Assembly: GCF_014641635.1 (NCBI RefSeq)
Contig: NZ_BMIC01000002.1
Span: 124,001-188,000 of the forward strand
Reading direction: 5' to 3'
Source of the DNA: Aquaticitalea lipolytica
GTDB taxonomy: Bacteria > Bacteroidota > Bacteroidia > Flavobacteriales > Flavobacteriaceae
DNA length: 64,000 nt
Below the pieces are notes generated by a model, which saw only the letters and a list, made by a program, of their open reading frames with translations, searched no databases and was not told where the DNA came from. A program made the position numbers and the translations under genes. Of this stretch, positions 1-64,000 are shown piece after piece; position 1 is the first letter of the stretch; each line of letters opens with the position of its first letter.

Positions 1-1227
1 GGTTCTGGCGATTGCAGAAGGCTGCCAGAATTTGGAGGTACTATGTGTCCAAGCTATAGAGCAACTAGAAATGAAAAAGACACTACTAGAGCAAGAGCCA
101 ACGCTTTACGTGAGTTTTTAACTAATTCTGAAAAACCAAATAAATTTAATCATAAGGAATTAAAAGAAGTTTTCGACTTATGTTTAAGCTGTAAGGCATG
201 TGCTAGCGAATGCCCAAGTAGTGTTGATGTAGCGAGTTTAAAAGCAGAGTTCAAATACCAATACCAAAAGGCAAATGGAATTAGCTTACGAACTAAAGTA
301 TTCGCACATAACAATACTTTAAATAATTTTGGAAGCCATTTTCCAAAACTGACAAATTTTATGTTTACTAATGGTTTTACGTCTTCACTATTAAAAAAAT
401 CTCTCGGTATTGCTAATGAAAGAAGTTTGCCATTAATTTCAAATAATAGTTTAAATAAAAGCATTCAAGATGCTGTAAAACAAGATGTTAATAATAACTA
501 TATTAAAACAATATATTTCTTTAACGACGAGTTCACAAATCATTTAGATACACAAATAGGAATAGATGCAATTCAATTACTAACTACATTAAACTATAAT
601 GTTAAAATTGTAACTCATCACGAAAGTGGTAGAAGTTACCTATCAAAAGGATTACTTGAAAAAGCTAAAGATTTGACTAATAAAAATGTTTTAATATTTA
701 AAGATTTAATCACTTCAGAAAGACCTCTTATTGGAATTGAACCTTCAGCCATACTTACATTTACCGACGAGTACATTAAACTAGCTGACGATAAAGTTTC
801 TGCTGAACATATTGCAAAACATACATTTTTAGTAGAAGAGTTTATTCAGCAAGAAATAAAACTTGGCAATATTAAAACCGAACAATTCACTAAAGAAGCT
901 AAAACCATTAAATTTCATGGGCATTGTCATCAAAAAGCTTTACGTAATCAATCATCTAGTTTTGATATACTAAATCTACCAGAAAATTATAAAGTTACAA
1001 TTATACCTAGTGGATGCTGTGGAATGGCAGGAAGTTTTGGTTACGAAAAGGAGCATTTTGAAGTTAGTATGCAAATTGGTGAGCAGACACTATTTCCTGC
1101 AGTTAGAAGCGCTAGTAGTACTACAATAATTTCAGCAAATGGAACAAGTTGCAGACACCAAATTAAAGATGGAACACAGCGAGAAGCTTTACACCCAATT
1201 ACAATTTTAAAGCAAGCTTTATTATAA
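1..1227 (+). CDS. FAD-linked oxidase / Fe-S oxidoreductase, C-terminal part (5' cut by window)
   Basis: The frame is open from base 1 and ends at the TAA at 1225-1227, so this is the C-terminal part of a longer protein. The first visible residues (GGTMCPSYRATR) and the ferredoxin-type motif CLSCKACASECP (about base 180-215) match the 4Fe-4S part of large flavobacterial D-lactate/glycolate-dehydrogenase-type proteins, where an FAD-binding oxidase domain is fused to a GlpC-like Fe-S domain. Downstream are HGHCHQKAL and SGCCGMAGSFGYE, the cysteine-rich (CCG) domain of that family. The likely role is flavin oxidation of a 2-hydroxyacid, with electrons passed through Fe-S clusters towards the respiratory chain. 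The ATG at base 43 is internal and not the true start. The exact substrate cannot be read from this fragment. The gene overlaps the convergent phosphatase gene by 6 bases. Confidence 0.85.
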   Translation, partial: GSGDCRRLPEFGGTMCPSYRATRNEKDTTRARANALREFLTNSEKPNKFNHKELKEVFDLCLSCKACASECPSSVDVASLKAEFKYQYQKANGISLRTKVFAHNNTLNNFGSHFPKLTNFMFTNGFTSSLLKKSLGIANERSLPLISNNSLNKSIQDAVKQDVNNNYIKTIYFFNDEFTNHLDTQIGIDAIQLLTTLNYNVKIVTHHESGRSYLSKGLLEKAKDLTNKNVLIFKDLITSERPLIGIEPSAILTFTDEYIKLADDKVSAEHIAKHTFLVEEFIQQEIKLGNIKTEQFTKEAKTIKFHGHCHQKALRNQSSSFDILNLPENYKVTIIPSGCCGMAGSFGYEKEHFEVSMQIGEQTLFPAVRSASSTTIISANGTSCRHQIKDGTQREALHPITILKQALL

Positions 1228-2064
1228 GGGTTTGTTTATTGTAATTGCAGCAATTAAATCTTTTAACTCAACATCCTCCATACCTTTAATGTCTTCATCA
1301 GCAAAAAAAGCTGAGAGTTTATCATGATTATAATTATAAATCTTCCAGCGTTTAAACTGATACTCTAGTGCTGTGAAATTTTCAACCCAATCACCAGAAT
1401 TTAGATACATTGTTTTTCCGTGTTTATTCTCTTTAAGCAGCATTTTTGGCTGATGAATATGGCCGCAAATAACATAATCATATCTGTTTTCGATAGCTAA
1501 TTCTGATGCTACCTCTTCAAAATCATTAATATATTTTACAGCACTTTTTACACTATTCTTTATCCGTTTAGATAATGAATACTTTTCTTTTCCAAATCGT
1601 TCTAAACACCAATTAATAAATCTATTAAGTAATATAAGCAAGTCATAACCATAACCTCCTAATTTAGCTAACCACTTAGCGTTTTGGATTGACACATCAA
1701 ATACATCTCCATGAAAAATCCACGCTTTTTTACCATCCAATTCTAAAACAACTTTATCTACTATCGAAATGTTTCCTATTGTTGTGTCACTGAACTTACG
1801 CAGCATTTCGTCGTGATTTCCTGTAACATAAATCACTTCAACACCATCAGAAGCCATATCAATTATTTTTTTTATTACTCTAAGATGCGATTTTGGAAAA
1901 TAACGTTTGCTAAACTGCCAAATATCAATAATATCACCATTTAAGACTAGTTTTTTTGGTTGTATACTATTAAGATAAGTTAATAATTGTTTGGCATGAC
2001 AGCCATAGGTTCCTAGATGTACATCCGAAATAACTGCGACTTCAATTTTTCTTTTTAATTTCAA
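1222..2064 (-). CDS. UDP-2,3-diacylglucosamine pyrophosphatase-like metallophosphoesterase
   Basis: A 280-residue calcineurin-like phosphoesterase with the metal-binding motifs in order: DVHLG near the N-terminus, GDIIDIW, GNHDE and GHIHQP. Family members close to LpxH remove UMP from UDP-2,3-diacylglucosamine in lipid A synthesis, and this length and motif spacing fit the Bacteroidota version of that enzyme. It is probably a peripheral inner-membrane or cytosolic enzyme. The frame opens at a TTG codon (2062-2064), eight residues before the first conserved strand, and I see no in-frame ATG that keeps the motif, so TTG is the best start. The gene is transcribed away from aroC. Assignment to the exact LpxH reaction is by family resemblance only; other phosphatases share the fold. 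Confidence 0.75.
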   Translation of the reverse strand: MKLKRKIEVAVISDVHLGTYGCHAKQLLTYLNSIQPKKLVLNGDIIDIWQFSKRYFPKSHLRVIKKIIDMASDGVEVIYVTGNHDEMLRKFSDTTIGNISIVDKVVLELDGKKAWIFHGDVFDVSIQNAKWLAKLGGYGYDLLILLNRFINWCLERFGKEKYSLSKRIKNSVKSAVKYINDFEEVASELAIENRYDYVICGHIHQPKMLLKENKHGKTMYLNSGDWVENFTALEYQFKRWKIYNYNHDKLSAFFADEDIKGMEDVELKDLIAAITINKPL

Positions 2065-2256
2065 AAGAATTCAAAATTTATATTTTATAATGCAAAGAAC
2101 AGCTTTAAAAGTTATTAAATCTTTAACCCACAATTAATTATCTATGAGCAATTTGTTACCAAATTGTTACTTTAGTGCATTAAAAATTGTGCTCTTATGT
2201 AAATTCTATTTTTCTTTCTCTGATAATACAATTACATTAGCATAAAATACTCATTT

Positions 2257-3318
2257 ATGGCTGGAAATTCTTTCGGAAAATTATTTAATCTAACAACTTT
2301 TGGTGAATCTCATGGACCATCAATTGGTGGTGTTATTGATGGTTGCCCTTCAGGAATTATGTTAGATTTCGATGCCATACAAAATGAAATGAACCGTCGT
2401 AAACCTGGTCAGTCAGAAATTGTTACACAACGTAAAGAACCAGACACAGTAGAGTTTTTATCAGGGGTTTTTGAAGGCCAAACGACTGGTACACCAATTG
2501 GTTTTATAATTCATAATACCAATCAGAAATCAAACGATTACTCACACATAAAGGATGTATATCGTCCTAGTCATGCCGATTACACTTACGAAAAAAAATA
2601 TGGCATAAGAGATTACAGAGGAGGAGGACGCAGTTCTGCAAGAGAAACAGCTTGTAGAGTAGTTGCTGGAGCAATTGCTAAGCAAGTACTTAAAGACGTA
2701 AAAATTAATGCATTTACATCGTCTGTAGGTGATATTTTTATTAATAAGCCTTATCAAGAATTAGATTTTACTAAAATTGAAAGTAACGATGTACGTTGTC
2801 CAGACGAAGTTATCGCACAACAAATGATAGATAAAATAAAAGCTATCAGAAAAGAAGGCGATACAATTGGAGGTACAGTAACCTGTGTTATACAAAACGT
2901 ACCAATTGGATTAGGCGAGCCTGTTTTCGATAAGTTACATGCTGAGTTAGGCAAAGCAATGCTATCTATAAATGCGGTAAAAGGGTTTGAGTATGGTAGT
3001 GGATTTTGTGGCGCAAAAATGAAAGGAAGCGAACACAACGACCAATTTAATTCTGATGGTACAACAAAAACAAACCTGTCTGGAGGCATTCAAGGAGGAA
3101 TAAGCAACGGAATGGATATTTATTTTAGAGTCGCTTTTAAACCCGTTGCAACCATTATTCAGAAACAAAATACATTAGATAATAAAGGCAGTATCGTTGA
3201 AATGCAAGGCAAAGGTCGTCACGATCCATGCGTTGTACCTAGAGCAATACCAATTGTCGAAGCTATGGCAGCATTGGTGTTAGCAGATTTTTGGATGTTA
3301 AACAAATGCTATAAGTAG
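2257..3318 (+). CDS. aroC: Chorismate synthase
   Basis: A 353-residue protein with the chorismate synthase signatures: [19 protein letters not shown] at the N-terminus, the [14 protein letters not shown] segment, [12 protein letters not shown], and a C-terminal [20 protein letters not shown]. The enzyme converts 5-enolpyruvylshikimate-3-phosphate to chorismate, the last shared step of aromatic amino acid synthesis, and needs reduced FMN. Length is typical of the family. It stands alone here without other aro genes, as is usual in flavobacteria. The ATG at 2257 gives the expected family N-terminus. Two short hairpins lie just after the stop. Confidence 0.97.
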
Positions 3319-3341
3319 CTTATTCCTGCTTTCAGCTTAAT

Positions 3342-3404
3342 CTTTTGTAAAACAAAAGGATATCGCTTCAATCAGGGCTAAAATAAATTCTCAATACTTG
3401 AGAA
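3342..3404. other. Two small hairpins between aroC and the symporter gene
   Basis: Perfect 7-bp inverted repeats lie at 3342-3348/3352-3358 (CTTTTGT-aaa-ACAAAAG) and at 3388-3394/3398-3404 (TTCTCAA-tac-TTGAGAA). Neither is followed by a long T run, so termination is only a possibility. The second is 20 bases upstream of the symporter ATG and could affect its mRNA. Confidence 0.35.
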
Positions 3405-3423
3405 ATAACTAAACAATTTTTTT

Positions 3424-4869
3424 ATGAAAAACCTCGCTTTACATTGGAAAATATTAATAGGAATGGTTCTCGGAATCATTTGGGCTTTACTATCTAGCTC
3501 AATGGGATGGAGTTCATTTACTATAAATTGGATAGATCCATTTGGAACTATTTTTATTAATTTATTAAAACTCATTGCTGTACCATTAGTATTGTTTTCA
3601 ATCATTGGTGGTGTAGCTAATATTGGCGACCCAAAAAGTTTAGGTAGAATGGGAGGAAAGACCTTACTTATTTACCTTACAACTACAGTATTTGCAATCT
3701 CATTAGGTTTAATACTTGTTAACACAGTAAAACCTGGTAAGCTAATTGACGAACAAAGCAGAATAGACAATCGTATTAATTACGAAATTTGGGCAGCTTC
3801 ACAAGGTCATACCATAAAAGATGGCATTAATTATTTACATGATCCTGCATTTTTTAAAAGAGCTCAAGAAATTACTGAGTTAACTAAAAGCGATTTAAAA
3901 GAAGTTTCTGTAGCTGATAAATTAGAAAAAGCTGAAAAACAAAAAAACACGTCTCCATTACAACCTTTAATTGATATTGTTCCTGATAATTTCTTTTACT
4001 CTTTATCCAATAATGGGTTAATGCTACAAATTATCTTTTTTGCTATATTTTTTGGAGTTTGTGTGCTCTTTATTCCAGAAGAACAATCAAAACCTGTTTT
4101 AAACTTGGTTAACGGAGTTAATGAAGTCTTCCTCAAAATGGTTGATTTGGTTATGCAAGCTGCGCCTTTCTTTGTTTTTGCATTACTTGCTGGTGTTGTG
4201 AGCAAAATGGCAGGTGATGATATTGGTAAAGTAGTTGAGATATTTAAAGGTTTAAGTTGGTATTCTTTAACAGTGTTAGTCGGTCTTTTACTAATGATTT
4301 TTGTTGTTTATCCATTAATAATGAAAACTTTCGTTAAAAAAATTCCTTATACTGGTTTTTTCAAAGCTATGAGTCCAGCACAAACATTAGCTTTTTCAAC
4401 GTCTAGTAGTGCTGCAACATTACCTGTTACAATGGAATGTGTTGAAGAAAATCTTGGTGTAAATAAAAAAGTAAGCAGTTTTGTATTACCAATAGGAGCT
4501 ACAGTAAATATGGATGGAACCAGCTTATATCAAGCAGTTGCTGTAATCTTTTTAGCGCAAATGCACATGATAGACTTAACAATTGGTCAACAATTAACAG
4601 TTGTTTTAACAACAACGTTAGCATCAATTGGTTCTGCAGCTGTACCAAGTGCTGGTTTAGTAATGCTTATTATAGTTTTAAATTCTGTTGGATTAAATCC
4701 TGCATGGATTGCTATTATTTTTCCAGTAGATAGAATTTTAGATATGTTTAGAACTGTTGTTAATGTAACTGGAGATGCAACAGTATGTACAATTATTGCA
4801 GATGGTGAAAATATGTTAGATTATCACGACACTAAAAACCCAACTGAAACTTTCGATTTAGATTCATAA
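3424..4869 (+). CDS. Dicarboxylate/amino acid:cation symporter (DAACS family)
   Basis: A 481-residue integral membrane protein of the GltP/DctA type. Seen are several long hydrophobic helices, the serine-rich re-entrant loop FSTSSSAATLPVTMECVEE, the following GATVNMDGTSLYQA motif that binds cation and substrate, and the C-terminal FPVDRILDMFRTVVNVTGDA. The family imports glutamate, aspartate or C4-dicarboxylates together with H+ or Na+. There is a family-atypical soluble-looking insert of about 80 residues (roughly 115-195: charged, KLEKAEKQKN) between early membrane segments; similar long loops occur in Bacteroidota members. The exact substrate is not readable. The gene is monocistronic and ends in a structured intergenic element. 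Confidence 0.93.
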   Translation: MKNLALHWKILIGMVLGIIWALLSSSMGWSSFTINWIDPFGTIFINLLKLIAVPLVLFSIIGGVANIGDPKSLGRMGGKTLLIYLTTTVFAISLGLILVNTVKPGKLIDEQSRIDNRINYEIWAASQGHTIKDGINYLHDPAFFKRAQEITELTKSDLKEVSVADKLEKAEKQKNTSPLQPLIDIVPDNFFYSLSNNGLMLQIIFFAIFFGVCVLFIPEEQSKPVLNLVNGVNEVFLKMVDLVMQAAPFFVFALLAGVVSKMAGDDIGKVVEIFKGLSWYSLTVLVGLLLMIFVVYPLIMKTFVKKIPYTGFFKAMSPAQTLAFSTSSSAATLPVTMECVEENLGVNKKVSSFVLPIGATVNMDGTSLYQAVAVIFLAQMHMIDLTIGQQLTVVLTTTLASIGSAAVPSAGLVMLIIVLNSVGLNPAWIAIIFPVDRILDMFRTVVNVTGDATVCTIIADGENMLDYHDTKNPTETFDLDS

Positions 4870-4873
4870 TATA

Positions 4874-5014
4874 AAAGCTTCAAAGTTTGGTATTACCTAA
4901 TCAGACATTTGTCTGAAAACTTATCTTGTGTTAGACATGCACTTGATAGGAATTTGATTCATTCCTAACTAACTGAAGTTAGGCTCAAATTGGTAAATCT
5001 CACTTTGAAGCTTT
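4874..5014. repeat. Nested palindromic element between convergent genes
   Basis: Outer arms AAAGCTTCAAAGT (4874-4886) and ACTTTGAAGCTTT (5002-5014) are perfect 13-bp inverted repeats 115 bases apart. Inside are CAGACA-tt-TGTCTG (about 4902-4915), AGGAAT/ATTCCT, and CCTAACT-aactga-AGTTAGG, the last two sharing bases and so mutually exclusive. The element fills the gap between the symporter stop and the stop of the convergent MuiA-like gene. It may be a two-way terminator, a structured RNA or a miniature repeat; see findings. Confidence 0.6.
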
Positions 5015-5028
5015 CTTTATTCATTTAT

Positions 5029-7128
5029 TTATAAATTAACTCGCTTATACTTAGGGTATTTTACTGCATAAGAGAATTTATAGGTTTTTATGCTACCAGA
5101 AATTAATTTTACTTTCCATTCCATAATGCCTTTTTCACTATCATAGTTAGAAGTTCCAGTTTCTATATCTTCAATTTTTATATCTCTATTTTGGCTTATA
5201 GGAATTCTATCAAATAACACTAAATCAATATCAGATTGTTTTGTGTTTTTTACTTCAATTTCATAAGCTTTATTTACAATTTTATTACTGCCAATATATT
5301 GGTTCTTTTTAAAATCGTTAAGCTCATTTCGTTTAATAACCACATTTGGGTCAACACCTAAAGATACTGTTAAACTATCTGTAGTTGCTAACGGATTAAT
5401 ATTAGTTTTACCAGAATAGCTTCCTTCAAAATACACATTAGCTTCAGCAGGTAATAAATTGTACTGTTCCCAATTACCAATTTTAGCAGTTAAAAACACA
5501 TTTTCATTTAATACTGGAGCAGCAAAATAAGCGTAGCTTGCAGGCACTGAATAGTTTTCAATTTCAATAACTGTTACATCACCATCAGTTGGAATGCTAT
5601 ATTGTTTTTTAATCTCAAAACGTGTATTTGTAATACCTTGTTCAATAACATCGCCTTTTGATGTGTAATTTCCTTTCTTGGTCGTTATTAACACCACACC
5701 ATTTGAGCCTCTAGCTCCATACATTGCTATTGATGAAGCATCTTTTAGTACATCTACAGATTCAACATTATTTGGGTCTATATTATTGATTTGATATTCA
5801 TCTGATAATATTCCGTCTACTACATATAGAGGTTGATTACCAGAAGCAATAGTGCCAATACCTCTTATTTTAATAAAAGAAGCACTTCCTCCTGTTGAAT
5901 TTTCAATACTCTCACTTGTTACAGTAGTTAAAGATGAAGTAATTTGTTTCTTAGAAGTTGTGCCATACGCTGTAACAACAACTTCGTCTAACTGGCTTGC
6001 ATCTTCATCTAAACTCACATTCATTATGCTAGAGTGAATTGGTAAGGTTTCACTATTCATTCCTATAAATGAATACACAAGTTCATTTCCTCCATTTAGC
6101 TGCAGTGAGTACTTACCATCGAAGTCTGTTTGAGTACCATTTGTTGTGCCCTTTACAATTACATTAACGCCTGGAAGTGGTAAACCACTTGCATCTAACA
6201 CAAGCCCTGAAACGTTTTGAACCATTGGATTATATTTGTAGTTATAGCTTTTTGTTGCTCTATTACCATAAGCTGAATTATAACTAACAAAATTTAAATA
6301 TTTTGGGCTTACATCTGGCTTTAAGTTATTGGTATTAGGATCGCTTGTAGATAGCGTTAATTTAATGTTATCCCAATTATTACCAGTACTTTGGTACACA
6401 TGTGCCTTATAAGTTAATTGTAAAGGTGCATTTATTTTTTCTGCTTTTAAATCATAAATTGGAAACCAACCAGCATTTTTAACATTATATTTTATTACTA
6501 AGTCTAAGCTTACTGCAGTAGCAGTATTTAATTTTACTTTTATTTCACCTGTTTGCACTTTTTCGCTAACATTAAGTTCAGTTAGTTGTTTTTTTATTTC
6601 TGAAATCTCTTTTTGATAGATAGTTTTTTTCTTTTCAGAAGCATAAATTAAATTTTTGATTTCTGTAATACGTGTTCTGTAATATTCTGTAAACTGCTTA
6701 AGTCTTTCGAGATTTACAACTTGACTATCATTTCCTAAATGTCTGTTGCTCTGTATTAGATTAAGTTCTTCGTTGTATCCTGATATTAAATCGTCTTCAA
6801 ACTGTATTTTATCTACAAAAGTCTTTATCGAATTTTGAAAAGCTTCTACATCGATAGTTTGATCTTGTTTTGCTAAATAATTTATACCATAATTAATTGA
6901 AAGAATAGACGCGTTTTTTAATCCTGAAATTTGAATACTATTTTCTTGAATATAAGGAGAAAGCTTATTGAATGTAAACTCGGTTGTGCCAACAGGAAGT
7001 TTAATTGTTGTTGTTCGTGTTATTTGAGCTCCACTCAAATACACTGTAACATTGTCTATTTTTGATGGTGTATTATTTGCAAAGCTTAGCGATGCTAATA
7101 ATAAAAATGAAAGTAGTAAAGTCTTCAT
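5029..7128 (-). CDS. MuiA-family (DUF4140/DUF4139) protein with inserted CarboxypepD-like and TonB-plug domains
   Basis: A 699-residue exported protein. Residues 1-18 are a signal peptide ending ASLSFA. Residues about 22-125 resemble DUF4140, followed by a coiled-coil stretch (about 90-190) and the first part of DUF4139 (about 200-290). The DUF4139 body is then interrupted: about 305-375 is a CarboxypepD-regulatory-like repeat (GLVLDASGLPLPGVNVIVKG, FDGKYSLQL), and about 395-485 is a TonB-dependent receptor plug (IRGIGTIASGNQPLYVVDG, NNVESVDVLKDASS, YGARGSNGVVLITTKKG). DUF4139 resumes from about 495 to the end. No receptor barrel follows the plug. Family members are often called mucoidy inhibitor A, but their molecular role is not settled. 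The protein is probably periplasmic or outer-membrane associated. It is monocistronic, and upstream (7129-7520) is non-coding. Confidence 0.85.
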   Translation of the reverse strand: MKTLLLSFLLLASLSFANNTPSKIDNVTVYLSGAQITRTTTIKLPVGTTEFTFNKLSPYIQENSIQISGLKNASILSINYGINYLAKQDQTIDVEAFQNSIKTFVDKIQFEDDLISGYNEELNLIQSNRHLGNDSQVVNLERLKQFTEYYRTRITEIKNLIYASEKKKTIYQKEISEIKKQLTELNVSEKVQTGEIKVKLNTATAVSLDLVIKYNVKNAGWFPIYDLKAEKINAPLQLTYKAHVYQSTGNNWDNIKLTLSTSDPNTNNLKPDVSPKYLNFVSYNSAYGNRATKSYNYKYNPMVQNVSGLVLDASGLPLPGVNVIVKGTTNGTQTDFDGKYSLQLNGGNELVYSFIGMNSETLPIHSSIMNVSLDEDASQLDEVVVTAYGTTSKKQITSSLTTVTSESIENSTGGSASFIKIRGIGTIASGNQPLYVVDGILSDEYQINNIDPNNVESVDVLKDASSIAMYGARGSNGVVLITTKKGNYTSKGDVIEQGITNTRFEIKKQYSIPTDGDVTVIEIENYSVPASYAYFAAPVLNENVFLTAKIGNWEQYNLLPAEANVYFEGSYSGKTNINPLATTDSLTVSLGVDPNVVIKRNELNDFKKNQYIGSNKIVNKAYEIEVKNTKQSDIDLVLFDRIPISQNRDIKIEDIETGTSNYDSEKGIMEWKVKLISGSIKTYKFSYAVKYPKYKRVNL

Positions 7129-7472
7129 AAAGTGTTGATTTTTAAATTCTTTATAAAACTATATTTACCTGTCTTGAAATAAAACTTAACTTGAGTGAAG
7201 TATGATAGTTAGTTAGTGAAGTACACTTATGACTTAGTTAATATTTTAATTATACAAAAAATGCAACTCATAGAGTTTTTGTGCATTTTTACTTTTTTAA
7301 TCAAATATTTTAAGGCGTTTAACGAGAATTTTATGCCTCAGCATAATCTTTAATTACATTTACAATAGTAAACTAATATGCTATTAATCAAACAAATAAT
7401 TCCCTCATTAATTAGCAAATTAACTTGTTTTTGAGGTTAAATTAGTTTTTAAGTTTAGTTGTTAAATGTTAG
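7129..7472. other. Intergenic stretch with a bulged hairpin, no gene supported
   Basis: Upstream region of the MuiA-like gene. A bulged hairpin lies at about 7259-7292 (AAAAATGCA … TGCATTTTT with an inner ACTC-ata-GAGT stem), followed by T-rich DNA on the plus strand. A 30-codon plus-strand frame at 7261-7353 overlaps that hairpin and has nothing to support it. A small RNA between this hairpin and the terminator at 7473 is possible but unproven. Confidence 0.3.
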
Positions 7473-7502
7473 AAAAGCTCTTCGTGCCGAAGAGCTTTTT
7501 TA
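7473..7502. terminator. Rho-independent terminator downstream of the DCC gene
   Basis: Perfect 12-bp arms AAAAGCTCTTCG (7473-7484) and CGAAGAGCTTTT (7488-7499) with a 3-base loop, ending in a T run on the plus strand and a shorter one on the minus strand. It serves the minus-strand MutS2-DCC unit and could also stop plus-strand transcripts. Confidence 0.8.
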
Positions 7503-7520
7503 TGTTTTATAGGAATCTAA

Positions 7521-7934
7521 TTATAGAAATTTTGACTTCAAATCTGGAGTAGGTATCATACACTCTTCTTTTTTACCATACCATTTGTAACGATTTTTTG
7601 CAATATAATCATAAACCCAATTTCTGATAATAGTTGGGATAATTAAAAATACGCTCAACAGATTGCGAGGAAACCCAAGTTTTGATGCAATTTTTAAAGC
7701 TGCTGTAGATTTATACGAAATACCATGCTCATTAGAGTAGAGTATTATAGAATCTATTTTATTAGTATCTATATTAAACTCCTTGATTATTTGTTGGCCA
7801 ACTTCACTTTGTAACGCTGTAAAGAGAAATGCATTGTTTTTATCGTGCTTAATAATATATTGAACCGAAGCGTCACAAAGATTGCAAACGCCATCAAAAA
7901 GCACTAGTTGTTTATGTTTTGGTAATTGTATCAT
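7521..7934 (-). CDS. DCC-family thiol-disulfide oxidoreductase-like protein (DUF393)
   Basis: A 137-residue protein with the family signature near the N-terminus, LVLFDGVCNLCDASVQYI, holding the DxxCxxC motif that names the DCC family (thioredoxin-like fold, predicted thiol redox). A hydrophobic segment around residues 90-110 (LLSVFLIIPTIIRNWVYDYI) is usual in the family. It overlaps the upstream mutS2 stop by 4 bases, so the two are likely co-translated. The cellular role of the family is not established. A strong hairpin terminator follows. Confidence 0.85.
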   Translation of the reverse strand: MIQLPKHKQLVLFDGVCNLCDASVQYIIKHDKNNAFLFTALQSEVGQQIIKEFNIDTNKIDSIILYSNEHGISYKSTAALKIASKLGFPRNLLSVFLIIPTIIRNWVYDYIAKNRYKWYGKKEECMIPTPDLKSKFL

Positions 7935-10114
7935 TTTACAGCTTCTACAAGTTCTAACTGATCAACACCAACATTAGTCGTAAACATTCCATAATTAATA
8001 ACAGCTTTGTTTTTTTCAAGTTTATCAATACTTCCTACAGCTCTACCATCTTGCAATCGAACTCTATCGCCAACTTTAAATATTGGTTTAGGTTTAGGTG
8101 TAGCATCTACTTTTTTCTTAGCTGCTTTCTTTTTCTGGCGAATAACTTCCACTGTTTTTTCAGCTTCTTTAATAACCTTTTTTTCTTTCGCTTTCTGAAT
8201 TTGCTTTTGTTTAACTGACACCTTTTTTCGTTTCGAATTCTCTATTTGAACTAATTTAAACAATTCATCCATTAATTCTCGCTTCTTCTTGTTGTCAAAA
8301 TACTTTTCAGACAAATCATTCAATTTTTGTCCTAAATAAATCAAGCGTTGATTGCTATCATACAACTCTTGGTAGCTTTCTAGTTTCTTTTGAATTTTGG
8401 CGTTTATTTCTTCTAGCTTTTCAGCTTCCGATTGTGTTTTTCTCTCGTTTAGCTTTAATGACTGCTCTGTTTTTTCAAGTTTACTACGCTCTTTTTGAAG
8501 TTTAGCAATAGTAGCATCAAATCGGATTTTGCCTCGCTCAATTTTCTTTTTTGCTCTATTAATTAAGCTGTAAGGAATTCCGTTTTTTTGAGCAACTTCA
8601 AAAGTAAACGAGCTTCCTGCTTGCCCTAAAGCCAATTTATACATTGGTTCGAGACTTTTTTCATCAAAAAGCATATTTGCATTTTGCATAAAAGGTAACT
8701 CGTTAGCTAATATTTTAAGATTAGAATAATGTGTTGTTATAATACCAAAAGCTTCTCGATGATAAAACTCTTCTAAAAATGTTTCAGCTAAAGCGCCTCC
8801 TAATTCAGGATCACTTCCTGTACCAAATTCATCAATCAAGAACAAAGTATTCTTGTTGCATTTTTTCAAGAAATAATTCATCTGTTTTAATCGATAACTA
8901 TAAGTGCTTAAATGATTTTCAATAGATTGGTTGTCACCAATATCGCTTAAAATTCTGTCAAACAAACAAATATTACTTCTTTCATGCACAGGAATCAACA
9001 AACCACTTTGTAGCATGACTTGAAGCAAACCTACTGTTTTTAGTGTTATACTTTTTCCTCCTGCATTTGGGCCAGAAATAACAATTATTCGATTATCTGA
9101 ATGCAATTCTATAGATTGAGGATATGTTTTTAATTTCTTTTTCTGATTAGAAACATAAAGTAAAGGATGATATGCATTTTTTAACACATAAACCTTATCG
9201 TTATTAATTTCTGGCAAAATACCATTAATTGCATTCGCATATTTTGCTTTCGCAGAAATAACATCAATATCTGTTAGAAAAGCTTGATACTGCTCTAAAA
9301 GCGAAACATAAGGTCTTACAAACTCTGTTAATTGTTTTAATATTCGAGTAACTTCTTCTTGCTCATCAAACTCTAAATTATTGAGTTCTCGAGTATAACG
9401 AAATGTAGTTTCTGGCTCAATATAAACGATACTTCCTGTTTTACTACCTCCTAAAATAGCACCTTTAACTTTGCGACGATACATTGCCTTTACAGCTAAA
9501 ACACGTTTGTTATCTACAACAGATTCTCTAATATCATCTAAATAATCTAAGGCACTATAGGTGCTTAAAGCCGAAGCAAAACTTTGATTTATTTTCCCCT
9601 TTATAACATTTATGCTTTGCCTTAAGGATAACAACTCATTTGATGCATTATCTTTTACATCTCCAAAGCGATCAATAATAGCATCTATTTGTTCAATCAA
9701 TACTTTTGTGACTTGTATTGATGATGAAAACTGTGATAAAGTAGGGTAGTACTCTTCAAACTTTTTTAAGAAGACAATAATTTCGTTACAATTTTGTGAA
9801 ATGGAAGCAATCTTCTTAAAACTTGAAGTCTCTAAAAACGAATTCTCAATTTTTAAATACTGAATTTCTTTAGTAATAGGCTCAAAACCATGATTTGGTA
9901 TTCTATTTTCGTTATGTAAAGACGCTAAATATTCATTAGTATAATGTAAAGCTTCAACAACCATTTCTTTTGACGAATATGGCAAAACGGATAGTGTTTT
10001 TTCTTTACCTAATGCAGTAATACAGTATTCAGACACTTGGCCTAATACTTTATAAAACTCAATATCTTGTAATGTTTTTTCGTGAATGTTAATCATCCTT
10101 TGAATTCCTGTCAT
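7931..10114 (-). CDS. mutS2: MutS2-type ATPase without an Smr domain
   Basis: A 727-residue member of the MutS2 branch. The N-terminal two-fifths are the helical core and clamp. The MutS ATPase follows, with Walker A GPNAGGKSITL, Walker B FLIDEFGTGSDPELGG and a His-containing switch (ITTHYSNL). A long Lys/Glu-rich coiled coil and a small beta domain (VGDRVRLQDGRAVGSIDKLE) complete it. Classical MutS2 proteins end in an Smr endonuclease domain; this one stops just after the beta domain, as many Bacteroidota homologues do. MutS2 proteins act on recombination intermediates and, in some species, on collided ribosomes. Two ATGs fit: 10114 and the seventh codon at 10096 (MINIHEKTLQDIEF), and the second gives the more usual family start. 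Confidence 0.88.
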   Translation of the reverse strand: MTGIQRMINIHEKTLQDIEFYKVLGQVSEYCITALGKEKTLSVLPYSSKEMVVEALHYTNEYLASLHNENRIPNHGFEPITKEIQYLKIENSFLETSSFKKIASISQNCNEIIVFLKKFEEYYPTLSQFSSSIQVTKVLIEQIDAIIDRFGDVKDNASNELLSLRQSINVIKGKINQSFASALSTYSALDYLDDIRESVVDNKRVLAVKAMYRRKVKGAILGGSKTGSIVYIEPETTFRYTRELNNLEFDEQEEVTRILKQLTEFVRPYVSLLEQYQAFLTDIDVISAKAKYANAINGILPEINNDKVYVLKNAYHPLLYVSNQKKKLKTYPQSIELHSDNRIIVISGPNAGGKSITLKTVGLLQVMLQSGLLIPVHERSNICLFDRILSDIGDNQSIENHLSTYSYRLKQMNYFLKKCNKNTLFLIDEFGTGSDPELGGALAETFLEEFYHREAFGIITTHYSNLKILANELPFMQNANMLFDEKSLEPMYKLALGQAGSSFTFEVAQKNGIPYSLINRAKKKIERGKIRFDATIAKLQKERSKLEKTEQSLKLNERKTQSEAEKLEEINAKIQKKLESYQELYDSNQRLIYLGQKLNDLSEKYFDNKKKRELMDELFKLVQIENSKRKKVSVKQKQIQKAKEKKVIKEAEKTVEVIRQKKKAAKKKVDATPKPKPIFKVGDRVRLQDGRAVGSIDKLEKNKAVINYGMFTTNVGVDQLELVEAVK

Positions 10115-10196
10115 TTATAAAGGAAAGCAAATTTACGTATTACAATTGAGATGTGGAATTTTTGGGTAGTTCGCTTTCGGTTTTGTGTATGAAACG

Positions 10197-10373
10197 TAGC
10201 GTCTAAATAAACGCTAACTTTTCGGATTTAGCATGAGCCGAATTTTTTATTTTTATGTTTTATTTTCTTTTATAAATATAACCAAATAAAAAATTTGACG
10301 TACTTTGTAAATATACAAAAACCTCTCTAAAAGCCTATAATAGCTATGTTTTATACACGTTGTTGTGCAACGT
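10197..10373. repeat. Hairpin-rich dispersed-type repeat downstream of a lipoprotein gene
   Basis: Three inverted repeats lie in 177 bases: TAGCGT (10197-10202)/ACGCTA (10211-10216), TTCGG (10221-10225)/CCGAA (10238-10242), and ACGTTG (10357-10362)/CAACGT (10368-10373). The last sits 3 bases beyond the lipoprotein stop. From memory, strings such as CGTGTATAAAACATAGC, GTTAGCG and GTTTCATACACAAA recur between small variable genes in many flavobacterial genomes; that is recollection, not a search. The rest of 10115-10375 shows no gene. Confidence 0.5.
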
Positions 10374-10375
10374 TT

Positions 10376-10843
10376 TTAATCTCCACTCCAATCTGGATAT
10401 CCTATTTGTCCCCAAAAATATCCGCTATCTTTATTGATAATATAAATAACAAATTGATGTTCCGTTTGAACAGTTTTCAAATATGTATCTTGATTTTTGG
10501 TAATCGGTTCAACATTTTCATTTATATATGTTGACACGCTTTCAATCAGCTGGTCATCTTCTGAACCATATAATTTAGAGAGTTCGTTTTTAATTTTATT
10601 CGAATATTTATGCATTTCGTTCTTTGTAACAAATTCAAGTGCTGATTCTCGGTCAAATTTTAGATGAAGCCATATTAGTCCTTCAAGGTCATCTTCACAA
10701 TCCAATATTTCAACATTTTCAGGGAATTTTATTCCGCTTGAGTTTTCGAAGAAATCAAATTCGCAATACGATTTTGTTTTTACATTTTTACAAGAGATTA
10801 AAGAAATACCAAGTGTGAATACGAAGATTAAATTCCGTAACAT
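10376..10843 (-). CDS. Hypothetical lipoprotein
   Basis: The longest frame starts at 10972, but the ATG at 10843 gives a clean lipoprotein signal: MLRNLIFVFTLGISLISC followed by Lys-Asn, with the lipobox Cys at residue 18. The mature part (about 137 residues) is acidic and soluble-looking, with no motif I recognise. The 43 codons upstream are polar and have no signal character, so the shorter start is preferred. The gene stands alone, and its stop abuts a hairpin-rich repeat of the kind that often follows variable small genes in flavobacteria. It may be a recently acquired accessory gene. Function unknown. Confidence 0.6.
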   Translation of the reverse strand: MLRNLIFVFTLGISLISCKNVKTKSYCEFDFFENSSGIKFPENVEILDCEDDLEGLIWLHLKFDRESALEFVTKNEMHKYSNKIKNELSKLYGSEDDQLIESVSTYINENVEPITKNQDTYLKTVQTEHQFVIYIINKDSGYFWGQIGYPDWSGD

Positions 10844-11142
10844 TTTAGCTCGACTTCCAGGTTTATTTTCATTTTCTAATTCAGCTCGTGAATTTGTTTT
10901 CAGTTTACTCAATTCAGAAGTATTTTCGTTTTTTGACAAATGTTTCACAACGGTTAAGATATCATTCGTCATATATTATGATTGATATCATCCAAAAGCG
11001 AAGTTAGTTTTTAAATGCATAAATATCAAGTCAATAAACTTGTTTTTCTAGTCAAAAAGCAAACAAACTGTTAGTAACTAATTTATTTTACTATTAGTTG
11101 AATAAAATGATAATCATATTTTTACAGTATAAGTATTAATTC

Positions 11143-11808
11143 ATGGAGGTTAACATACATTCAAGCTGGAAAACTCAATTAGAAGAAGAATTTAATAAAC
11201 CATATTTTAAAGATTTAACGAGTTTTGTAAAGGATGAATATTCAAAACATCAATGTTTTCCTCCTGGAAAGCAAATTTTTGCAGCCTTTGATTGGTGCCC
11301 TTTTGATAATCTTAAAGTTGTTATTATTGGTCAAGATCCTTACCATGGTGTTGGTCAGGCAAATGGATTGTGCTTTTCTGTAAATGATGGTATTTCTCAT
11401 CCACCATCATTAATAAATATTTTTAAAGAAATTGAGTCTGATTTAGGAATGCCGTATCCAACTTCAGGTAATTTAGAACGTTGGGCTAAACAAGGTGTAC
11501 TGTTATTAAATGCTACTTTAACTGTTAGAGCTCACAACGCTGGTAGCCATCAAAAAAGAGGTTGGGAAACATTTACAGATGCTGTAATACAATCTATTAG
11601 TGATAAAAAAGAAAATGTTGTGTTTTTACTTTGGGGAGGATTTGCTAAACAGAAAACAAAGTTAATAGATACATCTAAACATCATGTATTAACTACAGGT
11701 CATCCATCTCCATTAAGTGCAAATAGAGGATACTGGTTTGGTAATAAAAGTTTTAGTAAAACTAACTCCCAGTTGGAGCAAGTTGGCTTGGAGCCAATTG
11801 TTTGGTAG
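11143..11808 (+). CDS. ung: Uracil-DNA glycosylase, family 1
   Basis: A 221-residue enzyme with the family-1 signatures: water-activating motif GQDPYHGVGQANGLCFSV with catalytic Asp at residue 65, LLNATLTV that holds the uracil pocket, WGGFAKQK, and the DNA-intercalation loop GHPSPLSANRG with catalytic His near residue 187. It removes uracil from DNA to start base excision repair. Length is normal for the family. It stands alone, and its 3' end overlaps a small convergent lipoprotein frame by 47 bases. Confidence 0.97.
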   Translation: MEVNIHSSWKTQLEEEFNKPYFKDLTSFVKDEYSKHQCFPPGKQIFAAFDWCPFDNLKVVIIGQDPYHGVGQANGLCFSVNDGISHPPSLINIFKEIESDLGMPYPTSGNLERWAKQGVLLLNATLTVRAHNAGSHQKRGWETFTDAVIQSISDKKENVVFLLWGGFAKQKTKLIDTSKHHVLTTGHPSPLSANRGYWFGNKSFSKTNSQLEQVGLEPIVW

Positions 11809-11950
11809 AAACTGTTCTTTTTTGCTCCTGCTTTATAATGTAAGGCTTTTCTACTTGTTCTTTTGTTGATGTTTTATTACAACTAAAAGCAAGGAGTAAA
11901 AAATTTAAGACAACAAGAAATGTAAGAGTTAAAGTAATTATCATTATCAT
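11762..11950 (-). CDS. Small lipoprotein, 62 residues, overlapping ung
   Basis: The N-terminus (ITLTLTFLVVLNFLLLAFSC then Asn-Lys) is a convincing lipoprotein signal with the lipobox Cys at residue 24. The mature part would be only about 39 residues, Lys/Glu/Thr-rich. Its last 15 codons lie antisense to the end of ung, so that part is constrained by the glycosylase sequence. The signal peptide outside the overlap supports a real gene. No function can be given. Confidence 0.5.
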   Translation of the reverse strand: MIMIITLTLTFLVVLNFLLLAFSCNKTSTKEQVEKPYIIKQEQKRTVSTKQLAPSQLAPTGS

Positions 11951-12082
11951 ATTCTGTTAGGTTATGCCAATAAAACATTGACGATTGGGTATGACAAATG
12001 TAATTAAAATTTTGAGAAATAGAAAGTTAACTAAAAAAACTTAATGATTTGTTAAATATGAGTATGTAATGAGTAGTATTTT

Positions 12083-12940
12083 TTACTTCAGAATTTTAAC
12101 AATTTGATTGTAGTCTTTACGCTTTTTCATGATGTCTAAATCCATAAGTTCGTTTTGAACTTTATTCACAGTAGTTTCATTAATAATATCTTGAGACCAT
12201 TCGGTTAGAGATAACCATTCTTGTACATCTTTAAGTTTTTGATTATATCTGTTAGCAATTGTCTTATCTATACTAGGAATATCTTTAAACTCGATTGTAG
12301 TATTATTAATGATGTCTAAAATGGTTTTGACATCTTCTTCGTTAGATTCTAAAAATTCATTGCGAACAGCGATTACAAAACAAGGCCAAGGTGTTGGACA
12401 ATAATCTACACACTTAAAAATTTTATCATCGACCAAAGGTTTAGTAGTAAATTTCTCCCACATAAAGTAGTCGGCATCTCCATTTGTAAGTGCTTTTACT
12501 GCACCTTCTAAATCTTGGATAACTTCAAATTTTAAATCTTCATCAAGATTCCAATTGTTATTTTCAGCATTTATATATGCCATTAAATGTGACCCTGAAC
12601 CATAACGACTAATAGCAGCTCGTTTACCTTTTAAATCATCAATAGATTTAAATTTTGAATCATGGGCAACATGTATTCCCCAAATTAATGGCGATTGCAC
12701 AAAGATTTGCACAATTTTACTCGGATTCCCTTCTACAATATCTTTAATAATACCTTCGGTAAGAATGACTGCCATGTCGATATCGCCTTTACGCAATGCT
12801 TTGTTCATTTGCCCTGTGCCACCATGATAATCTTCCCAACGTAAGTTTATATCTTGAGCTTTATACTCACCATTTTTAAGCGTTAAATACCAAGCTAAAT
12901 TAAAATGTTCTGGAACGCCTCCTATTTTTATCGTTTTCAT
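12083..12940 (-). CDS. NMT1/SBP-like substrate-binding protein without export signal
   Basis: About 285 residues with the fold signature of ABC-transporter binding proteins of the NMT1/THI5-SsuA group: VPEHFNLAWYLTLKNGEY, the GGTGQMNKALRKGDIDMAV hinge, LKGKRAAISRYGSGSHLMAY and GDADYFMWEK. The ATG at 12940 is chosen because the longer frame opens at TTG inside the upstream gene. No signal peptide or lipobox is present and no permease or ATPase gene is near, so a periplasmic transport role is doubtful. It is the last gene of the operon and follows the nucleoside phosphorylase by 10 bases, which suggests a cytosolic ligand-binding or enzymatic role tied to nucleoside or cofactor metabolism. That is inference. 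Confidence 0.7.
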   Translation of the reverse strand: MKTIKIGGVPEHFNLAWYLTLKNGEYKAQDINLRWEDYHGGTGQMNKALRKGDIDMAVILTEGIIKDIVEGNPSKIVQIFVQSPLIWGIHVAHDSKFKSIDDLKGKRAAISRYGSGSHLMAYINAENNNWNLDEDLKFEVIQDLEGAVKALTNGDADYFMWEKFTTKPLVDDKIFKCVDYCPTPWPCFVIAVRNEFLESNEEDVKTILDIINNTTIEFKDIPSIDKTIANRYNQKLKDVQEWLSLTEWSQDIINETTVNKVQNELMDLDIMKKRKDYNQIVKILK

Positions 12941-12950
12941 TAATCTTCTT

Positions 12951-13820
12951 TTACTCAACTAATTTATTTAAAGCATACACTATTAAATCATCTACAATTG
13001 TTTTTGGGTCATTACTAAATTCGCCTGTAGCTCTATTAGCTATAATAGCATTCATTGATAATGCTTTGTGCCCAAGCAAGCTTGCTAAACCATAAATTCC
13101 TGCTGTTTCCATTTCTAAATTAGTAATAGGCATTCCTTTATAATTAAATGATGCTAGTTTATCATTCAAATCGTTATCCTGAATAGGGAGTCTTAAAATA
13201 CGTCCTTGAGGCCCATAAAAACCTACATTAGTTGCAGTAAAACCTTTTACTGTTCTAGCTGAACTCATTTTATTGAATAGTGATTCGTCACATTTTACTA
13301 CATAAGGAGATGATTTTGAAACAAACCAATTGGTATGATTTATAATTGCTTTAGATATATCGTCATACTGAACGTGCTTGCTTTCATAAAAATGCAATAA
13401 GCTATCAAACCCAGCAGCATAATCACTTATTAAAAACGAATCGATTGGAATTTCTTTTTGGATTGAGCCAGAAGTTCCTATTCTAATAATATCTAACGAT
13501 GTTAATTTACTTTTAATTTCACGCTTTTCTAAATCTATATTTACTAACGCATCTAATTCGTTAAACACGATGTCTATATTATCAGTACCAATACCTGTTG
13601 AGATTACAGTTATTCGTTTTCCTTTGTAAGTGCCAGTTTGTGTATGAAACTCTCGTTTTTTTGTTTGAAATTCAACAGTATCAAAATATTTTGTAACACT
13701 ATCAACACGATCAGGATCTCCAACAGTTATTATTGTATTAGCTATATGTTCTGGACGCAAATTAAGATGATAAACACTTCCGTCTGGGTTAAGTATGAGT
13801 TCGGATGCTTTAATAGGCAT
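12951..13820 (-). CDS. Nucleoside phosphorylase (uridine phosphorylase-like)
   Basis: A 289-residue member of the PNP/UDP phosphorylase family: phosphate-binding TVGDPDRVD near residue 33, ISTGIGTDNIDIVFNEL, RIGTSGSIQ, and the ribose/base-binding NLEMETAGIYGLASLLG. The enzyme would cleave a nucleoside with phosphate to give ribose-1-phosphate and a free base. Uridine is the closest family substrate but specificity is not fixed by sequence alone. It overlaps the upstream DUF1835 gene by 11 bases, which indicates translational coupling. Confidence 0.88.
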   Translation of the reverse strand: MPIKASELILNPDGSVYHLNLRPEHIANTIITVGDPDRVDSVTKYFDTVEFQTKKREFHTQTGTYKGKRITVISTGIGTDNIDIVFNELDALVNIDLEKREIKSKLTSLDIIRIGTSGSIQKEIPIDSFLISDYAAGFDSLLHFYESKHVQYDDISKAIINHTNWFVSKSSPYVVKCDESLFNKMSSARTVKGFTATNVGFYGPQGRILRLPIQDNDLNDKLASFNYKGMPITNLEMETAGIYGLASLLGHKALSMNAIIANRATGEFSNDPKTIVDDLIVYALNKLVE

Positions 13821-14751
13821 TTATATTTGTTTTTATAAGTTTATTTTGATCTTCATTAAAATGGAAATCAAATTTATTTACACCTCCAAAAGGCATATTG
13901 TTATTTAATTCTGTTGAAAAATTATACTGTCCTAATAAGGCTTCATGACCTTTGCGATTAAGAGTAATACCTTCTTGATTTTCATCAAAAAATATAGACA
14001 GTTTTTCAATCATTCTCATGAGTTGTATATCACCAAAGCCATAATAACCTTGATAATTTAATGCGTATCCTAATAAATGCTGTCTGGATTTAATAGGATA
14101 CTTTTTTACAATTTCTAATATATTCGTCTCTAAAACTGATAATCCAGTTTTTGAATCTGGAAATCGTCTTAAATGCGCTTTTAGGCAATTACTCAAATAC
14201 TTAAAAGGCGACTTTTTTGTAATATATGGTTTAAAAAGATTGTGATCTTTACCACAATAAGTCTTCCAAAGTGTTATTAATAAATCAATATCAGCTTCAG
14301 AAAGTTTGATTTTTTCTTCGAAATGATTTAAAAGCTGCGTTGCACTTAACTCTGATAAACCTTTTAAATCGTTTTCTCCTTTTATACGTCCACTAGACAC
14401 TAAATACAAAGGTGCTTTATTATTTTTTTGTTGTAATAAACTTACAACAGCCATTAAATTAATATGGCAAAACAAATCATATTCAAACCAAAGGATGATT
14501 TTAGAATACTCGCTAGTATTGTTTAAGGTTTTAATTTCTGTTTTAAACTCCTCTTCATTAACCTCAATATCATAATAATCATGAAGAAATTGTTTTCTTA
14601 TAGAAAAGAAATGCTCTGTATCAATTTGTTCAGATGTTGGGCCCTCACATAACATTTCCTGCCAAGTCAAAATGTCGTCAGTGAAATTTAACTCTCTTAA
14701 ATAATCGGTTAGACTATTTCCGTTAGTAATATGAAGAATTTTGTCTGACAT
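13810..14751 (-). CDS. DUF1835-domain protein
   Basis: A 313-residue cytosolic protein. The N-terminal LHITNGNSLTDYLRELNF and DDILTWQEMLCEGP are the DUF1835 signature, with the rest helical. No catalytic motif is evident and the molecular function of the family is unknown. It begins one base after the stop of the SUI1-like gene and overlaps the nucleoside phosphorylase by 11 bases, so it is embedded in a tight operon. Confidence 0.85.
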   Translation of the reverse strand: MSDKILHITNGNSLTDYLRELNFTDDILTWQEMLCEGPTSEQIDTEHFFSIRKQFLHDYYDIEVNEEEFKTEIKTLNNTSEYSKIILWFEYDLFCHINLMAVVSLLQQKNNKAPLYLVSSGRIKGENDLKGLSELSATQLLNHFEEKIKLSEADIDLLITLWKTYCGKDHNLFKPYITKKSPFKYLSNCLKAHLRRFPDSKTGLSVLETNILEIVKKYPIKSRQHLLGYALNYQGYYGFGDIQLMRMIEKLSIFFDENQEGITLNRKGHEALLGQYNFSTELNNNMPFGGVNKFDFHFNEDQNKLIKTNINAY

Positions 14752-15078
14752 TTATCCACCTACACGCTTTACATTAAATCCTTTTTCTTTAAGAATTTGC
14801 ATTATTTTGTCTCTATAATCGCCTTGAATAATAATCTTGTCATCTTTAAAACTCCCACCAACACTTAATTTGGTTTTTAGTTCTTTGGCCAGCAGTTTAA
14901 AATCTTCAGTAGCTCCATTATAGCCTTCTAGAATTGTTATAGGTTTCCCTTTTCGCTTTTCGTACTTACAAATAATTGGGTCGTCTTGAAGCCAAATATC
15001 AGAGCCTTCATCAACATTTTCAGGAGTTTCAGGTTCATGTTCAGGGAACAACTTTTTAAGTTGGTCTTGCAAATCCAT
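14752..15078 (-). CDS. SUI1/eIF1-like translation factor (YciH type)
   Basis: A 108-residue protein whose C-terminal two-thirds match the SUI1 fold: KRKGKPITILEGYNG, LAKELKTKLSVGGSFKDD, IIIQGDYRDKIMQIL and the closing GFNVKRVGG. Bacterial YciH/SUI1 proteins resemble eukaryotic eIF1 and are thought to influence start-site fidelity; they are not essential in studied bacteria. It sits 6 bases after the oxygenase gene and directly abuts the DUF1835 gene. Confidence 0.92.
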   Translation of the reverse strand: MDLQDQLKKLFPEHEPETPENVDEGSDIWLQDDPIICKYEKRKGKPITILEGYNGATEDFKLLAKELKTKLSVGGSFKDDKIIIQGDYRDKIMQILKEKGFNVKRVGG

Positions 15079-15084
15079 TAAAAA

Positions 15085-16035
15085 CTATTTTTTTATTAAG
15101 CCCAAATCAACTAGACGTTCATGTAAAAACTCTCCTGCTGTAATATCGTCAAACCCTTTAGGGTGATCTTTATCTATACAACTATCTAAAACGTCTAATT
15201 TCATTTCACTAATAGGATGCATAAAAAACGGAATTGAGTAACGAGAGGTTCCCCAAAGTTCTCTTGGCGGATTAACAACACGATGTATTGTAGATTTTAA
15301 TTTGTTGTTTGTATGGCGTGATAACATATCACCAACATTAATCATTAGTTCATCTGGTTCAGCAATAGCGTCAATCCATTCACCTTTATGATTTTGAACT
15401 TGTAGTCCACGTCCTTGAGCTCCCATTAATAGCGTAATTAAATTAATATCACCATGAGCAGCAGCACGAACAGCATCTTTTGGCTCTTGCAAAATAGGAG
15501 GATAGTGAATTGGTCTTAATATTGAATTACCATTATGTATGTAATTATCAAAATAAGTTTCTTCTAAATCTAAATGCAACGCTAAAGCACGCAAAACGTA
15601 TTTAGCTGTTTTTTCTAGCATTTGGTAGGTTTCTTTACCAATTTTATTAAACTCTGGCAACTCTTTAACCTCTACATTTTCAGGATATTCTTTAGCGCGT
15701 TCTGGATCGTCTTCAACATATTGTCCAAAATGCCAAAACTCTTTTAAATCGCCTTGTTTTTGACCTTTAGCGCTTTCTTTTCCAAAAGACACATAGCCAC
15801 GTTGACCTCCAATTCCTGGTATTTCATATTTTTCTTTAACCTCAAGAGGTAATGAGAAAAAATTCTTAACTTCTTTATATAAATTATCTACTAATTTATC
15901 ATCTAAAAAATGACCTTTTAAGGCCACAAAACCTATTTCTTCATAAGCTTTACCGATTTCATCAATAAACTTTTGTTTTTTAACTGGGTCTCCAGAAACA
16001 AAATCTTGAAGATTTACACTTGGTATAACATTCAT
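15085..16035 (-). CDS. Isopenicillin-N-synthase-family 2-oxoglutarate/Fe(II) oxygenase
   Basis: A 316-residue oxygenase with the non-haem iron triad: HGDINLITLLMG provides the HxD pair and HRVVNPPRELWGTSRYS the distal His and the Arg that binds 2-oxoglutarate. The N-terminal GQRGYVSFGKESAKGQKQGDL is typical of the DIOX_N plus 2OG-FeII_Oxy arrangement. The substrate is unknown; the family name does not imply penicillin synthesis and no NRPS gene is present. It is the first gene of the five-gene minus-strand operon, divergent from the fused E1 gene. Confidence 0.88.
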   Translation of the reverse strand: MNVIPSVNLQDFVSGDPVKKQKFIDEIGKAYEEIGFVALKGHFLDDKLVDNLYKEVKNFFSLPLEVKEKYEIPGIGGQRGYVSFGKESAKGQKQGDLKEFWHFGQYVEDDPERAKEYPENVEVKELPEFNKIGKETYQMLEKTAKYVLRALALHLDLEETYFDNYIHNGNSILRPIHYPPILQEPKDAVRAAAHGDINLITLLMGAQGRGLQVQNHKGEWIDAIAEPDELMINVGDMLSRHTNNKLKSTIHRVVNPPRELWGTSRYSIPFFMHPISEMKLDVLDSCIDKDHPKGFDDITAGEFLHERLVDLGLIKK

Positions 16036-16158
16036 AGTCGTAGTGTGTTTAAATTTTAATTATACGTAATACAAAAGTAACGAAAATACTGCTAAAAGTT
16101 ACACGATAATATCTCTTAAAAAAAAGTAGCTTTATCTATATGCCAATCAATTTTTATT

Positions 16159-16166
16159 TACTTTTG
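16159..16166 (+). promoter_or_regulatory. Bacteroidota -7 box upstream of the fused E1 gene
   Basis: TACTTTTG at 16159-16166 fits the TAnnTTTG -7 element of Bacteroidota primary-sigma promoters and lies 26 bases before the ATG. I did not find a clean TTG -33 partner at 19-21 bases, so this is tentative. Confidence 0.45.
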
Positions 16167-16191
16167 AATTATAAATATAATACATTAAATA

Positions 16192-18192
16192 ATGTTGACA
16201 TCAACAAAGAGCCATATCAATTACGATAAGAAAAACATAGACAAAAGAATTCTTTTACAGTTATATAAAAACATGCTGAAGCCTAGACTGATAGAGGAGA
16301 AGATGCTTATTTTATTACGTCAAGGTAAAGTGTCAAAATGGTTTTCTGGTATTGGCCAAGAGGCTATTTCTGTTGGTGTAACAATGGCACTTCAAAACGA
16401 TGAATACATCTTACCAATGCATCGTAATTTGGGTGTGTTTACTACTCGAGATATTCCTTTACATAGATTATTTGGTCAGTGGCAAGGCAAAGCAAGCGGA
16501 TTTACAAAAGGTAGAGATCGCTCGTTTCACTTCGGTACACAAGAGTTTAATATTGTTGGTATGATTTCTCATTTAGGCCCTCAAATGGGTGTTGCGGATG
16601 GTATTGCGCTTGCAAATTTACTAAAAGGTAAAAAGCATGTAACAGCAGTGTTTACAGGTGAAGGCGGAACAAGCGAAGGTGATTTTCATGAAGCTTTAAA
16701 CGTTGCGTCTGTTTGGCAACTACCTGTTATTTTCTGTATTGAAAATAATGGTTACGGATTATCAACCACCACAAAAGAGCAGTATCACTGTAAAGATTTA
16801 GCAGATAGAGGTAAAGGCTACGGAATTGATTCGTTTATTCTTGATGGTAATAATATTATAGAAGTTTATGAAAAGGTTTTAAAATTGGCCGACAGTATTC
16901 GTAAGCGTCCGAGACCTATTTTGATTGAATTTAAAACCTTTAGAATGCGTGGTCATGAGGAAGCTAGTGGTACAAAGTATGTTCCTGCAGAGCTAATGGC
17001 AGAATGGGAAGCTAAAGACCCAATAGTAAACTTTAAAAATTTCTTGTTTAACGAAAAAATTCTCACCACTAAAATTGAAGAAGACTATACTAACGAAATT
17101 AAGGCAGAAATTGAAGCAGGAATACAACAAGCATTTGGTGAAGATGATATTATACCAGATGAAAGTGTTGAGTTAAATGATGTTTACAAATCTTTTGACT
17201 ATCAACATATTGAACCTAAATCTAAACCTGAAGAGATTCGTTTTATTGATGCTATTTCACAAGGATTGCGTCAATCGATGCAACAACATAAAGACCTTGT
17301 AATAATGGGTCAGGATATTGCAGAATATGGAGGTGTTTTTAAAATTACCGAAGGTTTTGTAGAAGAGTTTGGAAAAGACAGAGTACGTAACACACCAATT
17401 TGTGAGTCTGCAATTGTTGAAGCTGCTATGGGATTATCTATAGTTGGTATAAAATCGGTTGTTGAAATGCAATTTGCCGATTTTGTGACCTCAGGTTTTA
17501 ATCCAGTAGTGAACTATTTAGCAAAATCTCATTACAGATGGAACCAAAATGCAGATGTTGTTGTAAGAATGCCTTGTGGTGGTGGTGTAGCTGCAGGACC
17601 ATTCCATTCGCAAACAAACGAAGCTTGGTTTACAAAAACACCAGGTTTAAAAGTAGTGTATCCTGCGTTTCCTTATGATGCAAAAGGATTATTAGCAACA
17701 GCTATTAACGATCCAAATCCTGTGTTGTATTTTGAGCATAAAGCTTTGTACAGAAGTATAAGACAAGAAGTGCCTACAGATTATTTTACCATTCCATTTG
17801 GAAAAGCCTCGCTTTTACGTGAAGGAAATGCTGTAACAATTATTAGTTATGGAGCAGGAGTTCATTGGGCTTTAGAAACTTTAGATAAAAATACTGATAT
17901 ACAAGCCGATTTAATTGATTTACGCTCACTACAACCATTAGATACTGAAGCCATTTACAATTCGGTTAAGAAAACTGGTCGTGCTATTATTTTGCAAGAA
18001 GATTCTCTTTTTGGAGGAATTGCAAGTGACATTTCAGCATTGATAATGGAACACTGTTTTGAGCATTTAGATGCTCCTGTAAAACGTGTGGCAAGTATGG
18101 AAACACCAATACCATTTATTAATCAATTAGAGAATCAATATATGGCTAAAGGTAAGTTTGAAGCTGCTTTAAAGGAATTAATGGCGTATTGA
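16192..18192 (+). CDS. Fused 2-oxoacid dehydrogenase E1 alpha/beta
   Basis: A 666-residue natural fusion. Residues about 20-330 are the E1 alpha half with the thiamine-diphosphate motif GEGGTSEGDFHEALN … ENNGYG and the RMRGHEEASGTKY loop. Residues about 345-666 are the E1 beta half (GQDIAEYGGVFKIT, NTPICESAIVEAAMG, RMPCGGGVAAGPFHSQ, YFEHKALYR). Such fusions are standard in Bacteroidota and act with separate E2 and E3 genes in pyruvate or branched-chain 2-oxoacid oxidation; the substrate is not decidable here and E2/E3 are not in the window. The ATG at 16192 lies 26 bases after a -7 box. Confidence 0.93.
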   Translation: MLTSTKSHINYDKKNIDKRILLQLYKNMLKPRLIEEKMLILLRQGKVSKWFSGIGQEAISVGVTMALQNDEYILPMHRNLGVFTTRDIPLHRLFGQWQGKASGFTKGRDRSFHFGTQEFNIVGMISHLGPQMGVADGIALANLLKGKKHVTAVFTGEGGTSEGDFHEALNVASVWQLPVIFCIENNGYGLSTTTKEQYHCKDLADRGKGYGIDSFILDGNNIIEVYEKVLKLADSIRKRPRPILIEFKTFRMRGHEEASGTKYVPAELMAEWEAKDPIVNFKNFLFNEKILTTKIEEDYTNEIKAEIEAGIQQAFGEDDIIPDESVELNDVYKSFDYQHIEPKSKPEEIRFIDAISQGLRQSMQQHKDLVIMGQDIAEYGGVFKITEGFVEEFGKDRVRNTPICESAIVEAAMGLSIVGIKSVVEMQFADFVTSGFNPVVNYLAKSHYRWNQNADVVVRMPCGGGVAAGPFHSQTNEAWFTKTPGLKVVYPAFPYDAKGLLATAINDPNPVLYFEHKALYRSIRQEVPTDYFTIPFGKASLLREGNAVTIISYGAGVHWALETLDKNTDIQADLIDLRSLQPLDTEAIYNSVKKTGRAIILQEDSLFGGIASDISALIMEHCFEHLDAPVKRVASMETPIPFINQLENQYMAKGKFEAALKELMAY

Positions 18193-18204
18193 TTTCTAAT
18201 TTAG

Positions 18205-18645
18205 TTAAAAGCTGATTGAATTTAATGTCTTTTCAATTCCATGCTTTTTGATATTTTCTTTTATCATGGTTTGTTCTATAATATCAAGCTTATCAATATC
18301 AACATTAATCATTGTTAACTTTATATTCTTACCACTTTTTCTAGCTTCAGATAAAGGTATATGAACTTTCTTTCGCCAACTTTTACGTTCACCAATAATC
18401 TCTCCATTTTTGTAAGTCTTTCTGTAAATATTGTCCTCATAGTTATTCACAAATTTGGGGTAATGTTTCATAGGTCTAATGATGCCTTTGGAAGCTTTCC
18501 CAATATAAAATCTATAATATAGTTCACCAATACTTCCAATTTCAATTAAATAAATTACTGGTTTTTTTGGGTTTTCAGTATGATTAATTATTTCTGTATA
18601 AAGCTGTTTTGCAAATTTTAAATTCTTTTCAAATATTGAAGTCAT
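18205..18645 (-). CDS. GIY-YIG-like small protein
   Basis: About 146 residues from the ATG at 18645, four bases after the dipeptidase stop; the longer frame opens at TTG inside that gene. The order of elements resembles a GIY-YIG nuclease: a first strand PVIYLIEIGS, then YRFYIGKASKG in place of the YIG motif, a nearby Arg (GIIRPMKHY), and a downstream Glu in DIIEQTMIKENIKKHG that could be the metal ligand. The match is weak and the first motif is not canonical, so this could be an unrelated fold. It probably shares a transcript with the dipeptidase. Confidence 0.5.
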   Translation of the reverse strand: MTSIFEKNLKFAKQLYTEIINHTENPKKPVIYLIEIGSIGELYYRFYIGKASKGIIRPMKHYPKFVNNYEDNIYRKTYKNGEIIGERKSWRKKVHIPLSEARKSGKNIKLTMINVDIDKLDIIEQTMIKENIKKHGIEKTLNSISF

Positions 18646-18649
18646 ACTT

Positions 18650-19954
18650 CTATTTTTTAGCCACAGCTTCAACTTCGTCTAAAACACGTAGTAAATTACC
18701 ACTCCAAAGCATTTCTATTTCTTCTTCAGTGTAACCACGACGCACTAGCTCTAACGTTACATTAAAGGTTTCAGAGGCATCACTCCAACCTTCAATTCCG
18801 CCACCACCATCAAAATCGCTACTAATACCAACATGCTCTATTCCCATAGTTTCTACCAAATAGTCAATATGGTCAACAAAATCTGATACATTAACTGCAG
18901 GAGGCGCATCTTTCATTTTAGAAATTTTATCTTTAATTAATGGTCTTATTTTAGACAACGCATTAAAGTATGTTTCACGTGCTTCTGTTGTTAAAGCTTT
19001 CATATCCTTGCGATCTACCCATTTAAGTCCCATTGAGTCTAAATGTTTTATGGCAAGTTCTTTTTCAAATTCTGCTCGCTTTTCGTGCTTTTCGGTATTT
19101 AAATATGACGAAAAGGCAACTGTTTGCACAACACCTCCATTTTTTACAATCCATCCTAATTGTTCATCATCTAAATTACGACTATGATCACATAATGCTC
19201 TAGCAGATGAGTGTGACGCAATAATTGGCGCTTTACTTAACTCAACCATTTGTTTCATAGCGTCTTTTGATGGATGCGATACATCTATCATCATACCCAA
19301 ACGATTCATTTCTACAATAACCTCTTTACCAAGATCACTTAATCCGTTATGTAACCAAACTCCATCTTCTTCACCTGTGTTACTATCACTTAACTGACTG
19401 TGGCCATTATGTGCTAGCGACATATAACGTGCTCCCAGATTATAAAATTTCTCAACATTTTTTATGTCTTTTCCAACAGGATAGCCATTTTCAATTCCAA
19501 TCATTGCTACCTTTTTTCCAGATTTTACAATTCGTCGCACATCGCTTGAAGTTGTAGCTAATTCAATATCATTTGGCGCTATATCCTTACATAGTTTGTG
19601 TATTGCATCAAATTTTGATATTGCATTATCATAAGCGTTTTTGTAGCCTTCGTCTGTTAATGTATCTTGTCCTGTATACACTATAAACCAAGCTACATCT
19701 AATCCGCCAGTTTTCATTTTTGGTAAATTAACCTGATTATCTAAATTCTGAGTGTAGTTTATTGAATCAGTAAAGTTTTTAATATTGATATCGCAATGTG
19801 TATCTAAAGTGATAACACGCTCATGGATTGCTTTTGCACGTTCTATTAACGCAATTGAATCTTGAGCTGCATCATCTGTATTTGTTGATTTGGAATCGTT
19901 TTTACAAGACATAATGGTTAGCATTAAACTGGTGAGAATTAAATATTTTTTCAT
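18650..19954 (-). CDS. Membrane dipeptidase (peptidase M19), lipoprotein
   Basis: A 434-residue lipoprotein: KKYLILTSLMLTIMSCKND with lipobox Cys at residue 17. The mature enzyme has the renal-dipeptidase motifs that bind two zinc ions: LDTHCDINIKNF (HxD), the bridging Glu region IGIENGYPVG, MIDVSHPSKDAM, ASHSSARALCDHSRNLDD, and GISSDFDGGGG near the C-terminus. It would hydrolyse dipeptides at the cell surface or in the periplasm. Full length for the family. Confidence 0.93.
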   Translation of the reverse strand: MKKYLILTSLMLTIMSCKNDSKSTNTDDAAQDSIALIERAKAIHERVITLDTHCDINIKNFTDSINYTQNLDNQVNLPKMKTGGLDVAWFIVYTGQDTLTDEGYKNAYDNAISKFDAIHKLCKDIAPNDIELATTSSDVRRIVKSGKKVAMIGIENGYPVGKDIKNVEKFYNLGARYMSLAHNGHSQLSDSNTGEEDGVWLHNGLSDLGKEVIVEMNRLGMMIDVSHPSKDAMKQMVELSKAPIIASHSSARALCDHSRNLDDEQLGWIVKNGGVVQTVAFSSYLNTEKHEKRAEFEKELAIKHLDSMGLKWVDRKDMKALTTEARETYFNALSKIRPLIKDKISKMKDAPPAVNVSDFVDHIDYLVETMGIEHVGISSDFDGGGGIEGWSDASETFNVTLELVRRGYTEEEIEMLWSGNLLRVLDEVEAVAKK

Positions 19955-20042
19955 AATCGAAGAATTGTTTTGCAGACGTGAAGTTACAAAAATGTCTTAA
20001 TTTTTGATTTATATTGTATATTTAAATATTATACATAAAGCT

Positions 20043-20453
20043 ATGGCCTCAAGATTATGTTATTTTTTTATTTGCCTACTTTTTTTTAGCTGTAATAAAT
20101 CGGCTATTGAAAATGAGAAGGAATACTCTTGGGAAACCATAAGAGTAACGGCATCTGCTTACAACTCTGTTGCAAGCCAAACTGATTCTGATCCTCATAT
20201 TGCTGCTTGGGGAGACAGCCTAAAACCAGGAATGAAATATATTGCTGTATCTAAAGACCTATTAAGAAAAGGCTTAAAACACAATACACCTGTAAGAATT
20301 GAAGGGTTTAAGGGCTTGTATTTGGTAAAAGACAGAATGCATCCTAAATGGAAAAACAAAATAGATATTTACATGGGAACTGATGTAAAATCTGCCAAAC
20401 TTTGGGGACGCAAAAAAGTAATTATAGATTACCGAACAAAAGCCCTTGAATAA
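20043..20453 (+). CDS. 3D-domain lipoprotein (RlpA/MltA-like beta barrel)
   Basis: The frame opens at TTG 20004, but the ATG at 20043 begins a proper lipoprotein signal (SRLCYFFICLLFFSC, then Asn-Lys) and is chosen, giving about 136 residues. The mature part matches the 3D domain named for three conserved Asp: VTASAYNS, AWGDSLKPGMKYIAVS, YLVKDRMHPKW, KIDIYMGTD and AKLWGRKKV. The fold occurs in lytic transglycosylases and resuscitation-type proteins; by itself it may bind or process peptidoglycan. The stop abuts the convergent exbD stop without a gap. Confidence 0.82.
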   Translation: MASRLCYFFICLLFFSCNKSAIENEKEYSWETIRVTASAYNSVASQTDSDPHIAAWGDSLKPGMKYIAVSKDLLRKGLKHNTPVRIEGFKGLYLVKDRMHPKWKNKIDIYMGTDVKSAKLWGRKKVIIDYRTKALE

Positions 20454-21008
20454 TTATTTAGTTTCTGCTTCCGAAATTAAAAAAGGGTAGGCATCTTTTA
20501 CTTTTATTAATTCTGCCTCTGTTAATTTATTTGCCGATTTACCTAAAACAGATTTAGCATAATCTTCACGAAGTTCGTAATAAGCTTGTGTTAATATATC
20601 TTGCACAGCAACATACATTTCATAAGATGTAAGCTTACCATTTTGTAGCGAAATTATAGCTTCGTTAGGATTATCTGACGATTTAGCATCTTTTTTGCCA
20701 TTGCAATAAACACAAGAAGCATCACCATTATTGTCTAAAAACGCTTTGGCTACTTCTTTTAAATCAGATAGTGCAACAATATTATCTTCAACAAAAATTT
20801 CGTCGTCATTATTAATAATAACTCTTAAAATGTTACGCTCGTTAATGTCTGTATCGCATGTTTGTCCAGGAGGACATTCTGCTGGTAGTTTTCTATTAAT
20901 GCCTTTATCAGCAGAAATAGTAGTGGTCACTAAAAAGAAAATCAATAATAAAAATGCAATATCTGCCATAGAACCTGCATTAACCTGTGGTGAAGTGTTG
21001 TGTCTCAT
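20454..21008 (-). CDS. ExbD/TolR-family biopolymer transport protein
   Basis: A 184-residue inner-membrane protein with one N-terminal transmembrane helix (MADIAFLLLIFFLVTTT, residues about 14-30, containing the proton-path Asp) and a periplasmic domain. The family works with ExbB and TonB to energise outer-membrane receptors. The periplasmic part carries cysteine pairs, CPPGQTC and CVYC, that could form disulfides; I recall such pairs from other flavobacterial ExbD proteins. No exbB or second exbD gene is adjacent, so the partner is elsewhere. A strong terminator 61 bases upstream separates it from the microprotein cluster. Confidence 0.88.
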   Translation of the reverse strand: MRHNTSPQVNAGSMADIAFLLLIFFLVTTTISADKGINRKLPAECPPGQTCDTDINERNILRVIINNDDEIFVEDNIVALSDLKEVAKAFLDNNGDASCVYCNGKKDAKSSDNPNEAIISLQNGKLTSYEMYVAVQDILTQAYYELREDYAKSVLGKSANKLTEAELIKVKDAYPFLISEAETK

Positions 21009-21069
21009 AATGATAAGTTTTAGATACTTAGATTATCACAAATATGATACCAGAAATAAGCACAAAAAA

Positions 21070-21096
21070 AACTGGTAAGTGATTAGCTTACCAGTT
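21070..21096 (-). terminator. Rho-independent terminator of the microprotein transcript
   Basis: Perfect 10-bp arms AACTGGTAAG (21070-21079) and CTTACCAGTT (21087-21096) with a 7-base loop. On the minus strand the stem runs straight into a T run (complement of the A run at 21064-21070), a textbook terminator. On the plus strand a T run also follows 3 bases after the stem. Confidence 0.85.
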
Positions 21097-21138
21097 CGAT
21101 TTTTTTGATTGATTGTTTTCAGTTTGCAAAAGCAAACC

Positions 21139-21210
21139 TTAAGCTTTTTCGTTTTCCATATCGTCATAAAGACCATTGGAATCTTTGATTATTTTAGATA
21201 AAGTCTTCAT
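21139..21210 (-). CDS. Microprotein A, 23 residues
   Basis: An ATG at 21208-21210 opens a 23-codon frame closed by TAA at 21139-21141: MKTLSKIIKDSN then GLYDDMENEKA. It shares the start M-(K/R)-T-L-S with the two upstream microproteins and the same upstream leader (TTAATTGATTGATGAAT on the plus strand). It is the last frame before the terminator. No known family comes to mind. Confidence 0.5.
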   Translation of the reverse strand: MKTLSKIIKDSNGLYDDMENEKA

Positions 21211-21247
21211 AATTTACAGATTTAATTGATTGATGAATATAAGTTCG

Positions 21248-21337
21248 TTAGTTTCTATAACGTCTTTTACTGTTCCAAGTATAACTTTTTGAATGCTCAA
21301 AAGTTCCTGTTAATTGATTGTTGCTTAAAGTTCTCAT
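21248..21337 (-). CDS. Microprotein B, 29 residues
   Basis: ATG at 21335-21337, TAA at 21248-21250. The peptide begins MRTLSNNQ, continues LTGTFEHSKSYTW and ends NSKRRYRN, so it is strongly basic at the C-terminus, has no Cys and shows no hydrophobic segment. It differs from microprotein C at five of 90 bases: three silent, two conservative (Ser/Asn, Gln/Glu). That pattern points to selection on the peptide. Function unknown. Confidence 0.6.
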   Translation of the reverse strand: MRTLSNNQLTGTFEHSKSYTWNSKRRYRN

Positions 21338-21374
21338 GATTTTATATTTTAATTGATTGATGAATTTAATCTTG

Positions 21375-21464
21375 TTAGTTTCTGTAACGTCTTTTACTGT
21401 TCCAAGTATAACTTTTTGAATGTTCAAAAGTTCCTGTTAGTTCATTGTTGTTTAAAGTTCTCAT
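21375..21464 (-). CDS. Microprotein C, 29 residues, tandem paralogue of B
   Basis: ATG at 21462-21464, TAA at 21375-21377. The peptide begins MRTLNNNE and is otherwise identical to microprotein B. The B and C units are a 127-base tandem duplication including the leader. C is the first frame after a putative promoter at 21511-21518. The cluster is transcribed opposite to hsp20. Confidence 0.6.
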   Translation of the reverse strand: MRTLNNNELTGTFEHSKSYTWNSKRRYRN

Positions 21465-21510
21465 AATTTCTATATTTTAATTGATTGATGTTTATACCTA
21501 ATAGACGACA

Positions 21511-21518
21511 CAAAAATA
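21511..21518 (-). promoter_or_regulatory. Putative -7 box of the microprotein transcript
   Basis: On the minus strand this reads TATTTTTG, a match to TAnnTTTG, about 46 bases upstream of the microprotein C start. A TTG lies 24 bases further upstream, slightly beyond the usual 19-21 spacing, so the -33 element is uncertain. The remaining DNA to 21729 shows no gene and would hold the hsp20 promoter. Confidence 0.4.
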
Positions 21519-21729
21519 AATTTGTTACAGTACTTTGCATAACAAGGTAATGATTTAACATATTTTAACAATTAAATAGTTAGCTTTCAATAGGGTAGAG
21601 GTAAAATAAAAATGTCAAATTGACTTTGTTTTATTGAAAAAATGTCAGTTTTATGCTAAAAAATGTGTTTGGTATTTTTTTTGAACTATAAGAATCAAAA
21701 ATAAGTTTAACATAAAAATTTGATTAACT

Positions 21730-22209
21730 ATGAGTACTTTAGTAACAATGCCAAAAAATGGCAGCGAAGTTTCAACAAACAGAAACAATTCTTCTTTACC
21801 AAGTTTTTCATCTTGGTTCGACAATTTATTTGAAAGTGGATTAGGAACAGGTTTTCTTTCCAATTTCAATACTGGGATAACCCTTCCAGCAGTAAACATT
21901 AAAGAAAATAAGGACGAATATTTTTTGGAAATTGCAGTCCCAGGAATGAAAAAATCTGATTTTAATATTGATGTAGATAATAATACATTATCTATTTCAT
22001 CTGAGATTAAAGAAGAACATGAGGAGAAAGATGAAAGCTACACACGTAGAGAGTTTGGCTATTCTTCATTTAAAAGAACCTTTACATTGCCAGATACAGT
22101 AGAATCTGATAAAATTAAAGCAAAATATAGTGAAGGTATTCTTTCGGTTCATCTACCAAAAAGAGAAGAAGCAAAACAAAAACCTGCAAAACGTATTAGT
22201 GTTTCTTAA
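21730..22209 (+). CDS. Small heat-shock protein, Hsp20/alpha-crystallin family
   Basis: A 159-residue chaperone. After a flexible N-terminus (FSSWFDNLFESG region) comes the alpha-crystallin domain, residues about 55-150: VNIKENKDEYFLEIAVPGMKK, LSISSEIKEEH, the closing AKYSEGILSVHLPK and an Ile-x-Val/Ser-type tail (KRISVS). It prevents aggregation of unfolding proteins and forms oligomers. It is followed by a strong terminator and is monocistronic. Confidence 0.95.
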   Translation: MSTLVTMPKNGSEVSTNRNNSSLPSFSSWFDNLFESGLGTGFLSNFNTGITLPAVNIKENKDEYFLEIAVPGMKKSDFNIDVDNNTLSISSEIKEEHEEKDESYTRREFGYSSFKRTFTLPDTVESDKIKAKYSEGILSVHLPKREEAKQKPAKRISVS

Positions 22210-22229
22210 TTAATTTTAACATCTAAGTA

Positions 22230-22260
22230 AAAGAGAAGCCTTTTTTGGCTTCTCTTTTTT
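22230..22260 (+). terminator. Rho-independent terminator after hsp20
   Basis: Perfect 11-bp arms AAAGAGAAGCC (22230-22240) and GGCTTCTCTTT (22247-22257), 6-base loop, followed by a T run. Confidence 0.9.
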
Positions 22261-22320
22261 ATTTAATTGCTTTTTATTAAATGTTTTCAACAATAACAAC
22301 CAATAACTCTAATAATGTCT

Positions 22321-22328
22321 TAATTTTG
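22321..22328 (+). promoter_or_regulatory. -7 box upstream of the helicase gene
   Basis: TAATTTTG at 22321-22328 matches TAnnTTTG and lies 28 bases before the ATG at 22357. No TTG was found at the expected -33 distance. Confidence 0.4.
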
Positions 22329-22356
22329 TACGAATTTTTTTGAAGAAGCTAAGTGT

Positions 22357-23871
22357 ATGTCAGATGTAATTGAATTAAACAACGAACAAGAAACTAAGAA
22401 AAATCTATACGATTATCAGCTAGCTGATCTCAATCGTATTTTTGAAGTGTTCGATAATTCTCCCGAAAATTATAATTTACTATATCAGTTACCAACAGGT
22501 GGTGGTAAAACTGTTATCTTCTCTGAAATTGTACGTCGCTATATTCAAAATCACAATAAAAAGGTTGTTATTCTAACACATCGAATTGAGTTATGTAAAC
22601 AAACCTCAAAGATGCTTTCTGGTTTTGATGTTAAAAACAAAGTCATAAACAGTAAGGTTAAAGAACTACCAGACCAAGACCAATACAAGTGTTTTGTTGC
22701 CATGGTAGAAACGTTAAACAACCGTTTAAACGATAAAAAACTAAACCTTGAAGATATAGGGTTGGTTATTATTGACGAGGCACATTACAATTCGTTTAGA
22801 AAACTGTTTAAGTTTTTTGAAAAATGCCTTATCCTTGGTGTAACTGCAACACCTTTAAGTAGTAATATTAAATTACCTATGAAAGACAATTACGATAAGT
22901 TAATTGTTGGTGATGATATTTCTACCTTAATAAAAAATGGTTTTTTAGCTAATGCAGAGCTTTATAATTTTGATGTTGAGCTTAATGGTTTAAAAATTGG
23001 AATTAATGGCGATTATACTGTAAAATCATCAGAGGCTTTATATACTAATTCGCATATGTTAAGCAAATTAATGTTTGCTTATGAAGAAATGTCTAAAGGA
23101 AAAAAGACGTTGATTTTTAATAATGGTATTAATACATCAAAAGAGGTTTATTATTCATTTAAAAAGGCAGGTTATAATATTAGACACCTAGATAACACGT
23201 CTACAAAACAAGAACGAAAAGATATATTAAAGTGGTTTAAAAACACTCCTGATGGCATACTAACTTCGGTAAGTATATTAACTACTGGTTTTGACGAGCC
23301 TACTGTAGAGTCTGTTATATTAAACAGAGCTACACGATCTTTAACTTTGTATTTTCAAATGATTGGTCGTGGTTCTCGTATTTTAGAAAACAAGACTACT
23401 TTTCAAGTATTAGACCTAGGTAACAATGTAGTACGATTTGGGCCTTGGAATCAATCGGTAGACTGGCAACATATTTTTAAATATCCAGATATGTATCTCG
23501 ATAATTTAAGAAATGATGAAGACATAGAACGTGATTTTGTTTACGTCATGCCAGATTCTTTACGTGGAAGATTTAAAAAATCGCCTTCTATTGAGTTTGA
23601 TATGAAAGATGAGTATCAAAAAGCATTAGGTGAAGGACTAAAATCATTTACAGCTATAGAGCGATCAATTGAGCAACATTCTAAAATATGTATTGAAAAT
23701 TGTGAGACAGTACAAGAAGCTAGAGCGTTAACAAAAATTCTTCAAGATGATATTGCGTATCGTATAAAACAATATTCATACTGTATAATGAATAGTACTC
23801 AAAACTATAAAGATTGGTTATTTGAAGAATATAATAGAAAGTTAAGATTAAGTTTTAACGGAAAGTTTTAA
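22357..23871 (+). CDS. DEAD/DEAH-box helicase (superfamily 2)
   Basis: A 504-residue SF2 helicase of the SSL2/RadD-like type. Motif I is QLPTGGGKTVIFSEI, motif II is DEAH (VIIDEAHYNSF), motif III is VTATPL, and motifs V-VI are TTGFDEPTVESVILNRATRS and QMIGRGSR. A C-terminal region of about 130 residues lacks a recognisable extra domain. The family unwinds DNA or RNA; a repair or recombination role is usual for RadD-like members, but the precise role here is unknown. Confidence 0.88.
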   Translation: MSDVIELNNEQETKKNLYDYQLADLNRIFEVFDNSPENYNLLYQLPTGGGKTVIFSEIVRRYIQNHNKKVVILTHRIELCKQTSKMLSGFDVKNKVINSKVKELPDQDQYKCFVAMVETLNNRLNDKKLNLEDIGLVIIDEAHYNSFRKLFKFFEKCLILGVTATPLSSNIKLPMKDNYDKLIVGDDISTLIKNGFLANAELYNFDVELNGLKIGINGDYTVKSSEALYTNSHMLSKLMFAYEEMSKGKKTLIFNNGINTSKEVYYSFKKAGYNIRHLDNTSTKQERKDILKWFKNTPDGILTSVSILTTGFDEPTVESVILNRATRSLTLYFQMIGRGSRILENKTTFQVLDLGNNVVRFGPWNQSVDWQHIFKYPDMYLDNLRNDEDIERDFVYVMPDSLRGRFKKSPSIEFDMKDEYQKALGEGLKSFTAIERSIEQHSKICIENCETVQEARALTKILQDDIAYRIKQYSYCIMNSTQNYKDWLFEEYNRKLRLSFNGKF

Positions 23872-23982
23872 CGTTTTATTTAAAATTTTAGTGGTATTAA
23901 TTCGTTAGTTTCGACATTAGGTATGATTTTTGATTTCATACAACTCTAAAAAAACAGTATATTTATTCAAGAGGAATTTAGG

Positions 23983-24675
23983 ATGAAACTTAAGCTAACA
24001 CTACTTTTTACTTTATTAATTACAAGCTCGCTATTAGCGCAAGTAGATGGTGAAAAGAAGTCTACTGCAATTCCTGCAGTAGAAAATAAAGATGAAAAGA
24101 AAGAAGAAACACCTAAACCTGCTCCAATACTAATTAGTCCTAGTGAAAAACCTAGTCTTACTAATACTAGCAAAGAAAATATTAGTGGTATAAAAATTAA
24201 AAATCCTACTTATAAAAACCCAAATAAGCAGTTTTCAATGATTGATAATAGTACACTTATTAATCCTAGTACAATTTTTGAAAAAAAATGGGCTGATGAA
24301 AAGAAAAAACGCGAAGCAGAATCTTTAACACCTGAAAAGTTAGGAGACCAATTTTTAGGAGATTTTAAAATTACTGGCGAATTTATTAATGTTATTTGTC
24401 GTGATTTTGGTGAAGAAGATGGTGATTTAGTTCGTGTTATAGTTAATGATGATGTTTATGTGGCTAGGCTTGAATTATTGAACGGTTTTAAATCATTTAA
24501 AATCCCTTTAGTTGATGGCATCAATAAAGTTGATTTTTATGCCATTAATCAAGGTTTAGTTGGCTATAATACTGCTGAATTTCAAATTTTTAGTGATACT
24601 GAAACACTAATTTTTACAAAGTCATGGCATTTGTCAACTAATTCTAAAGCTACGCTTGTTTTTATAAAACAATAA
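23983..24675 (+). CDS. Conserved secreted protein of unknown function
   Basis: A 230-residue protein with a signal peptide (KLTLLFTLLITSSLLAQ). Residues about 20-70 are a low-complexity Lys/Glu/Pro linker, and the C-terminal 100 residues (LGDFKITGEFINVICRDFG, VRVIVNDDVYVARLEL, KVDFYAINQGLVGYNTAEF) look like a compact beta domain. I recognise it only as a flavobacterial secreted protein and cannot give a function. It lies between the helicase and NDH-2 with its own short upstream gap. Confidence 0.7.
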   Translation: MKLKLTLLFTLLITSSLLAQVDGEKKSTAIPAVENKDEKKEETPKPAPILISPSEKPSLTNTSKENISGIKIKNPTYKNPNKQFSMIDNSTLINPSTIFEKKWADEKKKREAESLTPEKLGDQFLGDFKITGEFINVICRDFGEEDGDLVRVIVNDDVYVARLELLNGFKSFKIPLVDGINKVDFYAINQGLVGYNTAEFQIFSDTETLIFTKSWHLSTNSKATLVFIKQ

Positions 24676-24770
24676 CTTCTTTTTTATCCAAATTTATAGT
24701 CCTTTTACAACTTCTAATTAAAAATAATGAAGTAAATTTATGTACAAATAAATGCAAAGGCTTAAATATA

Positions 24771-26039
24771 ATGAGCAAAAATAACCTACCTAAAATTGTT
24801 ATTATTGGAGCTGGATTTGGAGGTATATCTATAGCTAAATCTTTTAAAAACAAACCAGTTAATGTGTTGCTGATTGATAAGCACAACTATCATAATTTTC
24901 AGCCCTTAATGTATCAGATAGCTACAGGTGGACTAGAACCAGATAGTATTGCATATCCTGTAAGACGAATTTTTAGAAACCAAGCTAATTTTAGTTTCAG
25001 AATGGCTAATGTAATTAGTGTAAACACAGAGTCCAATTTACTACACACAACCATTGGAGATGTTACTTACGATTATTTAGTTATAGCCACAGGAAGTACA
25101 AATAACTATTTTAATTTCGAACCAGTAAAACAAAAACTACTTACTCTTAAGTCAATTCCTGACGCATTAAACATACGCAGTTATATCTATCAGAATCTAG
25201 AAAAAGCATTAGTAGAACAAGATAAAAGACCTATTGAAGACATCATTAATATTGCTATAATTGGTGGTGGTCCAGCAGGAATTGAATTAGCTGGTGCTTT
25301 AGCAGAAATGAAACATTATGTATTACCAAAAGACTTTCCAGATTTAGATTTATCAAAAATGGAGATAAATTTATATGAAGCAGCTCCTAAGCTTTTAGGT
25401 GCTATGTCTGAAGATTCTTCAAAAATGAGTTTAAAATATTTAATTAGGCTTGGTGTTAATGTTCATTTAAACTCAAAAGTTGAAGCTTATGATGGCACAA
25501 AACTATCACTTGAAGATGGAAGTAATTTTATTACAGATACTGTTATCTGGACAGCAGGAGTAAAGGCATCACCAATAGATGGCTTATCAAAAGAGGTTAT
25601 TACTGGCGGAAACAGAATTTTAGTAAATGAATATAACCAAATAGATACTACAGAAAATGTATTCGCTATTGGTGATGTTGCTGCCTGTGTAACACCAGAA
25701 AATCCAAAAGGCCTACCAATGTTAGCTCCTGTTGCTCAACAACAAGGTAAATTGCTCTCAAAAAATTTAATTAAACTAATCAATAAAAAACCAATGACGC
25801 CTTTTGTTTACAAAGACAGAGGTGTAATGGCAACTATAGGTCGCAAAAAGGCAGTTGTAGACTTACCTAAATGGAAATTTCAAGGCACATTTGCCTGGTT
25901 GGTTTGGATGTTTATACACATCATGTCGCTTGTAGGTTTTAGAAATAAGTTTGTAGCATTTTATGATTGGATGTCAAATTATTTTACTTACGATAAGCCA
26001 TTAGGACTAATTATCAGACCATATAAGCGACAAGAGTAA
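24771..26039 (+). CDS. Type II NADH dehydrogenase (NDH-2-like)
   Basis: A 422-residue flavoprotein with two Rossmann motifs: VIIGAGFGGISIAKS for FAD at the N-terminus and IAIIGGGPAGIELAGALAEM for NADH near residue 165. The FAD-pyrophosphate motif VFAIGDVAAC and a C-terminal amphipathic segment (FAWLVWMFIHIMSLVGF) for membrane association are also present. It would pass electrons from NADH to menaquinone without pumping protons. Full length for the family. Confidence 0.92.
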   Translation: MSKNNLPKIVIIGAGFGGISIAKSFKNKPVNVLLIDKHNYHNFQPLMYQIATGGLEPDSIAYPVRRIFRNQANFSFRMANVISVNTESNLLHTTIGDVTYDYLVIATGSTNNYFNFEPVKQKLLTLKSIPDALNIRSYIYQNLEKALVEQDKRPIEDIINIAIIGGGPAGIELAGALAEMKHYVLPKDFPDLDLSKMEINLYEAAPKLLGAMSEDSSKMSLKYLIRLGVNVHLNSKVEAYDGTKLSLEDGSNFITDTVIWTAGVKASPIDGLSKEVITGGNRILVNEYNQIDTTENVFAIGDVAACVTPENPKGLPMLAPVAQQQGKLLSKNLIKLINKKPMTPFVYKDRGVMATIGRKKAVVDLPKWKFQGTFAWLVWMFIHIMSLVGFRNKFVAFYDWMSNYFTYDKPLGLIIRPYKRQE

Positions 26040-26229
26040 ACTTTATTATAAATATTGAATTCTATAACTTATCTTTGAGGAGTTTTGGGAATTACCTTAA
26101 TAATTCTTATCTTAACTCAACATTGTTTCCACTGGATTAATCTTTAGGTAAATCAATCTCATCAATTGCCTTTCCAAATTATTTGTTTAGTAATTCAATT
26201 CACTTAATATTAATATTTTATAAAAAAGA

Positions 26230-26673
26230 ATGGCAAAGTCGCAACAGACCTATAGCAAAATTGAAAAAGAAAAAGCTCGTGCTAAAAAGCGTGAAGAAAA
26301 ACAAAAGAAAAAAGAAGCTCGTAAAGCTGAAGGTGGAAGTGGAGGAATTCAATTCGCTTATGTAGATGCTTACGGAAATTTAACTGATACTCCACCAGAT
26401 CCAGCTGACAAGATAAAAGTTGATGCTGAAGATATCGTTTTAGGTGTTCCTAAAAAAGAAGAAGGTGAAGAAGAAGATCCACAAAGAACTGGAAAAGTAT
26501 CATTTTTTGATAGCTCAAAAGGTTTCGGATTTATTATCGATACCGAAAACAACGAAAAATACTTCTGTCACGTTAGTGGCTTATTAGATGAAATTTTCGA
26601 AAATGATAAAGTTACGTTCGAACTAGAACGTGGTATGAAAGGTATGAATGCTGTAAGAGTTAAGAAAGTTTAA
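26230..26673 (+). CDS. Cold-shock-domain protein with Lys-rich N-terminal extension
   Basis: A 147-residue protein. The first 40 residues are a Lys/Glu-rich charged helix (KIEKEKARAKKREEKQKKK). The C-terminal 65 residues form a cold-shock domain with RNP1-like KGFGFI and RNP2-like YFCHVSGL. It should bind single-stranded nucleic acid, probably RNA. The extended form is common in flavobacteria. It overlaps the convergent pseudouridine synthase gene by 14 bases. Confidence 0.92.
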   Translation: MAKSQQTYSKIEKEKARAKKREEKQKKKEARKAEGGSGGIQFAYVDAYGNLTDTPPDPADKIKVDAEDIVLGVPKKEEGEEEDPQRTGKVSFFDSSKGFGFIIDTENNEKYFCHVSGLLDEIFENDKVTFELERGMKGMNAVRVKKV

Positions 26674-27259
26674 GTAGTGATTCTACTTTAATAACTTCTG
26701 CCATTTGCATTGTACCTAAATGATGGTGGCCAATGCGCACTCTCACTAGGCGTAATGTTGGAAAACCAACTGCAGAAGTCATTTTGCGTACTTGTCTAAA
26801 TTTACCTTCAGAAATTATTACAGAAATCCAACTTGTTGGACCATGCCTATCATCTCTTATTTTTTTAGATCGTTTTGGAAACTCAGGAATTGAGTCTAAT
26901 TTTCTAACCTTACTAGGTTGAGTATTATATTTAATTCCTTCAAAACCAATTTCAACACCTTTCTGTAATTGTTTTATGGCAACATCAGTAATATCGCCAT
27001 CGACTTGCAAATAATATTCCTTTTCAGTGTCACCTTTATTAATCTCGTCGCTTAATTTTCCGTCTGTAGTTAATAATAAAAGTCCCTCGGAATCTTCATC
27101 TAACCTGCCAATAGACATTGTGCCATTTTCAAAAGGAAAAAGCTCAGAAATGAACTTCTTTTTTTGTTCATGCTTAGCATTACTACCAAACTGACTCAAA
27201 TAACCATAAGGTTTAAAAAGTTTATAGTGATGGTGAAGTACAACTTTACTATTATCCAT
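26660..27259 (-). CDS. rRNA pseudouridine synthase (RsuA/RluE type)
   Basis: A 199-residue enzyme of the RsuA/RluB/E/F family without an S4 domain, as in RluE. It has KLFKPYGYLSQF, the catalytic motif SIGRLDEDSEGLLLLT (catalytic Asp after Leu) and GKFRQVRKMTSAVGFPTLRL. It isomerises a uridine in rRNA; RluE modifies 23S rRNA, but the target here is inferred from the family. The start at 27259 overlaps the end of topB by 8 bases, indicating co-expression. Confidence 0.9.
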   Translation of the reverse strand: MDNSKVVLHHHYKLFKPYGYLSQFGSNAKHEQKKKFISELFPFENGTMSIGRLDEDSEGLLLLTTDGKLSDEINKGDTEKEYYLQVDGDITDVAIKQLQKGVEIGFEGIKYNTQPSKVRKLDSIPEFPKRSKKIRDDRHGPTSWISVIISEGKFRQVRKMTSAVGFPTLRLVRVRIGHHHLGTMQMAEVIKVESLLKLS

Positions 27260-29249
27260 TTAAAATACTAAAAACAAGTTCTTTAGTTAATTTTTTACCA
27301 TTAGCTTTAGCTTTAATATCTGTAAAGTTAAATCTAAAATCACAACCTGTTTTATACTCACTACAACCATAAGCAGCCTTGCCTTTTATAACAGTACCTT
27401 TTTTACATTTAGGACAAGAAATTACATCAGGAATTACTTTTTTAGCTGCTTTTTTTACTTTCTTTTTTGTGTGATTTTCTGCAGTAATATTAGCCTTTTT
27501 AGTTTCGCTTCTAACTTCATAAACCAACTCATCAACCATTTTCTTCATGTTATTAATAAACGTCGCTGCACTATAGGTGCCTTTTTCAATGTCTTTTAAT
27601 TGCTTTTCCCATTGACCAGTAAGTTCAGCACTTTTCAATAGTTCATTTTGTATAGTATCAATCAGCTGAATTCCTGTTGGTGTTGGTAATATTTGTTTTT
27701 TATTTCTAACTATATACTTACGCTTAAATAATGTCTCTATAATACTTGCACGTGTTGACGGTCTTCCTATACCATTTTCTTTCATCAAATCACGCAACTC
27801 ATCATCATCAACTTGTTTTCCAGCAGTTTCCATAGCACGTAGGAGTGAAGCTTCTGTAAATTGTGAAGGTGCTTTTGTTTGTTTCTCTAAAAATGATGGC
27901 TCGTGTGGTCCTTTTTCTCCTTTTACAAAATTTGGCAATATATCTTGTTCTTTTTTAGAACTATCAGCAGTTTCAAATACAACGCGCCATCCTTTTTTTA
28001 AGATTTCTTTTCCTGTAGTTTTAAAAGATACATCGTCAACTTTACCAATAACAGTAGTATTTGATACAGAGCAATCATCATAAAATACAGCTATAAAGCG
28101 TCTTGTAATGATATCATAAACCAATTGCTGATTTGGTTGCATGTGGCTTTCAACACCTGTTGGAATAATTGCGTGGTGATCGGTTACTTTTTTATCATTA
28201 AAAACCTTAGTCGATTTCTTTATTTTTTTTCCTAAAAGAGGTGTTGTTAATTCTGAGTATTTTGTTAAGTTTTTAAGTATACCTGCAACTTTAGGATATA
28301 CATCACTAGGCAAGAAAGTGGTATCAACTCTAGGATAAGTGACTACTTTTTGCTCATATAATTTTTGAACAATATTAAGTGTTTCTTCAGCTGAAAAGCC
28401 AAATTTAGTATTGCAATACACTTGTAATCCTGTTAAATCGAATAGTTTTGGCGCATAATCTTTACCTTTCTTTTTCGTGACAGAATCTACAACAAATTCA
28501 TGCTCTTTAACTTTATTGGCTAGTTTTTCACCATCTTCCATGTTTAAAAAACGTCCTTCCTCATAACTAAACAAAGTATCTCGATACATAGTTTGCAATT
28601 CCCAGTAAGGTTGAGGTACAAAATTTTCAATTTCTTTAAATCGACCAACTACCATAGCTAATGTTGGTGTTTGCACTCTACCAACTGATAATACTTGCTT
28701 ATAACCACCATGTTTTACAGTGTACAATCGTGTAGCATTTATTCCTAAAAGCCAATCACCAATAGCTCTAGAAAATCCAGCATAATAAAGATTATCATAA
28801 TTCTCTGATGGTTTAAGGTTATTAAAACCTTCTTTAATAGCTTCGGTTGTTAACGATGAAATCCAAAGTCGTTTTATTTCGCCTTTATAATTAGCTTGTT
28901 GCAAAACCCAACGCTGAATCAGTTCTCCTTCTTGACCAGCATCACCACAGTTTATTACCAATTCGGCAGCATCAAAAAGCTTTTTTACAATATTGAATTG
29001 CTTTAAAATTCCTGCATTATCAACCACTTTGGTTTTAAATTTCTCAGGAAGCATTGGTAAATTATTTAAATCCCAACTTTTCCAATATGGCTTATAGTCG
29101 TTAGGTTCTAAAAGTGTACAAAAATGCCCAAAAGTATACGTAACAGCATAGCCATTACCTTCATAATAACCATCATGTTTGGTGTTTGCTCCTAAAACAG
29201 AAGCAATTTCACGAGCTACACTAGGCTTTTCAGCAATACATACTTTCAC
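27252..29249 (-). CDS. topB: DNA topoisomerase III (type IA)
   Basis: A 665-residue type IA topoisomerase. The N-terminal TOPRIM domain has KVCIAEKPSVA and CGDAGQEGE. The active-site Tyr is in VVTYPRVDTTFLP near residue 305. DDDELRDLMKENGIGRPSTR follows, and a single C-terminal zinc-finger-like segment (CPKCKKG … CSEYKTGCDF) closes the protein. It relaxes or decatenates DNA through a single-strand break. The start codon is GTG (29247-29249): an in-frame stop lies nine codons upstream, and KVCIAEKP is the standard N-terminus. Confidence 0.93.
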   Translation of the reverse strand: MKVCIAEKPSVAREIASVLGANTKHDGYYEGNGYAVTYTFGHFCTLLEPNDYKPYWKSWDLNNLPMLPEKFKTKVVDNAGILKQFNIVKKLFDAAELVINCGDAGQEGELIQRWVLQQANYKGEIKRLWISSLTTEAIKEGFNNLKPSENYDNLYYAGFSRAIGDWLLGINATRLYTVKHGGYKQVLSVGRVQTPTLAMVVGRFKEIENFVPQPYWELQTMYRDTLFSYEEGRFLNMEDGEKLANKVKEHEFVVDSVTKKKGKDYAPKLFDLTGLQVYCNTKFGFSAEETLNIVQKLYEQKVVTYPRVDTTFLPSDVYPKVAGILKNLTKYSELTTPLLGKKIKKSTKVFNDKKVTDHHAIIPTGVESHMQPNQQLVYDIITRRFIAVFYDDCSVSNTTVIGKVDDVSFKTTGKEILKKGWRVVFETADSSKKEQDILPNFVKGEKGPHEPSFLEKQTKAPSQFTEASLLRAMETAGKQVDDDELRDLMKENGIGRPSTRASIIETLFKRKYIVRNKKQILPTPTGIQLIDTIQNELLKSAELTGQWEKQLKDIEKGTYSAATFINNMKKMVDELVYEVRSETKKANITAENHTKKKVKKAAKKVIPDVISCPKCKKGTVIKGKAAYGCSEYKTGCDFRFNFTDIKAKANGKKLTKELVFSILNG

Positions 29250-29388
29250 TAAATCTGCGGATTTTAAAGTTTATAAGAGGCTGCAAAATAAGAAATTTTA
29301 CAAGCAATTTAAGGTTTTTTTTAACAGTTGTCTAAAATGATTATTTAACAGTAATGCCTATATTTAAGACTTTTAAAATCAACCACAC

Positions 29389-31863
29389 ATGACAATACAA
29401 AAAACTCTTCAACTATTTGTTATAATAGTATGTTTACTATTACCAACAACTAACTTTTCTCAATCTAAAAAGAAGAAAAATAAAAAGACAGAAGTTGTTG
29501 CACCAACACCACCTAAAAAAAAGGATAATGGTATTAAAGACTACAGCGAAGTTATTACCAAAGACGCCATTACAGACGAAGGATTATTTAAAGTTCATAA
29601 AATAAAAGATAAATACTATTACGAAATCCCTTTCAATTTACTCAACAAGGATATGTTATTGGTAAGTCGCATTGCAAAACTCCCTTCAGGATTAGGAGGT
29701 GGTTATGTAAATGCAGGAACTGAAACCAATGAACAAATGGTTGTTTGGGAGCGTTTCCAAGATAAAATACTTATTAAAGTAAAATCGTATAATGCGGTTG
29801 CAAATGATAGCTTGCCAATAAATATATCTGTTAGAGCCAATAATTATGAGCCTACACTATATGCTTTTGATATTGCAACATTCAGTAAAGACTCAACAGC
29901 AGCTGTTGTGGATGTCACTAAATTTTATAGTAGTGATGTTAAAGCGATAAGCGGACTTTCTGCAGATATGCGTGATGCTTATAAAGTTAGAAACTTAGAT
30001 GATTCTCGTAGCTTCATAACTTCAGCAAAGAGTTTTCCGATGAATATTGAGATTATTCAAGATTTCACTTACAATGCTTCAAAACCACCTGTTCATCCAG
30101 AAACTGAAACGATTAGTTTACAGATGAATCAATCAATGATTTTACTGCCTGAACAACAAATGCAACCACGACTTGCCGACCCAAGAGTAGGTTGGTTTAC
30201 TGTAAGTCAGTATGATTATAGCAGCGAAGCTTTAAAATCTGATCAAAAAACATACATACGTCGTTGGCGATTAGAACCAAAAGACCCTGAAGCATACAAA
30301 AGAGGTGAGTTGGTTGAACCAATTAAGCCAATAGTGTATTATTTAGATCCAGCAACACCTGAGAAACTGCGTAAATATATCAAACAAGGTATAGAAGATT
30401 GGCAAAAAGCATTTGAAACTGCAGGTTTCAAAAATGCTATTTTAGCTAAAGACCCTCCAACAATAGAAGAAGACCCAGAGTTTAGCCCTGAAGATATTCG
30501 CTATTCTGTGATACGTTATGTAGCAAGTACTACACGTAATGCCACAGGACCAAGTGTTTCTGACCCAAGAACTGGTGAGATTATAGAAAGTGATGTTATT
30601 TGGTATCATAACCATTTACGCTCTTACAGAAACAGGTATTTACTAGAAACTGGTGCTGCAAACCCTTCAGCAAGAACTTTAGACACTCCAGATGAAGAAA
30701 TAGGAGAGATGATGCGCATGGTAATAGCTCACGAAGTTGGTCATGCTTTAGGTTTTCCTCATAATATGGGAGCAAGTTGTGCTTATGATGTTGAAAGTTA
30801 TAGAAATGGAGCATTTACACAAGAATTTGGTATTGCCTCAAGTATTATGGATTATGCTCGTTATAATTATATTGCGCAACCTGGAGATACAAACATTCGT
30901 TTTATAAGACAAATTGGACCTTACGATCACTATGCTACAAATTGGGGTTATAGATGGATTCCTAATGAAACTACAGAAAGCGAAACTGCTACTTTAGATA
31001 AATGGATTATGGCAAAAGATGGAGATGTAAGATATAAATTCGGAAAACAAAGTAGTCGTTTTGATCCATCTGCTCAAACTGAAGATATTGGAAACAACTC
31101 TATAAAAGCGAGTACTTATGGACTAAAAAACCTTAAATATGTTGCAGAACATTTACCAGAATGGACAAGTGATAAAACCAATGATTATGAAGACTTAAAT
31201 GAGTTATATGGCGAGCTTTTAGGTGTTTGGAGTCGTTATGTTGGCCATGTAGTTACTCATATTGGAGGCGTTTATGAAGACACTAAAAAACCAAATCAAA
31301 GTGGAGTAGTGTACACACCTGCTTCTAAAGACGATCAAAAAGCAGCTATGGCTTGGTTGCATGAAAATGCTTTTGCATCTCCAACCTGGATATTAGATGT
31401 CAATACATTACAATCTACCGAATATACTGGTTATACTGAGACTTTTAGAAGCTTACAGGCAAGACATTTAAATAATATTCTAGATTTTGATGTTTTAGGA
31501 AGGTTAATCGATGGGGAAGTGGTTAGTGCTGAAAATTATTCAGCTCTAAATATGTTACAAGACTTACGTAAAGGTATTTGGAAAGAACTAAACAGCACTA
31601 AATCGGTATCTGTTTTCAGAAGAAACCTTCAACGTGTATATATAGATAGAATGCAGTATTTAATGACTGAAGAATTAAAACCAAGTCGTTTTGGTAGTTA
31701 TTATAATGTGAACCAATCTGATGTAAGAGCATTAGTAAGAGGCGAATTAAACACTTTAAGAAATTCAATAAAATATATAAAGAATAGTGTTTCTAATACA
31801 GAAACTAAGTATCATTATGAAGATTGCATTAAGCGTATCGACATGATTTTAGATCCAAAATAA
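29389..31863 (+). CDS. Secreted zinc-dependent metalloprotease (DUF5117/DUF5118 type)
   Basis: An 824-residue exported protein with signal peptide (LQLFVIIVCLLLPTTNFSQ). The zinc motif HEVGHALGFPHN near residue 447 is the HExxHxxGxxH signature of metzincin-like peptidases, followed by a SSIMDYARYNY Met-turn region. The long N-terminal part before it matches the DUF5118/DUF5117 arrangement of Bacteroidota zinc-dependent proteases. It probably acts outside the inner membrane on peptides or proteins. It is first in a run of three genes and is followed after 3 bases by the reductase. Confidence 0.88.
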   Translation: MTIQKTLQLFVIIVCLLLPTTNFSQSKKKKNKKTEVVAPTPPKKKDNGIKDYSEVITKDAITDEGLFKVHKIKDKYYYEIPFNLLNKDMLLVSRIAKLPSGLGGGYVNAGTETNEQMVVWERFQDKILIKVKSYNAVANDSLPINISVRANNYEPTLYAFDIATFSKDSTAAVVDVTKFYSSDVKAISGLSADMRDAYKVRNLDDSRSFITSAKSFPMNIEIIQDFTYNASKPPVHPETETISLQMNQSMILLPEQQMQPRLADPRVGWFTVSQYDYSSEALKSDQKTYIRRWRLEPKDPEAYKRGELVEPIKPIVYYLDPATPEKLRKYIKQGIEDWQKAFETAGFKNAILAKDPPTIEEDPEFSPEDIRYSVIRYVASTTRNATGPSVSDPRTGEIIESDVIWYHNHLRSYRNRYLLETGAANPSARTLDTPDEEIGEMMRMVIAHEVGHALGFPHNMGASCAYDVESYRNGAFTQEFGIASSIMDYARYNYIAQPGDTNIRFIRQIGPYDHYATNWGYRWIPNETTESETATLDKWIMAKDGDVRYKFGKQSSRFDPSAQTEDIGNNSIKASTYGLKNLKYVAEHLPEWTSDKTNDYEDLNELYGELLGVWSRYVGHVVTHIGGVYEDTKKPNQSGVVYTPASKDDQKAAMAWLHENAFASPTWILDVNTLQSTEYTGYTETFRSLQARHLNNILDFDVLGRLIDGEVVSAENYSALNMLQDLRKGIWKELNSTKSVSVFRRNLQRVYIDRMQYLMTEELKPSRFGSYYNVNQSDVRALVRGELNTLRNSIKYIKNSVSNTETKYHYEDCIKRIDMILDPK

Positions 31864-31866
31864 TTT

Positions 31867-32868
31867 ATGACAAACACTCAATTAATATTTAAAAAACGAC
31901 CAATAGGAGTTCCTGATGCAAATACATGGTCTATAGAAAAAAATCCTATTCCTGAACCCAAAGAAGGTGAAGTGCTTATTCAGCAGCATTATGTATCGTT
32001 AGATCCAGCAATGAGAGGTTGGATGAATGAAGGCAAATCGTATATAGAACCTATAAAAATTGACGATGTAATGCGAGCAGGTTCAATAGGAAAAGTTATA
32101 AAAGCTAATAATCATCCAAAGTACAAGGTAGGAGATTGCTTAACAGGTTGGGGAGGTGTTCAACAATATGTGGCAACAACAGCAGAAAACTGGTATAAAG
32201 TTGACGATACTTTAGCACCAATGCCAATGTATTTAGGCACTCTCGGAATGCCAGGAATGACAGCTTATTTTGGAATTTTAGAAGTCGGAAAAATTAAATC
32301 TGGTGATACAGTTCTAATTTCAGGAGCAGCTGGAGCAGTAGGCAGTGTTGTTGGGCAAATTGCAAAACTTAAAGGTTGCACAGTTGTAGGTATAGCTGGA
32401 GGAAAAGACAAATGCGATTATATGATTAATGAACTTGGATTTGATGATGCTATCGATTACAAATCTGAAAATGTAATGTTGGCTTTAAGAACAAAATGCC
32501 CTAAAGGAATTGATGTGTTTTTTGATAATGTTGGTGGCGATATTTTAGATGCTGCCTTAGTACATTTAAGAATGCATGCTCGTGTGGTTATTTGCGGAGC
32601 CATTTCGCAATATAATGCAACCACTCGTGTAAAAGGACCAAGTAACTACTTGTCATTATTGGTAAACAGAGCAACTATGCAAGGCATGGTGGTTTTAGAT
32701 TATGCCAAAGATTACGGAAATGCAGCTGCTGAAATGGGCAAATGGCTAGCTGAAGGCAAATTAAAAAGTAAAGAAGATGTATATGAAGGCATTGAGAATT
32801 TTCAAAGCACTTATAACAGATTGTTTACAGGAGAAAAAAACGGAAAACTAGTACTTAAAGTACTTTAA
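31867..32868 (+). CDS. NADP-dependent medium-chain oxidoreductase (CurA/prostaglandin-reductase-like)
   Basis: A 333-residue zinc-independent MDR protein: YVSLDPAMRGWMN at the N-terminus, LGMPGMTAYFGILEVGK, the nucleotide-binding ISGAAGAVGSVVGQIAKLKG, and FDNVGGDILDAAL. Family enzymes reduce the C=C bond of enones using NADPH. The native substrate is unknown. Three bases separate it from the metalloprotease stop, so the pair is likely co-transcribed. Confidence 0.9.
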   Translation: MTNTQLIFKKRPIGVPDANTWSIEKNPIPEPKEGEVLIQQHYVSLDPAMRGWMNEGKSYIEPIKIDDVMRAGSIGKVIKANNHPKYKVGDCLTGWGGVQQYVATTAENWYKVDDTLAPMPMYLGTLGMPGMTAYFGILEVGKIKSGDTVLISGAAGAVGSVVGQIAKLKGCTVVGIAGGKDKCDYMINELGFDDAIDYKSENVMLALRTKCPKGIDVFFDNVGGDILDAALVHLRMHARVVICGAISQYNATTRVKGPSNYLSLLVNRATMQGMVVLDYAKDYGNAAAEMGKWLAEGKLKSKEDVYEGIENFQSTYNRLFTGEKNGKLVLKVL

Positions 32869-32901
32869 CTATATTAAATCGATTCATACAACAACTAACT
32901 T

Positions 32902-35900
32902 ATGAAAAAATCAACCTTTCTGTCGTTTATAGCATTACTATTATGTTTACAAACGATACATTCACAAAAAACAAAAAAAGAAGACAAGCAAGCCTTAGAC
33001 ACAATTAAAATTAGTGGTTTAAAATGGCGAAGTATTGGTCCTTCATTAACATCAGGACGTATTTCTGATATTGCTGTTAATCCAAACAATCCATTCGAGT
33101 ATTATGTAGCGAGTTCTGCTGGTGGAGTATGGAAAACAATTAATTCAGGAATTGAATACACACCAGTTTTTGATGGTGAAGGCTCATTTTCTATTGGCTG
33201 TGTAACTATCGATCCTAATAACACAAATGTTGTTTGGGTTGGAAGTGGCGAAAACAACAACCAACGCTCTGTAAATTATGGCGATGGTGTTTACAAATCT
33301 ACTGATGGAGGCGCAAGCTGGACAAATATGGGATTAAAAACATCTGAACATATTGGACGTATTGTAGTGCATCCAGATAATTCAGATGTGGTTTATGTTG
33401 CTGCTATTGGTCCACTTTGGAGCAAAGGTGGTGAGCGTGGTTTGTACAAAACTACTGATGGTGGAAAAACATGGAAAGCAGTATTAACTGTTGATGAACA
33501 TACAGGTGTAAACGATGTGGTTATGGATCCTCGTCATCCTGAAGTGTTATATGCTTCTACGTTTCAACGCAGACGTCATGTGTATACTTATGTTGGTGGA
33601 GGACCAGGTTCTGGATTGCATAAAAGCACAGATGGTGGTGAAACATGGACAAAAATTCAAAACGGATTACCAACAACTGAATTAGGTAGAATTGGTTTAG
33701 CTATTTCGCCAGCAAATCCAGAGTTTATTTATGCTATTGTAGAAGCAGCTGATGGAAAAGGCGGATTTTTCAAATCGACAAACAGAGGTTCTAGTTGGGA
33801 AAAAATGGGAGATCATAGTACTAGCGGAAACTATTACCAAGAAATTATTGCCGATCCAGTTGATGAAAACACAGTGTATTCAATGGATACTTGGATGAGC
33901 GTTACTAAAAATGGAGGTAAATCGTTTGATATTGTAGGTGAAGATTATAAGCATATCGATAATCACTGTATGTGGATAGACCCAAACAACAACAAACATT
34001 GGCTAGTTGGTAGTGATGGAGGTGTTTATGAAACCTTTGATGCTGCTAAAACTTGGGATTTTAAAGAAAATATTCCTGTAACTCAGTTCTATAAAGTGGC
34101 TGTTGATAATGCTTATCCGTTTTATAATGTATATGGAGGCACTCAAGATAACTTTAGTATTGGTGGACCATCTAGAGTAATTACAGATCATGGTATTACT
34201 AATTTCGATTGGTTTATAACAAATGGTGGCGACGGATTTGAATCTCAAATAGATCCTGAAAACCCAAATATTGTATATGCACAATCACAATACGGATTTT
34301 TAGTACGTTACGATAAAAAAAGTGGTGAGGCTGTCGGAATTCAACCAAAGGAACGTCAAGGCGAAAATGCTTATAAGTTTAATTGGGATGCGCCATTAGT
34401 TGTAAGTAAACATAAAAGTGGAAGGCTTTATTTTGCTGCAAATAAGCTATTTAAGTCTGATGATTATGGTAATAGTTGGAGTGTAATTAGTGATGATTTA
34501 TCACAGCAAATAGACAGAAATACACTTAACGTTTATGATAGAGTTGTAAGTATTGATGCTGTTGCTAAAAACGGTTCAACGTCACCTTATGGTGCTATTG
34601 TAGCGTTATCGGAATCGCCAATTGATGAAAATTTAATTGTTGTTGGTACTGATGATGGATTAATTCAAATTACTGAAGATGGCGGAAAAACATGGCGAAA
34701 AGTGAGTGCTATTTCTGGAGCTCCAAATATGTCGTATGTAAATAATGTGCATGCTTCAAAACACAATGCTAATGTTATTTACGCTGCATTTAACCACCAT
34801 AAATATGGCGATTTTAAACCTTATCTGTTTAAGTCTTCCGATAAAGGTCGCACTTGGACTTCAATAAGTGGTAATTTACCAGAACGTGGCTCTGTATATG
34901 CTTTTGAAGAAGATCATAAAGATGCTAATTTACTGTTTTGCGGCACAGAATTCGGTGTGTATTTCACTCCAAATAGTGGTGGACGCTGGAAAAAGCTAGG
35001 CAATGGTTTACCAACCATATTAGTAAGAGATATTGCTATACAAGAGCGTGAAAACGATTTGGTATTAGGAACATTTGGAAGAGGATTTTATGTTTTAGAT
35101 GATTATTCGTCATTACGAACTATAGAAAATGAAAATCCGAAGGAAAAAGCTATTATTTATCCAATTCGTACAGCATTAATGTGGGAAAAAAGTACGCCTT
35201 TAGGCTTGCCAGGAAAATCTTTTCAAGGCGATAATTTTTACACATCACCAAATTTAGGCCCAGAAGTGATGATTACGTATTATTATGATGATACTTATGA
35301 ATCGTTGAAAGACCAACGTCAGAAACGTGAAAAAGACCTTATTAAAGGTAATAAAAGCACGCCTTATCCTAGTTATAATGCGCTTAAAGCCGAAAATAAT
35401 GAATCTGCACCACAATTATTGTTTGTATTTAAAGACGCTAGCGGAAACATCATAAAAAAGGAAACAAAATCACCAACTAAAGGTTTACAGCGTTTTCATT
35501 GGGATTTAAGATACACACCACAAAACCCTGTAAATTTCAATACACCAGCATTTTACAATCCGTTTTCTGGTAAAAATGAAGGTACATTGGTTGTACCAGG
35601 AACTTATACTGTAGAAATGCAGTTGTTTAAAGATGGTATAACAACAACACTTGTGCCTGCAACAACTTTTGAAGTAAAAGCATTAGACAATACTGTTATG
35701 CCAGCAGAAAACAGAGCTGAAAAAGTGGCATTCCAAAAGCAAATATCTGCTTTAGAAGCCGATTTAGAAGTATGTCAGTATTTAATGGGAGAGATGAATA
35801 CCAAAATTAAATACATAAAAGAAGCAATAAAACGCTCAGAGCAGCCTATGGATAAGCTATACCAAACTACGTTAGCTATCGAAAACAAGCTTAAAGACAT

Positions 35901-36177
35901 TAATATTCAATTATATGGCGATCCTGTGAAAGCAAGATTAGATATCGACCAAGTACAAAGTCCTGCAAATAGATTAGGAACCATTGGTTACGAGCAAAAA
36001 TACTCAACAGCAACGCCAACACAAACGCATAAAGATAGTTATGCAATTGCAAAAGCTGAAATTCAAAGTATCAGACAGATGATAGAAACATTATCTAAAG
36101 TAGATATTAAACAATTAGAAGAACAACTCATAAAAGCTGGTGCACCATATACACCAGGACGCGGACTTAAAGATTAA
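32902..36177 (+). CDS. Secreted BNR/VPS10-like beta-propeller protein
   Basis: A 1091-residue exported protein with signal peptide (STFLSFIALLLCLQTIHSQ). Residues about 35-740 contain many BNR/Asp-box repeats (YKSTDGGASW, YKTTDGGKTW, HKSTDGGETW, FKSTNRGSSW, FKSSDKGRTW), which build sortilin-type beta-propellers. The last 350 residues include a FlgD-like beta segment (KGLQRFHWDLRY) and a helical tail. Such proteins are often annotated as glycosyl hydrolases, but I see no catalytic motif. A surface binding or enzymatic role is possible. It ends at a hairpin terminator. Confidence 0.85.
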   Translation: MKKSTFLSFIALLLCLQTIHSQKTKKEDKQALDTIKISGLKWRSIGPSLTSGRISDIAVNPNNPFEYYVASSAGGVWKTINSGIEYTPVFDGEGSFSIGCVTIDPNNTNVVWVGSGENNNQRSVNYGDGVYKSTDGGASWTNMGLKTSEHIGRIVVHPDNSDVVYVAAIGPLWSKGGERGLYKTTDGGKTWKAVLTVDEHTGVNDVVMDPRHPEVLYASTFQRRRHVYTYVGGGPGSGLHKSTDGGETWTKIQNGLPTTELGRIGLAISPANPEFIYAIVEAADGKGGFFKSTNRGSSWEKMGDHSTSGNYYQEIIADPVDENTVYSMDTWMSVTKNGGKSFDIVGEDYKHIDNHCMWIDPNNNKHWLVGSDGGVYETFDAAKTWDFKENIPVTQFYKVAVDNAYPFYNVYGGTQDNFSIGGPSRVITDHGITNFDWFITNGGDGFESQIDPENPNIVYAQSQYGFLVRYDKKSGEAVGIQPKERQGENAYKFNWDAPLVVSKHKSGRLYFAANKLFKSDDYGNSWSVISDDLSQQIDRNTLNVYDRVVSIDAVAKNGSTSPYGAIVALSESPIDENLIVVGTDDGLIQITEDGGKTWRKVSAISGAPNMSYVNNVHASKHNANVIYAAFNHHKYGDFKPYLFKSSDKGRTWTSISGNLPERGSVYAFEEDHKDANLLFCGTEFGVYFTPNSGGRWKKLGNGLPTILVRDIAIQERENDLVLGTFGRGFYVLDDYSSLRTIENENPKEKAIIYPIRTALMWEKSTPLGLPGKSFQGDNFYTSPNLGPEVMITYYYDDTYESLKDQRQKREKDLIKGNKSTPYPSYNALKAENNESAPQLLFVFKDASGNIIKKETKSPTKGLQRFHWDLRYTPQNPVNFNTPAFYNPFSGKNEGTLVVPGTYTVEMQLFKDGITTTLVPATTFEVKALDNTVMPAENRAEKVAFQKQISALEADLEVCQYLMGEMNTKIKYIKEAIKRSEQPMDKLYQTTLAIENKLKDINIQLYGDPVKARLDIDQVQSPANRLGTIGYEQKYSTATPTQTHKDSYAIAKAEIQSIRQMIETLSKVDIKQLEEQLIKAGAPYTPGRGLKD

Positions 36178-36199
36178 CCATCGAGACTTTTTTCTCATT

Positions 36200-36241
36200 A
36201 AACAGCTAAATGAACCTTGTGTTTGTTTAACTGTTTTTTTT
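36200..36241 (+). terminator. Terminator after the BNR protein
   Basis: Imperfect 16-bp arms AAACAGCTAAATGAAC and GTTTGTTTAACTGTTT (13 of 16 pair), followed by a T run ending near 36241. Confidence 0.75.
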
Positions 36242-37196
<955 letters not shown>

Positions 37197-40100
37197 TTAA
37201 AATCTATTCGGCATAATAAATTTTCTCATTCTTTCAGATTCAGCGCTTCTGTATTGCTCTTGAATCTTACTCTTTATGTAATCCTTAATAGGAATAATGG
37301 CTAATTTATCATGAAACCTATCAACGTTTTCGAGAAGATTTGTCCATTTTTTTGCATAAAGTTCTCCCCAAATTACTTCTCCTGATTGAACTCCTGCATT
37401 TCCTATCCAGTCAATATTTTTAAAGAAATCTAAACCAGAATTTACACTTAAAAAATTATGAAATAATTCTTCATACTTTTCAACCATACACTCTCTTATA
37501 GTATCAAATATTATTTGAATGCTCTTACTTTCGAATGCATTTTTAGTGATAAAATCTTTGATAAAAATATAAGCGTTTTGTTTTTGTTCATCGCTTTTCA
37601 GATTATGAAATAATGCCGAAACAGAATGTTCAACAAATCCAAAATATAGCTCTTTTCCAATTAATAAGTCTATTATTTCCTCAATATTGGAATAGTCTTT
37701 AGAATTATCCCAAATGAATGATATTTCAAGCCCTTTAATATCTCCATGCACATCATATTTTGTGTAAAAATGAGAGAAAAAATCAAAAAGAAATTTAGGG
37801 TACTTACTATAAATATTTTTGAATCCAGTTTTTTGATAATCAAAAGACAACCCTGATTTACCTAACTCAAATTGTTGAAAATAAGATTTTTTTAAAAGGT
37901 CATAATCTTCTTTAAAAATATTTAAATTATCAGTGAACGGATAGTCGGAATAGGTTATTCTAATTGATTCGTTTTCAATCTTCAAAAAAATAATATTGAT
38001 TACTTTTTTTAGAAAATCTTCATCTATAACATTAAATTTCGATAACTGATCTAAATATATATAGCTCGGTTTATTTATACCTTGTATTGTGTCTAAAGCC
38101 TCATTATAATAATACTCATCAATATGTTCATTAGGTAATCTCACTAATGAATCTATTTTCCAATGATTACTATATTCATTGTTCCATTTTTTTAGCAGTT
38201 TCCAGAGTGATAAAGACCATTTCTTTGATGTATTATTTATTGTAAATAATGTTTTATATAAGGTTCTTATATTATAGTTTTTATCTAAATATTGCTCGAG
38301 TAAATCGAATCCAACTTCATTATTATTAATAAAATTTTCAGAAATAATTATGTCAATTGAGTTTTCAATTTGTGAATTACTTACCTCACTAACTTTTAGA
38401 ACATTTTCAATCGAATCAAAAAAAGAATTAAAATTTTCATTACTTGAAAAAGTGAAATGTTCCTTTAAATTTTCTGTTTTTAGTTCCTCATATTTTCTCC
38501 AATCAGTATAGTCATATTCATCTTTATCTCTCAATCTATTCCAGTCAATTCTTCTAAAGTTTCTATATTCAAGTGTATCAAATTTTGGTTTTAGTTTTTG
38601 GTATGACAAATTTGTAATACCTTTTTCACGATTTAATGAATTTATAAGTTCATTAACTACAAAGGTTTCTTTAAATGATTTTGGAGAAAAATATTCAGAA
38701 ATAAATGGAACTAATAAAGTTAAATCAAAATCAATTATTTTAGGATTTCTATTTCTATATTCAGGTTTATATTCATTTATAACTTTCACAACTTCACTTC
38801 TACTTTCTTTAAAGCAGTAGAAAAGAGTTTCCCAGATATTCTTTCGAATTTCTCTAATTTCTTCACTATCTGTAATTGGATAATCATAAATTGTAATTGA
38901 ATTTTTTCTGCCACCATGAGTTATATGAAATGAGTGTTTTAAAAAAGTCTTTGCTAATTCAATGAAAGCTACAGAATAATGATAAAAACCTTCTTCAATT
39001 TTTACTTTCAATAAATTTATAAACGTTGACTGTCTTTTGTAAGCGTAATTTTCATCAGGTTCATCAAACAATAAAGTTTCTCTAATTCTTCTAACAAATT
39101 CAGGTAAATGTTCAGGTTTCTTCCTAACATATTCAAATCCTAATTCAATTGACGGTATAAAAGAATCACTAAAATTTCTAAAAAAACGTGATAAATAATC
39201 TATAGTTAATTCTCTATTATGAACAAAATCATTTCTTTCATAAAAGGCAGAGTATCTTGGGTTTTTAGGTTCGTCAATTAAGTTTATTTTATTTAGGAAG
39301 TATGCTAAAGTTGCATCAGGTTTATAGAACCAAAAAACATCTAAAAATTCTAATAATTTTGAATGATCACCTTTATTTACACCAATATATTTATCAATTA
39401 CAGGATTAATTTTAGACAAAACCTTTTCATAACCGAACGAATTATTTGCAGGGATAATACTATCTTTAATATTATATTTATGTGTTTCGAAATAATTAAA
39501 TAGAAGAGTTTCAAATGATAATAATCCATCTCTAATGAAAACAATATAAAAGAAATATGTAGCCATTACCTGTTCTGAAATACGAATGTGATTATATTGA
39601 ATCTCTACAAGTTCCTTTTGATGCAATTGTTCAATTGCTTCATTGAATTTATAATAATCCAAATTGAAGTCTAATAAGATTTTATTGATAAAACTTCTAT
39701 TTTCTCTATCAATTGTGAAAAAGAATGAAACAAGAGCTAAAGAATTTAGTAAATCTTTATTAGAAAATAAATCAAAATCAATTGCATAACTTTTGAAATA
39801 AGATTCAAACAAGTCTCCAACATCACCAAGTAAAAATTCTATTTGTTTTTCTAAAGCTAACCGAGCTCCCATTATAGCAAGACGAGCATTTCCATCTGCA
39901 ATTTGAACAATCTTTTTTTGATATTTACTGTTTTTTATTTTGAATGAATCGCTTTCTAATATTTCAATTATTTCTTCATCAGAAAACTTTGGAATATCTA
40001 TTGTTTCATAATTAAAATCATGACATAAATTGTAAATATCTGATAAGGCATAATTTCTAACAGTTATAACTAACTTTAAGTTCCCTTTTTTCTTTGATTT

Positions 40101-40955
40101 AAAAAAACCAAAAATTTGAGATAAGTTTGGCAATTGTCTATTAGCATCATCAATCAAAAGAATATAGTTTTTATCTTCTTTCAATTGAATTTTTAGATCT
40201 TCATAAATATCAACATCTTTTTTTGCAATTACATAAGATATATATGAAGGGTTTTTTTCTTTAAAAACATTAATTGCTTGTATTCCAATCTTTGTTTTGC
40301 CAACGCCTGCTACTCCAGATAATATTAATAAATTGTTAGAGGTTAATATAGATTGAATACTCTCAAGTTCTTTTTGTCTATGAAAAAACAAATTATCAAG
40401 TGGTGTAGATAATTGATTAGCTCTATTGTTATACTCACTTATGAACGTTTCAAAAGGCAATATTTGTCCTGTGTCTAAAGACATTTCAAGGAAATCTCTT
40501 GCTAATGAATAATATTTAGATAGAATATCTAAAGCTATTGTATCAATACCTATTAATTCAATATTTATCTCTTTTTCTGATGCATACGTTTGTAACGATG
40601 TCTCTTCGGATACTTTAAGTCGACTATTAAAACATACTATTATTTTATTAATTTTACTTAATTCAACACCAGTTTTAGATTCATCCAAACACTTGTCAAT
40701 ATCGTCTTTTATTTTTGTGACTATTGATGTCGCTTGTGTTGTATATTCAATATATGCTAATTTATTGCCTGATATTCTCATAAATGAATCTGGAGTGCCG
40801 ATTATTGTTTTTAGTTTTCCTAATTGACTTCCAGTACGATTCAAACTTGAATATTCATTCTCTCTCATAGTCAAGTATGTGTCACAAAGATTTTGAAACC
40901 CAGCTCCATCAATAGCTAATAGCTTTTGTTCTATTAATTGTAAACGTCCTGACAT
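37197..40955 (-). CDS. STAND-type P-loop NTPase with N-terminal nuclease-like domain
   Basis: A 1252-residue protein in three parts. Residues 1-165 resemble a restriction-endonuclease-like fold: Gly18/Phe20, then Gly53-Thr-Pro55-Asp56 and, one strand later, Glu70-Tyr-Thr72, close to a PD-(D/E)xK active site but with Thr at the Lys position. Residues about 185-370 are a STAND/AAA NTPase: Walker A SGVAGVGKT (213-221), Walker B ILLIDDA (Asp269/Asp270), an arginine-containing VITVRN (sensor), and a winged-helix-like segment after it. Residues about 390-1252 form a long helical, solenoid-like region with no recognised repeats, the usual place for a ligand sensor. This layout is that of Avs-like immune NTPases. 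The gene is divergent from a CHAT protease across 85 bases. Family assignment below the STAND level is inference. Confidence 0.75.
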   Translation of the reverse strand: MSGRLQLIEQKLLAIDGAGFQNLCDTYLTMRENEYSSLNRTGSQLGKLKTIIGTPDSFMRISGNKLAYIEYTTQATSIVTKIKDDIDKCLDESKTGVELSKINKIIVCFNSRLKVSEETSLQTYASEKEINIELIGIDTIALDILSKYYSLARDFLEMSLDTGQILPFETFISEYNNRANQLSTPLDNLFFHRQKELESIQSILTSNNLLILSGVAGVGKTKIGIQAINVFKEKNPSYISYVIAKKDVDIYEDLKIQLKEDKNYILLIDDANRQLPNLSQIFGFFKSKKKGNLKLVITVRNYALSDIYNLCHDFNYETIDIPKFSDEEIIEILESDSFKIKNSKYQKKIVQIADGNARLAIMGARLALEKQIEFLLGDVGDLFESYFKSYAIDFDLFSNKDLLNSLALVSFFFTIDRENRSFINKILLDFNLDYYKFNEAIEQLHQKELVEIQYNHIRISEQVMATYFFYIVFIRDGLLSFETLLFNYFETHKYNIKDSIIPANNSFGYEKVLSKINPVIDKYIGVNKGDHSKLLEFLDVFWFYKPDATLAYFLNKINLIDEPKNPRYSAFYERNDFVHNRELTIDYLSRFFRNFSDSFIPSIELGFEYVRKKPEHLPEFVRRIRETLLFDEPDENYAYKRQSTFINLLKVKIEEGFYHYSVAFIELAKTFLKHSFHITHGGRKNSITIYDYPITDSEEIREIRKNIWETLFYCFKESRSEVVKVINEYKPEYRNRNPKIIDFDLTLLVPFISEYFSPKSFKETFVVNELINSLNREKGITNLSYQKLKPKFDTLEYRNFRRIDWNRLRDKDEYDYTDWRKYEELKTENLKEHFTFSSNENFNSFFDSIENVLKVSEVSNSQIENSIDIIISENFINNNEVGFDLLEQYLDKNYNIRTLYKTLFTINNTSKKWSLSLWKLLKKWNNEYSNHWKIDSLVRLPNEHIDEYYYNEALDTIQGINKPSYIYLDQLSKFNVIDEDFLKKVINIIFLKIENESIRITYSDYPFTDNLNIFKEDYDLLKKSYFQQFELGKSGLSFDYQKTGFKNIYSKYPKFLFDFFSHFYTKYDVHGDIKGLEISFIWDNSKDYSNIEEIIDLLIGKELYFGFVEHSVSALFHNLKSDEQKQNAYIFIKDFITKNAFESKSIQIIFDTIRECMVEKYEELFHNFLSVNSGLDFFKNIDWIGNAGVQSGEVIWGELYAKKWTNLLENVDRFHDKLAIIPIKDYIKSKIQEQYRSAESERMRKFIMPNRF

Positions 40956-41040
40956 ATTTTTCTATATTTTTTAGATTAAAAAATTATTTTTTAAAAATCT
41001 TTCGGAATGCATTTATATATTTATAAATAATCTAATAATA
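40956..41040. promoter_or_regulatory. Divergent AT-rich promoter region of the STAND/CHAT pair
   Basis: These 85 bases between the two start codons must hold both promoters. They are extremely AT-rich with partial symmetry (AAAAAATTATTTTTTAAAAA). I could not assign -33/-7 boxes with confidence. Confidence 0.45.
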
Positions 41041-42897
41041 ATGAAAATACCAGATTTTAATAAAGAATTTTTTTGCATCGCAAATGTCGATGAACCAGTA
41101 TTATCTGCGATAGTTTCGAGTTATGTTTCCAAGAAAGGTTTCTACACTCCAATGTTCGAGTTTTATTCTGTTACATCAGCTGATTCCAATAAATCTGATT
41201 CAGAAATTGATGAACATCACTTAACAAGAAGTAGAGCTCGTCAATTCAATATAAAAATAGGAAATACAATTAGAAGATTAAGAGGTTGTGATAATATTTT
41301 ATTAATAGGTTTAACAGAAAATCAACAAAGCTATTTGAAATTTCCAAAAGATTATAATGTAATTGAAATTAATGACATCAATGATGTTACATTTGTCTTG
41401 GGTTCAATGGTTGATAAGAGTAATATTTTAAGCTGTAAAGAAAGTCAAATTTATGAAGGTCTTGTTCAAGCCTTATCAAGTGATTCTATTTTGCATATCG
41501 ATTTTAAAGCAGATGATATTGTTCCTTATTTAAATAATGAAGGAGGCATTGTTGTGGTTGAAAATGTTGATAAGGTTGGTGTTGTCATTGCAATAAATTA
41601 TGGCATATCAATTAGTGCCAATGTTTTAATAACAAGTTCTTTAAAAATCGATAAAAGAAAAATATCAGCCTTTATTGAAGAGTGGAAAGATGGAAATCAA
41701 AATTCATATAATGATTTGAGTTCTTTTATTTATCCAAAAGTTGAAGATGTCAAGTTTGAAAATTATGATTTCGCAACATTTTTTACGGAAGGAGCTCCTT
41801 ATTCACTTATTCTAAAAAATGTTATACCCATCTCACACGTGCATCTTCATTTAAATCCAGATTTTTTTATATTTAATAATCTGTATTTTGAGGATTCCCA
41901 AACTCCATATTCTGCATTAGTTTTTTCTCCTTTAGAGTTTAAAGATGAAGAAACGAATTTTGTAATAGATGAACTCACAAAAAAGGGTTATTATGTAAAA
42001 GAGTTAGTTGGTGAAAATGCAACATCTCACAATATAAATTATCATGTAAGAGAATACCCTTTTAACTTATTACATATCTGTAGTCATGGTGGAGAAGTTG
42101 ATGGTTACAGCGTTAAACATAAATTTATTGATAGTAATGGCGATGAACATATCATAGAATATGATGAAGTAGTAAGCTTTGCTCCATCAAGATTAGAAGA
42201 AAAAATTCCTGTAACTTCTAAAAAGATTTGGAAAAAATTCGATGGTTATAAATGGAGAAGTGAAGAATTAAAAGCTATTGGATATCCACAGTATGTTTAT
42301 ACAGATATGCTCAATTCGACAAGAAACATTGATAAGAAAGAAAGGAAACCTAAAAAGAATATTCCATATTCGTGTGCTATTAAATGTTCAGATTTTAATT
42401 ATCAAGCAATGTTTCATCATTTAGCATCGTCACATTCTCCATTAATTTTTAATAACACTTGTTGGTCTTGGTCTGATATAGCAGATTCATTCATATCTGT
42501 TGGTTCAAAAGGATACATTGGAACGCTATGGAATATTAATAATAACATAGCTGTAAAGTCAGCAGAAGTCTTTTATAAAAATTTATTTAATTCCACTATA
42601 CTTGAAGCATTTAATAAATCAATTAAAGAAACAACTGGAAGTAAAGATGAAAATATATATATATTTTGGGGTTTGCATTTTAGTTCATTTAAGCAGGTTG
42701 CAGATGTTCAAATGTCAAAAAACACTGTTGTTGTAAAACTTTTAAAATCAATAGAGATTTGGAAAGAAAAATTGGATAAAACAACCGATAAACCTATGCG
42801 AGAAGAAATAGAGAGAATAATTAAATGGATTTCTAACCAATTATCAAAAAATTTCACTGAAGAAATAATTGATATATTGGGTAATGGTAAATCATAA
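41041..42897 (+). CDS. CHAT-domain cysteine protease
   Basis: A 618-residue protein. The C-terminal half is a CHAT (caspase-HetF-associated) domain, about residues 285-560. The catalytic His is His349 in NLLHICSHGGE and the catalytic Cys is Cys474 in IFNNTCWSWSDIA, followed by the typical GSKGYIGTLWNINNNIAV. The N-terminal 280 residues match nothing I recognise and could be a sensor or partner-binding domain. About 60 helical residues follow the CHAT fold. CHAT proteases are caspase-like and in known bacterial immune loci are switched on by a partner. Here the candidate partner is the divergent STAND NTPase. No gasdermin-like gene is visible. A 167-base repeat begins right at its stop. Confidence 0.85.
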   Translation: MKIPDFNKEFFCIANVDEPVLSAIVSSYVSKKGFYTPMFEFYSVTSADSNKSDSEIDEHHLTRSRARQFNIKIGNTIRRLRGCDNILLIGLTENQQSYLKFPKDYNVIEINDINDVTFVLGSMVDKSNILSCKESQIYEGLVQALSSDSILHIDFKADDIVPYLNNEGGIVVVENVDKVGVVIAINYGISISANVLITSSLKIDKRKISAFIEEWKDGNQNSYNDLSSFIYPKVEDVKFENYDFATFFTEGAPYSLILKNVIPISHVHLHLNPDFFIFNNLYFEDSQTPYSALVFSPLEFKDEETNFVIDELTKKGYYVKELVGENATSHNINYHVREYPFNLLHICSHGGEVDGYSVKHKFIDSNGDEHIIEYDEVVSFAPSRLEEKIPVTSKKIWKKFDGYKWRSEELKAIGYPQYVYTDMLNSTRNIDKKERKPKKNIPYSCAIKCSDFNYQAMFHHLASSHSPLIFNNTCWSWSDIADSFISVGSKGYIGTLWNINNNIAVKSAEVFYKNLFNSTILEAFNKSIKETTGSKDENIYIFWGLHFSSFKQVADVQMSKNTVVVKLLKSIEIWKEKLDKTTDKPMREEIERIIKWISNQLSKNFTEEIIDILGNGKS

Positions 42898-43062
42898 GCC
42901 ATTCCACACATATTATGCTTCCCTCCTATGTCGTCGCATAAAAAGTGTTCCATTAACATTGTGAAAACAACTTTTGTCAAGAAAAAAATAAAGAAAATGA
43001 TGTTTTAAACTTTCGCTTTTAACCAAAGCTCAAGTTACATAACGCGGAACATTATAGTACAA
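42896..43062 (+). repeat. Long direct repeat, copy 1
   Basis: About 167 bases, closely similar to 46914-47082. Shared landmarks are AAGCCATT.CACACA at the start, GTGTTCCATTAACAT, the hairpin AACTT-tc-GCTTT…AAAGC-tc-AAGTT, and the end GTTACATAACGC.GAACAT followed by ATAGTACAA. It starts at the CHAT stop codon and ends 33 bases before the SDR stop. Confidence 0.8.
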
Positions 43063-43095
43063 TATATAACAATATGATAATAGCACAATGTGGTG

Positions 43096-43905
43096 CTATT
43101 TTATATAGTTGCTTATTATTGCTTCTGTTAAAGTTAGTAATGATTTAATTTTATCAGCATCATAAGCATTTGGATGTGCATTAGAAAACATTCCTCTATC
43201 GTTGTCAAAATAAGTTCCTGATTGATTTTTATTCCGTTCTGACATTGCTAAATCATACAAAATATCAACACCTTTCTCTGCAGGAGACCAATGTTGACCG
43301 TAAGCTTCGTTTGCCATTTTAGTATTTAAAAGTGAGCCAGGATTTACAGCAATAGTAGTAATATTAGGATGCTCTTGAGCAAATTTAAAAGACCACATGG
43401 TTAATGCTAACTTACTTTGAGCGTAACTTTCGCTTGCATTAACTGTAGCGTCGCCAGTTAACACATCTTTTTGAACGGTAGATTGTGCTGCCGAACTTAA
43501 GTTTATAATTCTCGCATTTGTTCCTTTATCTAAAACCGATACAATGTTATCTGTTAAAACTACAGGTGCAAAATAATTTACAGCCATTCTGATGTCTAAT
43601 CCTGCTTTAGTTTTATCTGTTGGACTTTTATATATGCCAGCATTATTTATAAGAATGTCTAATTTAGGCACTTCATTTTTTATTAGACCTGCTAATTGCT
43701 TTACTGCTTTTATATCTGAAAAATCTGTAACAAAACCTTTGATATTCTTATTGTTTGAGACTTCTTTTAATTCTGAAACAACAGTATTTAGTTTTGCTTC
43801 ATTCCTACCATGCAGATATACATGATGCCCTTCTTTAGCTAATTTTAAAGCAGTTAATTTTCCTATTCCGTCTGTACTCCCTGTTATTAATATATGTTTA
43901 TTCAT
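43096..43905 (-). CDS. Short-chain dehydrogenase/reductase
   Basis: A 269-residue SDR. It has the cofactor motif TGSTDGIGKLTALKLA (TGxxxGIG), DILINNAGIYK, a Ser in NLSSAAQS, and the catalytic YAQSK (YxxxK). The substrate is unknown, and the enzyme resembles retinol/WW-domain-oxidoreductase-like SDRs. It is the last gene of the module bracketed by the two long repeats. A palindromic repeat separates it from the upstream oxygenase gene, so it may have its own promoter. Confidence 0.9.
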   Translation of the reverse strand: MNKHILITGSTDGIGKLTALKLAKEGHHVYLHGRNEAKLNTVVSELKEVSNNKNIKGFVTDFSDIKAVKQLAGLIKNEVPKLDILINNAGIYKSPTDKTKAGLDIRMAVNYFAPVVLTDNIVSVLDKGTNARIINLSSAAQSTVQKDVLTGDATVNASESYAQSKLALTMWSFKFAQEHPNITTIAVNPGSLLNTKMANEAYGQHWSPAEKGVDILYDLAMSERNKNQSGTYFDNDRGMFSNAHPNAYDADKIKSLLTLTEAIISNYIK

Positions 43906-43942
43906 TTTGCTTTTCTTATTTGTGTTCAGTTTTACTTTTAAC

Positions 43943-44000
43943 TGTCACCTTGAGCGCAGTCGAAAGGTTTTGAATAGTTATCGGCTGCACTCGAAATGAT
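43943..44000. repeat. REP-like palindromic repeat (GAGCGCAGTCGAA type)
   Basis: The left arm TCACCTTGAGCGCAGTCGA and the reverse complement of the right arm (ATCATTTCGAGTGCAGCCGA) pair imperfectly around an AT-rich loop. From memory, sequences of the form CATTTCGAGTGCAGTCGA are widespread intergenic palindromes in flavobacteria. It fills the SDR/oxygenase gap. Confidence 0.7.
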
Positions 44001-44042
44001 ATTATGCTTTTACTGCAATTTATTCAAAAGTTTTTATTCTGT

Positions 44043-45005
44043 TTAAAACGGTGCAATCATATCTTTAGGTTCATCTGGTAAACTCCAACGTTGGTGTGCT
44101 GTAACATTTTCTAATGCAACATCTTTGATGGTGTTACTACTGATGTTTCCGTAACTATTTGTGCTACCACGTGGAATTTGCATATGATCGCCATACAGCC
44201 AAACCACTAAATTACTGCGTTGTCCGCTAGTAATTGGATGTGTTGCATGTGGCACATTACCTCTGTGAATAATGGCTTTACCAGGCTCAAACTTTGTTTG
44301 TACCGTTTTTCCTGACGCTTTATCATAAAAATCAACTACAGAACCTGTAAATGCTTCATCGGGTAAATTAATGTTGATATTTAAGGTAGCAGCCGAAGCA
44401 TCTGTATGCGCATGTAAATCCTTGTCCTTATCTGGATTGTACTGAATTGAAAACCCAAAGGTTTGGTTGTCATAGCCATAAGTACCTAATAACAATCGTG
44501 CAATCGGACGCATATATTTGTCCATAATAGCGTTGTAAAATGCCTGAAAATTAGGTGCTGCCAGATGTCCTTCAGAGCGAGGATCGAGCATCATTCCATA
44601 ACGGTTTAATTGAATACCGTAAGGTGCACGTTTTGGAATTTCTGAATTTACAGCATCTTCTAGATAATTACGAAAATCGGCTAAACGCTCTAAATCAAAA
44701 AACTGTGTTTCATAAACACCTGGAATAATTTCTTTCCATAAATCGGCAACAGCGTTTTCTTTTTCTGGGTTTTCCCAAGCGTCGTTAATCGCTTGTCGCA
44801 AACCAGGATCAAGTAAGGTTTCGTCTGGGATTAGTAAATTGTTTTTATTTTCTATTTCCCACTCAGCCCAAGCTTCTTCTAATAATTTTCGTTTATCATT
44901 CCAAAATTTAGAAACTGACGGTTCACGTCTTAATGAAGCTTCACGAGATGGAACTTCTAGAGCACGAGCTTCTGCTAATGCATTTGTATTTGTTATTGTT
45001 TTCAT
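44043..45005 (-). CDS. Fe(II)/2-oxoglutarate-dependent oxygenase
   Basis: A 320-residue protein with an iron-binding HxD in DLHAHTDASAATLNIN, a double-stranded beta-helix core (GSVVDFYDKASG), and the distal His/Arg region GNVPHATHPITSGQRSNLVV. This matches P4H-like 2OG oxygenases. The substrate is unknown. It begins 16 bases after the enoyl-CoA hydratase-like gene, so the two form an operon, probably under the neighbouring AraC regulator. Confidence 0.82.
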   Translation of the reverse strand: MKTITNTNALAEARALEVPSREASLRREPSVSKFWNDKRKLLEEAWAEWEIENKNNLLIPDETLLDPGLRQAINDAWENPEKENAVADLWKEIIPGVYETQFFDLERLADFRNYLEDAVNSEIPKRAPYGIQLNRYGMMLDPRSEGHLAAPNFQAFYNAIMDKYMRPIARLLLGTYGYDNQTFGFSIQYNPDKDKDLHAHTDASAATLNININLPDEAFTGSVVDFYDKASGKTVQTKFEPGKAIIHRGNVPHATHPITSGQRSNLVVWLYGDHMQIPRGSTNSYGNISSNTIKDVALENVTAHQRWSLPDEPKDMIAPF

Positions 45006-45021
45006 AATTTCTACTATATTT

Positions 45022-45870
45022 TTATAATTGAATCTCTTGCAAATCCATTAGCATAGATTCCCAATTCTTTTGGTTGTTATGGTCGAATTGCGCACCATTT
45101 TCATCTGCAATTGTAAAACGCTTAATAGCTGGTGTTTTACTGGTTGCTTGAAATAACTGGTAAGCTTCTTCTTTTAAAGCGTCTTTAATTGGTAAATCGA
45201 TAGAGGCATAAACAGCACGTTTACAAGCTTCGATAGATTCTGCTGGGAATTTAGAAATACGTTCTGCTAAAGCATCAACATAAGATCCAATCTCGTCAGC
45301 ATCTAATGCTTTATTGATCGTTCCGAATTTTTCAGCTTCGTCTGCATCCCAATCTCTTGCTCCCAAAATAATTTCTAACGCTTTACCTAGTCCTGCTTGT
45401 CTTGCCATACGAGACGCTCCACCTCCACAAGGTAAAATTCCCATACCAACTTCCATTTGCATGAATTTGGCTTTTCCTCTTGCTGCAAATCTCATGTCTA
45501 ATGCTAATGCCATTTCGTGTCCTCCACCACGTGCAAAACCTTCAATTTTTGCTATGGTTGCTTGTGGCACATTACTTAATCGTTCTAAAACCGATTGTAG
45601 GTCCAATAGCTGCACTTCATTTCTTGGCACAGCTTCTGTAGACATGTCTCTAAGTAAATTAGTATCGTAATGACAAACCCAATACCCAGGATTTGATGAT
45701 TGAAAAACGACCACTTTTACACTTCTATCGCGCTCTAAACGTAAACACAAACTGCTTAAGTCTGCTAACATTTCTTGGCCTTGTACGTTTACTGGTCCGA
45801 AGTTGATATCAACCGTTAAAATTGCTCCGTTTTGTTTTGCTGTAAATGTTTGAAAATTTTTGTAATCCAT
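45022..45870 (-). CDS. Enoyl-CoA hydratase/isomerase family protein
   Basis: A 282-residue crotonase-fold protein: KIEGFARGGGHEMALALDM forms the oxyanion hole, with QMEVGMGILPCGGGASRMAR and LGARDWDADEAEKFGTINK following. The acidic pair of classical hydratases is not clearly conserved, so the reaction could be isomerisation or hydrolysis and need not involve CoA fatty acids. It is the first gene of the operon with the 2OG oxygenase. Two 21-bp-spaced repeats in its upstream region look like AraC operators. Confidence 0.85.
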   Translation of the reverse strand: MDYKNFQTFTAKQNGAILTVDINFGPVNVQGQEMLADLSSLCLRLERDRSVKVVVFQSSNPGYWVCHYDTNLLRDMSTEAVPRNEVQLLDLQSVLERLSNVPQATIAKIEGFARGGGHEMALALDMRFAARGKAKFMQMEVGMGILPCGGGASRMARQAGLGKALEIILGARDWDADEAEKFGTINKALDADEIGSYVDALAERISKFPAESIEACKRAVYASIDLPIKDALKEEAYQLFQATSKTPAIKRFTIADENGAQFDHNNQKNWESMLMDLQEIQL

Positions 45871-45950
45871 GATTTCTAATGTTTTAATTAATACTGTTTT
45901 TTTTGTTATGTTTTAATTACAGTACAAACTTACCTCAGAGATCAAGGTGT

Positions 45951-45985
45951 TTTTTGGTAGAAAACAATGTGTTATTGGTAAAAAA
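45951..45985 (-). promoter_or_regulatory. Putative AraC operator: direct repeats 21 bp apart
   Basis: TTTTTGGTAGAAAA (45951-45964) and TATTGGTAAAAAA (about 45973-45985) repeat the core TTGGTA(A/G)AAA with the GGTA elements exactly 21 bases apart, two helix turns. The site is 81-115 bases upstream of the hydratase-like gene and next to an AraC gene. AraC proteins carry two helix-turn-helix units and bind such repeats. Confidence 0.5.
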
Positions 45986-46004
45986 TAAGGTTTGTAGTAA
46001 AAAC

Positions 46005-46886
46005 CTAGGCTAAATTGGCTTTATAGACACTTAAACTTATGCCTTTATATGCTTTAAAAGTTTTATTTAAGTGGCTAGAATCTGTAAAACCAAGCTCTAT
46101 AGCAATTTCAGAATCTTGTGCATCTGTATACTTTAATCGTGTTTCTACTAACTTCAATTTATAATTAATGATGTATTTCTTTAAAGACACATCTGTGTGT
46201 TTTTTAAAATACTCACTGATGTAATTGTCTGCCATATGAAATTCTTCAGCTAGACTTTTAGTAGTTAATACTTCAGCATTATAAATATTAGAATGAATAA
46301 AATTTATGATTTGCTGTATTTTTGAAGATTTTACCTCTTTAATAGTTTCAACATTTATATACTGAATATTTCTGGCTATTAAATGAAGAATTACAGATAA
46401 AGAATTTTGAATGATGAAAATATCATTGGATAGTTTATTTAGATATTCAGTAGTTACCATATTTACTAAAGACACCAAATGTGCTCTGTCTGAAGTGGTT
46501 TCAAATTGCATCTCACGTAGTTGATGACTTTCGCTATTTAAAATTTCTTCGATTTTTCGAAACCAATCATTAACAGGAAGAGTTGCGTTATGGGAAGAGG
46601 TATTTCTAAAAAAACTCTTTAAAAACTTAATAGCTGTTACTGTTGTCGGTGTTTCAGCTTGTATAATATAAATGTCATCAGGAATAAATACAAAAATACT
46701 ATTGTCCTTATAAGGCACTGTCTTGCTATTAATTTTTATAGTTCCTTTACCCTTTTCTATATAAACAATTTCGAAAAAACGTATTGTCGTGTATTGACAA
46801 AATGTAAAAAATGTTTCGTCCTTATACTTCTGAATTACGATATTTTCGATAATGGTTCTTGGCACAGCATAAATATATGTAAACAA
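46005..46886 (-). CDS. AraC-family transcriptional regulator
   Basis: A 293-residue regulator. The N-terminal 150 residues include a cupin-like segment (YKDNSIFVFIPDDIYII) for ligand sensing. The C-terminal 100 residues are the AraC double HTH: LTTKSLAEEFHMADNYISEY, then KYIINYKLKLVETRLKYT and IAIELGFTDSSHLNKTFKAY. The start must be non-ATG: the frame opens at TTG 46884-46886 with an in-frame stop two codons upstream, and the next ATG is far inside. It probably regulates the downstream hydratase/oxygenase operon. A long direct repeat begins 27 bases upstream. Confidence 0.9.
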   Translation of the reverse strand: MFTYIYAVPRTIIENIVIQKYKDETFFTFCQYTTIRFFEIVYIEKGKGTIKINSKTVPYKDNSIFVFIPDDIYIIQAETPTTVTAIKFLKSFFRNTSSHNATLPVNDWFRKIEEILNSESHQLREMQFETTSDRAHLVSLVNMVTTEYLNKLSNDIFIIQNSLSVILHLIARNIQYINVETIKEVKSSKIQQIINFIHSNIYNAEVLTTKSLAEEFHMADNYISEYFKKHTDVSLKKYIINYKLKLVETRLKYTDAQDSEIAIELGFTDSSHLNKTFKAYKGISLSVYKANLA

Positions 46887-46913
46887 AATTTAAACTTGAA
46901 TGTTTTATAAAAG

Positions 46914-47082
46914 AAGCCATTTCACACACATTCCACTACGCTCCTATTGTCGCTTCGTAAAAAGAGTGTTCCATTAACATCGTAGAGAAACATTTGTCTA
47001 GAAAAAAATAGAGAAAACTGTGTGTTAAACTTTCGCTTTTTACCAAAGCTCAAGTTACATAACGCAGAACATGATAGTACAA
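46914..47082 (+). repeat. Long direct repeat, copy 2
   Basis: About 169 bases in the same orientation as copy 1 (42896-43062), with the same landmarks and the same hairpin AACTT-tc-GCTTT…AAAGC-tc-AAGTT. It fills the gap between the AraC gene start and the TPR regulator stop. The two copies bracket the SDR-oxygenase-hydratase-AraC module almost exactly. Confidence 0.8.
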
Positions 47083-47097
47083 TTGAAATAGCGACAT

Positions 47098-48864
47098 TTA
47101 AATGTTTTGAATAAAACTATCGAGATCCGTATCTTCAGAAAGATTAAGTTTTTTTCTAACCCGATATCTACTGGTATTTAAAGATGCTATGGTAATATTT
47201 TGAAGGTTAGCGATACTACGACTATCCATTTTGAGTCGAATAAAAGAGCATAATCTAATTTCGTTTTTACTTAAATTAGGATAGTTTGTAGAGAGCTGAC
47301 TATAAAATGCATCACTGAGTTTGTCTACGCGTTCAAAGAAGTCTTTAGTGTCAGAATCAAAACTCACTTTGTTTTTTATTTCTTGTTCTAAATCCTCAAT
47401 GAGCTTGTCTTTACTTTTGGTAGGCGCCAGTTTAATATCTTCAATTTTAGTTTTTAACAGGTTGGCCCATTTTTGACTTTGGGTAAGATTTAAAGCAAAG
47501 TCTGAGAGGTCTCTCTTTTTTGAATCTACATCAGACTGCAATTGTTCATTTTTTAAAGACTCATATTGAAGTTCCTTCTCTATTATTAATCGCTTGTTTT
47601 TTGAATTGATTAGAATTTGACGACGGCTTAAAAATAGTCCCACAAGTACAATGGTAGTTAGTAAAACGACTAATGCCATTAACCAAAGTTTTAGCCTTTG
47701 GCTCTTAATTTTATTCTCCTTCTGAATACGGTCTATTTTAAAATTAAGCGTTATACGGTCTAATGTCATATCATTAAACTCTTCTTGCCATTTCATATTA
47801 TCAGTATTCTTTATATCCTGTAAACTGTCAGAAAAGCTTTTAACCCGTTTAGCTACGTTATAGGCCTCTTCAATATTTTGCTCTTTTAATAGAAGGTTTT
47901 CTTTAACGATTAAAAAATCCAGCATGGACGTAGCTGGGTATTCAGCTTTATTGTTTTTATCATTTATGATGGCTTCTAATTGTTTAAAATGGATGTTAGC
48001 AGCTTTTAAATTATTTAATTGAAGATTTGTGTTTACAAGTTGGGTACCTGCACTTATTAATCTAGGAACATCTATTTTGTCTGATCTTTCTTTTAAAGCG
48101 TATTTATAAAGCTCAAAATTAGCTTCATATAGCGGCAATGCGCTTTTATAATTATGTTGGTCTGAATAAACATCTGCAATATTATCTCTTATACTACCTA
48201 TTAGAATATGCTGCGGAAATTTAGATTTAGTAATACTATAAGCTTCGTTAAAATATATTAAAGCTGAATCTAAGTCTTTCTTTGTCCAATAAAAAAACAG
48301 ACCATAATTGTTAATTGCTGAAGGATAGAAAATATCATAATGCGCTTTAGCGAATTTAATATACGTTTTGTGAATCATAGCAGCACTATCTAGTGAGCCA
48401 ATTTTTGCATAGTTTTCTGCTAAAAGACTATAAACAACCTTACGTCTTACTAAATAATCATTAATTTCAGCTTCAGTTAATTCATTTTCAATAGACTTAT
48501 AATAATCAAAAAAGGCCTTATATGATTTTATGGACTCTTTAGTAAAGCCAATGCCTCCAAATAAATTTCCGGAATGTAAATAACCATCTAGCTTAAGTGT
48601 TTTATGCTCATTAACAAGAATTTTTAATAAGTCTAATCGTTCAAAATGTTGCTTTAAATAGGTTTCAAGTTGGGTTTCAGAAAAGGAAGCTCTTGTAAAA
48701 GTTTTGTATTCACTCTCTGGAAATGCCTTATTCATAATAGCACTAATACTGTCATATTTTTTTAGTGCCTGTTGGCTATTAAGTGCTTTTTGTTGTGCAA
48801 CAACTGTAAGTGTTGACAAAATAATGCAGATAGACGTAATTGTGCGTTTTAAATGTTTCAACAA
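47098..48864 (-). CDS. Membrane-anchored TPR regulator with C-terminal LuxR-like HTH
   Basis: A 588-residue protein with a signal-like N-terminus (ICIILSTLTVVAQQ), a TPR-type helical region (about 60-330) and one transmembrane helix near 395-415 (LKLWLMALVVLLTTIVLVGL). A coiled coil (about 420-460) follows, then a C-terminal LuxR-like helix-turn-helix: LSKNEIRLCSFIRLKMDS, NITIASLNTSRYRVRKKL. Bacteroidota use such proteins to couple an envelope signal to transcription. The frame starts at TTG (48862-48864), directly followed by another TTG, with a stop upstream and no suitable ATG. A decayed fragment of a second copy of its HTH lies at 49822-49984. Confidence 0.82.
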   Translation of the reverse strand: MLKHLKRTITSICIILSTLTVVAQQKALNSQQALKKYDSISAIMNKAFPESEYKTFTRASFSETQLETYLKQHFERLDLLKILVNEHKTLKLDGYLHSGNLFGGIGFTKESIKSYKAFFDYYKSIENELTEAEINDYLVRRKVVYSLLAENYAKIGSLDSAAMIHKTYIKFAKAHYDIFYPSAINNYGLFFYWTKKDLDSALIYFNEAYSITKSKFPQHILIGSIRDNIADVYSDQHNYKSALPLYEANFELYKYALKERSDKIDVPRLISAGTQLVNTNLQLNNLKAANIHFKQLEAIINDKNNKAEYPATSMLDFLIVKENLLLKEQNIEEAYNVAKRVKSFSDSLQDIKNTDNMKWQEEFNDMTLDRITLNFKIDRIQKENKIKSQRLKLWLMALVVLLTTIVLVGLFLSRRQILINSKNKRLIIEKELQYESLKNEQLQSDVDSKKRDLSDFALNLTQSQKWANLLKTKIEDIKLAPTKSKDKLIEDLEQEIKNKVSFDSDTKDFFERVDKLSDAFYSQLSTNYPNLSKNEIRLCSFIRLKMDSRSIANLQNITIASLNTSRYRVRKKLNLSEDTDLDSFIQNI

Positions 48865-48951
48865 TTGGGTGATATATTATTTTGATGCAATTAAAGATAC
48901 ATATTAGTATGGCAAAGTTGTAAGTAATTAGAGTAATTTTTTTTAAGAACA

Positions 48952-49003
48952 GTTTCGTGTACTACAAGTATTGCAATGGAATGAATTTGAAGTAAATGGT
49001 AAA
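48952..49003 (+). pseudogene. Remnant of an HxlR-family regulator gene
   Basis: In frame from 48955 the sequence reads S-C-T-T-S-I-A-M-E-stop-I-stop-S-K-W. The intact HxlR gene at 53169 has SCTTSIAMELIGGKW at its recognition start. A 19-base stretch (ACAAGTATTGCAATGGAAT) is identical. Stops replace Leu and Gly and only about 50 bases remain, so this is a gene fragment. Confidence 0.65.
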
Positions 49004-49017
49004 AAAACAAAGCATAA

Positions 49018-49052
49018 AAAAAGGGTCACTAACATACATATTAGGACCCTTT
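49018..49052 (-). terminator. Terminator of the 173-residue secreted-protein gene
   Basis: Arms AAAGGGTC (49020-49027) and GACCCTTT (49045-49052). On the minus strand the stem is followed by a long T run (complement of the A run before 49022). Confidence 0.8.
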
Positions 49053-49077
49053 GTTCATAGGAGTGTTTTGTTTAGCC

Positions 49078-49599
49078 TTAAGCCGAAAGTTTAATCATTT
49101 TGCGCTTATCATCTTGTCTCAACACAACCTTATAGGTAATTAATGGTGTTTTATTTGGCATGTATTTAATATCACACTGTATCTTGTCAAATGCCCATCC
49201 TGGATGGGATTTAGCCAAGTTAGCCATGATGTCATATGGCAATCTAATATTAGTGAATGATTGGTCGCTTGCTAAAATGACACCTCCTTGATCATATACA
49301 TTAGTGATGGTATTGTCGCCTTCTTTAAAGACAACAGTATAGGTCGTGTTTTCTTTGGTAGCATATACTGAAGTTTCAGAAATATCATAACTGGCCACGT
49401 ACTTTTGAAAGTTTTGAGCACGTTGCGGGACTTTTGATAATTTAAATGCTTCTACAAAGTTTGTGTTGAGCATTGTTGCTTCAACCCTGCTGTTCTCTAG
49501 CATGTCCATATTATTGACAGCTACATAGGCCAATTCATTTTGAGCAAAATTTAGGTTGGTTATGCCTAATAAAATAAAACCAAGTACGTACGTTTTCAT
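49078..49599 (-). CDS. Secreted protein of unknown function
   Basis: A 173-residue exported protein with signal peptide (KTYVLGFILLGITNLNFAQ). The mature part, VYATKENTTYTVVFKEGDNT then NVYDQGGVILASDQSFTNI and YDIMANLAKSHPGWAFDKIQ, has the alternating pattern of PepSY/BLIP-like small periplasmic domains, but the match is by eye. It is monocistronic with its own terminator. Its upstream region (49641-49655) shares a 15-base motif with the small frame at 50098-50220. Confidence 0.65.
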   Translation of the reverse strand: MKTYVLGFILLGITNLNFAQNELAYVAVNNMDMLENSRVEATMLNTNFVEAFKLSKVPQRAQNFQKYVASYDISETSVYATKENTTYTVVFKEGDNTITNVYDQGGVILASDQSFTNIRLPYDIMANLAKSHPGWAFDKIQCDIKYMPNKTPLITYKVVLRQDDKRKMIKLSA

Positions 49600-49821
49600 A
49601 ATAATATAGTTATAAGTTAATAGATATGAATAGCTATTATTCGTATCCCCTTTTTTAGGTATAGCTAAATTATCTTATAACGTAAGATATCTCTAATTTT
49701 TGCCATAGACTGGCACTGTACTAACAATAGATTTTTAATAGACAAGAGGATAACTAAGATGCAGAGGTGCTATGTAAAACACTTAAAACAAGCAAATTAT
49801 AAGTTTTACATGAAGACATCT

Positions 49822-49984
49822 CTAAATCGATGACTTCTGAAAGGTGAAGTTTTTTACGTAGGCGATAGCTACTTTTATTAAAAGATGCCAAGGTAATATT
49901 TTACAATGCTCCTACATTTATTTTCAAGCGTATTAAGGAATGTAAACATATTTCGTTTTTACTCAACTTCGGAAACTTAGATTT
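49822..49984 (-). pseudogene. Remnant of a second TPR/LuxR-type regulator (HTH part)
   Basis: The minus strand reads FPKLSKNEICLHSLIRLK, a 3-residue gap, then a stop codon where the intact gene has Gln, then NITLASFNKSSYRLRKKLHL. This clearly parallels the C-terminal HTH of the gene at 47098-48864 (YPNLSKNEIRLCSFIRLK, NITIASLNTSRYRVRKKL). The upstream TPR part is missing. No function is expected. Confidence 0.8.
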
Positions 49985-49990
49985 TTATGA

Positions 49991-50097
49991 CGGTCTTAAT
50001 ATACAAAGTGAGGATTTAAGTGTTTTTAATTATGCTCATAACCAAACACCTACTTTCAATTTATCTGTTGGTACTTTAGATACTGAATAATAGGCCT
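49991..50097. other. Rest of the 49.6-50.1 kb gap: possible 3' gene fragment
   Basis: A short plus-strand open stretch ends at TAA 50088-50090 (…DFYDGLNIQSEDLSVFNYAH…). It begins abruptly where the HTH remnant ends. It could be the last codons of a lost gene or chance. Bases 49600-49821 hold the promoter of the 49078 gene and a small hairpin (TATCTTA/TAAGATA) near 49675, and nothing else I can name. Confidence 0.25.
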
Positions 50098-50220
50098 TTA
50101 TACATCACCTGATTTTCCTTTGTTATCGTCTGACAAAAAGGTTAATGCATCAACATCTGTTGTGTTATGATAAAGAGCATCTGTCTCTACCATTACCTTG
50201 ATTGTTACTTTTTTTCCCAT
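50098..50220 (-). CDS. Small protein, 40 residues
   Basis: ATG at 50218-50220, TAA at 50098-50100. The product begins MGKKVTIKVMVETDALYHN and ends TFLSDDNKGKSGDV: no Cys, no hydrophobic segment, acidic tail. The upstream DNA is rich in A/T directly before ATG and holds the motif shared with the 49078 gene. Coding status is uncertain because the neighbourhood is decaying. Confidence 0.4.
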   Translation of the reverse strand: MGKKVTIKVMVETDALYHNTTDVDALTFLSDDNKGKSGDV

Positions 50221-50480
50221 GATTGTATATTTAATTGGTTAATTATTCAATATTTGTATAAGCTCTTGAGAAATGGTAGCCCCTTTTTGTATCTACAATA
50301 AAGCAGCTCAGCTGTAAATTAATATACTAGTGGAGAACACTAAAATTAATAAAATTATATAGTAATAACTAATTATTGTCAATATCTTGTAGTATTTATA
50401 ATATAAAATCCTGTTCAAAAAACGTTCTTCTCATCAATTAGACTAAGTTTTCTTTTTGTCTTTTTATGTTGAATGTCAAT

Positions 50481-50529
50481 ATATGATAACAAAAAAACCC
50501 AACTGTATTGGGTTTTTTTGTTATCATAT
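50481..50529. terminator. Very long perfect palindrome, bidirectional terminator
   Basis: Two 22-bp perfect arms (50481-50502 and 50508-50529) around a 5-base loop CTGTA. The stem core is AAAAAAACCCAA/TTGGGTTTTTTT. It lies 30 bases beyond the stop of the intradiol-dioxygenase-like gene and terminates it on the minus strand; the symmetry allows use in both directions. Bases 50221-50480 otherwise show no gene. Confidence 0.85.
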
Positions 50530-50558
50530 TTTAATTGTACTTACTTTATTCCTAATAC

Positions 50559-51167
50559 TTATTGTTGAAGCACAATATCTCTAGTAGCAACTAATAAATT
50601 ATCTTTCATTATAGGTTTTAAAATAGTGTCAATCCCTCTTTTAGCCAATCGCTTACGACACGACTTACTCAAAAACGGATCATTGTCAAAAAGCAAGGCA
50701 TCCATATCATATTCGGGTTGACCTGGCGCTTTGATGACAGGGTGTATATGTTTAAGCTCTTTATAGCGCAATACTTGTCCTGGAATAAAGGTATAAAATG
50801 TGTATTGTCCATCAGCATTAGTTTTAATCCAACCTCTATGGTGTACGTAACGCTTATTGTTTTCTGTTTTTAACTCATAGTCACCATTTTCATCTGGTTG
50901 TTCTATGTATAAAATAACATCTTTTGCTGGTGTTTTTCCATCGCTTAAATAAATGGTTCCTGTAATTTTAAGCTTGTTCGATTTTGATTCAAAATCTGGA
51001 ATACTATCTGTATTGTTTAATTGCGATTCGGAATAATCATAAAGTGCACTGCGTTTTAAATAATCAGCAGGTAAATCATTTGATGCAATTGTAGTTTCTT
51101 GTGCAATAAGTGTAAAGTTTACACTCATAAAAAAAGTAAAACAAAGTATGGTTAATAGATTTTTCAT
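50559..51167 (-). CDS. Secreted intradiol-dioxygenase-like protein
   Basis: A 202-residue exported protein with signal peptide (LLTILCFTFFMSVNFTLIAQ). The core KITGTIYLSDGKTPAKDVIL, YVHHRGWIKTNADGQYTF, LKHIHPVIKAPGQPEYD and FDNDPFL match the beta-sandwich and iron-ligand regions of intradiol ring-cleavage dioxygenases (Tyr/Tyr/His/His). The family opens catechol-type rings, but secreted Bacteroidota members have uncharacterised substrates. Repeats in its upstream region resemble the AraC-type site at 45951. Confidence 0.78.
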   Translation of the reverse strand: MKNLLTILCFTFFMSVNFTLIAQETTIASNDLPADYLKRSALYDYSESQLNNTDSIPDFESKSNKLKITGTIYLSDGKTPAKDVILYIEQPDENGDYELKTENNKRYVHHRGWIKTNADGQYTFYTFIPGQVLRYKELKHIHPVIKAPGQPEYDMDALLFDNDPFLSKSCRKRLAKRGIDTILKPIMKDNLLVATRDIVLQQ

Positions 51168-51242
51168 GGGACTGAAATTTTGTTAATCATCTCAAAACTA
51201 ACCCATTCACTACTTTTAGCATTAAAAAACTTATGAACGCAC

Positions 51243-51300
51243 AAATTTTACGATAAAAGGATAACAGATGACACGAACGTTAAATTTTACCGATAAAATG
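51243..51300 (-). promoter_or_regulatory. Direct repeats upstream of the intradiol-like gene
   Basis: AAATTTTACGATAAAAGG (51243-51260) and AAATTTTACCGATAAAATG (51282-51300) are near-identical repeats about 40 bases apart. Read on the minus strand they contain (G)GTAAAATTT, similar to the TTGGTAAAAA core near 45977. They may be operator half-sites. Confidence 0.4.
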
Positions 51301-51310
51301 CATTCTAATT

Positions 51311-51341
51311 AAAAAGCTGCCTTTATTTAAGACAGCTTTTT
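51311..51341 (-). terminator. Terminator after the DUF4437 gene
   Basis: Arms AAAAAGCTGCCTT and AAGACAGCTTTTT pair except one position, with a 5-base loop and T run on the minus strand, 38 bases beyond the DUF4437 stop. Confidence 0.75.
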
Positions 51342-51378
51342 ACTATTAATCAATTATTTAGGTTTTTGAACAAATTAT

Positions 51379-52233
51379 TTATTCGTTATCAGTCGTTGCA
51401 AGTACTTCAAATTTCCCATTAGCTCGAATGTAAATAATCACTTCTTGATCATCTTTTACAGTAATATAATGAGTAGAATTCTTTTCAGCACCAAAGTAAT
51501 TTCCTGCATTTAGCTTATACGTTTCTTTGTATTCAGGTAATTGAAGCATAAGATTTCCTTGAATAATGACAGCTCTAAAATTTAGGCTTAAATTTTTAAT
51601 TTCACCTTTAAAGTCAGCAGGTAGTTTAATTAAAGAAGCTCTTAATTCGCCTTCGTTATGGTTTCCCCATAAAAACGCAGTTTCGACGTCACTCTTATTA
51701 GAAACCCAAGTAATATCATTAGCGCTTAACCAAACTAAATTCGACTTGTCTACATTTACAGGGCGTTCGCCATTATCAAAAGCCTCAATGGTTGACTTTA
51801 CTAAATAAGGTCCTTCTTGAATTTCAATATATGCTAAATTTTCTTCTCCATCTGCTGCAGTAATATGAGCTTCACCTGCTGGTTGAACCCAAAATGAGCC
51901 TGATGGCAACCACATATGTTTTGCATTCTCATCATCATTATGTAATAAGCCTTTAATTACAACTCCACGATATGTTACATTATGTATATGTGGTGGAGAG
52001 GAAAACCCCTTTTTGAATTTTACTAGAAACCCAGACGCTAAAGTATCGGTTCGGTCTCCCCAAAGTTGTCCAGCTGCTGGACTTTTGTCACCACGTAAAG
52101 GATTTAACCAACCCCATTTAATGTCTTGGGTGGTTACTACCTCGTTTTTAGACTTTGTATTATCTTTTGTTGGTGTTTGTGCATTTGTGAGGCCAGCAAT
52201 GGCTAACATCGAATAAATTATAATATGCTTCAT
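51379..52233 (-). CDS. Secreted DUF4437 (cupin-like) protein
   Basis: About 284 residues from the ATG at 52233, which begins a signal peptide (KHIIIYSMLAIAGLTNAQ); the longer frame opens upstream inside the nitroreductase gene at a non-ATG codon. The body shows two cupin-like halves: FKKGFSSPPHIHNVTYRGVV, WVQPAGEAHITAADG, and later LNAGNYFGAEKNSTHYITV. Such proteins bind a metal or small ligand; function is unknown. It lies 20 bases after the nitroreductase and is probably co-transcribed with it. Confidence 0.8.
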   Translation of the reverse strand: MKHIIIYSMLAIAGLTNAQTPTKDNTKSKNEVVTTQDIKWGWLNPLRGDKSPAAGQLWGDRTDTLASGFLVKFKKGFSSPPHIHNVTYRGVVIKGLLHNDDENAKHMWLPSGSFWVQPAGEAHITAADGEENLAYIEIQEGPYLVKSTIEAFDNGERPVNVDKSNLVWLSANDITWVSNKSDVETAFLWGNHNEGELRASLIKLPADFKGEIKNLSLNFRAVIIQGNLMLQLPEYKETYKLNAGNYFGAEKNSTHYITVKDDQEVIIYIRANGKFEVLATTDNE

Positions 52234-52253
52234 CTTTAATGATATTAAATGTT

Positions 52254-52928
52254 TTACTTCCAAGTCACTATATCTTCGAAATTACGTCTCGATTTTTCAA
52301 ATTGTGGCTCAGTTTTTCTATACCCAAAAGCAGCCATATATGATAATCCATATTTATCGGTATCTACACCAAACTTCTCTCTTAATAGAGCTTCAGTTTT
52401 TTCTTGGTGAAAGCCTTCTATTGGACAGCTGTCAATTCCTATAAGTGCAGCAGACGTCATCATGTTTCCTAATGCAATATAGGTTTGTTTTGATGCCCAA
52501 TCGAATAGTTTTTTATCACTATCTAAATTAAAATCGCGCTCTTGAAACTCTTTGTAAAATTTAGAATACATTTCAATAACGTCTTCTGGAAACTGTTTTA
52601 CATCTTTCATCATATGCATAATATACTTTGAATCCCATTTTGTCATTGATGCCTTCATGCTTAAGCCTAATACAAAGTGACTCGCAGTATCTAATTTTAA
52701 AGGTGCTCCCCAAGCCACTGGTTTTAATAGCTCACGTAATTCTTTATCTTGAACGACTATAAAATGCCAAGGTTCAAAACCAAAAGAGCTTGGTGATAAA
52801 TTGGCTGTTTTTAAGATAAAATCTATGTCTTCGTTAGATACCTTTTTTGTTTCGTCAAATTCTTTAGTTGCGTGTCTGAATTGGAATGCATTAATAATCT
52901 CGTTTTTTGAAATGTTTGGTGTGCTCAT
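52254..52928 (-). CDS. NAD(P)H-dependent nitroreductase (NfsB-like)
   Basis: A 224-residue flavoenzyme of the nitroreductase family: RHATKEFDETKKV at the N-terminus (FMN phosphate contact), LSPSSFGFEPWHFIVVQD, QTYIALGNMMTSAALIGID, and SCPIEGFHQEK. It reduces quinones, nitro compounds or other electrophiles. It is divergent from an HxlR regulator, a very common pairing in which HxlR senses electrophiles and controls the reductase. Confidence 0.92.
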   Translation of the reverse strand: MSTPNISKNEIINAFQFRHATKEFDETKKVSNEDIDFILKTANLSPSSFGFEPWHFIVVQDKELRELLKPVAWGAPLKLDTASHFVLGLSMKASMTKWDSKYIMHMMKDVKQFPEDVIEMYSKFYKEFQERDFNLDSDKKLFDWASKQTYIALGNMMTSAALIGIDSCPIEGFHQEKTEALLREKFGVDTDKYGLSYMAAFGYRKTEPQFEKSRRNFEDIVTWK

Positions 52929-52966
52929 TCTTTTATTGTTTATTAAAATATCTTATTGTTATTATA

Positions 52967-53147
52967 CTATCAAAAGTATAGTGGCAAAAGTATAGATAGT
53001 TTTATTTTCTCACAATAACGGTCAAAAATGATAGTATATAAATTATATGAAAATATATTATATATAACTAATATACTGGTATTTACAAAATGTTAAATAA
53101 ACTATAAAAAGTATAGTTGTATAATTAAATATAGTATTATAACTTTG
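52967..53147. promoter_or_regulatory. HxlR operator repeats and promoter
   Basis: AAAAGTATAG occurs at 52972-52981, 52986-52995 and 53107-53116. The last lies in the palindrome ACTATA-aaaag-TATAGT (53101-53117). A good promoter for the HxlR gene follows: TTG at 53117-53119, 20 bases, then TAACTTTG at 53140-53147. The palindrome touches the -33 box, which fits autorepression. The first two repeats lie in the nitroreductase upstream region. Confidence 0.7.
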
Positions 53148-53168
53148 CATCATTAATAATGAAATATT

Positions 53169-53540
53169 ATGGAAATAGAACATAAAAAAAGGCTTATAAA
53201 ATATAATGACAAGATGTTTTCTTGCACAACAAGTATTGCAATGGAATTGATTGGTGGAAAATGGAAAAGTGTGATTTTAATTTACCTTACAGATGGCAAA
53301 AAGCGTTATAATGAACTATATAAATTAATTTCAACTATAACCGAACGTACTTTAAGTTTACAATTAAAACAATTAGAAGAAGATGGACTAATATCGCGAC
53401 GCGTTTATACTAAAAAGCCACCTTTAAAAGTAGAATATGCTCTTACTCCTTTTGGTGAGAGCTTAGCTCCTGTACTTAAATCGATTGCCAATTGGGGAAA
53501 AATAGTTGCTGAAGAAAAAGGGGAATTTATTGAAGGCTAA
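53169..53540 (+). CDS. HxlR-family transcriptional regulator
   Basis: A 123-residue winged-helix regulator: SCTTSIAMELIGGKWKSVIL with the sensor Cys near residue 18, FNELY-like RYNELYKLIS, TERTLSLQLKQLEEDGLISR recognition helix, and EYALTPFGESLAPVLKSI wing and dimer helix. Members such as HypR and QorR respond to quinones or other electrophiles through the N-terminal Cys. It is divergent from the nitroreductase and has operator-like repeats between. Confidence 0.93.
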   Translation: MEIEHKKRLIKYNDKMFSCTTSIAMELIGGKWKSVILIYLTDGKKRYNELYKLISTITERTLSLQLKQLEEDGLISRRVYTKKPPLKVEYALTPFGESLAPVLKSIANWGKIVAEEKGEFIEG

Positions 53541-53545
53541 TTTAA

Positions 53546-54463
53546 TTACTTCCTAAACCTATTAAACATCGCAAATTTCTTCTTGGTATTAATAAAATAA
53601 ACTCCTGTTAGCAGTATAAAAGCAGCTACAATAGACTGCATACTTATATGCTCATCTAATACATACCAACCTAAAAGCAAGGCTATTACAGGATTTACAT
53701 ATGCTGATGTTGATACTTTTTCGGTTGACACCACTTTAAGCAAGTAATTAAACGCAGAAAAGGCTACTATACTACCAAAAAGAATAAGTAACACCATAGA
53801 CCATTGTGCTTCAACACTCCATAGTGAAGGTGATAACCAGGTCTCTCCTACTGCTAAGCTTCCGATAATGAGCATTACTCCTGCTGCCAGCATTTGATAA
53901 CCAGTACTTACAAAAAAACTTGATGGCAAATCGGCTTTAGATACATATATACTTGCATAGCTCCAACTTAGCACACAAGAAAAAATCATAATAATACCAA
54001 TAATACTATCTTTAGTTAGTATTAGCTCGTCTTGACTAACCAGTAAATACATGCCTATAATTCCTAAAACAACTCCAATCATAGACTTAAATTGTATTTT
54101 GTTGCCATGAAGTATGCGCATTAAAAAAATTACAAATAGAGGTTGTGTTGCAGCAATTAGAGCAGCAAAACCACTATCGACATATTTTAAAGCCCAAACA
54201 AAAACACCATTACCATAGACCAGAAACAAAAAACCTGCAATTACACTATTAAGTATTTGCTTTTTAGTCACTTTTAATGATAGTTTTAAAAACCTAGCAA
54301 TTATAACTATTAGTATTCCAGCACTTAAAAATCTAATTGAAGCCAGTAATAGTGGTGATACTTCTGTAACAACAATTTTATTAAGTAAATAGGTAGAGCC
54401 CCAAATAACATAAATTGAAAAAAACGAAAGAATAATAAGTACACTGTTTTTTGAGAGGCTCAT
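53546..54463 (-). CDS. EamA/DMT-family transporter
   Basis: A 305-residue membrane protein with about ten hydrophobic helices in two EamA halves: VIWGSTYLLNKIVVTEVSPL … FLSAGILIVII for the first and IIMIFSCVLSWSYASIYVSK … GSIVAFSAFNYLLKVV for the second. The family exports amino acids or other metabolites. Substrate unknown. It is convergent with the HxlR gene, 5 bases apart. Confidence 0.9.
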   Translation of the reverse strand: MSLSKNSVLIILSFFSIYVIWGSTYLLNKIVVTEVSPLLLASIRFLSAGILIVIIARFLKLSLKVTKKQILNSVIAGFLFLVYGNGVFVWALKYVDSGFAALIAATQPLFVIFLMRILHGNKIQFKSMIGVVLGIIGMYLLVSQDELILTKDSIIGIIMIFSCVLSWSYASIYVSKADLPSSFFVSTGYQMLAAGVMLIIGSLAVGETWLSPSLWSVEAQWSMVLLILFGSIVAFSAFNYLLKVVSTEKVSTSAYVNPVIALLLGWYVLDEHISMQSIVAAFILLTGVYFINTKKKFAMFNRFRK

Positions 54464-54626
54464 AGTAAAATTGTAAGTAACAAAACTAATGATTTTGTAT
54501 TATACAAATGACAGTTGTTTATTCAATTTATAAAATGTTTAACTGTTAAAAAACTATAAAAATCTGTAGCTAAAAGTCCATAACAAGATTACTCACGTAC
54601 ATATATAAAACCATTAAAATATAATT

Positions 54627-55457
54627 ATGAAAAAAATTTCAATAAGTCTTATTGCTGTCGTATTATTAACGTCGTGTGTATCTAAAAAGAAATATGTTGC
54701 TTTAGAGACTGAAAATGGACAAATTAAAAGCGAACTAACCAAAACTAAAGTAGAAAAAGAAGATCTTGAAGCAAAATTTGCTGAAATACAAGCAAGAGTC
54801 GATAAATACAATTCAAAAATAAATTCACTAACTCAAGATAACGACGCAAAATTAGTAAGCGTTGATGGTACTGTGATTTCTGAAAACAACAAAAAAGCTA
54901 TGCGCGAAACTCTTAAAAAAGTTCCACCTGCTTATTTTGTAAATGTGAAAACATTAAAAGATTCAATGAACTTGGCAGTGTCACATAATCTTAAAAATTC
55001 TATTGACACGACAACCCTTGAAGAAGATGAAGATATTTCTATCAACATACAAGAAACTGTTGTGATGATTTCTATTTCAGACAAGATGTTGTTTGAAAGT
55101 GGAAGTTATAAGGTAAGTAAAAATGCAAATACTATTTTACAAAAACTTGCTGATATTATAAATTCTGAACCAAGCATTGAAGTTTTAGTTGAAGGTCATA
55201 CTGATTCAAAAAGTATTAGTACTAGTAAGATTAGTGATAATTGGGACTTAAGCGTTATGCGAGCTACATCAGTTGTTCGTAAATTACAAGACGACTATAA
55301 TGTGGCTCCAGAAAAACTTATAGCAGCTGGTCGTAGTTTTTATCAACCATTAGCAGAGAATGACACTAAAGAAAACAGAGCAATAAACAGAAGAACTCGT
55401 ATTATTATTCTTCCAAACATTGATAAGTTTTTTGCCTTAATGGCATCAAATGAATAA
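54627..55457 (+). CDS. OmpA-family lipoprotein
   Basis: A 276-residue lipoprotein (KKISISLIAVVLLTSCVSKK, lipobox Cys at residue 16) with a coiled coil at about 25-75 and a C-terminal OmpA peptidoglycan-binding domain (VLVEGHTDSKS, SVMRATSVVRKLQDDYNVAP, AAGRSFYQPLAEND, NRRTRIIILP). It tethers the outer membrane to the cell wall. A strong terminator follows. Confidence 0.93.
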   Translation: MKKISISLIAVVLLTSCVSKKKYVALETENGQIKSELTKTKVEKEDLEAKFAEIQARVDKYNSKINSLTQDNDAKLVSVDGTVISENNKKAMRETLKKVPPAYFVNVKTLKDSMNLAVSHNLKNSIDTTTLEEDEDISINIQETVVMISISDKMLFESGSYKVSKNANTILQKLADIINSEPSIEVLVEGHTDSKSISTSKISDNWDLSVMRATSVVRKLQDDYNVAPEKLIAAGRSFYQPLAENDTKENRAINRRTRIIILPNIDKFFALMASNE

Positions 55458-55481
55458 AGCTTTATGAGTTATTTTATTAAT

Positions 55482-55515
55482 AAAAAAAGACTGCCCAAAG
55501 GCAGTCTTTTTTTTT
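55482..55515 (+). terminator. Rho-independent terminator after the OmpA-like gene
   Basis: Stem AAAGACTGCC-caaa-GGCAGTCTTT followed by a T run. Confidence 0.92.
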
Positions 55516-55586
55516 GATAGTATATGTTTATTTTGGATTAAAAATTAATTACATTCGTTATATAAAATCTTTCATTTTTATAACCC

Positions 55587-56882
55587 TTGAAAAAAGAAAA
55601 TTCTTTCAGTAAAAAATTCTTATTTATATCACGTTGGGGAGAAATTCTTGACACTGCTTATGCTACATTATTAGAAGGTAATGATGTAAAATTATATATT
55701 GAAGACAAACCCTCTCGCGAAATTGGAACTGGCTTTGTAAAAAAAACTAAAGATTGGAAAAAGCAAGTAGATTGGGCTGACGTCATTATTTTTGATTATA
55801 CAGGGTATGGTGCTATTTGTAGTGAATTAAGAGCTAAAGGAAAACTTGTAATTGGTGGTAGTGAGTATACCGATTTGCTGGAATTAGATAGAAGTTTTGG
55901 TCAAGATGAGTTAAAAAAACATAAAATTAAAACGCTTCCATTTAAAGAGTTTGTGAGCTTTCAGGATGCCATAACATATGTACAAAATAATCCTGATGCT
56001 TATGTTATAAAGCCTTCGGGAGAAACTCAAGAACTTAAACAACTTTTATTTGTTGGTAGTGATGACGAAGGCCTTGATGTTATTAGAGTTTTAAAGGCTT
56101 ATGACAAGTCTTGGGGAGATGATTTTGGTAACTTTCAATTACAGAAAAAAGTAAAAGGTGTTGAGATATCTGTGGCAGCTTTTTTTAATGGAAAGGAATT
56201 TTTAAGACCTTTAAATATCACTTTTGAACACAAGAAATTATTCCCAAAAGAACTAGGTGTTTCTACAGGCGAAATGGGTTCTAGTATGTTTTGGGTTAAC
56301 AACTCTCCTATTTTTGATGCCACGCTCAAAAAATTTGAATCTACACTTGCTAAAACAAACTTTGTTGGGCATATTGATATTAATTGTATTGTTAATGGAA
56401 ACGGAATTTACCCTTTAGAGTTCACGTCGAGATTTGGATATCCGCAAATATTTATTCAACGTGCAGGAATAAATGAACCTATTGGTCAATTGCTATATAA
56501 AATTGCCTCAAGAGAAACGTTTAAAATAAACACAAAAAAAGGGTTTCAAGTAGGTGCATTTATTGTTGTACCACCTTTTCCTTATGAAGATAAAAAAGCT
56601 TTTGAATTATTCTCTAAAGATGCAGTAGTCGTTTTCAGAAAAGATTTAAAAGAAGGCATTCACCCTATGCATCTTAAAAAAATAAATGATGAGTGGCTTA
56701 TAACTGGCAATACTGGTATTGCTTTACTAGTCTCAGGAACAGGTTTAACCATGAAAGATGCTCAAAAAATGATGAACAACAGAATTAGTAACATTATTGT
56801 CAATAATGGGTATTACAGAACAGATATTGGCGATCGCTGGTTTGAAGATTCAGATAAACTATGGTCTTGGGGACTTTTATAA
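55587..56882 (+). CDS. ATP-grasp ligase, phosphoribosylglycinamide-synthetase-like
   Basis: A 431-residue ATP-grasp protein resembling PurD. It has ADVIIFDYTGYGAICSELRA, DRSFGQDELKKHKIKTLPF, a central ATP-grasp (YVIKPSGETQ, VEISVAAFFNGKE, LGVSTGEMGSSMF, HIDINCIVNGNGIYPLEFTS) and a GARS-C-like end. Key metal ligands appear as the Asp/Asn pair in this last motif. The start is TTG (55587-55589): a TAA lies two codons upstream in frame and no ATG is available. Because it pairs with a GNAT gene and differs from true PurD, it may make a peptide-like or amide bond in another pathway. That is inference. Confidence 0.7.
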   Translation: MKKENSFSKKFLFISRWGEILDTAYATLLEGNDVKLYIEDKPSREIGTGFVKKTKDWKKQVDWADVIIFDYTGYGAICSELRAKGKLVIGGSEYTDLLELDRSFGQDELKKHKIKTLPFKEFVSFQDAITYVQNNPDAYVIKPSGETQELKQLLFVGSDDEGLDVIRVLKAYDKSWGDDFGNFQLQKKVKGVEISVAAFFNGKEFLRPLNITFEHKKLFPKELGVSTGEMGSSMFWVNNSPIFDATLKKFESTLAKTNFVGHIDINCIVNGNGIYPLEFTSRFGYPQIFIQRAGINEPIGQLLYKIASRETFKINTKKGFQVGAFIVVPPFPYEDKKAFELFSKDAVVVFRKDLKEGIHPMHLKKINDEWLITGNTGIALLVSGTGLTMKDAQKMMNNRISNIIVNNGYYRTDIGDRWFEDSDKLWSWGLL

Positions 56883-56888
56883 AGTATT

Positions 56889-57344
56889 ATGGCATTTCAG
56901 TTTGAAAAATTAAAATCTAATCCAAATCAATTTTTTGATATTCTTCCAGAAGATTGGCAAAATGAAATAGTACCTTTTTGGGACGATTATAAAAACACAG
57001 CTAGCATATATGTAATAAAAGAGGATAGCCATGTTATTGCTGGAGGAATTTTGTTTTCTACCTGTTCTCCAGATATTTTATATTTTAAAAAGGAGGCTCA
57101 AACGTGGTTTAAAAATGGGTTTTTATACATTGGGTTTTTGTGGGTTGCTGAAGACAAACGCAATAATAATCTAGGCTCCTTTTGGTTAGATGAATTAAAA
57201 AGACAACTTCCAAATCAAAAGTTGTGGTTACTCATTGAAGAAGAACGCTTACATAGTTTTTATCTTAAAAATGATTTTAAGCTCGATAAAACAATAAAAA
57301 ACAATGACCATTTGGAGTGGTTATATACATTTTCCTCTCTTTAG
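56889..57344 (+). CDS. GNAT-family N-acetyltransferase
   Basis: A 151-residue acetyltransferase-like protein. FLWVAEDKRNNNLGSFWLDEL contains the (R/K)xxxxG acetyl-CoA-binding segment, and LWLLIEEERLHSFYLKNDFK is the usual fourth motif. It lies 6 bases after the ATP-grasp gene, so both are on one transcript. Substrate unknown. Confidence 0.8.
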   Translation: MAFQFEKLKSNPNQFFDILPEDWQNEIVPFWDDYKNTASIYVIKEDSHVIAGGILFSTCSPDILYFKKEAQTWFKNGFLYIGFLWVAEDKRNNNLGSFWLDELKRQLPNQKLWLLIEEERLHSFYLKNDFKLDKTIKNNDHLEWLYTFSSL

Positions 57345-57449
57345 TCTAAAAAAAAACATGTTTTAACGATAGTTTAAGTCATAACCTTTGTTTTTAAATA
57401 TTCTTTTCTATTTTTGATTATAACAATCTTTTTAATCTACTGACAACCA

Positions 57450-59648
57450 ATGAGAAAAATTACTATACTATTTATATTTATACTCTCTTCATATTCAATC
57501 ACAACCAATGCGCAACAATCTGTTGCTCGTGAGTGGAATGAAGTATTATTAGATGCAATTCGTTTAGATTTTGCACGTCCAACAGTACATGCACGAAATC
57601 TATTTCATACTTCAATGGTAATGTATGATGCTTGGGCTGTTTTTGACAGTCAAGCCGAAACAATATTTTTAGGTAAAAGTTATGGTGGTTTTTACACTCC
57701 ATTTAATGGTATAACTCCACCAGCAGATGTCAATGTTGCCAGACACCAAATTATTAGTTTTGCTATGTTTAGGTTACTAGAGCATCGTTTTGCTAACTCA
57801 CCTGGTGGAAATACAACAACGCAGTCATTTATAGATTTGATGACATCATATGGTTATGATAAAAACTTTACATCTACAGATTACAGTACTGGAGATTATA
57901 GAGCATTAGGAAACTATTTAGCTAGCCAAATGATAGCTTTTGGATTGCAAGATAATTCTAATGAGCAAAATGGATATGTAAATCAGTATTATACTCCTGA
58001 GAATGAGCCAATGATTATGATTCCTGGAATGTATTCAGATACTAATGATATGTTACAACCTAACAAATGGCAACCACTAGCCTTTGATACTTTTATTGAT
58101 CAAAGTGGTAATGTATATCCTCAAAACACTCCTCCATTTTTAAGCCCAGAATGGGGAAAAGTAACTCCTTTTTGCCTTAAAAATGAAGATTTAGAAATAT
58201 TAAATGATGGCTTTAATAGTTATGTTTATAATAATCCTGGTCCTCCAGTTTATATTCAAAACTCTAACGAAGATGGTATTGACGATCCTTTTAAATGGAA
58301 CTTTGCTTTAGTAGCATCATGGTCATCACATTTAGATCCTAATGATAATACAATGATAGATATTTCTCCAGGAGCTTTAGGGAATTTTGATATTCAAAAT
58401 TATCCTCAAACTTTTGCAGAATATCAAGCCTTTTACGATTTTACAGATGGTGGCGACGCAAGTTCTGGTCACACGTTAAATCCTTACACAGGCTTACCAT
58501 ACACACCTCAATTAGTTAAAAGAGCAGATTATGCTAGAGTATTAGCAGAGTTTTGGGCTGATGGTCCAAGTTCTGAAACACCTCCTGGTCATTGGTTTAC
58601 GATACTAAACCATGTAAGTGACCATCCGCTTACTGTTAAAAAAATTGGAGGTCAAGGACCAACATTAAGCAACTTAGAATGGGATGTTAAATCTTATTTA
58701 ATTTTGGGTGGTGCTGTACACGATTGTGCTATAAATGCATGGGGAATTAAAGGTTATTATGATTTTGTGCGTCCTGTATCGGCAATTAGATACATGGCTG
58801 GAAAAGGTCAAAGTTCTGATATAGGTTTACCAAGCTACGATCCACATGGATTGCCATTAATACCTGGTCGTATTGAGTTAATAGAGGTTGGCGACCCATT
58901 AGCTGGAACTGGTGATGAGAATGTTGGAAAAATTAAAATATATGCATGGAGAGGCCCAGATTTTATTAACGACCCAAGTACTGATGATGCTGGTGTTGAC
59001 TGGATTTTAGGAACACATTGGTGGCCTTATCAAAGACCAACATTTGTATCGCCTCCTTTTGCTGGTTATTTATCAGGACATTCTACATTTTCTCGTGCAG
59101 CTGCTGAGGTAATGACCATGTTAACTGGCGATGAATTTTTTCCTGGAGGTATGGGAACTTTTGATATTGAACAAAATAATTTTTTAGTTTTCGAACAAGG
59201 TCCTTCACAAAATATGACGCTACAATGGGCAACTTACAGAGATGCATCAGACCAAACAAGTTTATCAAGAATTTGGGGAGGAATACACCCACCAATAGAT
59301 GATATTAGAGGTCGAATTATTGGCGATAAAATTGGTAAAGAATCATTCAATTTAGCTTTAAATTACTTTAATGGTACTTTAAGTATTGGTGATGAAGAAC
59401 AAATTGCTTCAACAAAATTATATCCAGTTCCTTTTAAAAACGAATTTAATATTACATCAGATTATAATGGATTGCTAACTGTTGAGCTTTACAGTATCGA
59501 CGGAAAACAAGTGATCTCTAATGCAATTTCTAAAAATAGCAGAACTGTTTCTGTTAATACACAAACAGTTTCTCCTGGATTCTATATTGTTAAACTTCGC
59601 GATGAAGCTAACGATATTGTAATGATTAAAAAAATTGTTAAAAACTAA
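57450..59648 (+). CDS. Secreted vanadium-haloperoxidase/PAP2-like protein with T9SS tail
   Basis: A 732-residue exported protein with signal peptide (ITILFIFILSSYSITTNAQQ). The PAP2/vanadium-haloperoxidase core is seen in the second half: PAFAGYLSGHSTF-type motif (GYLSGHSTFSRAAAEV) near residue 540 with catalytic His, and SRIWGGIHPPIDDIRG near 610 with Arg and vanadate/phosphate-binding His. The last 75 residues (STKLYPVPFKNEF to the end, with SPGFYIVKL) form a type IX secretion sorting domain. It should be released or surface-bound. Whether it is a haloperoxidase or a phosphatase is not decidable by eye. Confidence 0.87.
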   Translation: MRKITILFIFILSSYSITTNAQQSVAREWNEVLLDAIRLDFARPTVHARNLFHTSMVMYDAWAVFDSQAETIFLGKSYGGFYTPFNGITPPADVNVARHQIISFAMFRLLEHRFANSPGGNTTTQSFIDLMTSYGYDKNFTSTDYSTGDYRALGNYLASQMIAFGLQDNSNEQNGYVNQYYTPENEPMIMIPGMYSDTNDMLQPNKWQPLAFDTFIDQSGNVYPQNTPPFLSPEWGKVTPFCLKNEDLEILNDGFNSYVYNNPGPPVYIQNSNEDGIDDPFKWNFALVASWSSHLDPNDNTMIDISPGALGNFDIQNYPQTFAEYQAFYDFTDGGDASSGHTLNPYTGLPYTPQLVKRADYARVLAEFWADGPSSETPPGHWFTILNHVSDHPLTVKKIGGQGPTLSNLEWDVKSYLILGGAVHDCAINAWGIKGYYDFVRPVSAIRYMAGKGQSSDIGLPSYDPHGLPLIPGRIELIEVGDPLAGTGDENVGKIKIYAWRGPDFINDPSTDDAGVDWILGTHWWPYQRPTFVSPPFAGYLSGHSTFSRAAAEVMTMLTGDEFFPGGMGTFDIEQNNFLVFEQGPSQNMTLQWATYRDASDQTSLSRIWGGIHPPIDDIRGRIIGDKIGKESFNLALNYFNGTLSIGDEEQIASTKLYPVPFKNEFNITSDYNGLLTVELYSIDGKQVISNAISKNSRTVSVNTQTVSPGFYIVKLRDEANDIVMIKKIVKN

Positions 59649-59662
59649 GTAAAATCCTATAG

Positions 59663-59700
59663 CGTATGGTATTTTTGTAGCCAAATAAAAATACCATATG
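59663..59700 (+). terminator. Hairpin ending at the next gene's start codon
   Basis: Perfect 12-bp arms TATGGTATTTTT (59665-59676) and AAAAATACCATA (59687-59698), extended by a G-U and a C-G pair to 59700. It may terminate the haloperoxidase-like transcript, and it also encloses the ATG of the DUF3817 gene. Confidence 0.65.
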
Positions 59701-59988
59701 TTTTCATTATTGATTGTATTTAGAATAGTAGCCTTTTTAGAAGGCGTTTCATATATTTTGTTACTAGGAATTGCCTCTCCTTTAAAATGGTTTTTTGATG
59801 AGCCAAAATATGTCAAATTGTTAGGAATGCCTCATGGTTTGCTATTTATTGCTTATGTTATAATGGCAGTGATTATTGGCTCTAAACTTAAATGGAGTAA
59901 TAAAACATTGCTTAATGTATTAGCAGCATCTGTAATTCCTTTTGGTACATTTTTTATGATTAAAAAACACCTAAAACAAGCATCATAA
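59698..59988 (+). CDS. DUF3817 membrane protein
   Basis: A 96-residue protein with three hydrophobic helices: FRIVAFLEGVSYILLLGIAS, GMPHGLLFIAYVIMAVI and LLNVLAASVIPFGTFFMI. The motifs FLEG and MPHG are typical of DUF3817. Function of the family is unknown. Its stop and the MscS start share one base (TAATG), so translation is coupled. Its ATG is inside a hairpin. Confidence 0.85.
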   Translation: MFSLLIVFRIVAFLEGVSYILLLGIASPLKWFFDEPKYVKLLGMPHGLLFIAYVIMAVIIGSKLKWSNKTLLNVLAASVIPFGTFFMIKKHLKQAS

Positions 59989-61232
59989 TGCAAGATATAA
60001 GCCATTACTTTTGTGATTTCTTTTTCGATTTAGGTCTATCTGATAAAGCAACATCATTTTTTAACATGCTTGTTTTACTAGCCATATTATGCATTATAAT
60101 ATTAGTTTCAGATTTTATTGCTAGAAAGGTTTTGGTACAAACGTTTAATGCTTATGCCAAAAAATCAAAAACTAATTTTGATGATTTATTAGTTAGCCAT
60201 AAAGCTCCAAGAAATATTGCCCATTTAGTGCCTTTGTTTTTAACTATAAAATTGTTTCCTATTGTGTTTTATGACTTTCCTCAATCGGAAATTTTTATAA
60301 TCACAATACTTAAGGTTTATGGAATTTTACTTTCTATTTGGATTTTAAGAAGTGTATTGAGAACACTTGAAGCTTATTTTAAAACAGTTCCTAACCTTAA
60401 AGACAAACCTATTGATAGTTATATACAAGTAGTGATGCTGTTTGTTTGGATTACAGGTATTGGGCTATGTTTTGTGGTTATAACTGGAATTCCGCTTTGG
60501 ACATTTTTCACAACTATAGGTGCAGCTTCAGCCATTTTATTATTAATATTTAAAGATACAATACTAGGTTTTGTTGCAAGTTTACAAATAGCTATTAATG
60601 ATTCTCTTAGAATTGGTGACTGGATCACTATGGATAAATATGGTGCTGATGGCGATGTGATTGAAATAAATTTAGCAACTGTACAAGTGCAAAATTTTGA
60701 TATGACTATTACTCATATTCCAACTTATGCCATAATTTCTGATTCTTTTAAAAACTGGCGAGGAATGCAAGCTTCTGGAGGCAGACGTATTAAACGTTCT
60801 ATTCTTATTAAAGCTAATAGCATAAAATATTTGACTAAGGATAGCATAGAAAAGCTAAAAAATATCGAATTAATAACAGCATATTTATCACACAGGCAAG
60901 AAGATATTGATTCGTATAATGCATCTCATAATATTGACAAGAGCACATTAATAAATGGTCGTAATATGACTAATTTAGGCGTGTTTAGGAAGTATTTACA
61001 AACTTACATTGAGAACCACTCTGGCATAAACAAAGAGATGTTTATTATGGTAAGACAAATGGCTCCAACACCTCAAGGATTACCTCTTGAAATATATGCT
61101 TTTAGTAGTGATAAGCGATGGGAAAATTATGAGTATATCATGTCAGATATTTTTGATCATGCTTTAGCTGCTGTTCCTTATTTTGACTTAGAACTGTATG
61201 AGTTAAGTACAGGAGCACAACCAAATACATAA
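59988..61232 (+). CDS. MscS-family mechanosensitive channel
   Basis: A 414-residue membrane protein. Helices fill residues about 20-200, then comes the MscS beta domain (DSLRIGDWITMDKYGADGDV, IEINLATVQVQNFDMTITHI) and a large cytosolic cage region. The pore-lining helix resembles the YbdG/YnaI-type rather than the classical Gly/Ala pattern. It opens under membrane tension. Coupled to DUF3817 upstream. Confidence 0.88.
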   Translation: MQDISHYFCDFFFDLGLSDKATSFFNMLVLLAILCIIILVSDFIARKVLVQTFNAYAKKSKTNFDDLLVSHKAPRNIAHLVPLFLTIKLFPIVFYDFPQSEIFIITILKVYGILLSIWILRSVLRTLEAYFKTVPNLKDKPIDSYIQVVMLFVWITGIGLCFVVITGIPLWTFFTTIGAASAILLLIFKDTILGFVASLQIAINDSLRIGDWITMDKYGADGDVIEINLATVQVQNFDMTITHIPTYAIISDSFKNWRGMQASGGRRIKRSILIKANSIKYLTKDSIEKLKNIELITAYLSHRQEDIDSYNASHNIDKSTLINGRNMTNLGVFRKYLQTYIENHSGINKEMFIMVRQMAPTPQGLPLEIYAFSSDKRWENYEYIMSDIFDHALAAVPYFDLELYELSTGAQPNT

Positions 61233-61233
61233 A

Positions 61234-61620
61234 TTATTTAAGTCTATCTCTAACAAATTCTATTTGAGTTTTGCCATGTGGTTTTGGCTTACCATTTTCA
61301 TCAAGGTTTACCATAATAATATTATCGACTGTTAGTATGGTTTCTCTTGTCATGGTGTTACGAGCAACACACTTTAGTGTTATTGAAGACTTCCCGAAAT
61401 TAACAACATCAATACCTATTTCAATAATGTCGCCTTGTTTGGCAGAACTCATAAAGTTTATTTCTGAAACATACTTGGTAACAATTTTAGAGTTTTCTAG
61501 TTGTATAACTGTATACAGTGCAGCTTCTTCGTCAATCCAGGCTAATAATCTACCTCCAAATAATGTTCCGTTAGGGTTTAAATCTTCAGGTTTTACCCAT
61601 TTGCGTGTGTGAAATCTCAT
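61234..61620 (-). CDS. Acyl-CoA thioesterase (hotdog fold)
   Basis: A 128-residue enzyme with the YciA/BACH-like motif PNGTLFGGRLLAWIDEEAAL, containing the catalytic Asp. It hydrolyses acyl-CoA thioesters. It starts immediately after the DUF72 stop and is likely the second gene of that operon. Confidence 0.9.
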   Translation of the reverse strand: MRFHTRKWVKPEDLNPNGTLFGGRLLAWIDEEAALYTVIQLENSKIVTKYVSEINFMSSAKQGDIIEIGIDVVNFGKSSITLKCVARNTMTRETILTVDNIIMVNLDENGKPKPHGKTQIEFVRDRLK

Positions 61621-62520
61621 TTATAATAATTTTTGTTGTGAGTTGTCATTATTGTCTTCGTTTGGAATTTCTAATTGACAACCTAATTCTTTATTTAGTT
61701 TCTTAATAAAATATGACGATAATAAAGGTGATTCTTTTTCTATATTTTGATGTATAAAAAAATCTATTTCCTTTACTCCTTGCTCCTGCCATTCTTTTAA
61801 GCGTTTAACCCAATCATCTAAACGTGTATAATCGCTTGGATGATTTGCACCAACATAACGCACAAAGGCTGTAGCATTTGTTAATCGCATATGCAATAAA
61901 TCTCTTCTTCCAGCAGTATCAACTAATACATTAGATACATTGTTTGTCTCTAACAAATCGTATAATTGATTAGACACTGTTTCATTATTATACCAATCTG
62001 TATGTCTAAACTCAATAGCCAAAGGAAACTCTTTTGGCCAACGCTCAACAAACTCAACAACTCTATTAAAATCTTTTGGAGCAAAATTATTGTGCATTTG
62101 CAAGAAAATTGTACCAAGCTTTTCTTGAAGATTTGATGCATTATTTAAATAATCTTCAACAATAGCGCTTACTTCATTTAATCGTTTCCAATGGCTGATT
62201 TCTTGGTTTAATTTAGGAAAGAATTTAAAGTTTTTTGGTGTTTTATCATACCAACCAGAAAAAGTATCGGCTGGAAAAATTCTGTAAAAAGTTGCATTAA
62301 GCTCAATAGAATTAAACTGACGTGAATAATATTCTAATTCATCTTTAGTCCCTTTAGGATAAAAACCCTTTAAATCGGCTTTATTCCATTTAGCACAACC
62401 AACATATATTTCAGGTAAATTATCATCTTTAACCTTATTTAGCACACGTAATGTATCTATATGATCGATTGGTAAAGTAAAATCAATGTTTTCAGGATTA
62501 TCGACACTTCCAAATTTCAT
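61621..62520 (-). CDS. DUF72-domain protein
   Basis: A 299-residue TIM-barrel-like protein of the DUF72/YecE family: EIYVGCAKWNKADLKGFYPK, FNSIELNATFYRIF, FPLAIEFRHTDWYN and VLVDTAGRRDL. No reaction is established for the family. Its stop abuts the thioesterase start. Confidence 0.9.
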   Translation of the reverse strand: MKFGSVDNPENIDFTLPIDHIDTLRVLNKVKDDNLPEIYVGCAKWNKADLKGFYPKGTKDELEYYSRQFNSIELNATFYRIFPADTFSGWYDKTPKNFKFFPKLNQEISHWKRLNEVSAIVEDYLNNASNLQEKLGTIFLQMHNNFAPKDFNRVVEFVERWPKEFPLAIEFRHTDWYNNETVSNQLYDLLETNNVSNVLVDTAGRRDLLHMRLTNATAFVRYVGANHPSDYTRLDDWVKRLKEWQEQGVKEIDFFIHQNIEKESPLLSSYFIKKLNKELGCQLEIPNEDNNDNSQQKLL

Positions 62521-62702
62521 CTTTTCATTAAATATTTACTCAAATATAAGTCATAAACTCTACAAATATTAAGCTATTTTGATATTAAACACCTATAATT
62601 TAATGTGCTAAATCAATATTGTTAATAAACCGGTTAACAACAATTATATACAAATTCTTACAAACCCTACATTCTTTTTATTTTTAAATAAAACTAAACG
62701 AC

Positions 62703-63116
62703 ATGCCTAACAGAACTACTGATTTGCTTAACATTCGTCCAGAAATTCATGATGCAATAGTTTTTGAAACTATGAGTGATGATGAACGGTTTCAAAACAC
62801 AACTATTAGACCTGTAATTAAGCTACAGCACGATTTGCTAATTGAAGTTTTTAAAAATTATATTGTAAAGCATAAAAATGTATTTTATGAATTATCTTTG
62901 CAGAAACAATTAGACTATATAGAAAACGCAATACATAAAGATATGAAGTTCCGTAACTCTGTTAAAGGGATGATTATTGGTCAATTTACGTTAGAAGAAT
63001 ATAGCATTTATATTAAAAATTCTTCTGCATTAAATAAACGTATTATGAATATTGTAAAAGAGCGTTTTATTAGTCATATACAAGTATTTGAGCCTAAAAT
63101 GGCTAAAGCTATATGA
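62703..63116 (+). CDS. Conserved flavobacterial protein of unknown function
   Basis: A 137-residue, mostly helical protein (LLNIRPEIHDAIVFETMSD, NVFYELSLQKQLDYIENAI, RNSVKGMIIGQFTLEEYSIY). I recall homologues labelled glyoxalase in flavobacterial annotations, but no glyoxalase metal motif is visible, so that label is not used. It overlaps the next gene by 4 bases (ATGA). Confidence 0.7.
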   Translation: MPNRTTDLLNIRPEIHDAIVFETMSDDERFQNTTIRPVIKLQHDLLIEVFKNYIVKHKNVFYELSLQKQLDYIENAIHKDMKFRNSVKGMIIGQFTLEEYSIYIKNSSALNKRIMNIVKERFISHIQVFEPKMAKAI

Positions 63117-63559
63117 AGATAAAAAATGAACTACTACAAGCTTGTTATAACTATGCAAACAAACGCATAGCTAACTATAAAGCAGAGATTGAAACTATTA
63201 AAGAATCTATTGAAAGCAACGACAAAGGTGGCGATGAAGATGATGATTCTGGTAATGGAAAATTATTTAATGATTTAGAAAAAAATTCTCAACACTTAAG
63301 CGAAGCAAATAAAATGCTTGATGGACTAAAAAACATTAATGCTAATACTGTTTCTGAGAAAGTTATAGCTGGAAGTGTTGTAAAAACAACTAGCAATAAC
63401 TTTTTTATATCTATAAGTGCTGGAAAAATAGATTTGGAAGACAGTAGTTTTTTTGCTATTTCTCACCTCTCACCTATTGGTATGTTATTACTTGGAAAAG
63501 GTAAAGGAGACACTATTGAGTTTAATGGTAATACTTTTACAATAACAGAAGTTATATAA
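63113..63559 (+). CDS. GreA/GreB-like protein
   Basis: A 148-residue protein with an N-terminal coiled coil (residues about 1-70, broken by an acidic GGDEDDDSG loop at the tip) and a C-terminal FKBP-like domain (NNFFISISAGKIDLEDSSFF, SPIGMLLLGKGKGDTIEFNG). This is the layout of transcript-cleavage factors and the acidic tip is in the right place. It diverges from true GreA and may instead be an Rnk-like or other secondary-channel factor. It is translationally coupled to the preceding gene. Confidence 0.72.
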   Translation: MKIKNELLQACYNYANKRIANYKAEIETIKESIESNDKGGDEDDDSGNGKLFNDLEKNSQHLSEANKMLDGLKNINANTVSEKVIAGSVVKTTSNNFFISISAGKIDLEDSSFFAISHLSPIGMLLLGKGKGDTIEFNGNTFTITEVI

Positions 63560-64000
63560 GAGATTCCCCATTGAGGTTTGTTGTAAGCACTTCGCTCATA
63601 TAATCAAAATATGGTCTTATAACTTTAAATGACGTATTTACATCATCTAAAAAATTATCTGCAACAACTTGTTTGTCTGTATATTCTTTGGTGAATATAT
63701 ATTGCTTTTTACGAATTAAATCAATTGCTGGATGTTCTTTGTCAAATCCTTTTGGAGCAGTTTTTAGTTCGTCACCAACAAAATCTCCCCAAGTAGATTT
63801 GAAGTCTTTTTGACTGATGATTTTACGAATTGGTTTGTCATCCATTTCAAATTCTTTACGAATACGAAATAAGTCTTCTTTTGAAGGCTCCCAAAATCCA
63901 GTTGCAATAAACGATTGATTGTTTGGTTGTATATGTAAGTAATAACCACCTCTTAGCTGTGGCTTTTTTCTATGATAAGAGCCTCCAAAGTGCGTTTTAT
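63552..64000 (-). CDS. DUF2461 (TIGR02453) family protein, 5' end beyond window
   Basis: The frame is open to the window edge; the ATG at 63845 is internal. The visible residues include HFGGSYHRKKPQLRGGYYLH, SFIATGFWEPSKEDLFRIRK and GDELKTAPKGFDKEHPAIDL, which match DUF2461. Its function is unknown. It overlaps the convergent GreA-like gene by 8 bases. Confidence 0.85.
   Translation of the reverse strand, partial: KTHFGGSYHRKKPQLRGGYYLHIQPNNQSFIATGFWEPSKEDLFRIRKEFEMDDKPIRKIISQKDFKSTWGDFVGDELKTAPKGFDKEHPAIDLIRKKQYIFTKEYTDKQVVADNFLDDVNTSFKVIRPYFDYMSEVLTTNLNGESLI

Follow-up and report, generated by a model that had tools for sequence, protein, structure and literature searches.

The genes for an Avs4-like NTPase and a CHAT-like protein of Aquaticitalea lipolytica lie beside the chromosomal dif site, at which dimers of the chromosome are resolved, and comparison of the surrounding sequence suggests, with a probability of roughly 0.72, that they are delivered by a Xer-exploiting integrative element (IMEX) at dif, one of a family whose cargo is often defence, with the NTPase acting as a putative sensor-effector. 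In the window, by which we mean the whole stretch of 64,000 nucleotides that was analysed, both open reading frames are present at the coordinates and on the strands given by the original prediction, which had described the gene pair and its 85-base divergent spacing correctly (40956-41040). Beyond that prediction, the surroundings of the pair, namely dif and the element, are new. The features are as follows, with the evidence in brackets:

36362..36389, minus strand: chromosomal dif site (11-6-11), bounding the element on one side (genome matches, GC skew)
36438..36464, plus strand: dif-like site A of the left end, inverted relative to dif, with a 5-base spacer (site search, left-end alignment, pairing with dif as single-stranded DNA, z -5.03)
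36553..36581, plus strand: left-end dif-like site B, 7-base spacer (site search, left-end alignment)
37197..40955, minus strand: nSTAND3 NTPase, 1252 aa, Avs4-like, with a PD...ExT N-terminal domain (Pfam, alignment, fold comparison)
40956..41040, no strand: divergent intergenic region, 85 bases (ORF coordinates)
41041..42897, plus strand: CHAT-like protein, 618 aa, with H349 and C474 conserved (Pfam, alignment)
42890..43062, minus strand: conserved right end, about 170 bases (alignment with the right ends of 11 other genomes, for L159 and L171 among them only close to the site)
43032..43062, minus strand: right-end dif-like site R, 9-base spacer, oriented as dif (site search, right-end alignment)
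43063..47082, no strand: second segment, closed by another copy of the right end at 46989-47083 (right-end and site comparison)

The dif sequence was found once, with 0 mismatches, in each of 6 genomes and is present in 162 of 199 genomes of the family, one of which has two copies, while a reversed control matched in 4 of 199. On its own contig dif is located at 160,362, the cumulative GC-skew maximum lies at 161 kb, and a broken-line fit of the skew turns at 148 kb, a distance of 12 kb from dif. Location at the chromosomal dif, dif-like sites on the element and the lack of an integrase of its own are among the properties by which an IMEX is recognised, and these three were observed. The segment from dif (36362-36389) to the conserved end (43032-43062) measures about 6.7 kb, and the NTPase and CHAT genes are its only open reading frames of at least 100 codons.

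The left and the right ends align between genomes well beyond the dif-like arms. As single-stranded DNA, dif and site A pair in all four cases tested (z -4.65 to -5.04, the sequences being those of the integrated form), and the right end alone folds no better than its shuffles (z -0.73). The same segment occurs at dif in Nonlabens and Lacinutrix, and the NTPase-CHAT module adjoins dif in the loci L001 and L002. G400, the only further genome from the same genus, is without the segment, the homology stopping at dif (window position 36392) and returning at 50574. These comparisons indicate that the element carrying the pair is probably mobile. The second segment (43063..47082), in which no left-end sites were found, is possibly a second stacked element; it contains a short-chain dehydrogenase match at 43096-43905. 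Searches with the right end returned no match in phage records and a single 31-base match in plasmids, and the left end matched Acinetobacter phage M02 and one Microviridae record at the dif letters, the two matches being 34 and 31 bases long. A tRNA-linked island was ruled out, there being no tRNA in the window, and so was an Rfam family at the element ends, the sole Rfam match in the window being Flavo-1 at 3318-3383.

Further dif loci were surveyed for additional sites. Extra canonical arm pairs beside dif were found in 15 of 40 further loci/genera, 34 sites in all, and every one of the 34 lies on the XerC-arm side of dif (order-2 Markov control: mean 0.1, maximum 2); 11 are right-type sites oriented as dif, and the 23 others are inverted. 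Loci that had not been selected at dif, 244 kb in total, contained no extra site, and neither did the remainder of 400 kb of the contig that holds the window. The 25 remaining dif loci have no extra canonical site, but because the stretches of L113 and L123 do not cover the XerC side, the fraction is strictly 15/38, and L112 and L164 cover only 1.2 and 3.7 kb of that side. The 40 loci are a non-random choice, picked by hand from the first rows of the 162 dif-bearing genomes with long contigs preferred, and the 34 sites leave out two noncanonical arm pairs (L115, L164). That chance or ordinary homologous recombination brought the segment to the terminus, the dif-like sites being decayed dif repeats with no role in movement, would agree with the many dif loci that have no extra site and with L005, where the NTPase alone adjoins dif and no recognisable element ends surround it. 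This explanation is nevertheless very improbable in view of the one-sided position of all 34 sites, their orientation fixed by type, and the conservation of the ends between genomes far past the arms.

The sister elements at these loci carry CBASS (L121, L130, L171), AbiL-like (AbiLi in L122) and reverse-transcriptase-like genes. In PADLOC, 44 cargo proteins matched 141 families and 39 proteins across dif, on its other side, matched 7; this tally counts families rather than proteins, and 25 of the 141 cargo families are listed. The scan comprised the nine loci with a right-type site, leaving out six element-bearing loci without one; L169 yielded none, and L121 contributed 9 cargo against 4 control ORFs. 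No defence cargo was recognised by eye in L114, L154 and L157, and L156 holds three proteins without a PADLOC match. Taken together, we are inclined to favour the reading that this bacterial family, apparently the Flavobacteriaceae, carries a set of small elements with neither an integrase nor recognised phage genes; these would use the host Xer system, perhaps through single-stranded DNA hairpins, and would carry swappable anti-phage modules (CBASS, AbiL-like, reverse-transcriptase-like, Avs4-like NTPase with CHAT) stacked on the XerC side of dif, the replication terminus thereby forming a defence island of the family. Among the matches listed in the open-licence PMC literature, no paper concerned dif-borne defence elements in Flavobacteriaceae.

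Several known elements resemble the one described here. Like the CTXphi-type IMEX, which use single-stranded DNA (PMC5357621), the present element sits at dif and has a pair of inverted dif-like sites close to one of its ends that may pair as single strands; unlike them, it has no recognised phage genes between its ends, and its sites keep both arms with a varying spacer (5, 7 and 9 in the window). The Microviridae proviruses of Bacteroidetes are likewise integrase-less and flanked by dif-like sites (PMC3091885), but as small viruses they have genes for capsid and replication. In Vibrio, elements with defence genes as cargo can sit at dif (PMC11630473); these are recognisable filamentous or tailless prophages, unlike the element in Aquaticitalea.

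As expected of AVAST (Avs) systems, the 1252-aa protein contains a STAND NTPase core, and both Walker motifs, A and B, are present in it. Its residues 191-334 match nSTAND3 in Pfam (E 3.2e-9; 37.1 bits against a cut-off of 27.2), Walker A (G214, G217, G219, K220) and D269/D270 are invariant in 14 aligned NTPases, and the predicted long C-terminus is present. The PD...ExT motif (P55, D56, E70, T73) is also invariant in these 14 proteins, as are K47, K49 and K81. The catalytic D...ExK triad of a PD-(D/E)xK nuclease is incomplete: D56 and E70 are kept, and position 72, the usual site of the lysine, is T in 13 of the 14 and S in one. Because the catalytic lysine is thus absent from all 14, the nuclease output that had been predicted for the NTPase is doubtful, and a displaced catalytic lysine in the N-terminal domain is possible. 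NCBIfam has no name for either protein, and a sequence search of solved structures gave no match accepted as a relative of either.

In fold comparisons the model of residues 1-480 has Avs4 (AVAST type 4, PDB 8dgf) as its top Foldseek match (E 6.9e-12, 497 columns, TM-score 0.31 by query length), ahead of Avs5 (1.5e-7). In VIA, the SIR2-STAND protein Avs5 (PDB 9jap, 9nc9) comes first (Z 13.8, rmsd 7.4, 247 aligned; Z 13.4, rmsd 6.3, 239 aligned; NTPase residues 161-480) and Avs4 third (Z 12.7, rmsd 13.4, 219 aligned, model residues 67-323), where it is not outstanding because unrelated AAA+ proteins follow closely at Z 12.1. The Avs4 alignment begins at model residue 67, and residues 1-70 are poorly modelled (10-residue mean pLDDT 29-54). 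Avs5 has the same nSTAND3 core class, PF20720 being also reported for it (PMC12931631), but its N-terminus is SIR2 instead of PD...ExT; the NTPase differs from Avs4 in being 289 residues shorter than the 1541-residue Avs4 chain and in carrying T or S where the nuclease motif has lysine. We name it Avs4-like rather than Avs4 because none of the PADLOC 2.0.0 families, which include curated Avs profiles, matches it at E <= 1; the same holds for the CHAT protein. The latter is termed CHAT-like because its Pfam match (E 6.4e-5, 23.0 bits) falls just below the gathering cut-off of 24, and a CHAT-family scan of the own genome does not report it. Its His-Cys dyad is intact, with H349 and C474 invariant in 7 aligned proteins, in agreement with the original prediction, and its structure model is unusable (mean pLDDT 30.9).

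The prediction that both genes form a joint nuclease-protease system is not supported as a rule. Homologues occurring mostly without the partner had been named beforehand as the observation that would speak against it, and this is largely what was found: 20 of 23 NTPase loci have no adjoining CHAT gene and 4 of 7 CHAT loci no adjoining NTPase, a partner being scored as absent when no ORF of at least 80 aa in the fetched stretch matched at phmmer E <= 1e-3. The 23 loci are not independent (L024/L025 and L020/L021 are near copies); the stretch of L003 ends 152 bases past the NTPase and that of L145 spans 10.5 kb. The count leaves out 9 of 13 Leptospira plasmid matches, a broken NTPase (G119) and a fragment (G1103), and G707, having the same contig number and CHAT start as the Lacinutrix genome G396, was not counted apart from it. 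That the two genes work as one coupled system, with a divergent promoter in common and two outputs, the NTPase detecting infection and either switching on the CHAT protease or being cleaved by it, is a reading that we hold only tentatively. It draws on the divergent arrangement of both genes, which recurs in three genera where the two form the bulk of one element, and on a protease that releases a nuclease in AVAST type 1 and caspases that act in other defence systems (PMC12799240). The three paired loci, on the other hand, may represent one event, being closely similar versions of a single module whose DNA is 84-85% identical to the window, and L030 and L147 share two other genes that follow the CHAT gene in place of the NTPase. 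Gated nuclease-protease pairs and caspase-nuclease (canu) loci likewise combine nuclease and protease in one defence locus (same source), but their nuclease is a separate pro-enzyme. Similarly doubtful is that the N-terminal domain serves in binding or as an adaptor while the CHAT protein, here, or another neighbour kills; the T or S in all 14 proteins would fit such a role, which the invariant P55, D56, E70 and three lysines and the mostly CHAT-free occurrence of the NTPase family argue against.

Under the preferred reading of an IMEX at dif, the element would be moved by the host XerC and XerD as a member of a family with interchangeable cargo, often anti-phage defence. The C-terminal part of the NTPase would meet a phage protein, the NTPase would oligomerise via its nSTAND core, and the oligomer would turn on its own N-terminal nuclease-like domain. 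The CHAT protein would most likely be a second defence gene carried alongside, which the NTPase may or may not trigger. That both are phage-defence genes is probable: the predicted immune role is supported by association, with IetS- and Avs2-type genes adjoining NTPase relatives and CBASS in sister elements, and more weakly by the fold similarity to Avs4 and Avs5.

If this is true, marine Bacteroidota possess a landing site, mapped and defined by its sequence, at which immune genes yet to be described accumulate, new systems could be read from the ends of the element rather than from homology to known systems, and immune-gene exchange would be tied to chromosome dimer resolution. This poses the question by what means elements in which no recombinase, replication or capsid gene was recognised pass from one genus to another, and the NTPase family gains a defence context from the setting of the pair. 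A search of viral contigs matched two loci with the NTPase alignment as query and nothing with the single NTPase sequence or either CHAT query. In plasmids CHAT had no match, and the NTPase family is present on Leptospira plasmids with 13 matches.

Homology between the window and one other genome of the genus stops at position 36392 and restarts at 50574, and the break at 36392 is occupied by TTGTACTATAA-TTTATA-TTATGTAAAAT, which resembles the dif site of E. coli. It has a single match without mismatch in each of six genomes, the reversed control matching once (in G395), and it is found in 162 of 199 family genomes (one with two copies), a count that drops to 4 of 199 when the control is used. 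It lies at contig position 160,362, and the cumulative GC skew of the contig's first 400 kb is maximal at 161 kb, with a broken-line fit placing the turn at 148 kb. Since genome counts and GC-skew position agree, the sequence is read as dif, which has been predicted in 19/19 Bacteroidetes (PMC3025954). The features beside it are as follows:

36362-36389, dif
36438 and 36553, two left-end dif-like sites, inverted, adjoining dif
37197-40955, reverse strand, NTPase gene (1252 residues)
41041-42897, forward strand, CHAT gene (618 residues)
43032, right-end dif-like site with a 9-base spacer, in dif's orientation, beyond the CHAT gene

The two-gene module is common to the window, Nonlabens (L001) and Lacinutrix (L002), while most of their flanks differ, and in these three genomes and in Gillisia (L005) the distance from dif to the end of the NTPase gene is 0.36 to 0.81 kb; in Salegentibacter, dif and the NTPase gene are on separate contigs. 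The right-end site lies within a conserved end of ~170 bases, 95 bases of which are repeated at 46989-47083. A wider survey, with one dif locus from each of 40 other genera (764 kb in all), revealed extra canonical arm pairs in 15 loci, 34 in total, although the chosen coordinates leave L113 and L123 without the XerC side and two more loci contain little of it. Each of these 34 pairs is on dif's XerC-arm side (arm names were assigned by analogy with E. coli); the 11 right-type sites are all in dif's orientation and the other 23 are all inverted. An order-2 Markov control over all 40 loci gave a mean of 0.1 extra sites and a maximum of 2, and no extra site was found in 244 kb of loci picked independently of dif or elsewhere in 400 kb of the window's own contig. 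The aligned ends are alike far past the arms, except for the left end of L001 and the right ends of L159 and L171. As single-stranded DNA, dif pairs with the first inverted site in 4/4 cases tested (z -4.65 to -5.04), and no such pairing was seen at the right end (z -0.73). The pairing recalls CTXphi-type integration, where a pair of palindromic sites at a distance of 90 nt is reported to fold together (PMC5357621).

Place at dif, ends, polarity, conservation and cargo are shown by the data, and the pair is very probably (about 0.85) carried on an Xer-exploiting element, which would be moved by XerCD. Integrase-less proviruses at dif-like sites were already described from Bacteroidetes (PMC3091885), prophages at dif, as well as small-prophage defence loci, from Vibrio (PMC11630473), and an element with a dif-site mimic from Legionella (PMC9765430). 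No comparable Flavobacteriaceae family without recognised phage genes is among the literature matches listed. On the XerC side of dif in L121, L130 and L157, a right-type site is followed by a left-type site after 66, 313 and 135 bases, respectively, as if elements had been stacked in tandem. In the window, a second segment (43063-47082) ends in the right-end copy and contains a short-chain dehydrogenase, alongside further genes that by eye seem to be metabolic.

The sister elements carry an oligonucleotide cyclase with a patatin effector (L121), a TIR effector with a cyclase (L130), an AbiLi-type ATPase (L122), or a cyclase, E2 and 2TM effector (L171). Pooled, 44 cargo proteins match 141 PADLOC families (E <= 1e-8), with reverse-transcriptase models among the 25 listed, and 39 control proteins encoded on the opposite side of these dif sites match seven, six of them TIR- or SEFIR-type with one protein each. 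No integrase is among the 25 listed of 32 PHROG families matched by cargo, and two of these 25 bear tail-protein names. Speaking against defence as general cargo, no defence gene was recognised by eye in L114, L154 and L157. PADLOC likewise had no hit for three L156 proteins and for one encoded past the L159 element; according to Pfam, however, three of these four contain HATPase domains and the remaining one HD-CE. A 136-aa protein with similar opening letters is last in both CBASS-bearing cargos (L121:8810-9220, L130:8794-9204), with no Pfam match at E <= 0.01. Close to dif, where element ends were not recognised, L125 and L128 have methyltransferase-like genes (by eye) and L119 a caspase-type protein (5745-7988, PADLOC E 1.8e-16).

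Both reading frames lie where the original prediction had placed them, 85 bases apart. The STAND core proposed for the long protein is supported by an nSTAND3 domain at residues 191-334 (Pfam, E 3.2e-9, over cut-off) and by Walker residues that are invariant among 14 aligned long proteins with 24 to 86% identity to the window's. In the PD...ExT nuclease-like N-terminus, P55, D56, E70 and T73 are invariant in 14/14. Where the catalytic lysine would be expected, 13 proteins have T and the remaining one S; three lysines that do not vary (K47, K49, K81) might substitute for it. For residues 1-480, modelled at middling quality (mean pLDDT 60), Avs4 is closest by fold in Foldseek (E 6.9e-12), and VIA ranks Avs5 on top (Z 13.8), followed by Avs4 (12.7) and unrelated AAA+ proteins from 12.1 down. 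The NTPase is probably an Avs4-like sensor-effector, with predicted sensing and putative nuclease action. The CHAT match of the 618-aa protein falls just under the Pfam cut-off, and H349 and C474 are invariant in seven CHAT proteins; the six besides the window's own share 39 to 81% identity with it.

Functional coupling of the two proteins is a tentative reading. The CHAT gene adjoins the NTPase gene in the window, Nonlabens and Lacinutrix, 3 of the 23 NTPase loci examined. In the stretches retrieved around the remaining 20 no CHAT gene was found, nor was the NTPase found in those around 4/7 distinct CHAT loci (L030, L147, L148, L149). Salegentibacter has both genes, on separate contigs. The paired copies are 84-85% identical in DNA to the window across the module, so the pairing may, judged from sequence, reflect a single event. 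The CHAT gene is probably a second, CHAT-based defence gene along for the ride, its product having a putative protease role.

Together with its relatives, the long protein forms a family of ~1250-residue proteins, present in 8/395 sampled order genomes (E <= 1e-10) and 8/395 phylum genomes (profile search, E <= 1e-20), own genome counted in both of these partly overlapping samples, with further relatives on 13 Leptospira plasmids, in five named genomes and on two viral contigs. The gene is split into three pieces in Nonlabens and several in Gillisia, by decay or sequencing error; in the latter, at dif, an Avs2-type NTPase and a further ORF adjoin the broken gene (L005:3203-6878), possibly as one split gene. 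Another relative (L015:11864-15328) has as neighbours a divergent AAA ATPase and an S8 protease of the IetS type (PADLOC E 0), and similar-looking proteins (by eye) lie near relatives in L023 (16882-17967, 361 aa) and L152 (11839-12951, 370 aa). The CHAT protein was found by single-sequence search in 1/395 order genomes, its own, and by profile search in 5/397 family genomes, including its own and again Lacinutrix. In L030 and L147 the CHAT gene is followed by a shared pair of genes, for an 849-aa and a 358-aa or 356-aa protein, that of L030 matching Schlafen AlbA_2 (Pfam), which makes a candidate three-gene defence operon in two genomes (L030:8782-14292, L147:8985-14498). A further CHAT relative (L149:58-5360) lies near a candidate BREX-type island. 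Elsewhere in the window, a Flavo-1 RNA (RF01705) is found at 3318-3383 (62.1 bits).
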